Position numbers and translations under genes: made by a program
Shown: positions 1-64,000 of the stretch, in pieces
Layout of the letters: every line of letters starts with the position of its first letter
Numbering within the stretch: the first letter of the stretch is position 1
DNA from: Eurosta solidaginis
Taxonomy: Eukaryota > Arthropoda > Insecta > Diptera > Tephritidae
Assembly: GCF_040869045.1 (NCBI RefSeq)
Contig: NC_090322.1
Coordinates: forward strand, 179,752,672 to 179,816,671
Reading direction: 5' to 3'
Length of the DNA stretch: 64,000 bases
The notes under the pieces: model-generated
What the model was told of the DNA's origin: nothing
The model's database searches: none
What the model saw: the letters and a program-made list of their open reading frames with translations, nothing else

Positions 1-559
1 AATGTGCAAAATTTTGTTCTCGTTGTGCTTTTAAATTCTTTTTTTACTTAAATTTTATATATCGCATGTCCTATTTCATTATTATCATTGTCCTTTCTTT
101 ATGCACGGACTTGCCATATAAATTCAAATGTCTATTATTTGAGTTAGCTTTGAGTACGGCCAACGTAGACAAAGTCAATAATTTTGCTGTTTTATTATAT
201 TTTAAATATCTTTTAAAATGCCATTGGTCTTTGTGAAACACCTCAAGGTTGAATAGAGCCTACATTAAAAGGTTAATGACATACATTTTTATTTTATTTT
301 TCACCAGCTTGAAGTGAATTTGCTCTCTGTATCCCAATTATGAACTTCAGCATTGAAATTTGTGTAGTAAATATGAAATGGGCTTATTAAGATCCATTAC
401 TTTTGAAGTAAATCTCCGCTGAGCTTGAATCATGGAGCAAAATGCTGAAAAAAAAATTTACAAAAAATGTGTTCACTTAAAGGGCGTGTCCAACCACTGG
501 CAAGTCGGGACTTTTGGTTAGTTAGGCCAATAAAATACCTCCTCTTGCCTCGGTAAGTA
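1..559. other. AT-rich stretch, no gene recognised
   Basis: I see no reading frame with a recognisable product, no RNA gene and no repeat shared with the rest of the window. The base composition is AT-rich with short A and T runs. It could be unique intergenic or intronic DNA or a repeat decayed beyond recognition. Confidence 0.5.
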
Positions 560-872
560 ACTGAGCTGACTGTTAGGCTAGGCTTAGTAAGGGGAGGAAA
601 GGTTAGTTTAGGTTAATAGGACTAGGCAGAGAAGATGCTCTTCTCCCATTGTGATGCCCTTACCGTTTATATCCCTTACCGCACCAGATTTCACAGGAGT
701 CACTAGAATTGGTGACCTGCGCAAGGTCATATAAAAATAATTACGTGCAGTGAACAACCTTCTACTTTGTGCTAGACAAAGCCACAACAGATTATGTATA
801 CTTTCTTGCTTTTCAATCCAACTGAATCTGTGGCAGTATTCGTTAGTTTTGAGACTCATCCTGACGGTCTGA
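560..872 (-). pseudogene. 3' end of a non-LTR retrotransposon (LINE), decayed
   Basis: The minus strand from about 859 to 608 encodes a stretch that reads like the cysteine/histidine-rich C-terminal tail of LINE open reading frames: YCHRFSW, then SIHNLLWLC, then RRLFTAR. This fits the usual C-x2-C-x8-H-x4-C pattern, with the second cysteine missing. Downstream on the same strand (towards 560) lies a short UTR ending in TTAGGTT/TAGGCT-like repeats as seen from the plus strand, as in the LINE tails near 16.2, 33.0 and 47.2 kb. No reverse transcriptase part is present, so this is a 5'-truncated dead copy. The family is an inference from these short motifs. Confidence 0.5.
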
Positions 873-1029
873 ATAAATATAAAATCAAACCTATCAACGG
901 CTAGTGAAAACCTTAAGCGGGGATGATAGCCCTGAATTATTCAAGGTTCAAAGGGTGTTAAAGCGTCTTTTGTCGCAGTATAGCCAAACAAATCTTGGTA
1001 GCTCGCATTTTCCCTGCTTATAGTGATCG

Positions 1030-1440
1030 TGCCCGCACGTACTTTAAAAGAGTTCATAGGTATACTCACTGCATCATTTTCGGCACGGCGATTATACCCT
1101 TTTTGGACAAATCGTCATCTCATAAGTTGCCTTCAATAACACTGTAACCAGGTATTGGCGCGGTTATAGTCCGATTTCGTTCATTTTAAATAGCGATCTG
1201 AGATGAGTGCCCAGGAAGTAACATACCATATTCTATTAAGTTACCTCAAAATTTACTCAAGTTATCGTGTTTACGACAGACGGACGGACGGACATAGCTA
1301 AATGAATTTCTTTTTTCACCAGGATCCTTTTGATATATAGAAGGCTATATATCTCGATTAGTTTATGCCGTTACGGATTACCATTATGCGAACAAAATTA
1401 ATATACTCTCTGAGCTCTGCACAGATGAGTATAAAAAAGT
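1030..1440 (-). repeat. G150 interspersed repeat, 5' part, minus orientation
   Basis: Read on the minus strand, this has the hallmark 5' region of the family I label G150: an ACTCAT/GAGTATA start motif, a GTCCGTCCGTCCGTC-type run (plus strand 1273-1288), then TTAACACGATAACTTGAG-like sequence and a degenerate CACGCCC site. It is non-coding. It lies head to head with the plus-oriented B-type copy that follows. Confidence 0.7.
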
Positions 1441-2096
1441 TCTATCCAACCAGCCTGTCAAGTCCACATAAATAAACCCGTTTAAAAATTAGAACAATGG
1501 AACGGTAACCATTTTTTCGATATCGAAAAATTCTAAAAATAGAAAAAAAAAAATACGATTGGTCTATACCAATGATGAATAAAGTAAAGACACTCGATAT
1601 GTAGGTTGACTTTATAATGGGGAACAAAAACTTATTATAAATACGCTTACTAGTAATTTACAAAATGCCCACTTTTAAAAATATTGCTATCAAAATTTCG
1701 AAAGATGGAAAAGGTGCTAAAATTCAACACCAAAGACAGATAAAGTGATGTAACTTGATACGTCTAGTAAATTTAGGACAAGAAACAGAAATTTTATAAA
1801 ATTTTGGAAAATGAGCGTAGCACCGCCCACATTTAGAAGAGAAAATTTAAAAGTTTTACAAGCCGTAAATCAAGAGCCATTGAAGGTATCGTGTTGAACT
1901 TTGGTACGGTGGTTGTATTTGCTATTATATATGCGTTTATTGAAAATTTACAAAATCGGTTGGCGACGACGTCCACTTTTAAGGTATTCGGCATCGAAAT
2001 TTAGAAAATGTATGCTATAATTCAATATGCGGTATATAGCCAAATTACACTAATATTTCACGTCAGTAATTATGTATGTGCTGTAGCAAAGTACTA

Positions 2097-2485
2097 TGTC
2101 GAATGTTGACATCACTATCCTGTTAGCAAATAATCACAACCACAAAAACGGAAAGCAGCCAGAATTATATACAAGCCAACGAAGAACATTCCATATACAC
2201 ATATGTAGTCATCAGCTAAGAGACGAAGTTCTTACGCACTCATACACACCTATACAGTTAAGTAACCAAGTATGCGATACAACTGTTCCATCTTCCTGAA
2301 AAGTCTGACCTTAGAAGAAATATGCGAACGAAGCAACAGAGAGTATAAAAGCAGCGAAAGCTGAGGAATAACTAATCAATTTGATTTAAACACGCTATTA
2401 GTTGTGAAGAATAATTGTGAAGTACTACTCCCAAAGTAGTCTAAATGTATGTATAATTATCAGGAATCTCTCAGAATTAGTTATA
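2097..2485 (+). mobile_element. Solo LTR (copy a)
   Basis: The start TGTCGAATGTTGACATCACT is a decayed form of the family start TGT-nnCGAATATTAGCA. The interior shares with the copies at 3999 and 52668 the run GTTAGCAAATAATCAC, a GAGAGTATAAAAGCAGC promoter block (about 2340-2355) and ACTCCCAAAGTAGTCTAAAT. It ends in a degenerate AGAATTAGTTATA. No internal retrotransposon region follows, so it is a solo LTR, and it lacks the last ~80 bp of the longer copies. I could not find a convincing 4-bp target duplication, consistent with age. Confidence 0.65.
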
Positions 2486-2854
2486 TAGTACGAAAATAAA
2501 AAACTCTTGAAAATTGACGTAGTGCCATCCCTTTTCACTCTATAATACGATTTATGCCAAAAATTTACCAATTCTAACAAAAATTTATATAAGGATTGTT
2601 TTGAAGCCTAAAACGTATTAGAAATTTAATAAACCTTTGGAACTTGGGCATGGCACAAACCATACTAAGAAGTCTTCACAAAGGTTTTATTATCAAAGTC
2701 AGTCAAAAATCGACCAAATTTAAAGAGATTTAAAACACTGATAACAGACAGCTGCGAACAGAAGATGATGTTTGCATATGCATAAGTAGTATGTGTCCGC
2801 TTTCATATTATTTGATTCTCTTGAGATTTCTCTTTAAATGTATTCTTAATATAT

Positions 2855-3591
2855 TGTTACGAATATTAGCAAAACTAAGGTGTGCTGCCGTCTCTAAGCC
2901 GATGCTAAGCAGTGACGTGAATGCACATCAATAATTCAATCATCATGTATCTACATAAACGAAATAATAACTGCGTCTACATATATGTACCATGTACGTA
3001 TACGAGCAGCGGAGAGTCAATTCACAAATACATGCATATATCTGAGATGCTCCTAAATGTAGGCAATTATAATTGTGGAAGTGTCGCTCACACATGCAAG
3101 TATGGGGTATGAGAGAAGCTATAAAATTGTGCAATTCTAGTTACAGCTGAGAAGTTTGAGAGCTACTGGACTAGTAGATTCTGGAAGCGCCTAGAAGATG
3201 TATAAAATTGTGCAATTGTAGTTACAGCTGAGAAGTTTGAGAGCTCATGGACAATGCTAGTAGATTCTAGAAGATGCGAACGAGGAAACCAGAGAGTATA
3301 AAAGGCCGCAGATGTAGAGGCGCTGTAATTCAGTTTGATTTGAGTTGTCAAGCAGTTACGACTAAGACGATATCTAGCGAGCAATAGCAGTATTATTTTG
3401 AATAGTGGAGTTTCATTTGAGCTATCAGTTTGGTTATTAAGCTATTCGTTGCACAGTTTGAGTGTTATTGTGAAGTATTTTAATAAAGGCCATTTTTTCC
3501 ATTATTCAATATTGGAGTTATTTATTCAACAGTTTAGCGATACGAACCTAGCAAAAGGGCAAATAAGAGGATTTGCAGCAAATTCGTTACA
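2855..3591 (+). mobile_element. Solo LTR (copy b), long subtype with an internal 81-bp duplication
   Basis: The element begins TGTTACGAAT and ends with the exact inverse ATTCGTTACA, the expected TG...CA form. It is flanked by a 4-bp ATAT duplication (2851-2854 and 3592-3595). Inside are a TATA box (TATAAAAG, 3297-3304) and a polyadenylation signal (AATAAA, 3482-3487), so transcription would run on the plus strand. Two copies of an 81-bp unit lie at 3120-3200 and 3201-3275, which accounts for part of its extra length over the 470-550 bp relatives. No gag or pol sequence adjoins it. A Gypsy-like origin is likely from the 4-bp ATAT target but is an inference. Confidence 0.85.
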
Positions 3592-3998
3592 ATATATTTG
3601 AAACCACACGCTGGGTATATAATATCGCTTACGCCCAAACTTAGATTTCTTTACTTGTTTTTGTTGTTGTTCTTTTTTTTTTTTTGTTTAGGTTGACACT
3701 AACTTGTAATCTTCTTCCTATTTAAAATATAACTATATATATATATATATATGTGGAGTTGCTCCAAACGAAATTTCACTAACCGAGCATTTGTTTCTTT
3801 GTATTTCAGCTCCTTGTACAAAATTTGCAATCCACGCACTAATGATGCGATTATATTAAAATTCGGCGCACAACTTATTAAAATAAGCCAAACCATGCGA
3901 ATGTGCTAAACCATAATAAGGGATAGGAAGTAAACTCGTAATAAAGAGTTTTTACTTTGTGTGTGGTTAATACTTAAGGTTGCTTGATCAAACGGTAT
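3592..3998. other. G150 3' end, T run and AT microsatellite; no gene
   Basis: After the end of the interrupted G150 copy (to 3665) there is a long T run near 3670-3690 and an (AT)n stretch at 3733-3752. The rest is AT-rich and unrecognised. No coding potential is apparent. Confidence 0.6.
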
Positions 3999-4470
3999 TG
4001 TGGCGAATATTAGCAGCACTATGCTGTTAGTAAATAATCACAACAACAAATACAGTAAGCAGCCAAACTCATGTACATGAACACACATAACCAGCACCTC
4101 GAAGTGAAGAGATTTCTCACACACACACATGCAGTCATCAGCCGAAGTTGTTACTCACACATACACACATACATATAGCTCAATTACCAAGCAGGAGATA
4201 CAACAGTTCTAGAAGGTGAAACGTCTAGACCTTAAGAGAAATATGCGGACGAGGCAACAGAGAATATAAAAGCAGTGTAAGCTAAGGAATGACTAATCAG
4301 TTTAATAGACACGCTGTTGTGAAGTACGTGATATTTAAGTATAATTCTACTACTCCCAAGTACTCCAAATAAAGACTATTTTGCAATGCCGAATATTGGA
4401 GTTATTTATTCAGCGATTCGAACGTTAGCAGAAGGTGTATAATTATCAGAAATCCCCAAAATTCGTTACA
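3999..4470 (+). mobile_element. Solo LTR (copy c), short subtype
   Basis: Starts TGTGGCGAATATTAGCAGCA and ends ATTCGTTACA. Flanks are GTAT (3995-3998) and ATAT (4471-4474), a 4-bp target duplication with one substitution. GAATATAAAAGC near 4262 is the promoter block and AATAAA at 4368-4373 is the polyadenylation signal. It shares with copies a and f the segment GTTAGTAAATAATCAC and a CACACACATAC-rich stretch. No internal retrotransposon sequence accompanies it. Confidence 0.85.
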
Positions 4471-4474
4471 ATAT

Positions 4475-4879
4475 GGTAATAGAATGGCTATGCATGCACA
4501 TTTTCTTTTGTGAAACTACCCATATTACCAATATCCAGGGAATTCACGTGATGCAGACTCTATGTTTATGGATACCTACATATGGAAATTTGAATTTGCT
4601 TGGTAGGTGTTTTAATATATTGGTATATATATCAGATGCCACGTCTCCCACATACAAACCTTACACCCTATGTACTAAAGGCCTATACTTCCTACAATTT
4701 GGTGTATATTTTATACAAAAGAGGAGTTGAAAAACTTGCGTGCGGCATATTTTAAATATAGATAGATGGCATTTAAAATTGATAATGAGCGCAATTCGAA
4801 AATCAGCGATACTTTACGATTTACTATTGAATGCACCCTGTACACGAGCACATGTCTGCCATTATATAATCAATTTTCT
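4475..4879. other. AT-rich stretch, no gene recognised
   Basis: Short overlapping frames exist but show no recognisable product. No repeat family of this window is seen. Confidence 0.5.
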
Positions 4880-5353
4880 TATTATACCCAGCTGTACTTG
4901 TACACAGGGTATTATAATTTTAATTGGATAACGGTTGGTTGTACAGCTACCTATAAAAGGAATCGAGATAGATATAAACTTCCATATACCAAAATAATCA
5001 GTAACGATTGAGCCATGTCCGTCCGTCCATCTGTCTGTCCGTTAACACGATAACTTTAGTAAATATTGTGATATCGTCACCAAATTTGGTACACGAGCTT
5101 ATCTGGACACAGAATAGGTTGGAATTGCAAATGAGCGAAATCGGATGATAAGATAAAATCGCCCACTTTTTATATATATAACATTTTGGAAAACACAAAA
5201 AACCTGATTATTTAGTAAATAATACACGTAGAATGTTGAAATTTGACGTGTGGACTGATATTGAGACTCTTAATAAAAATTTTAAAAAATTTATTTAAAG
5301 TGGGCGTAGCACCGCCTACTTGTGACGAAATCAATTTTACAAATATTATTAAT

Positions 5354-5686
5354 AAGATCGCGGGTTAAAATCGAGCTCAAGGCCAGCAATAATTTTTTAT
5401 CAATATTATTGTTATGATACATTTTTTTTTAATTGAAAAAATTTTTAAATTAGAGTAGAAGAAATAAAAAATTTAGACAACTGCCAAAGCTCGTTGTATA
5501 GATCCATAGCAGTTCTAAAAAAAAAAAAAAAATTTTCTTTCTTTTAATCTAATTTAAAAATTTTTTCAATTAAGAAAAAATGTATCATAACAATAATAAT
5601 GATAAAAAATTATTTTGAGGTCTTGAGCTCGATTCGAACCCGTGATCTTACAAATCAGTAGGCCGATATAACAACAAAAAATTGTT
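5354..5686. mobile_element. Foldback (palindromic) element with tRNA-like box B (F1)
   Basis: Two arms of about 110-145 bp face each other around a spacer of roughly 80 bp. Left arm: AAGATCGCGGGTTAAAATCG, then GAGCTCAAGGCC, then TTGTTATGATACATTTTTT. The right arm repeats this on the other strand with a longer outer end containing GTTGTTATATCGGCC. The right arm holds GGGTTCGAATCGAG on the minus strand, a good match to the tRNA B box (GGTTCGANNCC). A perfect 12-bp duplication AATATTATTAAT flanks it (5342-5353 and 5687-5698), and removing it restores the G150 sequence. The left arm lacks about 35 bp of the outer end. It has no coding capacity; mobility would have to be supplied in trans. Confidence 0.75.
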
Positions 5687-5976
5687 AATATTATTAATCA
5701 TAAATCAAAAACCTAAGGTAACAAAATTCAGCAGAGAGATTGACCTTTACTATAAGGAATGCTTTGAAGAAAAATTAACGAAATCGGTTAAGGACGCCGC
5801 TCACTTTAATATACAAGATTTTTAAACGGGTCGTTGACGAATAAAATAAGCTATATATTTGCAAAAAATAGCATGGATTTTCAATTCAGTGGATTTATAA
5901 CAACAAATAGGAAAAACTTCAAGTTTTAAAAAATGTACGTGGCACCGCCCCTTTTATGACTAAGCAATTTTCTATG

Positions 5977-6339
5977 GCCACCGTGGTGTGATGGTAGCGT
6001 GCTCCGCCTATCACACCGTATGCCCTGGCTTCAACTCCCGGGCAAAGCAACATCAAAATTTTAGAAATAAGATTTGTCAATTAGAAGAAAATTTTTCTAA
6101 GCGGGGTCGCCCCTCGGCAGTGTCTGGCAAGCGCTCCGATTGTATTTCTGCCATGAAAAGCTCTCAGTGAAAACTCTTCTGCCTTGCAGATGCCGTTCGG
6201 AGTCGGCATAAAAAATGTAGGTCCCGTCCGGCCAATTTGTAGGGAAAAATCAAGAGGAGCACGACGCAAATTGGAAGAGAAGCTCGGCCTTAGATCTCTT
6301 CGGAGGTTATCGCGCCTTACATTTATTTTTTTTTTATTT
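5977..6339 (+). mobile_element. tRNA-Gly-like SINE (S-Gly copy 1)
   Basis: The head GGTGTGATGGTAGCGTGCTC (box A), with CGCCTATCAC and GGCTTCAACTCCCGGG (box B, one base off), follows the order and spacing of a tRNA-Gly(GCC)-like gene. A tRNA-unrelated body of about 270 bp follows: GCGGGGTCGCCCCTCGGC, GCCATGAAAAGCTCTCAG, GAGGAGCACGACGCAAATTG. It ends in a T-rich tail. An 11-bp duplication AATTTTCTATG (5966-5976 and 6340-6350) marks the insertion into G150. Short frames inside are not genes. Transcription would be by RNA polymerase III from the internal boxes; the retrotransposition partner LINE is unknown. Confidence 0.9.
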
Positions 6340-6490
6340 AATTTTCTATGTTTCGTGAGCCATAACTCGAAGAAAAATTAGTTCAGCCTTGTAACACTAT
6401 TAAGCACACAAAACAAAAAACAACAGCATTTCAAGTATACAGCTGGGTATGTATTGTTCGGTTTCACCCGAAGTTAGACTTCCTTACTTG

Positions 6491-7046
6491 CCTTATTTTG
6501 TTTTTTCTTTTATAAAAGTAATTTCATTTTACCTACATACATATCTACCAGAAACTTGTATTATTGTTCTTGCTCATGATTTTCCAATTTTCGGCAAATT
6601 AAAATTCAGTCAGCATTCTGTGTTCATAAAACAACAAATACACACAATAACAGATTAACTTGCCTAGTATGCTGAACTTGATTGATCTATTCTGTTTTGT
6701 TGCTTTTATTGTTAGTTTTGCATTTTAACGTGGCTGCATTTTTATTTAATTCATATTCGAAAGACTTTTTTGGTTTGTTTGCTTATTGTTGATTTTGATG
6801 AAATTTCGTAAATTAGACAAGTTCCAAACAATGTCAAGCAATGACCAATCTATTTATATATATTTTTCTTTTAATCGCTACCTAAATGAAGCGATGCGGA
6901 AAATCAGTGCAAATAATATATAGCTAACTTTTTGATGAGTACACAAAAACGTATGTTTGATCAAAATTAAAAGAAGCAATCAAATTGTTGCAGATTTAAG
7001 TTAAGTTAGATTCATTTATGACTAAAATTGTACCAGCGTAGTTTCC
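6491..7046. other. AT-rich stretch, no gene recognised
   Basis: Runs of TTTTATT and CTTTTATT dominate. No product, RNA gene or repeat of this window was recognised. Confidence 0.5.
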
Positions 7047-8374
7047 ACACAGAGTTTATTAACTTTGGCAATATAACGGTTGATCGTAATGGAACAAACG
7101 AATCAAGATAAATATGGACTTCCAGATATATAAATGATCAGTATGTAAAAAGGAATTGATCGAGCCATGTCCGTTCGTCCGTCCGTCTGTCCGTTAACAC
7201 GATAACTTGAGTAAATATTGAGATATCTTCACCAAATTTGGTACACGAGCTTATCTGGACCCAGAATAGATTGGTATGGAAAATGAGCGAAACTAGATGA
7301 TAACCACGCCCACTTTTTATATATATAACCTTTTTGAAAACACAAAAACCTGATTCTTTAGTTAATAATACACCTAGAAAGTTGAAATTTGATGTGGGGA
7401 CTGATATTGAGACTGGTGATAAAAAAAAAATTTAAATAGGCGTGGTACCTACCGCCCACTTTTGATAAAATCAATTTTACAAACATCAATAACCATAAAT
7501 AAAAACCGTTAGACCTATGTAACAAAATTTAGCGGAGAGGTTGTTTTTTACTATGAGGAATGCACCGAAGAAAAATTAACGAAATCGGTAAAGGACCAAG
7601 CCCACTTTTATATAAAAGTTTTTTAAAAGGATCGTGAACGAATAAAATAAGCTATAACTTTGCGAAAAAGGGTTTTTTTTATTAATGGTATTTCTTTTCC
7701 AAAATAAAACTATAACCAGAAATAGAAAAAAATTCAAATATGGGCGTGGTACGGACCCTTTTATGACTAAGTCGTAACTCGAAATAAATGAACGAATCGT
7801 TATCAAATTGGGTACACGTATTTTCCTTGTAGCAGAAAGTATTTCTAGAAAAAGCGGACGAAATCGATTTAGAACCGGCGCCTACATACAACACATCAAA
7901 GGCTTTTCAAGGGGGCGTAGACGAATATAATAAGCTATGCCTTTGCGAAAAAGGGCTTAATAACAATGGTATTTTACTTTGTAAATAGAATTATAACAAA
8001 ATGTTAGAAAATATTAAAATTTTTGAAGGTGGGCGTGGCACTGCCCCTTTTTGACTAAGCAATTTACTATGTTTTGGGAGCCATAACTCGAAGAAAATGA
8101 ACGGATAGTAATGAGATTGGGTACACATATTTTCCTTATAGTTGAAAATATTTCTAGTAAAAATTAACGGGATCTGTTAAATAGCACTACCACTTTTATA
8201 TAAAATACGTATAAAAGGGTCGCAGACTAGAATAATAAGCTATATCTTAGCGAAAAATTGTTTTGTATCAATGATATTTCACTAGCAAGTTTTATTGTAA
8301 AAGGAAACTGGGAGACACCTTTTTTTCATGGTCGGTGCCGCACCCATATTTCAGTCAAGCATTACGCAACATTG
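7047..8374 (+). repeat. G150 interspersed repeat, A type, 3' truncated
   Basis: Hallmarks in order: AACGGTTGATCG, GTCCGTCCGTCTGTCCG (7175-7192), ACGATAACTTGAGTAAATAT, then GC-box sites near 7314 (-), 7438 (+), 7596 (-), 7742 (+), 7875 (-), 8031 (+), 8183 (-) and 8330 (+). Distances are about 124, 158, 146, 133, 156, 152 and 147 bp, and the strand alternates throughout. The usual 3' end (TGAGTATATAATG...TTACTTG) is missing; a SINE fragment abuts it at 8374. Confidence 0.8.
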
Positions 8375-8655
8375 GCGGCCATCGTGGTGTGATGGTAGCG
8401 TGCTCCGCCCACTAAATTTTTCTAAGCGGGGTCGCCCCTCGGCAGTGTTTGCCAAGCGCTCCGAGTGTATTTCTGCCATGACGAGTTCTCAATGAATACT
8501 CATCTGCCTTGTAGATGCCGTGCGGAGTCGGCATAAAACATGTAGGTCCTGTCCGGCCAATTTGTAAGGAAAATCAAGAGGAGCACGACGCAAATTGGAA
8601 GAGAAGCTCGGCCTTAGATCTCTTCGGTGGTTATCGCCCCTTACATCTATTTTTA
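8375..8655 (+). mobile_element. tRNA-Gly-like SINE (S-Gly copy 2), internal deletion
   Basis: The head (GGTGTGATGGTAGCGTGCTC at 8387) is intact, but about 70 bp including box B is deleted: the head joins directly to AAATTTTTCTAAGCGGGGTC. The rest of the body matches copies 1, 3 and 4 up to CGCCCCTTACATC, followed by a T-rich tail. Loss of box B should make it transcriptionally dead. Confidence 0.85.
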
Positions 8656-8986
8656 TTTTACTTATTACTTTCGATTTGATACAAGTGTAAGGCTTTTAAC
8701 AAGATATAATTCTAGTAAAAATTGCCTACATCAAATTTCAACATTATTGGTGTATTTTTTACTAAATAATATGATTCCTTGTTATCCAAAATGTTATTTA
8801 TATAAAAAGAGGGCGTGGTCAGCATCCGATTTGGCTCATTGTAAATAGCAATGGGAGATGAGTGCCAAGGAGCCCGTTTACTGAATTTCAATAAGATGTC
8901 ACAATATATGATCAAGTTATCGTTATCACAAACATACGGACGGACATGACGAAATCAGTTTGTAAATTTTATCTAAAAATTTTGAT

Positions 8987-9884
8987 GAAATCCTTTGGCG
9001 ACCTTTTTCTGTTAATAAGGTATTTGTTTAACCGGCTTTAGGTCCAATTTTTAGTATTAAAACACCAAAAATTGTTTCTTCCTTAGTTTACCAATATACT
9101 TCGGTTACACACGGTAACCATCTTCAGAGCTTTGAACTATAAACAAATTACAGAAACACAAAATAAAAATACAATTTACATAAAAAATTAAACAAACATG
9201 AGCATTTCTCTACATACATTATTTTACACGTCTTCGCTGTTTAACGTGGGGTTAGTCACTGTCCGCATATTGTTTATCAAGTGTTTGTAGTAGCTCGCGC
9301 AGTTATCAATGTCCGTTTTGTAATTCATTCGTATGTTAGTCGGGGTGTTTAAAATATGAAATACTTCCAAAGTCAATCTCTTATTATTTTGTTTCTCTTC
9401 CTGAAGTATTGTTGTTTGGTTCGGAGAGTGGTTTTTCGTCTTACAGTGTGTCATAAGTGCTGTTTTATGGTGAGTTGTTTCGTGGCAATGTTTAAAGTCT
9501 GATTTATATTGGGCTAGTCGAGTTTTTAATTTGGCTTTGGTTGTGCCCACATATATATTATTGCATGGTTTCATGTCATTTCCATTACATGGTATTATAT
9601 ATATCACATTGCCGCCTGAGGTACCTTAGATTTTGTTCTGTTGAATAAATTTTATAATGTGTTAATTGGCTTGTGCGCTATTCTAACTTTTTCTTTATTA
9701 TAATAATTCGAGCTTGCTAAGCGCTCTGATAAATTTGGTACATAAGATAATGATTTGAAAATTTCAGGTTTTTGTGATTCCCGTTGGCTAGCTTGTGATG
9801 TATATCTTTTATTTAGGGTATTTGTAATATTTTCAGGTGTTTTAATACTAAAATTTGGACCTAAAGCCGGTTAAACAAATACCT
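8987..9884 (-). mobile_element. Penelope-like retroelement, 5'-truncated, with inverted tip
   Basis: A 898-bp insertion lies between two perfect copies of TAAAAATTTTGAT (8974-8986 and 9885-9897). It encodes only the C-terminal part of a Penelope-like protein (linker plus GIY-YIG endonuclease) on the minus strand. A 51-bp inverted repeat with one mismatch lies at 9016-9066 and 9836-9886: TATTTGTTTAACCGGC then TTTAGGTCCAA. So the start of the truncated coding region recurs in reverse at the other end. Such rearranged termini and terminal inversions are known for Penelope elements. No reverse transcriptase domain remains. Confidence 0.85.
9224..9835 (-). pseudogene. Penelope-like GIY-YIG endonuclease remnant
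   Basis: The frame from about 9835 down to 9224 reads through the linker and endonuclease of a Penelope-like element. Two in-frame stops lie upstream of the clean 127-codon stretch (9607-9224). The linker motifs LSERLASSNYYNKEKVRIAH and KPINTL are typical of the family. In the endonuclease, VIYIIPC and IYVGTT are the GIY and YIG equivalents. Further features are an arginine at LKTR, cysteine/histidine residues of the inserted zinc-binding motif (PC..PC, HCHETTHH) and the catalytic glutamate in LTLEVFHI. The nuclease core residues thus look intact although the element is dead: the N-terminal reverse transcriptase is missing and there is no true ATG (the clean frame opens at a GTG). In a live element this enzyme nicks target DNA for primed reverse transcription. 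Confidence 0.85.
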
Positions 9885-10127
9885 TAAAAATTTTGATTTA
9901 TGGAAGTATATATTATCCCGATTCGTTTATGCCGTTACGATCAATCGTTACGTTATTTAAGTTCATAATATTGAAACATATCGAAAGGTTCAAGTTTTAG
10001 GTCTGTTTCCTAAAAATGCAAATATGTAAAATAACCCCAATTTCCGAAATTATACTTATACTTATACTCTTTTTTGGTAATAGTTTGTGTTTCAAATATG
10101 CCTCGGAAGTATTAGAAAACTAATTTA

Positions 10128-10212
10128 TCTGAAATGAACTATACAATTGAATCTCATGGTAAGTGTATAATTTTCTGTTACGCACGAGCTTAGACACCCT
10201 TACTTGTTTTTT
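10128..10212 (+). repeat. G150 3'-end fragment
   Basis: TTATCTGAAATGAACT, then AATTGAATCTCATGG, GTATAAT, TTACGCACGAGCTTAGACAC and TTACTTGTTTTT match the 3' terminus of the A-type repeat at 36.3-36.4 kb. The body is absent. Confidence 0.75.
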
Positions 10213-10965
10213 TTTTTTTACCTTGGATTTAGTCGTCTGTTCATATATTACATTCGTAAAATTTAATGAGACTTAGACATATTGCTAAATGATATGTATC
10301 TTTTTCAAACTATTGTAAATTATGATGAAAAAAACTGAAAATAATTAACCATACAAGCTGTCAAAATTCTCTTCAGATATCTTTTTATTTTTGAGCTAAA
10401 TATCCGAGAAGATCTTTGTCAGTGTGGAAATAACAATAATACCAGCCATTATGTTTTTTCTTTTTTTTCCTCCAACATATTAAAAACCAATAATTTTATA
10501 AAAGAAATCACTGTGCAACACGTCTTAAGCTCATTAATTTTAACGTATTTTTTTTTTTTTTTTTTTTATATTGTTAAATCCGAACTCGCATGGTTCGGTG
10601 AACATGCAGAACTTATGTGACTCAAACGCCTAAAAGTATACTTTGAATTTCTTAATTTTTTTTGTAGGGGGAATTTTTTAACGCGAAATAAATATTTAGA
10701 TATATTTTTATATGTTTGTTTATTAAAACTATTCTTTTCAAGAATATTTCTTACAATGAAAATTTTTGATAGATAAAATGAAAATCTAAAATCATTTTTT
10801 CTATGAATATAAGAAAACATTTCTCATACAAAGTTATTTAAAGTTTATAGTAATAATTAACTTAAAAATTACAATTAAAATTAGTCATAATATAACTCGC
10901 GCCTTAAAGCGTACTTTAAATTTTTGCAATTTAACTTTTTTGTACTTAGAGAATACTGAATACTT
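10213..10965. other. AT-rich stretch, no gene recognised
   Basis: Contains T runs (10204-10218, 10550-10568). No recognisable product, RNA or repeat. Confidence 0.5.
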
Positions 10966-11688
10966 TATGGGCTTTAGACCCGGCTTTTCAGTACAAGTTC
11001 AGCTTAGTTTGTCACTAATACTACGCTTAAATTTATTTTGCAGTTTTTTAGCCTACTTTAACTGAAGTTTAAGCAACAAGATGTTTATTTCTCGCAAAAA
11101 AGGTCTGATGGCTTTGATGGTATCACCTTGAAGATAAGTGTTTTTTTTTTTTCAACTTCACCTCAATTCGATATCCCATGTAAAATATCAACTACAGAAT
11201 TGTGCTGGATATTCATTTGTGAATGAACCATTCCACAAAATCTCACAAAGGTTGGAGAATAATTTGAGCAAAACGTTAGAGATGAACTCGGGAGCTATAC
11301 ATTTTATTCTCAAAAGCTCGATAGTGTTTAGATAATGGTGTTGGATATCAACACCAGACCTAGATACATATTTCTCTAAGGCCGGGTAAAATATTTTTTT
11401 CACGCTTGTTGGGGAAACAAAATCCAGCTGCCGCCACATCTACCTACATATCTACACACATAACACGCGCGATGTCTAAGTTGTTTTTGGATACATTACA
11501 ATAATAAATAATAAAAAAAATTAAAAAAAAAAAACAATGTAACATTACAAAAAAGCCAACCCCAAAGGTGGCCTTAAAATGTGACTTCCAATTGCGCTGA
11601 AATTTAACCGGAGTTTAAATTTGACTAGAGTTTAGACAAACTTAGAGTGTGCTTAGCTTAACCAACTACTGAAAAATCGGGCCTTATA
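10966..11688. repeat. Possible decayed MITE-like element with terminal inverted repeats
   Basis: The left end (about 10966-11010: TATGGGC, CCCGGCTTTTCAGTA, AGTTCAGCTTAGTTT) and the reverse complement of the right end (to 11688: TATAAGGCCCGATTTTTCAG, TTGGTTAAGCTAAGC) resemble each other over roughly 40 bp with many differences. No transposase frame lies between them. The match is weak and could be coincidental. Confidence 0.3.
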
Positions 11689-14620
11689 AAAAAAATATCT
11701 TAGGTTTTGTAGAGCGTCAGTATAAGAATACAAAATACTCTCAAGGAAGATAGGAGCGCCTTGCAATAAAATCGTTGTATGTCAGATAAAATCTGTTAAG
11801 AGCACTCTGATCGAATTTGAGAAATTGTGAAAGAGATCAATGGAAAATTATAAGGCTTACGCGAGAACACAGACACGACTTGCCCCGTGATATATATTTT
11901 TTCGGGATGTAAGCGATACCTTTGGAACCAAAATTAATGAAGCATTTTTAGATTTTAAGTTACTGAGACAACGCTCTTTTCAATCCGTGGTATTTAAAAA
12001 AAAAATAGTATTTTCCTGTACATTTTATAATTTAAATTCAGACTTACATGCAATGCTCCTTTCGAAAGATGTTTCAGTACTTTAGTTTGTTGCTTGGTCT
12101 ATTTTAGTAGTTTAACCCATACACGCACACAGAAAGTTCATATGCAAAGATGTGTGTGAGTGTGCGTATATAGATGCGAGTAAGTAGTATTAGTAGTAGT
12201 TTTGTTAATAATAGTAGTTATGCAATCAAAACTTTGCATTCATTTAGACAACTTTCTTATTGTTAGTTATTACAAAAAAAAAAACAATTACACAAAACAC
12301 ACTGAATTTGGTTATTCATGTAAGATAACGAACACAAATATTTTAAATATTCTTTCTTGAATAATTTATAAATGTAGGTATGTATATGAGGTGCATATAC
12401 ATTACATGTATGTGAAATTGAAGTAGCTTATTTATTTATGTAGAACTAATGAGTTTTAAAAGTAACTGCCGATTATATTTGATGGTTTTCCTATGAATGA
12501 TGTTAGTTTTTTTTTTTTTTTTTATTCGCTTTTTGTATGTAGTTTTTTGGCGGTGAGTTTTAGTTTTTTATAGTTTTAATTTTCATTTTTTATGCTTCAT
12601 TCTGATACATTTTTTTTTTGCGCTCAGTGTGTGGTAGCTACACATTTGAATTCATTGCTCTATAACTAATATTAATTTTGGTTTAGAATATTTTTTATAA
12701 TTAGTTTTTTAATGTTTTTTATTATATTTTTGTTTACTGCACACAAACTTTTATTAGTAATTCTTACTATCAATTATTTTTAACCTGGATTTATTTTACT
12801 TTATTTTATTTTATTTTATTTTATATTAATATGTTCATGTGCTTTATAATTTCAACATTTTCTATGCTCAAGATTTTTTTTATTATTATAAAGTTAGTTT
12901 TAAATTTTTTGGTTTCTTCACGATTTGTTGCATTTTCTTAAAATATACATCATAGTTTAAGTGAGCCTTTTTCAAAGTAATTTTTTTTTTTTTATTTATT
13001 TTTTCTGATTTTATGAACTAATGGTCTATGGATTCAACTTACAATTAGTGAACACAATAGCTATTCTGGCTTCAGCAAACCTTTGCTTTAATTTGCTAAT
13101 TGAATATTTTCTTTATTATATTATTATATTTTCTAGTTTGTCACAACACTAAATTTTGTTTTTTACTATTTTCTATATGGGCGCTTATAAATTCATCTGT
13201 TGCATTTAATTTAATTTTTCAAACATTTTTATGTTTCAAATTTAGTGCTGCCACTTTTTGTCACAAAACCGTGGCACACCTTTAATAGCTAGCACTAGTT
13301 TCCATATTTTGTTTTTTTTTTTTTTTCATTTATTGCAAGTTTTTTCTTTTTTTTTTGCTGAATTCACTCAATGCCAGTATTTTCAGTGATTTGTGGCATG
13401 TTTTAAATCACATTATTTACCACAAAGTGTTGCAATGTACATACATGCAAGTGCACATGTACATATGTGTGCATGTGTGCCTGTTGACTAAATTTTCACC
13501 GCGTATGTTGAGGTTTAATAGCCGTTTCGTGTGATTCGTTCCGGCAGCGGCGTCGGCGGTGGCAATAGGGATGATAGCTGACAGTCGTAAAATAAGATAA
13601 TGCACTTGCAACAGTTTTTAGCGTTGCACCGTACACACAAAGTTACCGCATGTACACACACGCACACACAAATATTCGCAAACTAACTATAATGCACAGC
13701 TGACAACATGCAACATGCTCGTTTTTCATTTATTTACTTTTATTCACTTTTATTTTGTTTTTTCTTTTTTTTTTTTGTCGGTGTTTTGTTGATTTTTATT
13801 TTTATAATTTCTTTTTGCACTGCACCTTAGTTGATAGCATATTAACAGCTGCTGTTATTATAGGTGTTGGTTTTGTTTTACTTTGTTGTTTTTGTTTTTA
13901 ATTTAATACGCTTTCAAGCTTTTCTATGCGTCAGTGTCTTGGTTTGACATTACTTCTTTAAATTGTGCGCAAAGCTTTATAGCTGTTGTTATAATTGTAT
14001 AGATGTGTTGAGAAATTTGGAGAAATTTCAAAGCAAGTAAATAATGCATTTGCGCTTACTTTTATTTACAAAGACGGCGTAGCGGCGGAAGAGTCAAACT
14101 CAAAATAAATTTACTGCTAAAAATTTGATGCCACACTTAAAACCAAAAAACAAACAACCTTACTTTCGAAGTTCACCAAATTTTTTTAATATTCATTTTC
14201 TGAACGCACCACTTGTCTGTTCAAAGAAGAAAAAAGTCCTTCAAGTAAATTTTCTGCAGGCTATTTTATTACTCATTTTCAATAGAACATGAAAAAATTG
14301 CCTTTAAAATTCACCACAAACTTCTTTTCAAGTTTTGAAACACTTTTGCTTCTTTCTACGTCTCTGCAAAGAGGTATTATGACTGGGCGGCAGAAAAAGA
14401 CACTTAAACAATATTTTCTGTTAAAACTTTTTTATTCCAATCTTTCAAAAATAAAAAATTTTCCTTCGCGATTCACTACAATTTTTTTTTTTTAGCTTTT
14501 CAAAGACGTCTGTTCGAAGACGATTCACGGTAGTTTCGGCGGTCGATAGACCTAAAAATAAGTTTCCGGCTGAATATTTTATTTCACCATACCTAACGAA
14601 AATAAAATACCATCTTTGAA
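11689..14620. other. Long T-rich stretch without recognisable genes
   Basis: The plus strand is strongly T-rich with many homopolymer runs (for example 12509-12523, 13311-13326, 13768-13777) and a short (TTTTA)n array at 12790-12823. CACA/CATA-rich spots occur at 12120-12175 and 13430-13480. Frames here are translations of T runs. An intron or 3' flank of a host gene is possible but not shown. Confidence 0.5.
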
Positions 14621-15084
14621 AATTCACCACAGCTTTTTTTTTTTATTTTCTTAAACTCACCAAATTGTTCTTAATCTTAGTTGCTCAAATTATCCCAGTT
14701 TAATTTTCTACCAACTCTATTTAAAATTCGTTACATGCAATTTATTTTCAAATTAAAAAAAAAATTGCAAAAAATTATTAAAGTTTTTTCTCAACTATGA
14801 ACTAAAAATCACATAAAAACGCAACTAACAATCTTCATTTTGAGGTGCAGTACGATTAAGAAAAATTAACTTTTTAAATTCACCACAGCTTTTGAACTTT
14901 CTTGAAACTCACCAAATTTATTATTATCTGTATTGCTGAAACTATCACAGTTTAATTTTTTACCAATTCTGTTTTAAAATTATGATATGAAATTTATTTT
15001 CAAATTTCCCAAAATAATTCCAAAAAATGCTTAAAATATTTTTTCAACTTTCATCTCAAAATCAGATAAAAACGAGTCTAACAA
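14621..15084. repeat. Two-copy diverged tandem repeat, period about 256 bp
   Basis: Copy 1 starts at 14621 and copy 2 at 14877. Shared landmarks in order: AATTCACCACAGCTTTT, AACTCACCAAAT, CAGTTTAATTTT then ACCAA, TGAAATTTATTTTCAAATT (or its near match), TCAACTATGAACT versus TCAACTTTCATCT, and AAAAACG. Identity is moderate. Similar AAATTCACCACA phrases recur outside at 14168, 14315 and 16532, suggesting a wider decayed array. Confidence 0.65.
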
Positions 15085-15389
15085 AGCAAAATTTCAAATA
15101 TTAACCTAAGCATCATTTTGTTTGCTCCCTTCATTCTTAGGAAAAATTCAGTATAGAAATTTAAGAATTCTTTATTTTCTTTTTCTTCACTTTAACTCAT
15201 TCTCGACGAAACCATTTCCTTTTTCTGTTTCCATATAGCCACTCTCTTTATATTTTGAAAAAATTACTTTCATTTTTGACCAGTCCGATATACACCATCA
15301 CCATTCATCACTAACTTGCGCTTAACCGCCTAAAAACCAAAAATCTTCCCCGGAATTTCTCTTGCCTCCTAGAGCCATCTCATCTTCTC
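15085..15389. other. No gene recognised
   Basis: AT-rich and pyrimidine-rich sequence leading into the RTE-like remnant. Nothing else seen. Confidence 0.45.
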
Positions 15390-15540
15390 TCGATACCGTT
15401 CATGATTCCTAGCCATACATCAGGACAGGTATGATGAGCGACTTGTAGTACGTGAGTTTTGTCGAGAGAGGGCTTTACTTAACAATTGCCTACTCTGTTA
15501 AAAGCAGCACTTATTGACATGCGTTATTCTCCTTTCCTTT
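15390..15540 (-). pseudogene. RTE-like reverse transcriptase C-terminal remnant (copy 1)
   Basis: On the minus strand, fragments such as RQLLSKALSRQNSRTTSRSS, YLS and CMARNHERYREK follow the order of the region after the catalytic core in RTE-type LINEs: a ...QLKSKALSR.TK..LY.SL..PVLLYG-like consensus, recalled and approximate. Stops and indels interrupt it. It is homologous to the remnants at 18.6-19.06 and 27.19-27.42 kb, all on the minus strand. It is non-functional and recognisable only by this conserved block. Confidence 0.5.
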
Positions 15541-16202
15541 GTGGCTGCCGTTTCTTTGGCAGAAATTACTTCGGTTTGCCCTCATAAACCGCAAGACTCA
15601 CTTTTTGTCTCTTTATTTAATACAGAGAATGCAGGACACACGGTGTATTTGTTAAGGCCAATGAAATCAAGATCATTAGTATTCGCGAATAATTGTACGT
15701 TCTTATAGAAGACTGCTCATCACGGTTTATCTTCTCCAGCATTATGTTAAAAAAATCACATGAAAATTAATCGCATTGTCTGAAGCCTCGGTTGATTTCG
15801 AGTGGCTCGGAGAGAGCCTTCCCAATCCTTACTGAGTATGTGGTGTCGCTCAGTGTCGTTTGAAAGTGCCTTATTAACTTTGCAACTAAGGTTCACATAA
15901 ATCCTTTAAAGTACAGGAGTAGATCAGGTAATCCCGTTATAGTTTGTTTACCATCTAAAGAACTTCGGACAGATTTCCAGCTCTTCGAAATACATGTCAA
16001 TAGATTGATTGTTGAAATACACGGATGACTATTTGTTCAATCTGAAAATCGTTTGTAAACCCCGATTCTGGGGTTTGCTTTGTTTGAACATATCGAAGAA
16101 TTATTATCAGTGTTTAGCATTTTGGAGGCCGTTCAAGCTAAATGGAACTCAGATTCGTGTTTAGCATATCGAAGTACATATATATGTATATATAGATCTA
16201 GT
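15541..16202. other. No gene recognised
   Basis: Part of it may be the decayed continuation of the RTE-like remnant to the left. No clear product or repeat otherwise. Confidence 0.4.
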
Positions 16203-16290
16203 TCAGTCTTATGTTAGGCTAGGTTGAACTGGCCGATTCAAAAAGATCTCATAGTGACTACGAGAATTTGTTTCACTATAAAACTCATTT
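16203..16290 (-). repeat. LINE 3' tail fragment
   Basis: TTATGTTAGGCTAGGTTGAACTGG, shown here only by its parts TTAGGCTAGGTTGAACTGG and GATCTCATAGTGACT, plus GAGAATTTGTTT, matches the minus-strand LINE tail at 32936-33010, which reads TTAGGTTGAACTAGCCGG and GACCTCACATAAACT. Only the terminal UTR is present. Confidence 0.6.
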
Positions 16291-18599
16291 TATTTGCTTT
16301 ACCATTGCAGTTAATAAGACAATTTTTTAATTTTTTATTTTGAATGTTTTTCGCATTTATCTATGCCTCAAACTTGATAACAAACAATTATTTCACAAAA
16401 GGAAATAATATTAAAATTCACAACACGCTTTTGAATAAAGTCTACAAAAATTTAATTTTTTCTTATATTTCGCATTTCCAACAAATATAATAATGAGTTT
16501 AGAATTTAAAAAAAAATATCTACGTTTCAAAATTCACCACACTTATGCTTTTTTGTCAAACTTCAACACACTTAAGTTATACTGAAATGTGCAACAAAAT
16601 AATCCAAAAATATGAATACAACAAACAAATTTTTTTTGCTCTGAGCCTTTAAACCTCACCACTTATTCTCCGCTCTTGCAAAAATTAATCCCATTTTTTT
16701 CCTATTTAATAAAATTATCTTTTAGTACTTTGCTTGGCAAAAAAACTGAAAATTATCAAATATTCCATTATTTATGCACACACACACGCGCGCGCGTTAA
16801 AATTTCATCATCTAAGAAAACGGACGAAAATGGAATACCACAGTTAACGTTCACTGACAGACGCACCACCTCGATTATGTGAATCTGTAGCCATACAACG
16901 CTGCCAACGTCAACGCGCCCGCTGCTGTTAGCACAATCAGCTTCGTCATAGTGCTGTTGTTTGTTGTGCAGCCATCGGCTACGTTGTCCTTATCAACGCA
17001 ATCGTTACAGTCTTAGTCGTCGTGTCCACAAAGTGTGAGTATACGAGATTTATGAATGTTGCACGAGTGACAGCGTCACACGGCATCGTTGGTCCTTTTG
17101 CAGGCAAGAATAAACATTTTGAAGAAAAAAACCAAAGAAGTGAAAATTTTTGCTTTTTACCTTACTAACTAAAGCATACACAAGCTTGCATAAATTTGTG
17201 TTTACAAGTTGGCAGACATACATACAGTTAACTGCCACACAAACACATTGCTTCTCCATCTAACTCAAAAAATTATTTTATGCCTAGCAGAGGTTTTTAT
17301 TTGAAATCTCTTACGCTACAGAATTTACCCATTTTGTTGTTAATTGTGTTATTTTTATTTTTGTTGTTTCCGTGCCTAGTCAACTCTCAATTCTTTGTTG
17401 TAAAAAAAAAACTTCTAACATCGGCAAGTGTAATCGTTTACATGCGCTCGCCGCAGCATCCCGTGAGTTCTGCATTAAGCGAAAATGTTAATGAATCAAA
17501 TTTCCTTTGATATTTTTTGGCTCACGCATCCAAGGCGTATACGCAACTTTAGCAATCGCCGAAATTTGTACTTTGCTTTGTTATCACACAAGCCTTCGCT
17601 CTTAGTTAAGCCTCTTTCTCTCAAACACACACACACACATACACACGTTTGTTCATTTTCTCATTTCGCTCACTCTCAAGTTGCTCCTGTCATGCTCACG
17701 TCACGTCGTATGAGTTTTCAAAATAAATGTTGTGCAACAATGTTGCTTGGTCAACCAGGCAACAATGTTCCCTACTAGAAGAAGCAATTCCAAATATTTT
17801 TTGTTTAATTAAAAAATATGCGAGGGACAGAACTCTTTATAAAAATGAAGAACACTTTCCAGCTCTCTTTGATACACTAGTCTTTCAGTGACGTCCTCAA
17901 AAATAACCTACTTTTTGCAGACTTTCAAATACACAGCAAGGAGATGGAACTTATCACTGAGATGAGAGATTATTTGACAGGAGAGAGAGGAAATAATGAA
18001 GCTGTGAAGTTAGCATTCTTTTTTTTTTCAAAAAAGTATATTTATCAATATTTTACTTACTTATAATTTATGTTGTCGATACTTAAAAAAACGAGCTTAC
18101 AGGTTTCAATGATACTCAGCTAGAAATAATATTGTCATATTAATATGGAGCTAAATACGAAGATTGACCCAAATTTGAAAAAAGGTGTACGTTTATAGTG
18201 AAATGCATGCATTGAATATAATTTTTAAAATAATGAAAGGAGGAACTTTTAAATCTGAATAGCTTCCTAGATTGAGAAGTTTATGATATATATTTGAAGT
18301 TTTTGCTCACAGGTAAACACCATGTTTGCTCACAGATGGAAACGGCTACAGTTCTGCTTGCTGATAAAGATAAAAATCGTTCTAAATTTGAGATGACAGA
18401 AGGCTTCAACTCAGAGATACGTTCTTACTTATAAAATTTTCAATGGTCAACATAGAATCTAAAAAGTTTTGCAGAAGCGGGAATTCAAAGTTGAAATTCA
18501 TTATCCTGCCAGGATAAAGAAGAACTTATACAAGCGAAATCAAGCGGGTTTTCATTACGAACGATTTGTTTAACCTAGTGCTGAAGAAAATAATTCCAA
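16291..18599. other. No gene recognised; CA/CG repeats, pyrimidine-rich block
   Basis: Contains the AATTCACCACA phrase at 16532, an alternating CACACACACGCGCGCG run at 16779-16795 and a CA repeat at 17623-17646. Between about 16880 and 17060 the sequence is less AT-rich, with repeated GCTGTTG/GCTGCC-like triplets and no frame. A T-rich 76-codon frame near 17280-17510 looks hydrophobic only because of its base composition. A host promoter or 5' UTR is possible but cannot be supported. Confidence 0.45.
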
Positions 18600-19060
18600 C
18601 AACGGATGTAGACTGAGACTGTACCATTGAATGAAGAGTTAAAATAAAGTGGGTTTGTGGAAAAATGAGGACAAATCGAGGTACTTGCTGTCTTCCGCGA
18701 AAGAATAAGAACATTCTGTCAGTGGGAGCCTTGCTACTGTTGACGAAATTAAATTCGACTACCTGTTTTGATAATAGCCTTCGGCATCTCGGATGAGGCC
18801 GTAAATATACCAGAGAACTTTTCATTCGAACACTACAATGGTCATCTGATCTTCTTTCGACTTCGCACATAATTCAGAGCTATACAGCAGGACAGGTATG
18901 ACGAATAGCTTGTGGTTTTTGTTTGCCGAAAGAGGGCTTGACTTTTCAATTGGCTGCTCACTTCAAAGAAGCAATTGCTACCAAGTTATATTCTCCGTTT
19001 AAATGCTAGCTCCCGAATACACGAAATCATTCACAGCCTCGAATTTATATCCGTCAGTAG
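18600..19060 (-). pseudogene. RTE-like reverse transcriptase C-terminal remnant (copy 2)
   Basis: Minus-strand pieces in order: QLKSQALFRQTKTTSYSSYL, SCC, then TIVVFE*KVLWYIYGLIRDA and EGYYQNR. This is the block between the RT core and C-terminus of RTE-type LINEs, where VFERKVLRKIYGP is a common phrase of the family. At least one stop replaces the arginine in FERK, and the frame shifts. It corresponds to remnants 1 and 3. Beyond about 18600 it is unrecognisable. Confidence 0.65.
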
Positions 19061-19227
19061 TGCCGTGGCTGCAACATCATCTACATAGTGAAGCAAAAGA
19101 TCTCAACGTTAAGGAGCATAACGAAATGTTGACCTAACAATTTTTGCTAAATTTTCATAAACCAGGAAATCCTAACAGACAACTGCATGATCAAACCCGG
19201 CCTTTAAGAGAGATAAGGATACATCTC

Positions 19228-19590
19228 TATAAGCACTATTCTGTAATCTTTCTCGCAGCCGTTCGATCCAGATAAGCATAAGGAGCCCCAGATCAAAATC
19301 CACACAGAAGAGGTAAACAACTTTTCCAGGTCGCACCCAATGAACACCGTTATTAAAAAACACTATCCTGCCCTTGCAGAAGAAGAAAGTAAAGTACCAA
19401 GGGAGACACAAATCACCCTGGCCCAACTTCGTTTTGGATACTGTAACAGGCCAAACTCTTACTAGTCCAGAATCAACCGCTATATTCGTAATGTATGTCC
19501 TGCACGCGATATGACCTCGCATGACACCAAACATATTTTCAATTCTAATGTGGAGCCTACGCCTCCTACGGCAGAATACTTCCCGATTAT
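19228..19590 (+). pseudogene. LINE C-terminal fragment (jockey/CR1-like)
   Basis: The plus frame reads HTEEVNNFSRSHPMNTVIKK, then ALAEEESKVPRETQITLAQL, RFGYCNRPNSY, a stop, SRINRYIRNVCPA, then a frameshift. The order PRET..TLAQLR.GYC.RLNSY.SRI....NVCPAC matches the C-terminal, zinc-finger-like tail seen in jockey/CR1-type dipteran LINEs; clade assignment is from memory. No upstream polymerase is present. The 120-codon minus-strand frame over the same bases is a shadow. Confidence 0.6.
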
Positions 19591-19784
19591 TTACACGACA
19601 AAATGGCGATCATTTCAGGATTATTAATCAATTATTTTAAGATCATTCTTGAATTATCTTAGGCTAATTCTGTGGCCATTTTGAGATAACTTCGGCATTA
19701 GTTACATTGGCGACCATTCCGGCACTTTTTGTGAAAAGCTTTGGCAGTGTACGGAAAAGTTTATTTATAAAAACGAGAATCTAT

Positions 19785-20000
19785 CACATTGCCATTATTA
19801 TCGGTATTTGCTTTTTATCGACGTGCTATCGATAACAAATGTTATCGAAAAGTTATCGGCATTTTAACGAAATGTTTTATATTTGCTATCCATTTGTTTA
19901 CGAAACGTTTCGATAACAAATCGATATCTCTTCGATAGCAAATTGATATCTCTTCGATAGCAAATTCATATCGTTACGATAAGAAATCGATAAAGCTTTG
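19785..20000. repeat. CGATA motif cluster (1)
   Basis: Dense short motifs: TATCGATAACAAA, TTATCGAAAAGTTATCGG, TTCGATAACAAATCGATATC. A local near-tandem of about 23 bp (GATATCTCTTCGATAGCAAA) occurs at 19922-19968. No coding content. TATCGATA is the DREF site and CGATA the BEAF-32 core in Drosophila; whether proteins bind here is unknown. Confidence 0.7.
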
Positions 20001-20965
20001 GATAACGACCCGAAGGTTATGCAAGTTTTATAGATGTTCATGGTCCTTTGTCGTATATACATGCGGTACACTACGATGACAAGAGTGACATTCTTCATCC
20101 CTCGATAGGCTTTTCATAAACCAATTTCAAACAATCAGAATTTACAGCTTGACTACATTTTTAATATATAAGTCTTTTTGAAGGTTCTAAAAATAATGAT
20201 GTTTAGGTCTATCAAATTCCTGCTTCACTTTTTCTCTTTCCAATTTTTTTTTTTAATATAGCAACATATTCACGGCTATTGTGTCAATAACTCTTGTTTA
20301 TCCTTTACATCACTATTAATCTTGAAATACTAAGCTTGCACGCCTACTTATTTAGAGCAACAAAAATTTAACACACACACTCAGAAGAATGGCAATTTTG
20401 TGCTCTCTTTATGAACCTCTTTCAATAACGCACACTCTCTTTCTATCCTTACGTCAAATATTCGTGTTACTGGCGAGATTTATGTGTTTATGAAATCACA
20501 GCGTTGCCACGTGTAAACAACGCTTTGGTCATACATATAAAACTAATGAAAAAGTATCGGAACATTTTGTTTCTTTGCCGATTTTTAGTTTATCAAATGA
20601 AATCCTCTCCCTACTTACAGCTGTCAAATATTTAGCGCTATTCATGAACATCTACCTTGAAGCAGTTCACTTTGATGTAGCTACCGCTACAGATGCACTC
20701 ATTCAACATTCAGTATACTTAAGAGTTAGTGGAGAATTTTCTTTTTTATACGTGTGTGTGCTTTCTTCTTTGTAATCAGAGTTGGGCTATTTGCAGTAAA
20801 ATATTATTCAATAAAGCATTTTAAAATACTAAAAGTTTATATTGGTCTTTTTATTCATGTTTGTTATTCTCCTTTACATATTATCAGTATAAATAATTTA
20901 AAAAAAAATGTAACTTTCGAGAACTGGTGCCTGTTTTTCATGTAGTACGAATCAGTGTGCGTGCT
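20001..20965. other. No gene recognised
   Basis: AT-rich. Includes ACACACACACTC and ACGCACACTCTC near 20370-20440. No repeat family of this window was recognised. A 17-bp tandem (GGTTTAGATACTATAAC at 20966 and 20983) sits at the junction with the next LTR. Confidence 0.45.
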
Positions 20966-20993
20966 GGTTTAGATACTATAACGGTTTAGATAC

Positions 20994-21523
20994 TATAACG
21001 AATTTACTTGCAAATCCTCTTATTTGCAACCTTCTGCTAAGTTCGAATCACTAAACTGTTGAGTAAATAACTCCAATACTTAATAATGCAAAATGACCTT
21101 TATTAAAGTACTTCACAATAAATAACTCTACTATTTCCCGACAGATAGCGTGCTTAATCAAAACTGAATTATTGCGCCTCTACGGTTGTTGCCTTTTATA
21201 CTCTCTGATTTCCTCGTTCGCATCTTCTAGGCGCTTCCATTTCCAGAATCTACTAGTTGGCCATCAGCTATCAAATTTCTCAGCTGTAACTAAAATTGCA
21301 CGATTTTATAGCTTCTCTCATTGCATACTTTCGGGAGTATCTCAGATATATACATGTGGTTGTTCGTTGCTTCTCAGCTGCGTATACGTACATATGTGTA
21401 GACATAATGATTGATTCGTTTATGTAGATACATAATGATTGATTTATGGATGTGCATACAAGGCGCTGCTTAGCATCGGCTTAGAGATGGCAGTACCCCT
21501 TAGTGTTGCTAATATTCGTAACA
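20994..21523 (-). mobile_element. Solo LTR (copy d), long subtype
   Basis: On the plus strand it runs TATAACGAATTTACTTGC ... GCTAATATTCGTAACA, the inverse of TGTTACGAATATTAGC ... ATTCGTTATA. The TATA block appears inverted as TTTTATACTCTCTG near 21194, and the polyadenylation signal inverted as TTTATT near 21100. The interior matches copies b, e and g. The 4-bp duplication is unclear: the right flank reads CTAT and the left flank has been disturbed by a 17-bp tandem duplication. Confidence 0.8.
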
Positions 21524-22179
21524 CTATTTAGCAATGTAAAAGGGAATACAGCAAGATTTTACGCGAACTTCTAGCAAAGTTGGATGATATTAATGTCATA
21601 TAACTAAAGTTTGATAGCGACATAAAGGATAACGAATTCATTGAAATGTATGCCAGGTCAGTAGGCGAATTTCAAAATAAATACAAATCAAACTTCATTT
21701 ATAGAGAGATGATCATTTCTATAGAGATAGACACCGCTAGAGGGAGAGTTCACAGGAACAGAATGAATATGCGTTATGGGAGCACAGAAAATACACACCT
21801 CTCATCTTCCGTGCAGTTGCAGCAGGAAAATTTTCAAACATTTTCTAAACAGTGGCGGCCAGAGAGCCTCAGCCACTAAGCTAACATATATACAACATAT
21901 ACATCATCCCAACAACCTACCCTAACCTAGCTTAATCAATTCATGCACCAATAAACTAGTCCCCTTTTGGGAAAATCAAAGACTAAAAAGTGGCACAGAA
22001 GGCAATGCTCTTTATTTCCTGTGTTAACGTCGCAGTTGCCAAGACACCGGAGTGCGCTATATCAAAAATCCCCTAGCCCTATCGCAAAACCAGTTCAACG
22101 AACGAACTGCAGCCGCCTTTCCTGTATCGGATGTGCATATGTTCTAGTAAATTGTAATCAATTATTTTTCTATTCAAAC
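21524..22179. other. No gene recognised
   Basis: A 77-codon frame (21646-21879) is charged and glutamine-rich in part but matches nothing I recognise. It could be retroelement gag debris. No other signal. Confidence 0.35.
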
Positions 22180-23095
22180 AAAGCGAAACTAATCGATTAT
22201 GCGCCGTTAAAAAATGGCAACACTTCTAGAAGAAATCGATAGCATTTGTGTAAAAATCGATAGCTCATTAGTCAAAACTCGATAACTTTTCCATTGCACA
22301 TCGGAAGCACGCCAATGTACACAAACTTGGTAATATTAAACTTTTTCATGATATATCGATAACTTTCCGATAACATATCTATATTATATCAATAGTTCTT
22401 TGAAAACAAATCGAAAGCTTTTCGGTATTTTTTCGTTAAGGAAACGATTACACGCCAATAAAAATCTGAAAATATTCTGATAGCAAATTTATAACTTTTC
22501 GATAAAAAACGAAATCAACTTTTTAATCACATAACGATAACTTTTCGATTAATAATATATAATTATCCGATGATGAATACAAAACTTTTGCTGAAGATAG
22601 CATTTGTTGTCGATAGCAAATTGATAGCGCTTCTGTAACAAAACTATAGCTCTTGGATAACTTTTTGTTAAGAAATCGATAGCACGCCACCAACAAACTG
22701 ATGACAGCCTGACAGCTAATGGATAATGGATTTCATTTAAAACTAAGTGACGTTTTGATCACAGAAAGGATAAATTTTCGATTATAATCTACAACTTTTC
22801 GATGATAAGACAATAAGGTTTGATAACGATAGCCTTCGTTATCGATAACAAATTTGTAACACTTCGTTAAAAAATCAATATCTCTTTAATAAATTTTCGA
22901 TAAAAAATCCATAACACGCCGATAAAAAACTGGTAACACTCTGTTAGCAAATCGATAGGTTTTCGCGATAACTTTTTGTAACATTGCGATAACTTTCGAT
23001 AAATGGTCCATTACTTTTCGATAGGGAATCGATAAGTTTTGTATAACTTAATTCGATAGCAAATGTATAACTCAACGATAACAAATCTACACATT
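22180..23095. repeat. CGATA motif cluster (2), about 0.9 kb
   Basis: Dozens of degenerate copies of ATCGATAAC / TCGATAGC / CGATAACTTTT are spaced by roughly 20-40 bp with no exact period: AAATCGATAGCATTTGTG, AACTCGATAACTTTTCC, TATCGATAACTTTCCG, TTCGATAAAAAACG, GTTATCGATAACAAAT and so on. It looks like a decayed short-unit tandem array. No frame or RNA signal. Confidence 0.75.
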
Positions 23096-25057
23096 AAAAA
23101 CGACGAGACAAATTTAGATGAAATCTTCTACATAAACGATTCTTAGATTTTCTACTGGTGCTACCTAGGTAAAGGCTTTATGCTGGATTATTTAAGAAAA
23201 TATTTAAGAGTTATACTTGATACTTGAATAACGCATAAAATCATTAAACTTTTATTTATGCCTATCCCTGCTTGTAAATATGTAGAATTTACGATTTTGT
23301 TGTTGTTATGTTACATTGCGCATGTGTATCAAAGGCTATAAGAATTCAACGATAGTTCTTGCGTGTTTTTGTAAATTTGTATTAATATGGAGACTTCAGT
23401 GTTGAGTGCATTTGAAGAATATCTAAATTTTGATAGTAAATTACAATACAAAATTTATGTTAACTTAATATGCATCAAGTTTAATGAAAGATTAAATTCA
23501 TAGCCGTCACTGCGTATACGCAACTTTTCAGGTGGCTGTAATATGAATTTATTACAAAGCAAACGTTCTTTCATTCTTTGGAGACTTTTACCAATTGGTA
23601 TTTCTTTTTCATTGATTTACCCCACCCCCAACGCATCTCTCTTCGCTAGCTACTCAAACCGCCACGACTGGGAAAAAGTAAGCACAAACGCAGAAAATTT
23701 GATGCAGAAAAAAGTCAAAATGGTAAACCATAATGTAAAGGTATGCAATGCAGAAAAATGCGATTTGGAGAATTTTGTTGTGAATGCATTTTTTGTCTCA
23801 ATTTTTTCACATTAAAGTTGTCGATTTTTTATTTTGCTTGAAATATCTTGCAATATATTTTGCTAATCTATACAATAACTTTTATATTTGTGAATTCACA
23901 AAGTTGGTAAAACGTATTCTTGTTCTTCTTTCTAACAAGCTTTTGCTTTGTTGCTGTTTTTGTTTTTACCTATGCATACGCTTATCACACCCATCAAGCG
24001 TTACAACGTCAGTAGCATCCAATTTGATGCTTTTGTTAATTTTGTTTTTTTTTTCACAGAAAAATTTGCAATGTTTCTAAAAATTTTTTTTATTTTCACG
24101 CATTTGCATTCTTTGTTAGTGCTTTTGACTTTATTTTTACAACTATTTTACTTTAGTTTTCATAATCTTTTATGATTGTATACCAATTTTTACCACTTTT
24201 CATTGCGTTATATACAAATTTTGTTTCTGTTAGTTCCTTTACAAATATTTATATTAATTTTTTCACTTTTTTCTTCTTTTTAGTTCTTCAGATTACAATC
24301 CGTCACTATCCGCGCCACAAACAGTTTTCGCAAAGCGGTCGCGTACGTCTGCCACACACTTTTGTCTGCGAAGAGCTGGGAATTATCACAGTTTAGCCTT
24401 TCAAAATCAGTCAGTTCCTGTTTAAAATACTCCAATCTTGCTCAGATTTGGCTCTTCCGCAGACTCCAAAACGGTTCTCTGCATGAAAATCTTTTGTGTT
24501 CAATGTAAGTTCTCGCACAGCCTCTTTTCATGCTCTCTCTCACTCTCATTTTTCATGCTCTCTTCGTCTTTACGCATCTAACTATATAAAATCGGAAAAA
24601 CCATTCTTATATTCTCTCGTTTAACCGACTTTTCCATATCACCATTTTCGTCTAGCTTTTGTTTTTATGTTTCATCTGTATTTGTGTTTCGAGTGCGTCG
24701 CACCCAAATTTTGCACACACAGACACACACAGTTCTGCTATCCATACACAAGCGTAACTTATATACATACATATGCATTTGCAAAGACATTTGCTTGCTT
24801 GTTAATTGTGTTACTCTCGTTCCAACTCAAATATGTATATATTTTTGTATGTTTGGTGTCACTAGTTGGCAACTCTTTTATGTCTTAACTAAGACAACTT
24901 TGCAGCGCAGCTCTTCGCCAGCAGCATTAATGCTGACAAGTGACCCGGTTTCGAGTGTATTTTTGGCGGAGGAAAAACTCCTTAAAATTCGTTGTAACTA
25001 CAGCTGGCATATTGTAAGCTAGACCTTATTTTCTTTAAGTATAATTCAGATAATAAT
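23096..25057. other. No gene recognised; T-rich, CT-repeat block
   Basis: T-rich frames around 23784-24175 encode only hydrophobic low-complexity peptides. From 24527 a CTCTCTCTCACTCTC block (GAGA-factor-like on the other strand) precedes ACTATATAAAATCGG (24580), a TATA-like element. No supported transcript follows. AC-rich spots lie at 24710-24730. Confidence 0.4.
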
Positions 25058-25058
25058 T

Positions 25059-25414
25059 GGCGTCCGCCGTGGTGTGATGGTAGCGTGCTCCGCCTACCAC
25101 ACCGAAGACCCTGGGTTCACGCCCCGGGAAAAGCACCATCAAAAAACAAGTTTTTTCATTTAGAAGAAAATTTTTCTAAGCGGGGTCGCCCTTCGGCAGT
25201 GTTTGGCAAGCACTCCGAGTGTATTTCTGCCATGAAAAGCTCTCAGTGAAAACTCATCTGCCTTGCAGATGCCGCTCGGAGTCGGCATAAAACAAGAAGG
25301 TCCGATCCCGCCAATTTGTAGGCAAAAAGAAATAGGAGCACGACGCAAATTGGAAGAGAAGCTCGGCCTTAGATCTCTTCGAGGTTATGCCGCCTTACAT
25401 TTTTTTTTTTTTTT
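25059..25414 (+). mobile_element. tRNA-Gly-like SINE (S-Gly copy 3)
   Basis: Head: GCCGTGGTGTGATGGTAGCG, then TGCTCCGCCTACCACACC and CCTGGGTTCACGCCCCGGG; the box B-like GGTTCACGCCC is near consensus. The body matches copies 1 and 4, and the tail is a T run (25400-25414). AATTCAGATAA upstream and AATTCAGAAAA downstream may be an imperfect target duplication, which would add about 15 bp to the 5' side. Confidence 0.85.
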
Positions 25415-25544
25415 ACAATTCAGAAAAAAGTGTTTTCGAAAATTTGTTTTTGATGTAAATTTCATTCCAGTTGTTTTAAACATAATCGGTACAGCAAAAG
25501 CGCAAAACTAGAGGAATATGGAAGAAGAGAACATCCACAACCAA

Positions 25545-25640
25545 CTAATTTTCAGATTACATTTCGATAATAAATTGTAACTTCTCGATTGCAAATTCAA
25601 TAACAAACCGATAACTCATCGGTCAGAACTCTGAACTTCA
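25545..25640. repeat. CGATA motif cluster (3), short
   Basis: Contains TTTCGATAATAAATTG, CTTCTCGATTGCAAATTC and ACCGATAACTCATCGGTC. This is a short relative of the larger clusters at 19.8 and 22.2 kb, ending where the LINE remnant begins. Confidence 0.55.
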
Positions 25641-25647
25641 ATAGAAA

Positions 25648-27168
25648 CAAAATACCTAGGGGGTACACTAGATGCTACCTTAAATAAAGAACACTAGCTC
25701 GCTTTACCTTAAAACATGGGGGTATTTCCCAAAATGGTGTACTGGACATTTAGTACTTTTGTGAAGCTAGAGTCACCTACGCATTCTTAGTTTTTTGGCC
25801 GAAGCCCACGCAAAGAAAGGCAACCGCAAATTTAAACAAACTGCATCGCCTAAGTAGTTTGTATTGGGATAACGGGTGCGATGAGAACGCCCCCTGCTAA
25901 TGTGTTAAGTGCATTAATCTTTCACTATAAGAGTAAGGCCCTTAACTTCCCCAATACTTGCAGAACTAGTACTTCAAGGTATTTCGTGACACAGCATAAC
26001 ACACATGACTGCACATATGAACGTAAAAAGAAAATTTTGAGACAATCCCATACTGCAAATACGTGATGTCATCACCCCAGACGTAGATTCTTGTGAAATA
26101 TTAAGGTGTCTATTGGAGCCAGAACTCATAGGAAACAGTAAAGCCATATACTTACGCTGACTCAGAAGTTCAGTTCAGGGATGTTTCAAAACTTGAAAAC
26201 TTCAAGAAATCTGTACCGAAGGGTTGCTATCCCACTTTTTTCAGGCAGAACTCTATGCGATAGAATTTTGCGGCAGAGAATGTCTATGGAGAGTCCTATC
26301 CCTGAGAAATGTCCCCATCATGCCAGAAGCCCAGCCAGACTTTCATGCTCTGCAATCTTACACAACTACATGTAAGCTGATGGATCAATTCGGGTATTAC
26401 TTGGGATCCAAAAACCAGCAGACTACACAGCCAATGAGGATGATATGGCAGCATTCTATGTAGTAGAGCTCTTTTGTGATCCCACAAAGGCACACATTGA
26501 GGAAACCATTAATAACTGGAAACAAAGCAGTTCAGAAAACACTGTAATAAATGCCCAGGCCAAACTCCCAGTAACGAGAGTGTCAGCCAAACTCATTAAT
26601 CGAAGCAGATATTACCTACGAGTTCTTACTAGGACACGGCAGTCTTCGGTATCAACTTAGTAAGTTAAATTTAACGTATAAAAAAATGTTTCGCTTTTGT
26701 GAGCTATGGGATGAAACGCATGTTCACATTTTCTGCAACTGTGTCAATCTGCCAAGAAAGAGGTTCTCCCATCTAACTGACGTGACTCTTAATCCCTGCG
26801 GGAAATGGAGTAAAAAATCTGAGGAAGTTCCCTAACACAATAAAAGATTCCAAACGCAGCAATAAGCTGAAAGTTCAACCACAATCCGATGGCAATTCTG
26901 TTTCAAATATGAATATATCATACACATATTTAGCAGGCTTTGGCTAAGGTTTTGGCTAAGCCCCTCACGGAACTAGGGCGTGATGGACGAAATTGCCTAG
27001 CAGGTTAAATGTGGTAATATCGAGTCTTCACCGATGTTGTCGGCCCAACACCTCAACCGTGTTTGTTATCTGATGCTACCCGATGTATATCAGACAAAGA
27101 ACCATCAACATCAATAGAATTCACCAAAACTTTAGAGGTGTATCTCTGTCGCTATAACAACAACAACA
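25648..27168 (+). pseudogene. Decayed LINE (RT end, RNase H, C-terminal finger) with CAA tail
   Basis: The remnant starts inside the reverse transcriptase at KYLGGTLDATLNKEH (25650; the YLG block late in the RT domain). It continues through CIGITGAMRTPPANVLSALI (about 25865-25923), a phrase typical between RT and RNase H. Then come FQAELYAIEFCGRE (RNase H glutamate region, about 26240), a shifted LINRSRYYLRVLT/GTRQSS-type segment and RFCELWDETHVHIFCNC (26690-26742), the C-terminal finger whose first cysteine is replaced by phenylalanine. Several frameshifts and stops occur. The UTR includes CCTAGCAGGTTAAATGTGGT (26995), and the copy ends at CGCTATAACAACAACAAC (27151-27168), a CAA-type tail. 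A second 3' end of the same family lies at 28.4-28.8 kb. RNase H after RT places it in the R1/LOA/I-type group; the clade is undecided. Confidence 0.75.
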
Positions 27169-27189
27169 GGAGACATTTTTTTTCTGAGT

Positions 27190-27420
27190 GAGCCAATGTC
27201 ATCCATTTTCACCCAACACTGTCCATAATTCCGAGCCCTACACTAGGGCAGGTACGAAAAAAAACTTGATGGTGGGATTCTGGTTCGTCGAGAGGGCACT
27301 TTCTTGCATTGATTTATTTAGTCTAAAGAAGCACTTGTTAGTAAGAGAGATCCTCTGTTTTATATCGTGGCTAACATTGCATTAGCAGTTTATTCTGATA
27401 TCACGATATATGTAGGAAGT
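27190..27420 (-). pseudogene. RTE-like reverse transcriptase C-terminal remnant (copy 3)
   Basis: The minus strand reads SHDIKQRISLTNKCFFRLNK, SMQESALSTNQNPTIKFFFV, PALV, a stop, GSELWTVLGENG. This is the longest continuous match among the three remnants to the ...LSNKCFFGLSRQLKSKALSR..K...YKSLI.PVLLYGSEAWT...-like block of RTE-type LINEs. One stop replaces the residue before GSELWT. No other part of the element is nearby. Confidence 0.7.
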
Positions 27421-28417
27421 CCGACAACGGTGACGTGGCTTCCAAGGCCTGCATCTTTCTCCGCAATAGCTGGCGCCAATTTGAAAGACCAAATCTTCTT
27501 CAAATTAGATGGGCTGGGATACGGGTGTCTTGCAAAACAATTCTTATTTGCCTTTTTTTCTTGCAGTTTGATCGATGTAGCTGCTGACGTTATCAAACTC
27601 TGGACTTTAATCAAAATTGTTAACTTTTTTCATTTAAAGCACAATGTTAAATATTACGAGTATTCTCGTTTGTTTGGTCGCCTGGAAAGATTATAGTGCG
27701 AACATATTAGCTTTAGTTTCGTTGTGTTCTTAGTGGCTCTCGCAAAAGCGGTTTAAAAGAGTTCATTCAACCTTCACAGGCAGTTGTTTACGGCACATTT
27801 TTTTCTTCCCTATAATATTTTAGGTTAGAAATGAGTCAATGTCAAAAAAAGTCGTAATCTCTCACTTTCATCCAATACATGAAACATGGTTGCAGTTCAT
27901 ATGTCGTTGAATGAAGATCACATACTTTCAAAGTTTAAAGATCATATGAGTTAGCTTCCCAAGTTTATATTTGAGCCTCTAACCAGACTCGATGGTATCA
28001 TTTCTAATCTGAAGCTAGGCAGGGATATCTGGCAAGCTCTGTGAATAATAAATACCCGCTGCCTGAAGCCTGAAGTAGCTTACAAGTGGACAGAACCGGC
28101 AGTGTTATTAGGATTCCCACTCACTCGTCGCAGATCATTTTGGATTCGTCTGCGAAAACTGAATTTTTGGGTCTCTGAGCTAGTCACCAACATTGCTAAC
28201 ATTCCTGACAAATCAAAGAAGTCTCTAACTTGTGGAGAAATCCAACCAAATGGGGATATGTATAAAATTTATCTAGATATAGGAACTAAGTATGGGACTT
28301 AATCATAGCCAGACGCAAACTAAGGCGATAAACTCGCAATGACAGCATCTAGAAATGTGTTAGAAACTTAAATATATATAGAAGGATATAAAAAACAAAA
28401 TTTCGAAAAGTGCCAAA
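27421..28417. other. No gene recognised
   Basis: Short frames (for example 27367-27696 and 28102-28302) do not resemble a known product. No repeat of this window is seen. Confidence 0.4.
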
Positions 28418-28785
28418 ATATGCCGAGCACCGAACACCCCCAGCGGGTTACGGGGCTTAGAATATACTCGCGGAAGGTATGCAAGTCGTAAGAGTCGAAC
28501 GCTTCAAGACATTGCCAGCGCAATTTAGCTTAAGGATCTCACTACACATAGCGAATCCGGTTTCATTAGCAGCCGAGGCTCAGCCGACCACAATTTTCTT
28601 TTTGAACGGAGGTGAATGCGGGATGGCCTAGCAGGTTCAATGTGGTCATATCAAATTGTTACCAAGATGGTCGGGCTGGGATCTTTATCCGGCAAATGAT
28701 AATAAACATCGGTACACCGCATCCCCCCCCCCCCCCCCCCCTCCCCCAATTCACCGGGGAATGTCTTTATCGCTACAAATAACTC
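28418..28785 (+). repeat. LINE 3' end fragment with poly-C run
   Basis: GGATGGCCTAGCAGGTTCAA then TGTGGTCATATC matches 26990-27020 of the LINE above, and ACCGGGGAATGTCTTTATCG then CTACAAATAAC is the same tail as its CGCTATAACAACAAC end. Upstream, CAGCGGGTTACGGGGC and GGTATGCAAGTCGTAAGAG also recur in altered form near 40.63 kb. A run of 19 C (28723-28741), then T and five more C, interrupts the tail and creates a spurious proline-rich frame. Confidence 0.65.
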
Positions 28786-30756
28786 ATAAAATAAATATAT
28801 ATTTTTTACCACAAATTTTGAATTCATTCATTCCCAAATCTGATTTCTGCGCTGGCAGACCTGCCGACTTTTACTAAAGCTCAAGTGTAGAAGTTAGGCT
28901 TTTTATACCCAAGCTTACGAAAAGTTCTCTAGTGATATTGAAATATAGCAAGCATAAATTATCTAGAATCTTGCAATAGAGCGCAATTTGAAAAGTTGGT
29001 AAAAGTTCATCATCATGTTATATCCGAAACTAATACAATTTTGGCCACCAATTCCCTGCGTTTTCTCAGCTTCGAATAAAACGATAACATTTGTCTTTTT
29101 TCGGCACCTTACAAAGAGTTTAACGGCAGTGGTAAAATAAATTTGGTTTCAAAACTGAAATCTTCTTACAAAAACCATCTATGATTTCGTTTAATAAGTC
29201 AGATCTATATCTCAACACTATCACAATTCTGTAAGGAAAGTAAAATGAAACAGCCAGTTTTAAAATTCTTGGTATTTGCTTTGTAATATGGCTTAGAACT
29301 AATATCCAAATACAATAACTGTTTATTAAACTCAACCCTCTGAATGATCAAAACTCAGACCATAAACTAACCTTAAATCAAGTTTCAAAACATTTAAAAG
29401 GCCAAGACCGTAACGCACAATAAAAAAAAAAAAAAAAAAAAACAAAAAAATTAAAAACATCCCTTCCCTTGAAAATCACAACACTCATTATGAGATTTCA
29501 CACAACCCCCTTCATTTGCAATCAACAGCCAAGTAAACCAACCCCAACACAATATTGTTATCGACATTTTTTTTAGAATAATACAAGAGGTGTGCGGTCG
29601 TTCTGCTATTGATTTGCTTTTGTTGTGCTGCTGTTTGCTGCGTGTTACGCTGTAACTACATGTACATATTTAGGAATGCACAAATTCTTGAACTCCACAA
29701 GACGACACAGCCGGCGATGGTCCACGCGCAGACAATTGACACAGTGACACATACTCGCTCGGTACTACAGCGACGATGGCGCCAATGGCAACAGCGCGAG
29801 AACCTAGAATAATAAGAATATAAACGAACTAAACAGCCGATGAATAAATGTTTCCCACACTCAAAGCGAACACCTTTATAATTTTGGATCTACTGTGTAC
29901 GAGAATGCAAGCTGGTAAGCAAAGGAATTCCGATGAGAGAATAGGAATGTGAGTATGTGAAATGCGCATAAACGTTACAGCTACATTGTCATTTTTATCT
30001 CAGCTGAGAGCTAAGTAAACACACACGCCTTTTTTACAAACTATCTGTATATAATATGAAAATTGAGCATAAATATGCGCTCTCCCAGCATCAAAATGAG
30101 CACACAAAAAGAAAGTGGGCCAACTTCGCCTGGATTGTGTGATGTGTTTTGCATGAAGGGTGGGTGCGTTTGTTAAATCTCCATTAATTAAGGTAAGAAG
30201 TCTACAAAATGTCACGCAGCATTGTTATCTGTCAAAGGTTTTGCAAGAGAGCAAAGCATACTGGAGAGAGCGAATTTAGTAAGAAAGAGTTTAAACAAAA
30301 AAAAAAAAAAACAACAAAAGTGTGTTACACAGAGGAACAGCTGATAATTCTTAGAAAAGTGGGAAATATAATGACATAAATACACTGGGAGATAGCTCTG
30401 AAACTTTTTTTTAACTGAATTGTATAGACAGCATCTTCACACGAAAATTGTTAGGGGTATTCGACTGTGGCAAATATCGGAAAAACTTTGTGGCGATTTG
30501 GACTTGGCCTAAACTTGGAGGTATGAGTCTACAAGAGACACGTAACTGTATATATATAAGACTCTTGCCAGACAGTGAATTTCCATAGATAGGCCAACAA
30601 GTTGGCGAATGGAAGGTGCACCTCTCGATGTGTACAGAGTAGACATCCTAACTTGTTTGCGAGAATGGGAAAGGCGCTATGACTTGTTTAAAAGCAAGGG
30701 AGGAAGACAGACGTAGAATCAAGTGAGGAGCAAAAAAATCTGCATATTTATGTTTT
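28786..30756. other. No gene recognised; possibly unique sequence
   Basis: An A run lies at 29421-29440 and another at 30298-30311. Around 29600-29820 the sequence is less AT-rich, with a 67-codon frame of no recognised similarity. GAGAGAGC-type phrases occur near 30245-30275. No repeat family of the window is present, so this may be host unique DNA. Confidence 0.4.
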
Positions 30757-30760
30757 ATAT

Positions 30761-31311
30761 TATAACGAATTTACTTGCAATTCCCCTTATTTGCAATCTT
30801 CTGCTAACGTTCGAATCACTGAACTGTTGAATAAATAAATCCACTATTCAATAATGCAAAATGGCCTTTATTAAAGTACTTCACAATAACACTGAAACTG
30901 ATTTTCAAAATAATACTGCTATTGCTCACTAGATAGCGTCTTAAATCCAACTGATTATCGCGCCTCTAAAGTTGCTGCATTTTATACTCTCTGATTTCCT
31001 CGTTCGCATCTTCTAGGCGCTTCCATTTCCAGAATCTACTAGTTGGCCATCAGCTATCAAATTTCTCAGCTGTAACTACCGATGCACGATTTTATAGCTT
31101 CTCTCATTGCATACTTTCGGGAGTATCTCAGATATATGCATGTGGTTGTGCGTTGCTTCTCCGCTGTGTGTACGTACATATGTGTAGACATAATGATTGA
31201 TTCGTTTATGTAGATACAAGTGACTGTCTGCTTTATTGTTGTTCTGACTTCATTTACTTAGCATCAGACTAGGGATGTGAGTATCACTTAGTGTCACTCA
31301 TATTCGCCACA
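30761..31311 (-). mobile_element. Solo LTR (copy e), long subtype
   Basis: On the plus strand it runs TATAACGAATTTACTTGC ... CATATTCGCCACA, flanked by ATAT (30757-30760 and 31312-31315). The inverted TATA block is TTTATACTCTCTG at 30981 and the inverted polyadenylation signal TTTATT near 30870. The interior is close to copy d over CCTCGTTCGCATCTTCTAGG and neighbouring sequence. No internal region remains. Confidence 0.9.
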
Positions 31312-31416
31312 ATATGAATTTATTATCATATATTATTACATGAATATAATATCATACAGTTAATGCTTGGGCATATCTCTCAATAGAAAAGACTCGCTGC
31401 TCATGAGCAAGTTTCC

Positions 31417-31535
31417 TCTCTCACTCCCACTCCAACTCTCACTATCACTCCAGCTCCCACATCCACTCCCACACGCACTCCCACTCACACTCCAACTCCC
31501 ACATCCACTAACTTCCACTCCTCCACCACTCCATC
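31417..31535. repeat. CACTCC/CACTCA minisatellite
   Basis: About 120 bp of hexamer-like variants on the plus strand: CACTCCCACTCCAACTCTCA, CACATCCACTCCCACACG and so on. Low complexity, no coding claim. Confidence 0.85.
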
Positions 31536-32933
31536 ATTAACATTTGTGGAGATAGTTCTCTTGTTTTCTTCTCCGTGATGCATTTCTGATATTTATTCTT
31601 CGTTCTAAGTAGGCGCCTGTCTTCAATCTGCGCCTCTCGATTATGCTTTAATGTGCCAGTCTTCCTAACTCACCGTGTTGACAGCGTCGTTTTTTTCGAC
31701 ACAGAGATACATTTCTCATCGTACCAGTTGTTTCTGAGAGCTCGCTGAAAGCCTATGATATCCACACCGATAGCACGTAGTTAGTATAAGTTATTAGAAC
31801 GTGAAGTCTGAATTTTCCAACTGTTCATCCAAAGATTTCTTCCTTGCTCAACTTGGAGTTGAGTATGCCAATCATGACTTTGATAGCATTGCTGAGACAG
31901 TCAGAGAGATGTATGCTTTTGATTGCATCATCTAGTCTTAGTGCATATCTGGGTGAGATCCACATTTACAGTCATGATCGACACTGCTTGGCGAAATTTT
32001 TTTTCCAGCAAAAATCGTAACCCTCCTGCGGTCCACTGCTAAATTTCCAGTTATCATTTAACATGTAAATTTCGTCAATTAAAAACTTTTTAAAAGTAGC
32101 CAAAACTTCGTTACTTTTCAGTCTAATAAAATATCCTAACAGGGACATTATACCTTTTTGAATATTTTCTAGTCGTCTGAAGGGTCTAGGTCATAAAGTT
32201 TGCCCTGTAAACATCATCGGTTTTGAAATATTTTCGCACCGCCACCACTCTTATGTACATATTCGCAAGTACATATATTTTTTGTTTATATGTGCTTACG
32301 TATCAAGGGTCGCAATGCTATTTGAGTGGTTCACGTGGCAAGCTTTATTGCGATATAAGCTTTAGCTACTATTTTAATGCTACTTGCCACACTCATTGCT
32401 TGCTGTTGCTTTTATTGTTGTCGCACTCTGTTGGCATAGTGAAATATTATCACATTTTTGTTGTTGTAAGAGTATGTTGTAATTGTTTCATGTCAACACA
32501 AGTGCTTTTGGAGTGTGTGTATTTTGCATAAATAAGTATGTTTGTAGAAGAAGGAGCGCAGCAACAATAAACACCAACCAACAATCATCAGAGGCACCCA
32601 CAAAAGCAGCGTCAAAAAACATCATCCACGTTTATGTACATGTATGTATGTAACAACACCTGTCAGCAACTATAATTACATACAAAGATACGGACATACA
32701 TGTGATATAATGTATGCAGCTGCTGTGGTGATAGGTGTTGCGTTAAGTGGGGACGACAGAAATGGACGACGCAACAGTCAAATAGCAACTATAACAACAA
32801 CCAAATTTATGTCCACTTAACGCGCTTATTCGCCTGCATCCATGCAGGAAATGTAGTTAACCACATAACTTAAAACTTGGTTTATAATAAACTACTCCAC
32901 ATTGATATCTGTTTAGTTTTGTTACACCATACT
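31536..32933. other. No gene recognised
   Basis: 31540-31950 has an uneven composition that could be decayed LINE coding sequence on the minus strand (GTACCAGTTGTTTCTGAGAG, GCTCGCTGAAAGCC), but I cannot place it. The 102-codon frame at 32223-32531 starts at a non-conserved site and resembles T-rich intergenic DNA. No other signal. Confidence 0.35.
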
Positions 32934-33262
32934 TAGGTTAGGTTAGGTTGAACTAGCCGGTCAATAAAGACCTCACATAAACTGAATGTGTCCATAATGT
33001 TACCAGAATTTGTTTGACGACCAAACAGAAGAACAGAATCAGGCGCCATGACATATGTTATAGAATAACTCCGTCCTCTTGGCAAATACTAGCAGTTTTC
33101 TAGGACTCAGGTTAATTACTACCTCAAGATATGGCAACTCTGCTCACTCAGCGCACACTTCCTACACTTGCTGCTACTGACGAGGCCTAACTTATAAGCA
33201 TGTGACGCCAGAAGGCAGTGTTCAGTTAGTATGCCCATCGTGAGCTTTAAATCTTCTCTTTT
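32934..33262 (-). pseudogene. 3' end of the 44.6-kb LINE family, minus orientation
   Basis: The minus strand reads HCLLASHAYKLGL, SSSKCRKC (C-terminal finger), then after a deletion PRKLLVFAKRTELF, a stop-rich UTR and the tail CAACCTAACCTAACCTAA. The PRKLLVFAKRTELF segment is also present in the LINE at 44.6-47.3 kb (near 46505), which shows the two are one family. This copy shows what the 3' UTR looks like without the 600-bp insertion: the UTR is only about 110 bp. It is 5'-truncated and dead. Confidence 0.8.
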
Positions 33263-33401
33263 CAGAGATATGAGCCACTACACCATACTTGAAAATTACT
33301 TATTTTTCTGGATATTGGACCAAACAATTGTTTGTAGAGATTGCTTCATGAGTATAAAGTTTTTTCCCTTTTTTTCAAGTTAACATATGCTTCCGTTAGT
33401 C

Positions 33402-33480
33402 ATATTAGAGCAGTGTTACAAAGTTTACAAACGGCGATGGTTACAAGGACATGTCTCTGAATTTCCCTTCTTAATCAGCT
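33402..33480 (+). repeat. Single arm of the F3 inverted-repeat element
   Basis: ATATTAGAGCAGTGTTACAA, GTTTACAAACGGCGATGGTT, ACAAGGACATGTCTCTGAAT and CTTCTTAATCAGCT match one 78-bp arm of the element at 43944-44318 with about ten differences. No facing arm is found nearby, so this is a solo end. Confidence 0.7.
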
Positions 33481-34086
33481 TATTCAGTTTTTTATATCTA
33501 CACTATATATAAAATTAAAAACCCTATTTTTTTTTTTTAGAGCAGAACAGTTGAACTACTGGGCTAGTTTTCCAAACTCAGGTTTTAAAATTACATACAT
33601 CTGTAACAAATTTACATAGAGATATTTTTTTATTCACTCATCAATAAAATTATGTTGAATTAAACCACCAAAAGTTAGCGCAAATCTTGGCTAGACAGCT
33701 GCAACAAACCTCCAAATCTGACCCAAGAGATTTCAGGGTCTTATTAGAGTTATTAGTTCATGCAAGTTCGCATTCCCCAAGAGGGAAAGAACTAAAAAAA
33801 AAGGACAAAAAACTTGGTCGTTGACGATTTCTTAGAAACTAAATCAGTCTCTTCAAAAAAATTGGTTTGGTGCAATATCCAACAAAGTTTTGTAGTGCGC
33901 TAGCGTAGTTTGAAATCATTCCATGAAAGACGGAATAATTAGCATAACCCAAAATTTCTCAACGAATGAAATGTGAATGTAAAATAAAATATATTTTAAT
34001 GAAGAATATGTTTAGTAACACTCTTATATTCATTTTGGGTTTGAGTATAATTGCTTGACTTTTATTAAAACAACGTGCGCTATTTT
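33481..34086. other. No gene recognised
   Basis: AT-rich; a T run lies at 33528-33538. Nothing identified. Confidence 0.45.
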
Positions 34087-34358
34087 ATTATACTCAGCAT
34101 GCTTTGCACAGAGAGTAATTAACTTTGATTGGATAACGGTTGGTTTTACAGGTATAAAGGAATCGAGATAGAAATAGACTTCCATATATCAAAATCATCA
34201 GTATCGAAAAAAATTTGATTGAGCCATGTCCGTCCGTCTGTCCGTTAACACGATAACTTGAGTAAATATTGAGATATCTTCAGCTTATCTGGACCCAGAA
34301 TAGATTGGTATTGAAAATGAGCGAAATCGGATGATAAGCACGCCCACTTTTTATATAT

Positions 34359-34884
34359 TGTAACGAATTTACTGCAAATCCTCTTATTTGCAACCTTCGG
34401 CTAAGTTCGAATCACTAAACTGTTGAATAAATAACTTCAATATGTAATAATGCAAAATGGCCTGCAGTAAATTACTTCACAATAAATAACTCTGCTATTG
34501 CCCGACAGATTGCGTGCTTAATCAAAACTGACTGATAGCTTCAATGAAACTAAACTCTTGCGCCTCTACTGTCGCCTTTTTATACTGTTTGATTTCTTCG
34601 TTGCATACTTCTAGACTTTTCCAATCCAGAACTTACTAGTTAGTTATCAGCTACAAAATCACCAGCCACAACTATGTTTATTGTTTCTCATAATACTTGC
34701 ACAAATTATTACCCTCTCTTATGAGCACCTTAGATAAAATATATGCATGTGTTTGTGCGTTGCTTCTCCGCTGCTCGTATGGATATGTGTGTAGACATAA
34801 TGATTGAATTATTGATGTGCATACAAATCACTGTTTAGCATCGGCTTAGAGATGGTAATACCCCTGTTGCTAATATTCGTAACA
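34359..34884 (-). mobile_element. Solo LTR (copy g), nested in G150
   Basis: The plus strand runs TGTAACGAATTTACTGC ... GCTAATATTCGTAACA with ATAT on both sides (34355-34358 and 34885-34888). Excision in silico restores the TTTTTATATATAACATTTTG of the host repeat. The inverted TATA block lies near 34578-34585. It is close to copies b, d and e but lacks part of their middle. Confidence 0.92.
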
Positions 34885-35231
34885 ATATATAACATTTTGG
34901 AAAACACAAAAAACCTGATTATTTAGTAAATAATACACCTAGAATGTTGAAATTTGACGTGTGGACTGATATTGAGTCTCTTGATAAAAATTTGAAAACA
35001 AAATTTAAAAATGGGCGTGGCACCACCCACTTGAGTCAAAATCAATTTTAAAAATATTATTAATCATAAATCAAAAATCGTTAAACCTATCGTAACAAAA
35101 TTCGGCAGAGACGTTGCCTTCGCTGTAGTGCTTGGAAGAAAAATTAACAAAATCGGTTAAGGACCACGCCCACTTTTATATACAAGATTTTTAAAAGGAG
35201 CGTGGACGAATAAAATAAGCTATATATTTGC

Positions 35232-35592
35232 GGCCACGGTGGTGTGATGGTAGCGTGCTCCGCCTATCACGCCGTATGTCCTGGGTTCAACTCCCGGGCA
35301 AAGCAACATCAAAATTTTAGAAATAAGATTTTTCAATTAGAAGAAAATTTTTCTAAGCGGGGTCGCCCCTCGGCAGTGTCTGGCAAGCGCTCCGATTGTA
35401 TTTCTGCCATGAAAAGCTCTCAGTGAAAACTCATCTGCCTTGCAGATGCCTTTCGGAGCCGGCATAAAACATGTAGGTCCCGTCCGGCCAATTTGTAGGG
35501 AAAAATCAAGAGGAGCACGACGCAAATTGGAAGAGAAGCTCGGCCTTAGATCTCTTCGGAGGTTATCGCGCCTTACATTTTTTTTTTTTTTT
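35232..35592 (+). mobile_element. tRNA-Gly-like SINE (S-Gly copy 4), nested in G150
   Basis: A complete copy: head GGTGTGATGGTAGCGTGCTC, box B within GGGTTCAACTCCCGGG, body identical in layout to copy 1, then a T run (35577-35592). An 11-bp duplication TATATATTTGC (35221-35231 and 35593-35603) flanks it. It is very similar to copy 1 at 5977, so both are probably recent. Confidence 0.92.
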
Positions 35593-36536
35593 TATATATT
35601 TGCAAAAAAGGGCTTTATATCAATGGTATTTCATTTCCGAAGTGGATTTATAACAATAAATAGGAAAAACTTCAGATTTAAAAAAAAAGGCGTGGCACCG
35701 CCCCTTTTATAACTAAGTAATTTTCTATGTTTCGGGAGCCATAACTTGAAGAAAAATTAACATACCATAACAAAATTGGGTACACATATTTTCGTTATAG
35801 CAGGAAATAATTTAGAATAGAATAGAAATAGAAAAAATGTACGAGGTCAGCTAAAGACCACGCCCACTTTTATATAAAAGATTAAAGGATCGTAGACGAA
35901 AATAATAAGCTATATCTTAGCAAAACAGAGCTTTGTATCAATAGAATATTACTTTCTAAATTGTGTTATAACATTAAATTGGAAAAAACTAAAATTTTTG
36001 AAAATGGGTGTGGTACCGCCCCTTTTATGACTACGCAATTTTAAATGTTTCGGGAGTCATAACTCGAAAAAAAATTAACATATCGTAATGAAATTGTATA
36101 CACATATTTGCCTTATAGCAAAAAAATATTTCTAGTAAAATTGGACGGGATCGATTAAAGATCACGGCAACTTATATAAAAGAAGTTTAAGGGGGTCGTA
36201 TACTAGAATAATAAGCTATAACTTAGCAAAAAATAGTTTTGAGTCAATGATATTTCACTTATCAAGTTTTACTGTAAGAGGAAATGGGGAGACATTTTTC
36301 TTTTAAACGGGCGGTGCCACGTGTTATGTAGAAAAGGTATTTATCTGAAATGAAATGTGCAATTGAAGCTCACGCTGAGTATATAATGTGCGGTTACGCC
36401 CGAACATAGATACCTTTACTTGTTTTTTTTTTTTTTTTTTTTTGTACAAAAAAGTAATCCGCAGTTGTCTTTTTATTAGAAGATAAAAGTGTATTAATCA
36501 TTGTAAAGAAAATAAATTATTTTGTAAACAATTTTG

Positions 36537-36722
36537 TTGTTATATCGGCCTACTAACTTGTAAGGTCGCGGTTTCGAACCGAGATCAAGGCCTAACAATA
36601 GTCTTTTTTCTATTGTAATTTAAACATTTTTATTAATTTAAGAAAAAATGTATCATAACAATAATAAGATAAAATGGTTATGGGTAGGGCCTGAGCTCAA
36701 TTCGAACCCTCGATCTTAAATT
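36537..36722. mobile_element. Foldback element with tRNA-like box B (F2)
   Basis: This is a shorter relative of F1. Left arm: GTTGTTATATCGGCCTAC, then AGGTCGCGGTTTCGAACC, then GATCAAGGCC. Right arm (inverted): AGATCGAGGGTTCGAATTG, GAGCTCAGGCCC, TTGTTATGATACATTTTTT. Both arms hold a B-box-like TTCGAA core. The centre is reduced to ATTTAAACATTTTTATTAAT. I could not define its target duplication. Confidence 0.65.
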
Positions 36723-37077
36723 GTTTATGTTTGGTTGGTTTCAGCAGTAGATACCATTTTCACACAGGGATGCTTACACAACCATGTACTGGGATAAACA
36801 ACAGCAGCAGCAACACTTGCGTATTTTAATTTCATGGTATGCGTGGATACTCGGGTTGAATTTATTAAACTGCAAGCAATATGTTGCCACCGGCAAATGC
36901 CTTTTCATGAGGACATACATATGTATTTAACCCACGCATTCAAAAGGGTGTATGAACAAATATCGGTTTTATTGTATATGACTTTTCCCTCACTGGTTGA
37001 AAATGAAAGGATATTATTCCCATTTCCTTTTCCTTTCTCCTGACTTTATTTTCTTTTTTTATTTTCTCTTCCTTTAT

Positions 37078-37356
37078 TGTATTTTATTTTATTTTGTTTT
37101 ATTTTATTTTATTTTATTTTATTTTATTTTATATTTTCTGTTTTATGTTATTTTATTTTATTTTTTTTATTTTTACATTTCTTTTATTTGGTTTTATTTT
37201 ATTTCATTTTATTTTCGTTTATTTTTTATTTTATTTTATATTATTTTAATTTATTTTACTTTCTTTTATTTTTTTTTATTTTATTTTATTTTGTTTTATT
37301 TTATTTTCGTTTATCAAATTTTATTTTATTTTTTTTAATTTTATTTTATATTGAGT
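37078..37356. repeat. (TTTTA)n pentanucleotide microsatellite
   Basis: About 280 bp of TTTTA units with point changes. It lies in the same relative place as the TAAAA array of the inverted copy at 43262-43946. Confidence 0.95.
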
Positions 37357-37625
37357 CGTGCTCCTTTTTAGTTTTCCTACGAATCAGCTAGACGGGACCT
37401 ACGTTTTGTTTTACGACTCCGAACGGAATCTGTAAGGCAAATGAGTTTTAAGGGAGACTGTTTGCCAAGTCACTTTTAAGGGCGACCCCGATTTTAAAAT
37501 CTGTTTTCTAATTGAGAAAATTTTGTTCTAATTTTTCGATGTTACTTTGCCTGGTGTTGAAACCAGGATACTCGGTGTAGTAGGCTGAGGTTGGCTCATT
37601 TCTAACGCTTTGCACCAGACCAGTG
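37357..37625 (-). mobile_element. Diverged S-Gly-like SINE segment (copy 5), minus orientation
   Basis: The minus strand shows a SINE order: a head remnant CTACTACACCGAGTATCCTG, GGTTTCAACACCAGGCAAAG (box B-like), AACATCGAAAAATTAG, CGGGGTCGCCC, GCCTTACAGATTCCGTTCGG, GTCGTAAAACAAAACG and AGGAGCACGACTC. It differs at many sites from the 5.9- and 35.2-kb copies, and its 3' end runs into the TAAAA array instead of a T tail. It is an older subfamily or a related SINE. Confidence 0.7.
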
Positions 37626-37726
37626 CTACCTATGTTAGGACCGGTCGAAAAATCTCATTGTACAATCTTGTCTTGAGCTATGCCATTCGAACCCACTTTT
37701 TACCTAGCACTCCTTTGTAGACATTA

Positions 37727-37951
37727 GAGTTAGGTCGTTGCCTAGGATGACTTTACCAAGTGATCGATAAATGAGGCCACGGCCTTGGCTGGAGAAAGAT
37801 TGTGGAGGCTTGCGTTGCCCGGATAAACAAAATGCGGCCTTCGAGTTAGGTCGTTGCCTAGGATGACTTTACCAAATGATCGATAAATGAGGCCATGGCC
37901 TTGGCTGGAAAAAGATTGGGGAGGCTTGCGTTGCCCGGATAAACAAAATGA
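37727..37951. repeat. 116-bp tandem duplication inside the composite element
   Basis: The unit GAGTTAGGTCGTTGCCTAGG ... GATAAACAAAATG occurs at 37727-37842 and again at 37843-37951 with about seven substitutions. The inverted partner at 42.8 kb has only one copy of this block. Confidence 0.9.
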
Positions 37952-38705
37952 GGATAAACGTGGAATTACAAAAGGTGAAACATTTCAGACTCACAACAGT
38001 GGCCGAAAAAGAGCAGAGTAAATATGGGAGTTTAATGATTTTAGTGACCAATAAATGGCTTGATGCCACTCACGTGAAGTGACTGCTCCTGTTGAGGGCA
38101 CAATTGGTGCGAATGTGAAATTTGGGCAAACAAATTTCATCTAAATCCAATCACCTTGTTAAACCGGAACCAGCCAGCGTATTCAGCCTGCCGAAAGTTG
38201 TTAGGTGACAAACCCTGAAAACTACTCATAAATAATTAAACATCAATGTAAAGAGTTAAACAATGTCAATATAACTGTGCTGAGGTTACCAAAGACTATA
38301 CCCACTTTTTAAACTCAACTGTCGCCACGGTAGCTAACGTCACCAAGAGCACGTAAATTAGAGATAGGACTAAACACAGGGAAGCACAGCTAAATAATAA
38401 AAATAAGAAAGCAGCCTTTGAAAATCTAATCAACTCACAAATCATTGAATTAAGTGACGCGTGTGCTGTTTGAAATTTAAATAAATATTTCTATACAAAT
38501 AAAAAAATGTATAAAAGAATACTTAGAAGATACAAAGTAATTGCATAAAAAGTAAATAGAATTTTTTTTCGGATAGACGGATGTACTTAAATTCGCTTAT
38601 TATGTATGTTTGTGTGTAAGTATTAGTGGGTGTACATTTGAAGGTTTATGTGAGCTTTTAACTGAGTAGGAGCTTTTTGAGTCAAGATAACGGATGTGGT
38701 AGTTT
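37952..38705. other. No gene recognised
   Basis: No product, RNA or window repeat recognised. A minus-strand 66-codon frame overlaps the tandem block and is not credible. Confidence 0.45.
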
Positions 38706-40520
38706 TTATACTCAGTTGAGCAGAGCTCACAGAGTATACTAAGTTTGATTGGATAACGGTTGGTTGTACATATATAAAGGAATCGAGATAGATATAGACT
38801 TCCATATATCAAAATAATCAGGATCGAAAAAAAATTTGATTGAGGCATGTCCGTCCGTCCGTCCGTTAACACGATAACTTGAGTAAATTTTGAGGTATCT
38901 TGATGAAATTTGATATGTAGGTTCCTGAGCACTCATCTCAGATTGCTATTTAAAATGAACGATATCGGACTATAACCACGCCCACTTTTTCGATATCGAA
39001 AATTTCGAAAAACCGAAAAAGTGCGATAATTCATTACAAAAGACCGATAAAGCGACGAAACTTGGTAGATGAGTTGAACTTATGACGCAAAATAGAAAAT
39101 TAGTAAAATCTTGGACAATGGGCGTGGCACCGCCCACTTTTAAAAGAAGGTAATTTAAAACTTTTGCAAGCTGTAATTTGGCAGTCGTTGAAGATATCAT
39201 GACGAAATATGGCAGGAACGTTACTCTTATTACTATATGTACGCTTAATAAAAATTAACAAAATCGGAGAAGGACCACGCCCACTTTTAAAAAAAAATTT
39301 TTTTAAAGTAAAATTTTAACAAAAAATTTAATATCTTTACAGTATATAAGTAAATTATGTCAAGATTCAACCCCAGTAATGATATGGTGCAACAAAATAC
39401 AAAAATAAAAGAAAATTTAAAAATGGGCGTGGCTCCGCCCTTTTTCATTTAATTTGTCTAGGATACTTTTAACGCCATAATTCGAACAAAAATTAACCAA
39501 TCCTTTTGAAATTTGGTAGGGGCATAGATTTTATGGCGTTAACTGTTTTCTGTGAAAATGGGCGAAATCGGTTGATGTCACGCCCAGTTTTTATACACAG
39601 TCGTCCGTCTGTCCTTCCGCATGGCCGTTAACACGATAACTTGAGCAAAAATCGATATATCTTTACTAAACTCAGTTCACGTACTTATCTGAGCTCACTT
39701 TATCTTGGCATGAAAAATGAACGAAATCCGACTATGACCACGCCCACTTTTTCGATATCGAAAATTACGAAAAATGAAAAAAATGCCATAATTCTATACC
39801 AAATACGAAAAAAGGGATGAAATATGGTAAGGTAATTGGATTGCTTTATTGACGCGAAATATAACTTTAGAAAAAAATTTATAAAATGGTTGTGACACCT
39901 ACCATATTAAGTAGAAGAAAATGAAAAAGTTCTGCAGGGCGAAATAAAAAACCCTTAAAATCTTGGCAGGTATTACATATATAAATAAATTAGCGGTATC
40001 CAACAGATGATGTTCTGGGTCACCCTGGTCCACATTTTGGCCGATATCTGGAAAACGCCTTCACATATATAACTACCACCACTCCCTTTTAAAACTCTCA
40101 TTAATACCTTTAATTTGATACCCATATTGCACAAACGAATTCTAGAGTCACCCCTGATCCACCTTTATGGCGATATTTCGAAAAGGCGAACACCTATAGA
40201 ACGAAGGCCCACTCCCTTTTAAAAATACTCATTAACACCTTTCATTTGATACCCATATCGTACAAACGCATTCTAGAGTCAACCCTGATCCACCTTTATG
40301 GCTATATCCCTAAATGGCGTCCACCTAAAGAACTATGGCCCACTCCCTCATAAAATACTCTTTAATGCCTTTCATTTGATACACATGTCATACAAACACA
40401 TTCCAGGGTTTCCCTCGGTTCATTTTCCTACATGGTTATTTTCCCTTATGTTGTCACCATAGCTCTCAACTGAGTATGTAATGTTCCGTTACACCCGAAC
40501 TTAACCTTCCTTACTTGTTT
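38706..40520 (+). repeat. G150 interspersed repeat, B type, complete
   Basis: Start TATACTCAGTTGAGCAGAGC, ATTGGATAACGGTTGGTTG, GTCCGTCCGTCCGTTAAC. It has a second internal run GTCCGTCTGTCCTTCC (39602) with another CACGATAACTTGAG, so the 5' module is repeated. End: CTCAACTGAGTATGTAATG, CGTTACACCCGAACTTAACC, TTACTTGTTTTT. GC-box sites: 38976 (-), 39121 (+), 39275 (-), 39425 (+), 39578 (-), 39738 (-), 39898 (+, decayed). Gaps are 145, 154, 150, 153, 160 and 160 bp; the two adjacent minus sites mark the internal duplication. A 130-bp array (39985-40430) precedes the 3' end. It is non-coding. Confidence 0.85.
39985..40430 (+). repeat. 130-bp tandem array within the B-type G150
   Basis: About 3.4 units share TTTGATACCCATAT, ACAAACGCATTCTAGAGTCA, CCCTGATCCACCTTTATGGC, GATAT and GGCCCACTCCCTTTTAAAA. 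GATACCCA-type landmarks fall at 40117, 40248 and 40378, giving spacings of 131 and 130. It is absent from the A-type copies. Confidence 0.9.
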
Positions 40521-42540
40521 TTCTTGGTCTTGCTGGAATCCTCAGCGGTCATACAACGTTGCTTTAAAATGTGCTTATACCGTTATCTTCCCCTGTGGAT
40601 AAGGTATAGTATTTATGACTGAAGTAGGTATACCGGTCGTAAAAGGTGACCATAATACCATGGTTAACCAAAACTGAGTTGAGCTAGCTCGAAAGTGAAC
40701 TATGTGTAACTGGGGTAGCAGGAAAAGCCATTTGTGATCTGTATCATATGGTTTTATTTTTGGGTATCATATGGTGTTCGTTTTTCTTGCATGCGATGGG
40801 GTTCCCTTTTGCGAAAGTGGACAATAAAACATACTTAACGAAGCTGTGTGGTCTCTTATCCACTGAAGTTGACAATAAAGCATTATCTTCAGAGTAATGC
40901 GGTCTTCTTCGTAGGAAAGTTGGCAATAAAGTTTTCCCTTAGTCCACCCCAAGATTAGCCTCTTTACCTTTTCTAAACTAAGCATTAAGTTGTCGATGAA
41001 TCTTAATATGAACAGGTTTCGATCACTAGATGTACTGTCTATGCTGCACATAGTAGTGTGCGTATATGGGCTGCTACAAGTTATTATACCAAATCGATAT
41101 TTAGACATCGTATAATGCGTATATTCAAGACATTAGGACTAATATTGCCGGACATAGGGAGGTGCATCTATAAGCTTGAACTTGGAATAAAAATTGCATA
41201 TTTGTCATATTATCATCCGAATATACGATCAAAGACACCTTTTTTTGCGCAACCTTATATTAAAGTCGCCAAGCAGTGAGTACCGGTCGGTTATTTTATA
41301 TCTGGAAATTTGATGTTAGAATGATACTAGGAAGCATAAGACCACAAATTTCGTAGAGAAAAAGTAACTTTTCAAAAGAAGTAGGGTACAGAATTTGAAG
41401 AAGCAAGTCTAAACAGTCAGTTATCGTGTACGTTTAATGTGGAAAAGAGAGCGAAGGAAGAATTCAATGCTTGGCCATTACTGGGACATATTGCCTTAAC
41501 AGCTAAAGTACTACCCCAAAAGTTCCGAGGAATATTACGGATGATATGCGTCCAGTACACTTGGATGCTAATACTTTAGGCAACGATTGTTAGACCTCTG
41601 AAGTCTTGAAATATTTGAATTTTAAAGCCTCTGATGACGATCACTTCTTACTGCAGGAATATTCGAATCCCTTTGAATCTCATTCGTTGTAATCTCTGCG
41701 CGAGTATGCAGTTTATCAGTAGACCAGGAGTTTTGGAAACCACAGTCATAGCAGCGTTAATAAATACAATAAGAGCTAAACTAACTTCCCTGGGCTTTGA
41801 TGAGGAGATAATGTTACAAACGTGGCTCACGGATTCCGGAATGGCGGAAGATGTGTAGCACATGCACAGAAATGGTTCGAATGTAATGGAATGGGTTTGA
41901 ATAAGTAATATAATCAGTCAAATTTGAAGACCTGACTTAGACAGCAGCAAAAAACTGCCTATACTATAACCAATTCAATTTCCATATTAAGAACCATACA
42001 ACAATAAACTCTCACTGCACAAAATCTCTAGAGAGTAAGAATGCAAAGAAATATTAGAAAACATTTTGTGAATACCACTAGAGGAATAAGTGAAGAGCTA
42101 CTACCCACTCAGATTGGTTCAAATAAAAAGGATGCAAGAGTTGAACATGATCTAACTAGCTTGAAAGGCGTTTAACCAAATAGTGGGGCCACATAGTATA
42201 TCGTATGCAATTCTTAATACTTAGCGTGAAAAATTTTTACTAAGGATAAGACTTTAAGTTCTTGAAGGACGTATTTATGGGTCACCTCATCTTGGTTAAG
42301 CACACGTATAAATTATGTTTGGTCAGTGTCAGAATATGGTAAAAGCCTAGATTCCAGGATGAAGTAATTGAGCATATAATAATTACATAATCATTTTTTT
42401 ATATCAGCAGTAGGTAAGGTTGATCCTAGACAACCTTCGGCATATACGTATGTAGGAAAAAGAGTTTTTTGGCATTGGTTCTAGCTCTTGGTAGGGTTTA
42501 TCTTTGTGGTTCTTAAACAAACTTTGTTTTTTTCTGAGTT
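40521..42540. other. No gene recognised
   Basis: 40595-40700 (GTAGGTATACCGGTCGTAAA, AGGTGACCATAATACC) resembles the LINE UTR segment near 28.48 kb. The rest, including frames of 60-113 codons on both strands around 40.74-41.86 kb, has no recognised similarity. A host exon cannot be ruled out but is not supported. Confidence 0.4.
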
Positions 42541-42733
42541 AAATAAAAAACTCGAAACATAACTGTTATTTTCCTAATAAAGTAAAATCCTAAAAAAAAC
42601 ACATATTTTCCGAGAGAAAAATAAAACTCAAAAAATAATTATTAATTTGGGATCGAAACGCAAACCCCAAAAAACACAATACAATTTATTTTCCGAGCGA
42701 AATGAAACATTCTGAAAATAAGTATTGAAATAA
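42541..42733 (+). repeat. Short degenerate array (CCGAGCGAAA units), left part
   Basis: Units of the form TTATTTTCCGAGCGAAATGA / AACTCAAAAAATAATTATTA recur three or four times with variable spacing. The same units resume at 44467-44635, on the far side of the composite insertion, in the same orientation. Confidence 0.65.
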
Positions 42734-42959
42734 TTTATCCTAATTTTGTTTATCCGGGCAACGCACGCCTCCCCAATCTTTTTCCAGCCAAGGCCATTGC
42801 CTCATTTATCGATGCAGCTGATTCACTTGGTAAAGCTATTCTAGGCTACGGCCTAACTCTAAGGCCGCAAGTCTACAAAAGAGTGCTAGGTAAAAAGTGG
42901 GTTCGAATGGCATAGCTCAAGACAAAATTGTACAATGAGATTTTTCGACCGGCCCTAAC

Positions 42960-43262
42960 ATAAGTTGCACTGGTTTGGTGCAAAGCGGTAGGAATGAGCT
43001 AACCTCCGTGTACTACATCGAGGTTCCTGGGCTCAACACCAGGCAAAGTAACATCAAAAATTTGAACAAAGTGTTTTCAATTAGAAAACAGATTTTAAAA
43101 TCGGGGCGCCACTTAACAGTGACTTTGCAAACAGCGTATTTCTGCCACGTAAAGCTTCTCCCTTAAAACTCATTTGCCTTACAGATGCCGTTCGGAGTCG
43201 TAAAACAAAACGTAGGTCCCGTCTCGCTGATTCGCAGGAAAACTAAAAAGGAGCACGACTCA
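42960..43262 (+). mobile_element. Diverged S-Gly-like SINE segment (copy 6)
   Basis: Plus-strand order: CTCCGTGTACTACATCGAGG (decayed head), CTGGGCTCAACACCAGGC (box B-like), AACATCAAAAATTTG, a GGGGCGCCACTTAACAGTG region, TTTCTGCCACGTAAAGC, GCCTTACAGATGCCGTTCGG, AGGAGCACGACTC, then TAAAA units. It is the same subfamily as the segment at 37357-37625. Confidence 0.75.
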
Positions 43263-43943
43263 ATATAAAATAAAATTAGAAAAAAATAAAATAAAATTTG
43301 ATAGACTAAAATAAAATAAAATAAAATAAAATAAAGTAAAATAAAGTAAAATATTATAAAATAAAACAATACAATAAAATAAAATAAAATAAAATAAAAT
43401 AAAAGAAATGAAAAAATAAAAATAATATAAAATAAAACAAACCAAAAGAAATGAAAAAATAAAATAAAATGAAATAAAAAAATAAAATAAAATAAAATAA
43501 AATAAAATAAAATAAAATAAAATAAAATAAAATAAAATAAAATAAAATAAAATGAAATGAAATGAAATGAAATAAAATAAAAGAAAATAAAATAAAAAAA
43601 AAATAAATAAAAGAAATGAAAAAATAAAAATAATATAAAATAAAACAAACCAAAAGAAATGAAAAAATAAAATGAAATTAAAAAAATAAAATAAAATAAA
43701 ATAAAATAAAACAAAATAAAATAAAATGAAATAAAATAAAATAAAATAATATAAAATAAAATAAAATAAAATAAAATAAAATAAAATAAAATAACATAAA
43801 ATAAAATTGAATAAAATAAAATAAAACAAACCAAAAGAAATGAAAAAATAAAATAAAATAAAAAAATAAAATTAAAAAAATAAAATAAAATGAAATGAAA
43901 TAAAATAAAATAAAATAAAATAGAATAAAATAAGATAAAATAA
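43263..43943. repeat. (TAAAA)n microsatellite, about 680 bp
   Basis: A long array of TAAAA units with GAAAT, CAAAC and AAAAAT interruptions. A higher-order repeat is visible: ACAAACCAAAAGAAATGAAA recurs at about 43436, 43643 and 43826. It is the source of the long spurious minus-strand frames of Phe/Leu/Tyr/Ile. Confidence 0.95.
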
Positions 43944-44318
43944 TTTATATTAGAGAAAAATTGTAAGTTTACAAACGGCGATGGTTACTAGGACATGTTT
44001 CTGAATTTCAATTCTTCATCAGCTAGCTTTTTCGGGAGCTGAGCTTTGAACTCGAATCTCCAACATTCATATCAGTGCAAAGGTAGATGCCTTTAGCTGC
44101 CAAGCCATATGAATGTGCCGTTGCTCGCTGAACAATTGGTCTCTAAGAGTTGCCTTTTTGTTTATATTCCTTTTGATCACCAGCTGATGAAGAAGTGAAA
44201 TTCAGAAACATGTCCTAGTAACCATCGCCGTTTGTAAACTTACAATTTTTCTCTAATATCAATTACAAAAACCATTGTATAAAGCAATATGAGCAAAGCT
44301 CGCTAATCAAATACATAT
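43944..44318 (-). mobile_element. Inverted-repeat element with tRNA-like core (F3)
   Basis: Two 78-bp arms (43947-44024 and 44182-44259) are exact inverses except for one base; they contain GTTTACAAACGGCGATGGTT and AGGACATGTTTCTGAATTTC. The minus-strand core (about 44140-44042) reads CATATGGCTTGGCAGCTAAA, GGCATCTACC and GGAGATTCGAGTTCAAAGC, which resembles box A (TGGCNNAGNNGG-like) followed by box B. The right end extends 59 bp beyond the arm. GATAAAATAA at 43934-43943 and 44319-44328 may be the target duplication, although this lies in a TAAAA array. No transposase. Confidence 0.7.
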
Positions 44319-44466
44319 GATAAAATAAAATAAAATAAAATAAAATAAAATACAATAATGGAAGAGAAAATAAAGTCAAGAAAAAGGAAATAAAAGTAAA
44401 AAACAGAAAGAAAAGGGAAATGGGAATAATAACCCTTCATTTTCAACCACTGACAGATTGAAATAA

Positions 44467-44639
44467 AAACCTTAAAAAATAATCCTTATTTTCCAAGCAA
44501 AATAAAATACTCAAAAAATTGGTCTTCTTTTCAAGCGAAAAATAAAACTTAAATAATTATTTTTTTCGGAGCGTAATGAAAAGCCTTTAAAAATTACTAA
44601 TAATTTTCGAGCGAATACAAATTTCAAAGATAGATTGTA
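44467..44639 (+). repeat. Short degenerate array (CCGAGCGAAA units), right part
   Basis: TTATTTTCCAAGCAAAATAA, TTTCAAGCGAAAAATAAAAC, TTTTCGGAGCGTAATGAAAA and AATTTTCGAGCGAATAC continue the array seen at 42541-42733, on the other side of the composite insertion. Confidence 0.6.
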
Positions 44640-46553
44640 TTTGTGCGTGAAAAGAAACCACAAAAGATAGCACCGCATTGCATAAGCATAGAGAAAGCCC
44701 TGGAATATAAGGAATATTCTATAGGAGTCTTCCTAAACATTGCAGGGGCTTTCAATAATGTTTCTAAATGGGCGATTATGGATGGTCTTAATTACATTAA
44801 AGTACATCCAGCCATAACGAGATGGATCGGCTGCATGTTAAATTGAAGGAAGATTACATCACAATGGGGATTGTATGAGGCCATGAAATCAGTGGAAAGG
44901 GGAACGCCGCAGGGAGGGGTGCTATCACCTCTGCTGTGGACGGTGGTCATCAACAAACTGCTCAGGCGATTCGATGAGGGACCCGTAAAACGTACGGCTT
45001 ACGCGGATGACGTTGCCATTGTCATAAGTGGAAAGTGCCTTCCAACGATTAGCTCTTTGATGGATCGGGCGCTTCGGGATATTCATACCTGGGCATCAAA
45101 TGTCGGGTTGAAAGTCAACGCGGATAAGATGAATATGGTCTTGTTTACAAAGAGGTACAAGGTTTCAAATTGGATCAGGCCTAAGTTAGGAGGGGTCACC
45201 CTACAGGAGAAACCATGCACAAAATATCTAGGAATCATCCTAGACAGTAAGCTGTCATCGAAGCTCAAAGTGGAGGAGAAGGTAAAGAAGGCTTCAACGG
45301 CACTTTATGCATGTAAAAGAATGCTGGGGTGTACGTAGGGCTTACCACCCTCTCTTTCTCATTAGATTTTTACAGCGATTGTAAGCCCTATCCTATAATA
45401 TGGAGTTCTTGGTTGATGGAAAGCCATACAAAAACCAACCTACCTCAAAAAATTAGAGCGGGTATGCTAACTATCAATGCTTATCATTACGGGAGCCCTG
45501 AAAACAACCCCAACAGCTGCACTGTATGCCATTCTGCACATAGACCTGACATAGTTAGGTATTTTAGTATTAACAACTGCAACCAGGCTCTGTGCCTCGG
45601 GCCAGCTTGAGCGCCGACCATACGGCCATAGTAGTATAGCGTCATCAATCACAAGACGAACAGACTACCTCATTCCCTATCTGCGCTTCGAGGGCGACCT
45701 TAAGGCCACAATAGAGGTGAACGGTTGGCGCAAGTGTGCTCAAATGGTTGACGAGGCGGCACATGTGTACACAGATTGTTCCAAAGTAGTGGATGGAGTA
45801 GGGTCTGCGGTATACTCTGCTGATCGGAAAATAAACATCCTACAGGCTGCCGGATTACTGTAGCAGTGGAAACCCTGGAAGAAAATACCCCAAGCTGCAA
45901 TCGTGTTAACTTTTAAATTAACAGTCAAGCAGCAGTTAAGGCAACAATCGCGCATAGCACAGCATCTAAATGCATATTAGCATGTAAGCAGTCCCTGGAG
46001 AGAATTTGGACACGGAGAAGCATACATCTATATTAGGCCTCAGGCCATATGGGAATAGATGGGAATGAAAAAGCGGATGAACTAGCTAAAAAGGGCGCAT
46101 CCATTGAAGCTTGCTCCGTAGACGTCCCAATTATACTGGGCGAAATTAAGCGAAGGCGAGAGGTGCACATGATCGACCAAGCAGGAAAGGCGTGGGTACA
46201 AGCGCGGGGCTGTAAAGTGTCGAAGATTATGTGTAGGTCTTACAACCTTAGATTAACAAAGTTGCTTCTATCATTAAAAAGAGAGGACTGTAGACTCATG
46301 ATGGGTATTCTGACTGGACACTGCCTTCTGGCGCACATGCCTTTAAATCAGGCTTGGTCAGTGATAGCAGATGTATGAAGTGCGGGCTCGAGGAGGAAAA
46401 GATCGAGCATGTTCTGTGCTCGTGCCTGCGCTTGCCAGGCTAAGTTTCCAGCTATTAGGAGTGATACAGCTGTCAGATCTAGAAGCAGCAAGTGGCTTAA
46501 GTCCTAGGAAGCTTCTAGTATTTGCCAAGAGGACGGAGTTATTTTTAACATAG
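44640..46553 (+). pseudogene. LINE ORF2 remnant: reverse transcriptase plus RNase H
   Basis: The best-preserved retrotransposon coding sequence here, 5'-truncated inside the reverse transcriptase. Frame one (from 44643, no genuine start) reads YSIGVFLNIAGAFNNVSKWA, a stop at 44844, then RGTPQGGVLSPLLW (44898-44939) and AYADDVAIV, with the two catalytic aspartates at 45006-45011, later TKYLGIILDSKL. After about 45340 frameshifts occur. RNase H traces are VYTDCSK and DGVGSAVYSAD (about 45764-45820; cysteine where glycine is usual) and MGIDGNEKADELAKKGA (46049-46099). The C-terminal finger follows as CGLEEEKIEHVLCSC (about 46383-46427) and then SPRKLLVFAKRTELF. The order RT, RNase H, finger places it near the R1/LOA/I-type LINEs; the exact clade is not decided. 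It cannot be active. Confidence 0.88.
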
Positions 46554-47156
46554 GACGAGCATACATTTTCGGAACTTTGAGTCTTGTAAGAGCGGTGAAA
46601 TACTATTTTGGTATGCCTAAGCAAAAGGCTTCTAGCGTATTATTATCTCAAGAACACAAGATTGAACTTTAATCAACTGGTTGATCCGGGGTGCTTTGGT
46701 GGGGCAATGCGAACAGTCAATGCAACCAGGGCTACCAGAAAAACTGTTTCTCATATGTATAGAGATAAATTTCTTAATATTTTCACAAACTTCGCAAGTA
46801 CCCTTTAGCCGTACGATTTTCCGAGCAAATATATCTTATCCTCGTTATCTTCGTAGTTATTTCAGAAGCTTTAATATTAATTCTGTCTTTTCTTATTTTT
46901 AAATTAAAATTGCTCAAAGCCGTAAGTACTAGCAGACTTTTCGGATATTTTAGTGCCTGAAAACTTAAACGGCTGTTTATTGACTTCACACAGCATACTT
47001 AGACGCAGACGAACGGAAGGAGTGAGCTGCGTGAACCTCAAGTAAACGAATCGCATCGGATACGACTCCAGTCTCCAATTAAAAGTTTATCTGCCTAGTT
47101 TTTAAAGTAAATTTGGACTTCTCTTCTTTTTTCCTGCTCCCTTTCTTACGTCCTGG
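46554..47156. repeat. R600 dispersed repeat, copy 1, inside the LINE 3' UTR
   Basis: About 603 bp nearly identical to 49224-49830, starting at GACGAGC with ATTTTCGGAACTTTGAG and ending near CTTACGTCCTGG. It separates the LINE coding end (46553) from the LINE 3' UTR and tail (47160-47272); the LINE copy at 33 kb lacks it. Frames inside are short and not conserved between the two copies. I find no terminal inverted repeat or TG...CA ends. The class is unknown. Confidence 0.75.
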
Positions 47157-47272
47157 TTTTTGATAGGGTTTTTCAGTTTGGTCTCTAAAACAAACTTCTG
47201 GCAACACTACGGACCTATTCAGTCTATGTGAGGTCCTCATGGACCGGCCAGTTCAACCTAACTTAACCTACT
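47157..47272 (+). repeat. LINE 3' UTR and AACCTA-type tail
   Basis: CTCTAAAACAAACTTCTGG, TCAGTCTATGTGAGGTCCTC and GGCCAGTTCAACCTAACTTA match, in the opposite orientation, the LINE end at 32934-33030. This is the 3' terminus of the LINE that starts at 44640. Confidence 0.8.
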
Positions 47273-49223
47273 GTCCTCGCCTATAAGCATATACACATTG
47301 CCAATTTTATTTTATTTTTATTTTTTTCATTTGCATATGTACGTGCGGGTGTTTGTGCTAGTGGCAGTTAATGTTAAATGAAGAAATAAGAAGAAAACAA
47401 AATTTTTGTATAAAAAACCAAATACACGTAAAAGCAAATTTAAATTTACAACATTTTATTTGACTTGCTTTGTGTACGAACGATAGAACTTGCTTTGCTA
47501 TCGTTCGTACACAAAGCGCTTCGAATTATTTTTAACACACATTGCGCTGCGAAAAAAGGTAGTAAAAAAATCCAACAACAATTTTAAGCAATCGAAGAAA
47601 TTTCACAAATGTAGAGCCAGAAAAAACCCAAGAAAAATAAATAAATGACGTATAAAATCAAAATGAAATGTGTGTGTCCATATGCGACGTTTGTAACGCT
47701 TCCAGTGAACTGAACAAATCAGAGCATCAGGCACGAAAGTAGTGACAAGCACATCACAGCGATTTCGATGAGCCACTAGTTCCACATCCGAACGCCATTA
47801 TCTGTTGGAATGAAAAGGGTGTAATGTAGTAATGGGACAAAGCGCCATGTATGACCGAAAAAAGAAGAGACTTATCTTAATGTCTTGAAGGGATAATAAA
47901 AAGCTAATAGGAAAATATGGAATAAAGGCTCACAAAATTAGGATGAGATCGTATAATCTATACCCAGCGGAGGCACTAATTAATTGCATACTGAGTAATT
48001 GGTTTGGTGAAGGTGGACAGTAGCTGCCACCACCCATAAAAGCTCGCATGAACAAAACGTGCAGTATAAAAAGGGTATCATATAACCTTGCACGTAATAA
48101 AGCCCAACTTTTATTAAAATTTCAGGTTCGGCAGTGAAACCAGCTCGCTGCTTCCCTCAACGTCAACACCTTGCAGAAAAAAACACACCTGGCTGAACCA
48201 AAGTTCATATTTTCAGAGCATATTTCAAAATGTCTCCAAAATGCCAGCGCTGGTCAAGAGGTCATATGGAATATTTTAAGATCCCTTGATCTGGTTAATG
48301 GGTACTGTTAAACTCAGAGCCTCAATTGGCACATTTATATTCGGACAAAATCCTTAACAGCGGTAACTTTCTCCTTAAATAAGCTACATTTATCATGTAC
48401 TGAATTGGGTCAAACCTCGTTTCCTATACGTAAAGTTTTTTACAATAGCATATATTCCTTTTATCACATACAATAAAGAGACCTTTGAGGTATTCTAATG
48501 CCTTCTTATTATATTATAGTCGTACAAGAATAGCTTTCCTCCTAAGTACGGAAACGTAACATAGCACCCATGACTATCATCATTCTTCGGTGCTTTACTG
48601 CCTCAGCGGTTTTCGCAGTTTCGTAAAAAGTCACGCCATCTTTTCTGGTTCCACGATAGCTGCCGCCAGTTGTAAGCCTCACCTGCCAATCGAAACTCAA
48701 TGAAGACCTCCCCCTGCCTGTGCTTCCAAACTGCGGTATCGATTCAAAATCTTTTGCTTGATATCTCCCAAGGTATCCAACAGGTTTACTCAGACAAAGA
48801 TTGGTATACGTTACAAATATATGGTCTTGTAGTTGATTCATCACGATAACAACCCAAATCTGCGTGCATAACTATCCTCCATTATGCCTTCTGATCTTTC
48901 TCTGTAATATTTTCTCCCCACTAATACATCACTTCTGCTTTAATGGAGCATAGTCGCAGAGCTATTTTTACTCCACATGCTGAAAAAGTTCTGCCAATAA
49001 CTTCACAATAGGAGGCTAACATGTGAAAGAACGTATATACATAGTCTCTTAAGTTGTCATTCACGAATCTGAGAGCCATACCAATTACGTCTGCTGTCCC
49101 CTCCTGTACTTCCGTTCCCCCACCCTCCAACCCTGCTCTAAAACCGTTTGCTGGAGCTCGCTATGCTTGCATTGCTCAGCTAATATCTCTACGGTATAGC
49201 ATTCCTTCGGTGTCAACCGAGGT
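47273..49223. other. No gene recognised
   Basis: Contains a perfect hairpin (47467-47517). Between 48540 and 49220 the composition is less AT-rich and both strands carry frames of 64-100 codons, none recognised; decayed LINE sequence is possible. Nothing else identified. Confidence 0.4.
47467..47517. repeat. Perfect 20-bp hairpin
   Basis: The stem GCTTTGTGTACGAACGATAG (47467-47486) is exactly inverted at 47498-47517 around an 11-nt loop AACTTGCTTTG. It is not followed by a T run. Function unknown. Confidence 0.9.
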
Positions 49224-49830
49224 GACGAGCACATTTTCGGAACTTTGAGTCTTGTAAGAGCGGCGAAGTACTATTTTGACATGCCTAAGCAAAATGCTTC
49301 TAGCGTATTATTATCTCAAGGACACAAGATGGAACTTTAATCAACTGGTTTTTCCGGGGTGCTTTGGTGGGGCAATGCGAACAGTCAATGCAACCAAGGC
49401 TACCAGAAAAACCGTTTCTCATATGTATAGAGATAAATATCTCAATATTTTCACAAAATTCGCAAGTATGCTATGGGCAGAACGATTTTCCGAGCAAATA
49501 TATCTTATCCTCGCTATCTTCGTAGTTATTTCAGAAGCTTTAATATTAAATCTGGCTTTTCTTATTTGTAAGTTAAAATTGCTCAAAGCCGTAAGTACTA
49601 GCAGACTTTTCGGATATTTTATTGTCTGAAAACTTAAACGGCTGTTTATTGACTTCACACAGCATACTTAGACGCAGACGAACGGAAGGAGTGAGCTGCG
49701 TGAACCTCAAGTAAACGAATCGCATCGGAAACGACTCCAGTCTCCAATTGAAGGTTTATTTGCCTAATTTTAGATAGTTTTTAAAGTAAATTTGGACTTC
49801 TCCTCTTCTTTTTTCCTGCTTACGTCCTCG
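49224..49830. repeat. R600 dispersed repeat, copy 2
   Basis: About 607 bp matching copy 1 at 46554 with scattered substitutions and a roughly 11-bp length difference near 49768 (TTTTAGATAG). A 117-codon frame spans part of it but is broken in copy 1. The left flank (CAACCGAGGT) and right flank (TCTTTGCTTCG) differ from those of copy 1. Confidence 0.8.
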
Positions 49831-50273
49831 TCTTTGCTTCGTCGCTGTACAATTTCGTTTTATTTCCTTTCTGCCTGTTTTCGTTTATTTTGATCTCTCT
49901 TTTTTCTTGCCTTCTTCTTTTAACTCTAATGGTATCATTCACTTTTCTTGTATCTCTACCTGTGGCACTATTTTCCTTCTACTTTTATCTTTCCCGCTTT
50001 CCCTCTTCTAACTCTACTCCAACACTCCCAATCTATGACCCCACAGCGATACCGTGTGGAATAATTTGAAAGTTTAATCTATAAAAAAATATTTCGAATA
50101 GATCAGCGACCAGTCCACTTCCAGAAAAAGGTGTTAATTAGTTTCCGAAATCAAACGCGAAAAAATAATATGAGGAGCACCAAATCAAAATGCCATAATA
50201 ACAATCGAACACTTGTGAGGAAATTGAGAAAACACAAGATATTGTTAATAAGACAATGGTTTAATTAAAATCA
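49831..50273. other. Pyrimidine-rich stretch, no gene recognised
   Basis: TTCTTTT/CTCTTCT-rich until about 50030, then AT-rich. Nothing identified. Confidence 0.45.
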
Positions 50274-51740
50274 AAAACAAGTAAGGAAGTCCAAGTTCGG
50301 GTGAAACCGAAAATTACATACCCAAATGTACACATGAAATCAACCGAAATAGTGGTCAATTTAACCGAAATTTCTGTCAATTTTTATCCATCGCAACAAG
50401 ATGTTGAATCAACTGCGCACAAATCGTTGATTCGTAATTGACCGTAACAAAAAACAAAAAAAAAGTTGATGCGACAGCTTTGTACGAAAGTACCTATGTT
50501 GCGGCATTTCCAAGGCAGATGAGTTTTCACTGAGATCTTTTCATGGCAGAAATACACTCGGAGTGCTTGCCGAACACCGCCGAGGGACGACCCCGCTTAG
50601 GAAAATTTTCTTCTAATTGAAAAACCTTATTTCTAAAATTTTTATATTGCTTTGCCCGGAGTGTGAACCCAGGGTCTTCGGTGTGGTAGGCGGAGCACGC
50701 TACCATCACACCACGGCGGCCGCCATATACATACGTAAATATGTGCATACATATAGTACACAGCACACATAAGTACAAAGTCGAGAGAGCAGTGAGCGTA
50801 AAACTCTGTTTGAAATTTGCTCATGTATTGACTGTTTATCGCTGTTGAAATGACCAGTGAGATCAGTTGTGTTAACAAAAAAATCAGTTAGATTGATTAG
50901 GAATCTATCAATTTTACAGAATTGTGTTAACTTAAGAGCGACAATTTTTCTTCTGTTGAAATGACTAAACTAATTTGTTCGTTAAGTCAAGAACAACAGA
51001 ATCGATTTGTTGATTTTACTAGCACCATTTATTTCAGTATATTCTGAACTAATTTTTCTTCGAGGTTTGTCTCCCGAATAATAGAAAATTGCTTAGTCAT
51101 AAAAGGGGCGGTGCCGCGTCCATTTTTATTAAATTTGAAGTGTTTTCTATTTATTGTTATAAAACCTCTTGGGAAATGAAATACCATTGAAATAAAGCTC
51201 TTTTTTGCAAAGATATAGCTTATTTTTTCGTCCACTACCCTTTTAAAAATCGTTTATATAAAAGTGGGCGTGGTCTTTAACCGATTTCGTTAATTTTTCT
51301 TAAAAACATTCTGCCGAATTTTGATACGATAGGTTTAACGATTTTTGATTTATGATTAATAATATTTTTAAAATTGATTTTATCACAAAAAAGCGGTGCC
51401 GCGCCCATTTAAACATTTTTTTTTCAAATTTTTATCAAGAGTCTCAATATCAGTCGACGCGTCAATTTTTCAACATTCTATGTGTATTATTTACTAAATA
51501 ATCAGGTTTTTTGTGTTTCCCAAAATGTTATATATATAAAAAATGGGCGTGGTTATCATACGATGTCGATAGATATCTCAATATTTACTCAAGTTATCGT
51601 GTAAACGGACAGACGGACGGACACGGCACAATCAAATTTTTTTTTTCGATACTGATGATTTTGATATAAGGAAGTCTATATCTATCTCGATTCCTTTATA
51701 CCTTTACAACCAGCCGTTACCCAATTAAAGTTATAATGCA
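50274..51740 (-). repeat. G150 interspersed repeat, minus orientation, interrupted
   Basis: The 3' end, inverted: AAAAACAAGTAAGGAAGTCC, AGTTCGGGTGAAACCGAAA (50274-50320). The 5' two thirds, inverted, lie at 51045-51740: GGGGCGGTGCCGCGTCC (51106), GTGGGCGTGGTC (51263), GGTGCCGCGCCCAT (51393), ATGGGCGTGGTTATC (51543), GACAGACGGACGGACA (51608). Spacings of these sites are again near 130-155 bp. A SINE (50485-50723) and about 450 bp of unmatched sequence lie between the two parts. Confidence 0.75.
50485..50723 (-). mobile_element. tRNA-Gly-like SINE (S-Gly copy 7), 3'-truncated
   Basis: The minus strand reads GCCGCCGTGGTGTGATGGTA, GCGTGCTCCGCCTACCACAC, CCTGGGTTCACACTCCGGGC, then the body to CTCATCTGCCTTGGAAATGC. 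The remainder (the end of the body and tail) is deleted or truncated. Its head is among the best preserved. Confidence 0.85.
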
Positions 51741-51787
51741 GTTAGATTAGAATATGGGGAGTTCAATATGAAAGCGCAAAGATAGTA

Positions 51788-52096
51788 CAGCGGTGTGATG
51801 GTGGCGTACTCCGTCTACCACGCCGAAGATCCTGGGTTCACGCCCCGGCAAAGCAACATCAAAAGTTTTAGAAACAAGCTTTTTCAATTATAGGAAAATT
51901 TTTCTAAGCGGCGTCGCCCCGGAGTCGATAGGGTATGGCAAGCATTTTAATATTATTTCTGCCATGAAAAGCTCTCAGTGGAAACAGATCTGCTTTGCCG
52001 ATGCCTTTCGGAGGCGGCATAAAACAAGTAGGTTCCTTACAGCCAATTTGTAGGAAAAAATTAAAAAAAGGAGCACGATGTAAATTGGAAGAGACC
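51788..52096 (+). mobile_element. tRNA-Gly-like SINE (S-Gly copy 8), left half of a palindromic pair
   Basis: GCGGTGTGATGGTGGCGTAC, CGTCTACCACGCCG, CCTGGGTTCACGCCCCGGC, then the body up to GATGTAAATTGGAAGAGACC. It lacks the end of the body and the T tail, and joins the next, oppositely oriented copy directly. Confidence 0.85.
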
Positions 52097-52325
52097 AACT
52101 TGTTTTATGCCGACTACGAAACGCATATGCAATGCAGATGAGATTCACTTTTCATAGCAGAAATACAATCGGAGTGCTTGCCAAACACAGCCTAGGGGCG
52201 ACCACGGTTAGAAAAATGTTCTTCCATTGAAAAAAATTGTTTCTAAAATTTTGATGTTGTTTTGGGCGGAGCGTGAACCCAGGAGCTTCGGTGTGGTAGG
52301 CAGAGCATGCTATCATCACATGCTA
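52097..52325 (-). mobile_element. tRNA-Gly-like SINE (S-Gly copy 9), right half of a palindromic pair
   Basis: The minus strand reads GATGATAGCATGCTCTGCCT, ACCACACCGAAGC, CCTGGGTTCACGCTCCGCCC, and the body as far as GTCGGCATAAAACAAGTT. With the copy at 51788 it forms a tail-to-tail arrangement of about 540 bp that could fold back on itself over roughly 200 bp. Confidence 0.8.
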
Positions 52326-52667
52326 AAGCAACATTTATCAGATGCACACATATGCAATAATTTGTTCGGGCTTGGCAAAGCATATTTAGGTATAAATCCA
52401 CATATTTGGATGCACTTGCAGAGAAAAAGAAAAATACGAAAGAAAAGGAAAGGGAAATAAAGAATGGAAAGGAAAGCCACGGGTCAAACCCAAACCAGAA
52501 CCGAACTCGGGTGCTGAACCAGAATCGACCCCGGAACCGAACTCGAATCAGATTCGAATCCGAGACTTTTACCGTACCAAACACAAAATCGAGACCTGAG
52601 GGCGTGCTATCAACTTATTAATGAAGTGTTAAGGGTTTGGAATCGATGGGATATCGGCTTTTAATAG
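52326..52667. other. No gene; degenerate ACCGAACTCG repeats
   Basis: 52490-52570 shows a loose repeat of CCGAACTCG/CCAGAATCG/CCCGGAACCG type with overlapping frames on both strands; low complexity is the likely explanation. The rest is unrecognised. Confidence 0.45.
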
Positions 52668-53145
52668 TGTCACGAATATTAGCATCACTATGCTGTTAGT
52701 AAATAATCACATTAACAAATACAGTAAGCAGCCAAACTTATGTACATGCACACACATAGCTGGCAGCTCAAAGTGAAGATATATCTCACATACACATATG
52801 TAGTAATCAGACGAAGTTGTTACTCACACATACACACGCATACAGCTCAATTACCAAGCAGGAGACACAACAGTTCTAGAAGGTGAAATGTCTACACTTT
52901 AGTAAAAATATGCGGACGAGGCTACAGAGAGTATAAAAGCAGCGGAAGCTGAGGAATGACTAATCATGATTTAAACACGCTTGTGTGAAATACGTGATAT
53001 CGAGGTATAATTGTTCTGCTCCCAAAGTAGACTAAATAAAGGCCATATTACAATACTGAATACTGGAGTTATTTATTTGACAGTTCAGCGATACGAATGT
53101 TTGCATAAGGAGCAAAATAAGCGGAATTCCCCAGAACTCGTTACA
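52668..53145 (+). mobile_element. Solo LTR (copy f), short subtype
   Basis: Starts TGTCACGAATATTAGCATCA and ends AGAACTCGTTACA, flanked by ATAG (52664-52667 and 53146-53149), a clean 4-bp duplication. TATA block GTATAAAAGC at 52931 and AATAAA at 53035-53040. The interior matches copies a and c (GTTAGTAAATAATCAC, CAGGAGACACAACAG, CTGAGGAATGACTAATCA). No internal region. Confidence 0.92.
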
Positions 53146-53154
53146 ATAGGTTAG

Positions 53155-53480
53155 TTATAGATGATTTATCGATTTTATATCGAGGTGTTATAAATCTGCT
53201 ATCGATGACAAAGCTTATGCAAAAGTAATAGATTTTTCATCGATTAGTTTTCTATTTGTAATCAATTTATCAATTCATTATGGCAAAGTTACCGGTTACT
53301 TATCGAGTAGTTATTTATATGTTACCAAACATTTTTCGACATGTTAATTAAAATCTATCGATATGTTATCGAAAGATCGCCGATTATTTATGAAAACCCG
53401 ATCGACGTTTTATCAACTTTCATCAATTCGTTATTGGCTTATAATCGATTTGTTATCGACAGCTCATCGATTAAACAAAG
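53155..53480. repeat. CGATA motif cluster (4)
   Basis: ATTTATCGATTTTATATCGA, TTTTCATCGATTAG, TTATCGAGTAGTTATTTATA, ATCTATCGATATGTTATCGA and GTTATCGACAGCTCATCG. This is the same loose motif family as at 22.2 kb, mostly inverted. Confidence 0.7.
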
Positions 53481-56400
53481 CGATGACATGTCTTAACCCA
53501 GTTTTAACAAGCCGATAAGAAACCAATAAGAACCCTATAACTCGACAACAACTATAAGAAACAACTTGCCGGTATTAGTTGATACTAATTAGAAACCAGC
53601 GGAGCTCATCTTAAAAGGTCCGCAATTATTTGTTACTGGTGAAATTGTCTATGTTGTGGGTTAACAACAACTCCTAGGCGAGTCAGTCAACTTAAAGACG
53701 TTCGTTTTCTAGACGTGCACTTGTATGCTTCCTCTGCTTTTTCATATAAATAAGAATTATATGAGTGCTCTAGGTACAAGCAAAAACTCAAGGCTAACGG
53801 TAAATAGCAATTTTTAGCGATTTACGTTAACACATTCGTGTAGCACTAACAAAGTTAAAATGCGTAAGGCAAAATGGAATGCCAAAGTAAACAAATAAAC
53901 GAAGTAAAGCGCAAAGCGTAACGAAGCGCTGTTAAATTGGAGCGCCTAATGCTTTAACTATTACCACTGTCGTCATTGTTGTTGTTTTTGTTTTGTGCGG
54001 TCTAGTGTGAAAAGAAATGAAACGTGATTGCCTCAAATTGAAAAATAGATTGTTTGATGTCTTCATCTACACGTACCACAACCAGCAATGAGTGAGCAAT
54101 TGGAAGGATATAAAAAAATAGGTGACAGTCACAGCGACATTCGATCTCATCCGAAACGATATTTACGCTGATTACACAATATATACACGACTATTTATAT
54201 ACATGCATACATACAAATATACATACGCCCAGATGTCTTCAACTAAGTCGAATTAATTCATATGAAAATCTGTGCATTACGGTGTCCGCTATTTTTCAAA
54301 TTGCCAAAGCGTTTTTGATTACTCCTAGCTATAGAAAACGTAAAACGTGAAAGCAAGTCTGATGATATTAAGGCTATAAGTAGCTGGCTGTTTGAATAGG
54401 GATTGAGCATCTTTAAACAATAATTTAATGAATTCGACTGAAGCTCATGCTCTGAAAATATCTCGAAGAGGGTCTTTCTTGGGTTATTTGAAAGAATGCG
54501 TAGAAACTAACCCTTTAAGAAAACACTTACATTATTTTCCTTCAAGTTTTTGATTGCTGTATTTGAAATCAAGCAACGTCCTGTCAGATGGTTCCTTAAA
54601 GTCGTAAAAGATTTCAGGAATAAATGTAAAGAAACTTTTCATTCACGAGCCTTTTGAACTCTTCTCGTAGAGCCGTCATGTTGTGTGCTATGTAGCAAGA
54701 AGCTAGACTGCATCTTCTATAAAATAGCGTTCATAATTACTGATACTTTCTGATTATAACTATACCTCTCACTCTGCTTTCTTATCGTTTCACACGTAAC
54801 TTTACTTCGGTTAACGTTTCATTACGTAGTTCTTTCCAAAACCCACCATCGTTACACTTACGTCTACTTCTTCCCCGGCACTTTCTACTTCCCCAGCGAC
54901 GCAGTTGGTATGATTGTTTTTCTTAAGGCCTATCTTTTTGAGGTGCAGATACACACTGCGCACGCCCCAGGACTTTTCCCAAACTCCAGATACAACATAC
55001 CCCAACCTTGGTGTGGCAATATTTGTTCATGTCATTACCTTATCGCCATTGTACAACCGCTCACAATCGATGCAGTTCATTAGTTTAGATCACGACATCA
55101 CGGTAGACATCTCTCGGTAGACATCTTCCAAAAGAATTGATGCTATAAATTGGCTTCCGTTACAATCAGGGACTCTCACGCCTTATGTCTCCTACTTTCG
55201 GGGAAGAGAATGTCGCAATTTTACATACTTTGGCTTGTTATCAACCCAAACCGTCAGCTCCAAAATATCCTTCTGCTTCTATCAAACCTCACCCCCTCTC
55301 TGTTTTGCTTTTCATCTTAAGACGTACGTGGTTCCCTGAAGTTATGAGTCAAGATGTTCTCCTTCTTCCTAACTGATTTACGGGTTCTGCCGTCGACCTG
55401 CTTCCCCCGCTATTAGAACCCAAGAAAAACGTGCGTTCAACAGTTAGGTTTCATCTAGCACGGCAATCAAAAACCGAGCAATTTCTAAGCCTCTTCGTAC
55501 CCTTTACCATTAAATTAAGCATTCCTTTTTCTGGTCGCTCATTTAGAACACTGAGGTCTCTCTTGCACCGCTTTTTTTATTGTCAGATTCGTCGTTTTAA
55601 ACGCAGTCGTCTTTCTGGCTGCAAATCTTATCTTAGAATTGGCCTGTATACCGTCCTGAATAATGTAGTTGGATATTCTTATACATGGTGTTCCTTTTAT
55701 TCCTTTAACAAGCAGAAAATGCAAGTGTAAGTGCCTAAGTACCGCAGCCACAAAGTCGGGCGCTAGTGTCGCAGCTTAAGACTTTTATATTCCACCTACA
55801 ATGTCCATAACGAAGATCCCTATCATTTTGTATTCGTCTTATTCTTGTAGCGGTAAGTCGCCTCGATATCGTCTAACGTTAGCCAAAGGAAACTTGCAGT
55901 TTCTACATGGCATTGGAGTTAGAGGCATAAGTTCCACATTACAATTGAAAGGAAGATTGGTGTCATGTGGAGACATATCACATGCAGAAATACTTTGCGT
56001 TGCTTGGGTATGATTCTGTATAAGTAATAGTTTTACTTTTTACAGTATCCAGATCGAACTTGCGTCAAAATAAGGCGTGTCTTCCTGGAAAGTCTGCTTT
56101 CCGCAACTGCAAGTTCAGTCTGTAGGCATTGAGTTAAGCTGACATTGAGAACGGCGTTAGCCGGGCAAAATCAGCGGTTTGTATATTTATTCGAATTGCC
56201 ATGCGGTAACGAAGGCCTTGAAAACAATATCTGTTGCATTCGAATATGGTTTTTGAGTCCCTGAACTACCTCTTGATGGTCTCAAATATCTCAGAATAAC
56301 AATTATCTGTTCCTTGGATCGTAGCTATACACAAAAAGAAGGGCCTTCTGAATTCTACTCACTGTTTTTAGTCCACCCTTGGACAGGTGGGTTTCGGATT

Positions 56401-56590
56401 GATTTGACTTTGACCGCTTTTCGCCTCAACGAGGATAAGGAGGCAACGCTTGTAGTAATTTAATGTTTAACTTCGCAAATTTCGAGAAAAAAAGAAATTA
56501 AGTAGATTGTGCACCTCCGACGTGGGTTCTTATCGACCTTGTTGCATTGGACACTATATATCTCGAGCCGTTTAAAAATGGAGCTGAACA

Positions 56591-56621
<31 letters not shown>

Positions 56622-58139
56622 GGACACCCAGATACACATTCAGATGCGAGTATAAATGCATTTGTCTACCGTGTGTATCTATGTAGCGCAGCAATCAAAG
56701 GTACAAGCGACACGTTTGATATGAGATAGTTTTGCTGAAGTGACGAGCTGCCACATTTAACAATTGAAGCGAAATAAAAAAAATCAAATTGTAGCATTCA
56801 CATTACCAAGCAAAATCTATGACACATACAACCAAATATATTATTATGAACAAGATTTCACTTTTTTGTTGATCTTTTTTTTTATCATCCGCAAATTGCA
56901 ATCTACTTCCAATTATTTTGATAAAGAATTTCACTTTCGCAATTTTCACTTTACATTTTAATTTAACTCTGTGTATTTTTATCGTATACTTAAGTAAAGA
57001 AATTAAATTTAAGAATTAAAAGAAATTTAAAATTTGTGAAAAGAGAATGAATGGATGTTGCGTATGCCTTTGGCATAACCCAGATAACATCGCTAAGCTA
57101 ATCTGCAATGGCGTCGAGTTACGGAACATAAATTAAGTGCCAAAAACTTTTTTCTAAAAGTACATTGCAATAGTACAAGGCCCCGAGAGCTATCTACTGT
57201 CACAGTAGTAATCAACCTCTACGATAAATTACTTCGTAGGCATTCTCTACCGCTAACTTCAACTGCAATGCTAACGAAAAATTAGCGAAAGACCTTCGAC
57301 ACATGTTACAATCAATCGGTTGGTATTTTGTTGCAAACTATGCGCTAATTAGTTGCAGCGAGAAAAATTATTCGCGCTTTTTAAGGTGCTTTTTGGTTGC
57401 TACGCTAAGCTCGCGTGAAGCAATCGAAACAGCCTCGTAAAAACTGACTTATACCGTACTAATCAAAATTCCACTTAGCTGGTATTTTGTCGCGTATTAG
57501 TCGCTAATTAGGTGCGAGACAAAAATTGTTTTACTCTTTTTTGTTTTTGGAGTGCTTTGTTATCTTCACTTTCTGCTTCATCGCTAATTTTTATAAATTT
57601 CTTTAAGTTCAATGCGCAAATATCAAATTTCCTTTTTTACCATAACGTGTTTTTGATATACTCGTGTACCTGGAGCAGGGTCAATGGATATCCCAGTATG
57701 TATTTGCAATGTGAGACAAGTCATAACTACCCGAATGTGGCATCCCGTTATATAAGAATAAAAAAAGCATATCCAGGAAACCTACTTATCGTACTTGCTA
57801 TGCAGACCAACTTGCCGTCTTATCCTTTAAACTCAGAGTTAGCTTGACATGAGAGGTTTAACTCATACATTCTTGATAAGTTTTTTAATATAACTTGCCG
57901 TTGTACAAGTGGTCCTAAGAAAACAAAGGTAACAATCGGCGTACTTTGGAACACTCTGTACGTGGGTTATCAGGTGGCTATTATAATATTTAATGAAGAG
58001 ACATCTCTCTTGAAACCGTCCGTCATCAGCTTGAAATTGTGATAGAAATTGTATGCGTTATTTCTATTAACTTCCATGTGAAGCTGCCTTAAACTCCTTT
58101 TGCTTTACTCTTTCAATTATCTCTATATAAAACGGGGTA
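53481..58139. other. 4.6 kb without a recognised gene
   Basis: Includes a T run at 56592-56617 and a diverged two-copy tandem of about 159 bp (57321 and 57480, sharing TGGTATTTTG, CTAATTAG, GTGCTTT). 54.8-55.8 kb has several frames of 60-99 codons on both strands without a recognised product. 53.8-54.2 kb is less AT-rich and could be host unique DNA. No splice-consistent exon could be supported. Confidence 0.4.
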
Positions 58140-58229
58140 GGAGCATCCTAAACCACGCCCGCGAATAATGCGAAAATGTACACAGTTCAGTATTTTAACC
58201 TGGTTTTTTTCACAACAAATATCGGGACG

Positions 58230-58720
58230 TGTAATAGTGGCCAACCCATTCTAAATAAAATAGTGTACGGTGCGATTTGCTTGAAATTCGTTATATGGGT
58301 ACTTCCATGACTAGCTCATTATTTGAGAAACATTTATTTTCGGTAGATGGACCAGGACCGTACCCTTACAAAAAATTAAATTTATGCTGGAATTCTTTTA
58401 AAATTCTGTACAAGGGTACCTCTTTGGCAAAGATAATATTTGAGAAAGTTTTCGTCCCGGGAAGTGGACCAGGGCCAACCTATTCTAAATAAAAGGTAGT
58501 GTGGTGTTATTTGTTCGGTAAAGGGGTGCTTCCATGAATAACCCATTATTTGAGATACTATTTTTCTGAGAAGGGGACCATGGGATTGACCTTTTCCAAA
58601 ATATCTATTTAATGGAGCAACTCTCTTAAATTTCGGTACAGAGTTACCTCTTTGAAAAAGATAATATTTGAGAAACTTTTTGTTCCAGAAAGTCGACCAG
58701 GGGCCGACTTATTTGACTAT
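58230..58720 (+). repeat. Degenerate tandem array, period about 115 bp
   Basis: TTGAGAAAC-type landmarks recur at 58323, 58440, 58550 and 58668 (spacings 117, 110, 118). Each is followed by a GTGGACCAGG-GCC and CTATT block and preceded by GGGTACCTCTTTG or GGGTGCTTCCATG. A further diverged unit appears near 60.64-60.70 kb. Non-coding. Confidence 0.75.
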
Positions 58721-59360
58721 ATATGGGCAAATCCCAAAAACTTTTACTTTTTTGGATACTCGGGTTTTATACATGGGCAAAAAACTTAAGGCCAGAAAAA
58801 AGTACAAGGACAATAAGTTTGACCTTTTGACTATCCGATCTGATGATTCTAAAAAGCAAGAAAGTTGATAGTAAGTTTTTGCAGAGCTTCGAAACGTAAA
58901 AAACCTCGGTTTTTACACTTTTTCAAGCGATACCCTTGATTTTTTTTTTTTTTTTTTGAATTTTTTCGATAAAATTTTGAGGCATCGCTGCAACGCTGTG
59001 GAATTTAAACTGAATATTGTTTTTGAGACGGAGATTGTAAAAGTATGAGCAAGATTAATGTGCCCCTCCAATACTCAAAACTATCATCAATCAAAGTAGC
59101 GATGCTTTTTTTGTCATTTTCAATATTGACAGTTTTTTGCTTATAGCTTTTTGAGGCAACTGAGTATTGAAATTTGGATTATTCACGATAATAGCCTATC
59201 AGGGATTAAAAATACCTGTGGCTTCAAACTCGATGTGCCCCTTTCAGTTTTGAAGGTAGAGGCAGAAAAGTGGAAGCACTTGGTTGCGTACATTTTTTTC
59301 AGGGGCATGTTTCTTTGTGGGCACAGCTACAATTTTACTTTTATCACTTCATATCCGTTT

Positions 59361-59732
59361 GTTAATTTTTTCTCTACACCACAGTGGTATACCATCAATT
59401 GCCTCATATTGGAATATTCACGCAAGGAAAGTTATTGATGTTTGTACATGGGGCAAATATACGAAATGTCCTGCGAAAATTGGCAATCGTCAAAAAGTGT
59501 AGAAACAAAATTTTTTTTAAACCAGGTTTTATTTAAAAGTAAATGAAAAAAACACAAATTAGGTACAAAAGTTAAAAAAAAAAAAATGTTTACACTTTTT
59601 GACGATTGCCAATTTTTGGCGGAAATTTCGTATATTTTCCCCATGTACAAACATCAATAACTTTCCTTGCGTGAATATTCCAAGATGAGGCAAATGATGG
59701 TATACCACTGTGGTATAGAGAAAAAAATTAAC
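59361..59732. repeat. Long imperfect palindrome, arms about 145 bp
   Basis: Left arm 59361-59506, right arm 59588-59732, about 80-bp spacer rich in A and T. Matching phrases include CACAGTGGTATACCATCA, GGAATATTCACGCAAGGAAA, GTTATTGATGTTTGTACATG and GGCAATCGTCAAAAAGTGTA, differing at roughly ten positions. The arms contain no tRNA-like box and no frame conserved in both. Confidence 0.9.
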
Positions 59733-59754
59733 AAAGGATACCCCTGAAACGGTT

Positions 59755-60250
59755 ACCCGGTTTAAAATTTTTGCCGATATCTCGAAAACTGGGTTTCGGG
59801 TATCAACAAAATTTTACCGAAATATATCCCACATAGATATGTACATCCTGATAAAATTTGCACACAATCGGTTAAGAAGAGTTTAACTAAGTAAAAAAAT
59901 TTAAAGTTTTCCGGGTTTATATTTTTATCAATATCTCCAAAACGGGATCTCGGGTATTAAAACTTTTTTACCTTAACATACTTCATTCACAAATCTATAT
60001 GTTTTTAAAGTTTCAAAAGAATCGGTAGAAAGGTGTTAAAATAAATGTGTTGCAAACTTTGCAGTAAAAAATATTTGGCGGTTATTCAGTTTTATATTTT
60101 TACCGATACCTACAAAACCGGGTCTCGTATATCAAAAAAATTTTCCATAGCCAACAGCTGCATATATCTCCATATTTTGTTAAAATTTCGATATAATCGG
60201 TACAGAAGTGTTGAAATAAATGTATATTTAACTTTGGGACTTCAATTTAT
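59755..60250 (+). repeat. Degenerate tandem array, about three units of 154-175 bp
   Basis: Shared landmarks: GGTTTAAAATTTTTGCCGAT / GGTTTATATTTTTATCAATA / TTTTATATTTTTACCGATAC, then AAAAC-GGG-TCTCGGGTAT, ATATGTACAT-like sequence and AATCGGTTAAGAAG / AATCGGTAGAAAGG / AATCGGTACAGAAG. Confidence 0.7.
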
Positions 60251-60839
60251 ATATATTTTGCTCGATCTTTTGACTATATCTTTTTGAGGCATTATGTAAA
60301 ACGAGTAACGGTGATGCACTATAGCTCCAATTTACCCCTCAATGTTCCTAACAAAAAGATATTTGCGTGATACCGTGTTTCAATAAAAATGTTTTTCTCC
60401 AAAAAAACCAAAGTTTGGCGGATTTCCCCATATATATGTTTCATCTGTACGTGTGTTTTTGACTGAACTCCTCCTAAACGACTCGACCGATATTGATGAA
60501 ATTTTTTGTGGGCGTTCAAGTGGATGATTTAGATTAACAATTTGGTCCATTCAAATTCCTTTCTATCCGGTTAGAAAATCAGAGCCCATCAAAAACAAAA
60601 TAATTTATGCTGCGATTGGCTTTAAATGTGGAAGAGGTGTACTTTTTTGACTAGTTTGTTATTTGGGAAACTTTTTTTTTTATTTCCGGAAATTGTACCA
60701 AAGACTGGTCTATTTGAAACACATTTATTAATGAAGCGATTTGCTAAAACTTTAGTACAGGGATTGCTCTTCGACAGCTAATTATTTGTGGTGTTTTCTT
60801 CCTAGCACGAGGATCGAAAATTTTTTTTGCGATTTGAAG
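60251..60839. other. Repeat complex continued; no gene
   Basis: Phrases repeated from the left (CTTTTTGAGGCA at 60281 and 59147; a diverged 115-bp unit near 60.6-60.7 kb) suggest that 58.14-60.8 kb is one decayed repeat complex. Nothing coding. Confidence 0.45.
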
Positions 60840-61190
60840 TTACGCGAAAAGAATTATGTAGAAAGAGAGAAAAAATAACATAAGACCTATTAGTGGGAAT
60901 CGGAGAAATAGATAGAGAGAGGAAGGGAAGAGAAAGATAATAGATAGAGGATAAGGGATATGGGAGAGAAAATCAATTGGAAGTAGGAAATGGAGATAAG
61001 AATGAGGAGGGTGCATGGGGAGAAAAGAAAATAGGGGGAGCAAGAGAAGGAATGAAGATGAAGAAAAATAGAGGGAGGTGGAGGAGAGAAACTGGGAATA
61101 GAAGGGAAAAATTGAGAAATTCAAACAGGGAAAATAAGAAGGAAAACAAGCGTGAGCATGGATAAAGAAGGGAGGGGCAAGAAGATAGAA
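60840..61190. repeat. Polypurine low-complexity tract
   Basis: About 350 bp of mostly G and A on the plus strand (AGAGAGAGGAAGGGAAGAGA and similar). The frames at 60840-61165 are translations of this tract and not genes. Confidence 0.9.
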
Positions 61191-61679
61191 ATATTTTTTT
61201 TCCGAAGCTAAAAATGCCTCAGTTTAATGGGACATTAGATACATCGCACGGAAGAATATTCTTAATTTACTTATATTATTAATGTTCATACAAATTTACA
61301 CTCATTCATTATCAAACACAAAGTTTCTCGCAGAAAGAGTGGCAGTGATGACCTAAAAAGTGCTACATGGTCTTATCCAATCGTGTCTGAGTTGATCTGG
61401 CTGTTATGTTAACAATGATAACTTGCGTAATGTACCAGATCCGCATCCGGCATATGACCATTCCCCAAAGAAGAAGAGTCAGGGTATCCGACGGAGAACT
61501 GTTGAAAGCTCTCAGCTATTGGCAAACCGACAGTTTTTTTTTCAATATTATACCAATATACTTATTGAGCTTATAACCTGAGAGGAATAAGTCTTAAATT
61601 TTTTACGGAAAAAAATGGGCGGATTACCAAATATTTCGAAACCGGATCCTATTCCAGTGGATAGAAATTTAAGTGCGCC
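61191..61679. other. LINE-tail fragment, otherwise no gene
   Basis: 61420-61475 (GTACCAGATCCGCATCCGGC, ATGACCATTCCCC) resembles the UTR of the LINE with the CAA tail, seen in part at 27.05-27.1 kb and 28.68-28.7 kb. The rest is unrecognised. Confidence 0.4.
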
Positions 61680-61905
61680 CTACCCAGACACACAAAGGCT
61701 ATGCACTTATTACTACAGAGTTAATCTGCTTATTATTACGTATAAGGTTCTATTTAACGTACTTCACGAAAGACTGAAGCCCAAAATCAAGCACCTTGTT
61801 GGACGTTGTCAGTCGGCTTCAGACTCAACAGCGTACTATCGATCAGATCTTCATTATACGCCAAATCCTGGATAAGACGCATGATAAGAGAATCGATTAG
61901 TAGCG
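61680..61905 (+). pseudogene. RTE-like reverse transcriptase fragment
   Basis: The frame from 61615 reads NLLIITYKVLFNVLHERLKP, KIKHLVGRCQS, then after a frameshift TIDQIFIIRQILDKTHDKRI and a stop. This matches early reverse transcriptase blocks of RTE-type and related LINEs, where C.NYRGI.LL...YKV....L..RL.P ... CGFRPG.ST.DQIF.LRQ.LEK is typical. The usual GFRPG region is scrambled by the shift. It is cut off at 61905, where the G150 repeat begins. Its relation to the minus-strand RTE-like remnants at 15, 19 and 27 kb is likely but unproven. Confidence 0.8.
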
Positions 61906-62862
61906 ACTTCCCTATATCAAAACCATCAGTATCGAAAAACCATATTCGTCCGTCCGTCCGTTTGTCCGCCCGTTAACACGATAACAAATAAAATGAGATA
62001 TCTTCACCGAGTTCGGTACAAGGGCTTATCTTTAGGCAGAATAGATAGCTTTGGAAATGAGTGAAATTGAATGACAACCACGCCCACTTTTTATATATAT
62101 AAAATTTGGAAAACACAAAAAACCTGATTATTTAGTGAATAATACACCTAAAATGATTTTAAGATTTTTGATAAAAATATTAAAACATTTTTGAAAATGG
62201 GTGTGGCACCGCCCACTTGTGGTAAAATCAATCTTACAAATAATGTTTATCATAAATGAAAAACCGTTTAAACTGGCATAACAAAATTCAGCAGATGGCT
62301 TGCCTCCACCATAAAAAATGTTGGAAAGAAAAATTTACGAAATTGGCTAAGGACCACGCCCACTTTTATATAAAAGATTTTTTAAGTGGTCCTAGATGAA
62401 TTAAATAAGCGTTTTCTCTGCAAAGAGCTTTATATTGATTATGTTTCTTTTCCTAAGTGAAATTATAACCAGAAAGAGGAGAAAATTTAAATTTTTTACA
62501 ACTAAGCAAATTTCTATGTTTCGGGGGTCGTAAATCGAATAAAAATTACCGGATCGTGATAAGATTGGGTACACAGAAAAAATGGACGAGATCTGTTACG
62601 GAGCGCCCACATTTATATGAAAAACTTTAAAAAGGGTCGTGGAATAGAATAAGAAGCCATATCTTAGCGAAAAATAGTATTGTATCAATGATATTTCACT
62701 CATCAAGTTTTATTGTAAGAGAAAATTGGGAGAATTTTTTTTTAAATGGGTGGTGCCACATGTTATGCAAAAAAGTAATTTATCTGATATGAACTGTACA
62801 ATTGAAGATCGCGCTGAGTATATAATGTTCGGTTACACCCTAACCTAGACACCCTTACTTTT
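61906..62862 (+). repeat. G150 interspersed repeat, A type, lacking its first ~50 bp
   Basis: Begins at CGACTTCCCTATATCAAAAC, then GTCCGTCCGTCCGTTTGTCC, CACGATAAC, GC-box sites at 62078 (-), 62199 (+), 62354 (-) and further decayed ones. Ends CGCGCTGAGTATATAATGTT, CGGTTACACCCTAACCTAGA, CTTACTTTTTAG. One plus-strand GC-box module between about 62460 and 62530 is deleted. Confidence 0.8.
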
Positions 62863-63814
62863 TAGTCTGAACTTTTTACTTTCAAACCTTCCCGATACTG
62901 AAGCTTTGTTTTAAAACAGTACGTCGCTAGTATGTAAGCTATTTCAACAAAGAATTCCAGGTTACAAATGAACTTCGCCATAATAAGACAAGCGAACAAC
63001 AAATCTCACCCATCCTAACACTCTTTCCCAGTATTACAAAACTTCATATAGAGCTTGAACTTCAAACATAATTATATTAGCAGTGTTGGCTATAAAAAAA
63101 GTTACGATTTTGCAGATCATCATGTATTTAAGTTATATGACTAGCGATTACCAACCCTCCTACAAGACGCGTAAAAATATGAACAACCCAAGTTAATCTG
63201 CTGCAATCAGCGCTGGATCAAAAACAACTGAACGCAACTTTAGCAAGCTTGTTTTCCCAACGAATTATGTTGCTCATACGCAATGGCGTACCCAATGCTT
63301 ATGCTCTGCATTGGAAATAAATATGTACATACATATGCATGTAAACAGATATGAAGTAAAAATTTGTAGTAAAACGCCTAACAGCATGCAAACTGACACA
63401 CATAAACACGTAAATATGTATGTATTTATAATGTGCTCTGCTCTGCTTTATTGCTTCCTTTGGAATAGACTTAATACGATTATAGCGAAAGTTTTTGCTG
63501 GGAGTTGCTGCCGCGTAACCGTGCGAAGGCGAAATGGGACGTACTTGAAATAATTTTATAATTTTATTTTTTTTATTTTATAATTTATACAAACCCTATG
63601 TTTCTTGAACGATAAAAGTTAAATACAGATACGCTGTAAAAGCAAGGCATGAGTACGAAATACTCGTGTGAGCTCGATGTGCAAACATACTGGAGTACGT
63701 CTAGAAAAGTAATGTTTTCAAATGATTTAGAGCTCTCCAGGTATTGAATCTGAACCACAACAGAGGTAACTTTACCATTACCAAATAATTCTGAACTTTA
63801 AGAGAAAAGATTTG
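62863..63814. other. No gene recognised
   Basis: AT-rich with ACATACATATGCATG-like runs near 63325-63345. An 80-codon frame (63311-63553) has no recognised similarity. Confidence 0.45.
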
Positions 63815-63975
63815 TCGGCTTATTATCGATAGCTAATTATTATCGCCTTGTTATCGACGCGTTACAGATGTGTCATCGAATTTTTACTGCAACTTTATCT
63901 GTATCTATTGCGCAACAAACCGATGAATCATTGTTAACAAATCGATAACACACCTATAATAAGTTGGTGAGAAGG
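63815..63975. repeat. CGATA motif cluster (5), running towards the window end
   Basis: TTATTATCGATAGCTAATTA, TTATCGCCTTGTTATCGACG and AACAAATCGATAACACACC. Same loose motif family as the other four clusters. Confidence 0.65.
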
Positions 63976-64000
63976 AAAAATGTATCGGAAACAGCCGCTA

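What the first reader, a model, noticed from the sequence alone, without database searches (positions are those of the whole stretch)
34087..36432. A 150-bp lattice of strand-alternating GC boxes inside a non-coding repeat family
In this copy, after subtracting a solo LTR and a SINE with their target duplications, GGGCGTGG and CCACGCCC alternate at spacings of 144, 151, 152, 170, 148, 157 and 146 bp. Independent copies keep the pattern: 7047-8374 (124-158 bp), 38706-40520 (145-160 bp), 1500-3665, 4880-6490 (about 145 bp) and 50274-51740. The sequence between the sites is much less conserved than the sites. The repeat is therefore built from roughly 300-bp palindromic double units, or spacing and motif are maintained. 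The motif resembles KLF/Sp-type zinc-finger sites and the spacing is close to one nucleosome core; both readings are inference.
Basis: partly seen in the sequence, partly recalled or inferred. Interest (0 to 1): 0.8.

Follow-up and report, generated by a model that had tools for sequence, protein, structure and literature searches.

The report
Fly rolling-circle transposon with internal repeats
The evenly spaced GC boxes sit in the internal tandem repeats of a common kind of non-coding fly transposon; the boxes and their spacing look preserved in the lineages that kept jumping, but not in the dead copies.

Summary
The lattice is real: 17 exact GGGCGTGG/CCACGCCC sites against about 0.3 expected, 16 of them inside copies or fragments of one repeat family. 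The repeat is a DINE-1-like non-autonomous rolling-circle element (HINE type): 13-bp subterminal inverted repeats matching exactly in 2 of 3 copies tested (10 bp in the third), a GTCY microsatellite, and central direct repeats at 304-318 bp. Each unit carries one site per strand, so alternation comes with the unit. The two half-units are not inverted copies of each other.

Among the five A-type copies the motif decays like other columns (12/120 versus 271/2589 mismatches). Between the A-type consensus and the divergent copy E, cores are kept (62/68 columns) and interiors are not (124/227). Three core-to-core distances barely differ (145/144, 155/155, 152/150) at about 40% substitution, closer than a rough indel model predicts. 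This suggests selection on cores and spacing in active lineages, from one subfamily pair. Published DINE-TR1 elements have ~150-bp repeats with a 30-bp conserved segment. KLF/Sp binding is untested; nucleosome positioning gained no support. The genome search did not complete.

The parts
34087..36432 (+). Copy A of the repeat (A-type), holding a solo LTR and a SINE
   Evidence: BLAST against other copies, sequence
34087..34358 (+). Block A of copy A: 5' subterminal inverted repeat, GTCY microsatellite, first minus core at 34338
34359..34884 (.). Insert called a solo LTR (TG...CA, ATAT-type flanking duplication); not part of the element
   Evidence: uninterrupted copies, junction letters
35013..35231 (+). 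Central unit 1, first part: plus core 35013, minus core 35164
35232..35592 (+). SINE insertion; not part of the element
   Evidence: uninterrupted copies and related insertions, 11-bp flanking duplication
35688..36005 (+). Central unit 2: plus core 35688 (1 mismatch), minus core 35858
36006..36321 (+). Central unit 3: plus core 36006 (1 mismatch), degenerate minus core about 36162, closing inverted core 36305-36321
36371..36432 (+). Block B: 3' subterminal inverted repeat, short GC-rich inverted repeat, TTACTTG end followed by a T run
7027..8374 (+). Copy B (A-type); minus 7304 and 7596, plus 7438, 7742, 8031; later minus core 8184
50272..51740 (-). Copy C (A-type); sites 51545, 51399, 51266, 51114; SINE at 50503-50733; 3' part of the central region replaced by unrelated sequence
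61884..62863 (+). Copy D (A-type); minus 62078, plus 62199, minus 62354; second plus core lost
4881..6490 (+). Copy F (A-type), with inserts; plus 5302, minus 5795, plus 5935
38706..40520 (+). Copy E (divergent subfamily); minus 38976, plus 39120, minus 39275, plus 39425, minus 39578, minus 39738, weak plus 39888
1157..3665 (.). Copy G (nearer to E): block A inverted at 1157-1437, plus core 1813, minus core 1967, LTR-related insert, 3' end at 3607-3665

Best explanation
The repeat is a non-autonomous rolling-circle transposon of the DINE-1/mini-me (HINE) kind in a fly genome. The lattice lies in its central tandem repeats: a unit of about 300 bp carries one plus core and one minus core about 150 bp apart, and block A ends in a further minus core, so repeating the unit lays out alternating sites (shown from sequence). 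After insertion, copies decay without regard to the motif (shown for five copies). Between two subfamilies, the cores and their spacing changed much less than the sequence between them (shown for one consensus-copy pair; partly for a third sequence). The most likely reason is that the cores are cis-acting docking sites that helped the element to mobilise or stay accessible in the germ line, bound by a host zinc-finger protein or by the element's machinery (inferred; partner unknown). My odds: about 0.93 for the element class, about 0.45 for the docking function.
For: Matching subterminal repeats of different sequence in copies E and F (13 bp each) and 10 bp in A; GTCY run and central direct repeats; the published DINE-1 plan (passages) and an INE-1 primer sharing GCCATGTCCGTC. 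No stop-to-stop ORF of 120 aa or more in any of the seven copies. Within A-type: 12/120 motif versus 271/2589 other mismatches. Between A consensus and E: motif columns 24/24, cores 62/68 versus interiors 124/227; all 33 fully identical 8-column windows of 467 lie at cores. Distances 145/144, 155/155, 152/150; joint probability 0.0004 or less at the full empirical indel rate, 0.006-0.008 at a quarter of it.
Against: One pair of subfamilies from one window; E is a single copy. Core limits were drawn after seeing the data, so the Fisher P values are optimistic, and the alignment is anchored by the cores. Against copy G the contrast is weaker (cores 52/68, interiors 125/227, P 0.0018) and its motif letters match only 12/16. 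In E the cores at 39578 and 39738 break alternation. In E adjacent unit interiors show no similarity (P 0.27 and 0.82), so tandem origin of the E units rests on the cores alone. The 3' hairpin was found as expected in only 2 of 7 ends folded. No binding partner or autonomous element was found.
Confidence: 0.55

Rival explanations
1. By-product of tandem duplication only: the ancestral unit happened to hold two GC-rich inverted motifs; alternation and spacing are inherited and nothing is selected.
For: Units are direct repeats; motif not conserved beyond neighbours within the A-type subfamily; alternation fails in E.
Against: Cores kept and distances nearly equal between A consensus and E at about 40% interior divergence; within E, cores of successive sites still resemble each other (38 bp at 82%, 48 bp at 77%) while interiors do not.
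Confidence: 0.3
2. Strand pairing: because the sites alternate, a single-stranded rolling-circle intermediate folds each plus core onto a neighbouring minus core, and this folding is what is maintained.
For: Predicted folds of the A consensus and E are more stable than dinucleotide shuffles (z -3.4, -3.7; -2.7, -4.2, 60 shuffles each); core-core stems appear in 4 of 6 predicted folds.
Against: Copy G shows no excess stability (z 0.3, 0.4); with DNA energies copy A and E show no core-core stem. No compensatory changes could be tested because the motif is identical in A consensus and E; copy C carries changed plus cores (GGGCGCGG) beside unchanged minus cores.
Confidence: 0.1
3. Nucleosome-scale array: factor sites phased at one nucleosome core.
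For: Spacing near 147 bp.
Against: No 10-bp dinucleotide periodicity in 3 of 3 sequences; the fly nucleosome repeat is longer than 150 bp (recalled).
Confidence: 0.04
4. Foldback-type element (as Tetris in D. virilis) with inverted arms of tandem repeats.
For: Internal tandem repeats and inverted motifs.
Against: No long inverted arms within the element: its longest own inverted pair in copy A is 26 nt at 73%; the ends follow the DINE-1 plan.
Confidence: 0.01

Closest known systems
DINE-1 / INE-1 / mini-me elements and HINEs (non-autonomous Helentrons); passages of PMC2374699, PMC4067079, PMC3630058 seen
   Same: Subterminal inverted repeats of 13 bp, GTCY microsatellite in block A, central repeats of 50-500 bp, no ORF, T-rich insertion sites
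   Different: Published account says central repeats do not share homology among Drosophila species; here cores are shared between two subfamilies. The 3' hairpin is weak here
DINE-TR1 with its ~150-bp central tandem repeats (154TR); Dias et al. 2015 not held, known from passages of PMC9957191 and PMC6922343
   Same: Central repeats of about 150 bp homologous across species; a 30-bp conserved segment for which a function was proposed; reported in Bactrocera tryoni
   Different: Here the direct unit is about 300 bp with two inverted cores; sequence identity with 154TR could not be tested
Caenorhabditis Helitrons carrying heat-shock elements (PMC6927752, passages seen)
   Same: Helitrons with several copies of a transcription-factor site in one element
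   Different: Binding by HSF-1 was shown there; no factor is known here, and no regular spacing was reported in the passages seen

Membership tests
DINE-1-like HINE | Subterminal inverted repeats of about 13 bp, the 3' one internal | tested here: met
   13 bp exact in E and in F, 10 bp exact in A; 3 copies tested
DINE-1-like HINE | GTCY microsatellite in block A | tested here: met
   GTCCGTCCGTCTGTCC-type runs in copies A-F
DINE-1-like HINE | Central repeats with units of 50-500 bp | tested here: met
   Direct repeats spaced 304-318 bp in copy A
DINE-1-like HINE | Partial inverted repeat beside the 5' subterminal repeat | tested here: inconclusive
   ATACTC...GAGTAT visible in E and similar in A and F; no significance test made
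DINE-1-like HINE | Stem-loop (7-11-nt stems) downstream of the 3' subterminal repeat | tested here: inconclusive
   Expected stem, 5 bp, in 2 of 7 ends folded (C, F); A 3 bp; E, D, G other or weak; the slice folded for J missed the region
DINE-1-like HINE | Insertion between T-T without target duplication | tested here: inconclusive
   T runs flank most ends; no empty site available
DINE-1-like HINE | No coding capacity; moved by an autonomous Helentron with Rep/helicase/endonuclease | tested here: inconclusive
   No ORF of 120 aa or more in seven copies; no partner found in the window; genome search unanswered
DINE-TR1 | Central repeats homologous to 154TR | not testable with these tools
   Sequence not held
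Sp/KLF-bound element | Binding by a Sp/KLF protein | not testable with these tools
   Motif resemblance is recalled only
Foldback element | Long inverted terminal arms of tandem repeats | tested here: not met
   Longest own inverted pair in copy A 26 nt at 73%

The most novel reading that the evidence does not exclude
The cores form a spacing-constrained array of complementary protein-docking or strand-pairing sites at about 150-bp intervals that is needed in cis for rolling-circle mobilisation, and that was kept through the split of element subfamilies while most of the sequence between was replaced.
Probability: 0.3. Interest if true: 0.65.

Novelty: new member of a known kind. Interest (0 to 1): 0.36.

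Why it matters
As far as the passages read say, how non-autonomous Helentrons are recognised and why they keep central repeats is not settled. A conserved core with near-constant spacing, in elements whose interiors have otherwise turned over, is a concrete candidate cis-acting site that binding and mobilisation assays could test, and could bear on why such repeats later spread as satellites.

Tried and rejected
Palindromic 300-bp double unit: rejected. Coding origin of the length constraint: A-consensus/E substitutions show no codon phase (16/19/18, 18/18/17, 19/25/19). Nucleosome dinucleotide signal: none. Rfam (gathering threshold) and ARAGORN (bacterial code) scans of the window: no hits. 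Pfam on 8 of the 11 ORFs: one hit, RVT_1 at 44847-45335; the three left out were low-complexity ones (43163, 43260) and 40767. Relatives in other collections: three viral contigs patterns gave 0; genome contigs gave 0 and then 2 bacterial records that match only the GTCY run over 22-25 bp and were dropped as chance. Paper text: six sequence strings, one paper, an INE-1 primer. The plus-core conservation profile was set aside because two sites (A+2, A+3) were anchored two to three bases off; core widths rest. Copy G's first and third distances were set aside: its block A is inverted and the aligned GCCCACTTTT is four columns out of register, and the aligned part has no second plus core; only +1 to -1 (154) is clean.

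Full report
What was checked. GGGCGTGG or its complement occurs 17 times exactly in the window, against about 0.3 expected from a first-order Markov model. Sixteen of the 17 lie in copies or fragments of one repeat family; the exception is 58153. With up to one mismatch there are 47 sites against 9.7 expected, many outside the family. The spacings given for 34087-36432 are right to within two bases except the last, which ends on an inverted core and not on a GGGCGTGG box. The solo LTR (34359-34884) and SINE (35232-35592) are real insertions: other copies run through the same points without them (junction letters).

What the repeat is. Seven copies were compared: five of one subfamily (A-type: A 34087, B 7027, C 51740 on the minus strand, D 61884, F 4881) and two more divergent ones (E 38706, G 1157-3665; E and G differ at 101 of 313 positions, A consensus and G at 125 of 310). 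Block A carries a subterminal inverted repeat, a GTCY microsatellite and a first minus core. Central units follow as direct repeats at 304-318 bp. Block B holds the other subterminal repeat, a short GC-rich inverted repeat and, in 6 of 7 ends printed, TTACTTG (D has TTACTTT), usually followed by a T run. The subterminal repeats match over 13 bp in E, over 13 bp of a different sequence in F, and over 10 bp in A; matching ends that differ between copies suggest the two ends change together. This is the plan published for DINE-1, mini-me and HINE elements (passages of PMC2374699, PMC4067079 and PMC3630058). A primer for D. melanogaster INE-1 shares GCCATGTCCGTC (passage of PMC5624886). The 3' hairpin (2 of 7 ends with the expected 5-bp stem) and T-T insertion are inconclusive.

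Why the sites alternate. Each central unit of the A-type holds one plus and one minus core about 150 bp apart, so tandem repetition alternates them. The halves are not inverted copies of one another: seven inverted half-unit comparisons gave P between 0.09 and 0.95, while direct comparisons of adjacent A units gave 0.003 (P2/P3), 0.003 (M1/M2) and 0.017 (P1/P2) (300 shuffles, floor 0.003). One interior, P2, matched its own reverse complement (P 0.003), a local palindrome. In E adjacent interiors show no similarity (P 0.27, 0.82), yet successive cores do (38 bp at 82%, 48 bp at 77%). Alternation breaks in E at 39578/39738, where 329 aligned bases including part of block A recur at 72%.

Are the sites more conserved? 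Not among copies of one subfamily: 12 mismatches in 120 motif letters against 271 in 2589 other letters of the aligned part; for wider cores 27/340 against 102/1058 (P 0.39). Between the A-type consensus and E they are: motif columns 24 of 24; 62 of 68 core columns against 124 of 227 interior columns (P 8.6e-9), and against G 52 of 68 versus 125 of 227 (P 0.0018). All 33 fully identical eight-column windows, of 467, lie at the cores. Core limits (about 30 and 42 columns) were set after seeing the profiles and the alignment is anchored by the cores, so these P values are optimistic. The plus-half interiors of unit 1 and of unit 2 are still detectably homologous between A and E (P 0.003 each), the intervening half is not (P 0.63). 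This is the pattern expected if dead copies drift while the lineages that still move are constrained.

Is the spacing constrained? Three core-to-core distances are 145, 155 and 152 in the A consensus and 144, 155 and 150 in E. In G only one is clean, 154 for the second. A consensus and E differ at 169 of 428 central positions. The A-type copies, 6-15% diverged, range over 121-146, 133-160 and 140-152 by the alignment (D has lost its second plus core). Simulating indels at the rate and sizes seen in those copies (36 indels, 211 substitutions), the joint chance of three A-E differences this small is 0.0004 or less at full rate, 0.0003-0.0012 at half rate and 0.006-0.008 at a quarter rate. Substitutions show no codon phase, so a reading frame is not the reason. 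One pair of subfamilies is suggestive, not proof. A profile scan (trained on these same sites; null maxima 6.3 and 10.6 from six simulated sequences) found further cores at 5795, 5935, 8184, 39888 and 51114, at 140-154 bp from a neighbour, and two weak hits outside the copies (17818, 54496).

What it may do. Shown: the anatomy, the tandem unit, neutral decay of copies, and conservation of cores between two subfamilies. Inferred: the cores are cis-acting sites used in mobilisation or in keeping the element accessible, perhaps bound by a zinc-finger protein. Strand pairing in a single-stranded intermediate is possible: folds of the A consensus and E are more stable than shuffles but G's is not, and core-core stems appear in 4 of 6 folds. 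Nucleosome positioning has no support.

Relation to known systems. DINE-TR1 is the closest: its central repeats are about 150 bp and homologous across species, it is reported from Bactrocera tryoni, and the identity of a derived satellite (dmgsat-7) with these repeats is confined to the first 30 bp, for which a function has been proposed (PMC9957191 passages; PMC6922343 passages). I could not compare sequences because the original paper is not held. The host is probably a tephritid fly or a relative: a reverse-transcriptase fragment at 44847-45335 is 66% identical to a Eurosta solidaginis protein, the best of 120 listed (that this species is a tephritid is recalled). The element may therefore be a DINE-TR1 relative, which is why I file it as a new member of a known kind. 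The one search for sequence strings (open-licence PMC text only) found no paper printing the cores.

Noticed in passing
window 1157-1547: Copy G has its block A inverted relative to the rest of the element; both junctions match E at 38982, inside the first minus core, so one inversion breakpoint falls in the GC box.
   Followed up: partly
window 40079-40397: A 131-bp tandem repeat (2.5 copies, 85%) in the 3' part of copy E, with CCACTCCC where the lattice has CCACGCCC.
   Followed up: no
window 35232-35592, 5976-6344, 8371-8659, 25056-25414, 50503-50733, 51792-52094, 52087-52320 and partial matches at 37351-37589, 43025-43263: A SINE-like family of about 370 bp with several copies in 64 kb; that its head is tRNA-like is by eye, ARAGORN found no tRNA.
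   Followed up: no
window 20985-21533, 30753-31227, 2849-3597: Relatives of the solo LTR of copy A at 67-87% identity.
   Followed up: no
window 44847-45335: Reverse-transcriptase fragment (Pfam RVT_1, E 8e-18), 66% identical to a Eurosta solidaginis protein.
   Followed up: partly
window 43265-43943 and 37045-37349: Long pentanucleotide arrays, ATAAA (about 135 copies) and TTTAT (61 copies).
   Followed up: no
window 37727-37950: A 116-bp tandem duplication at 96% match.
   Followed up: no
window 8728-8957 and 10113-10216: Further fragments of the same family: a block A piece on the minus strand with an exact site at 8811, and a 3' end.
   Followed up: partly
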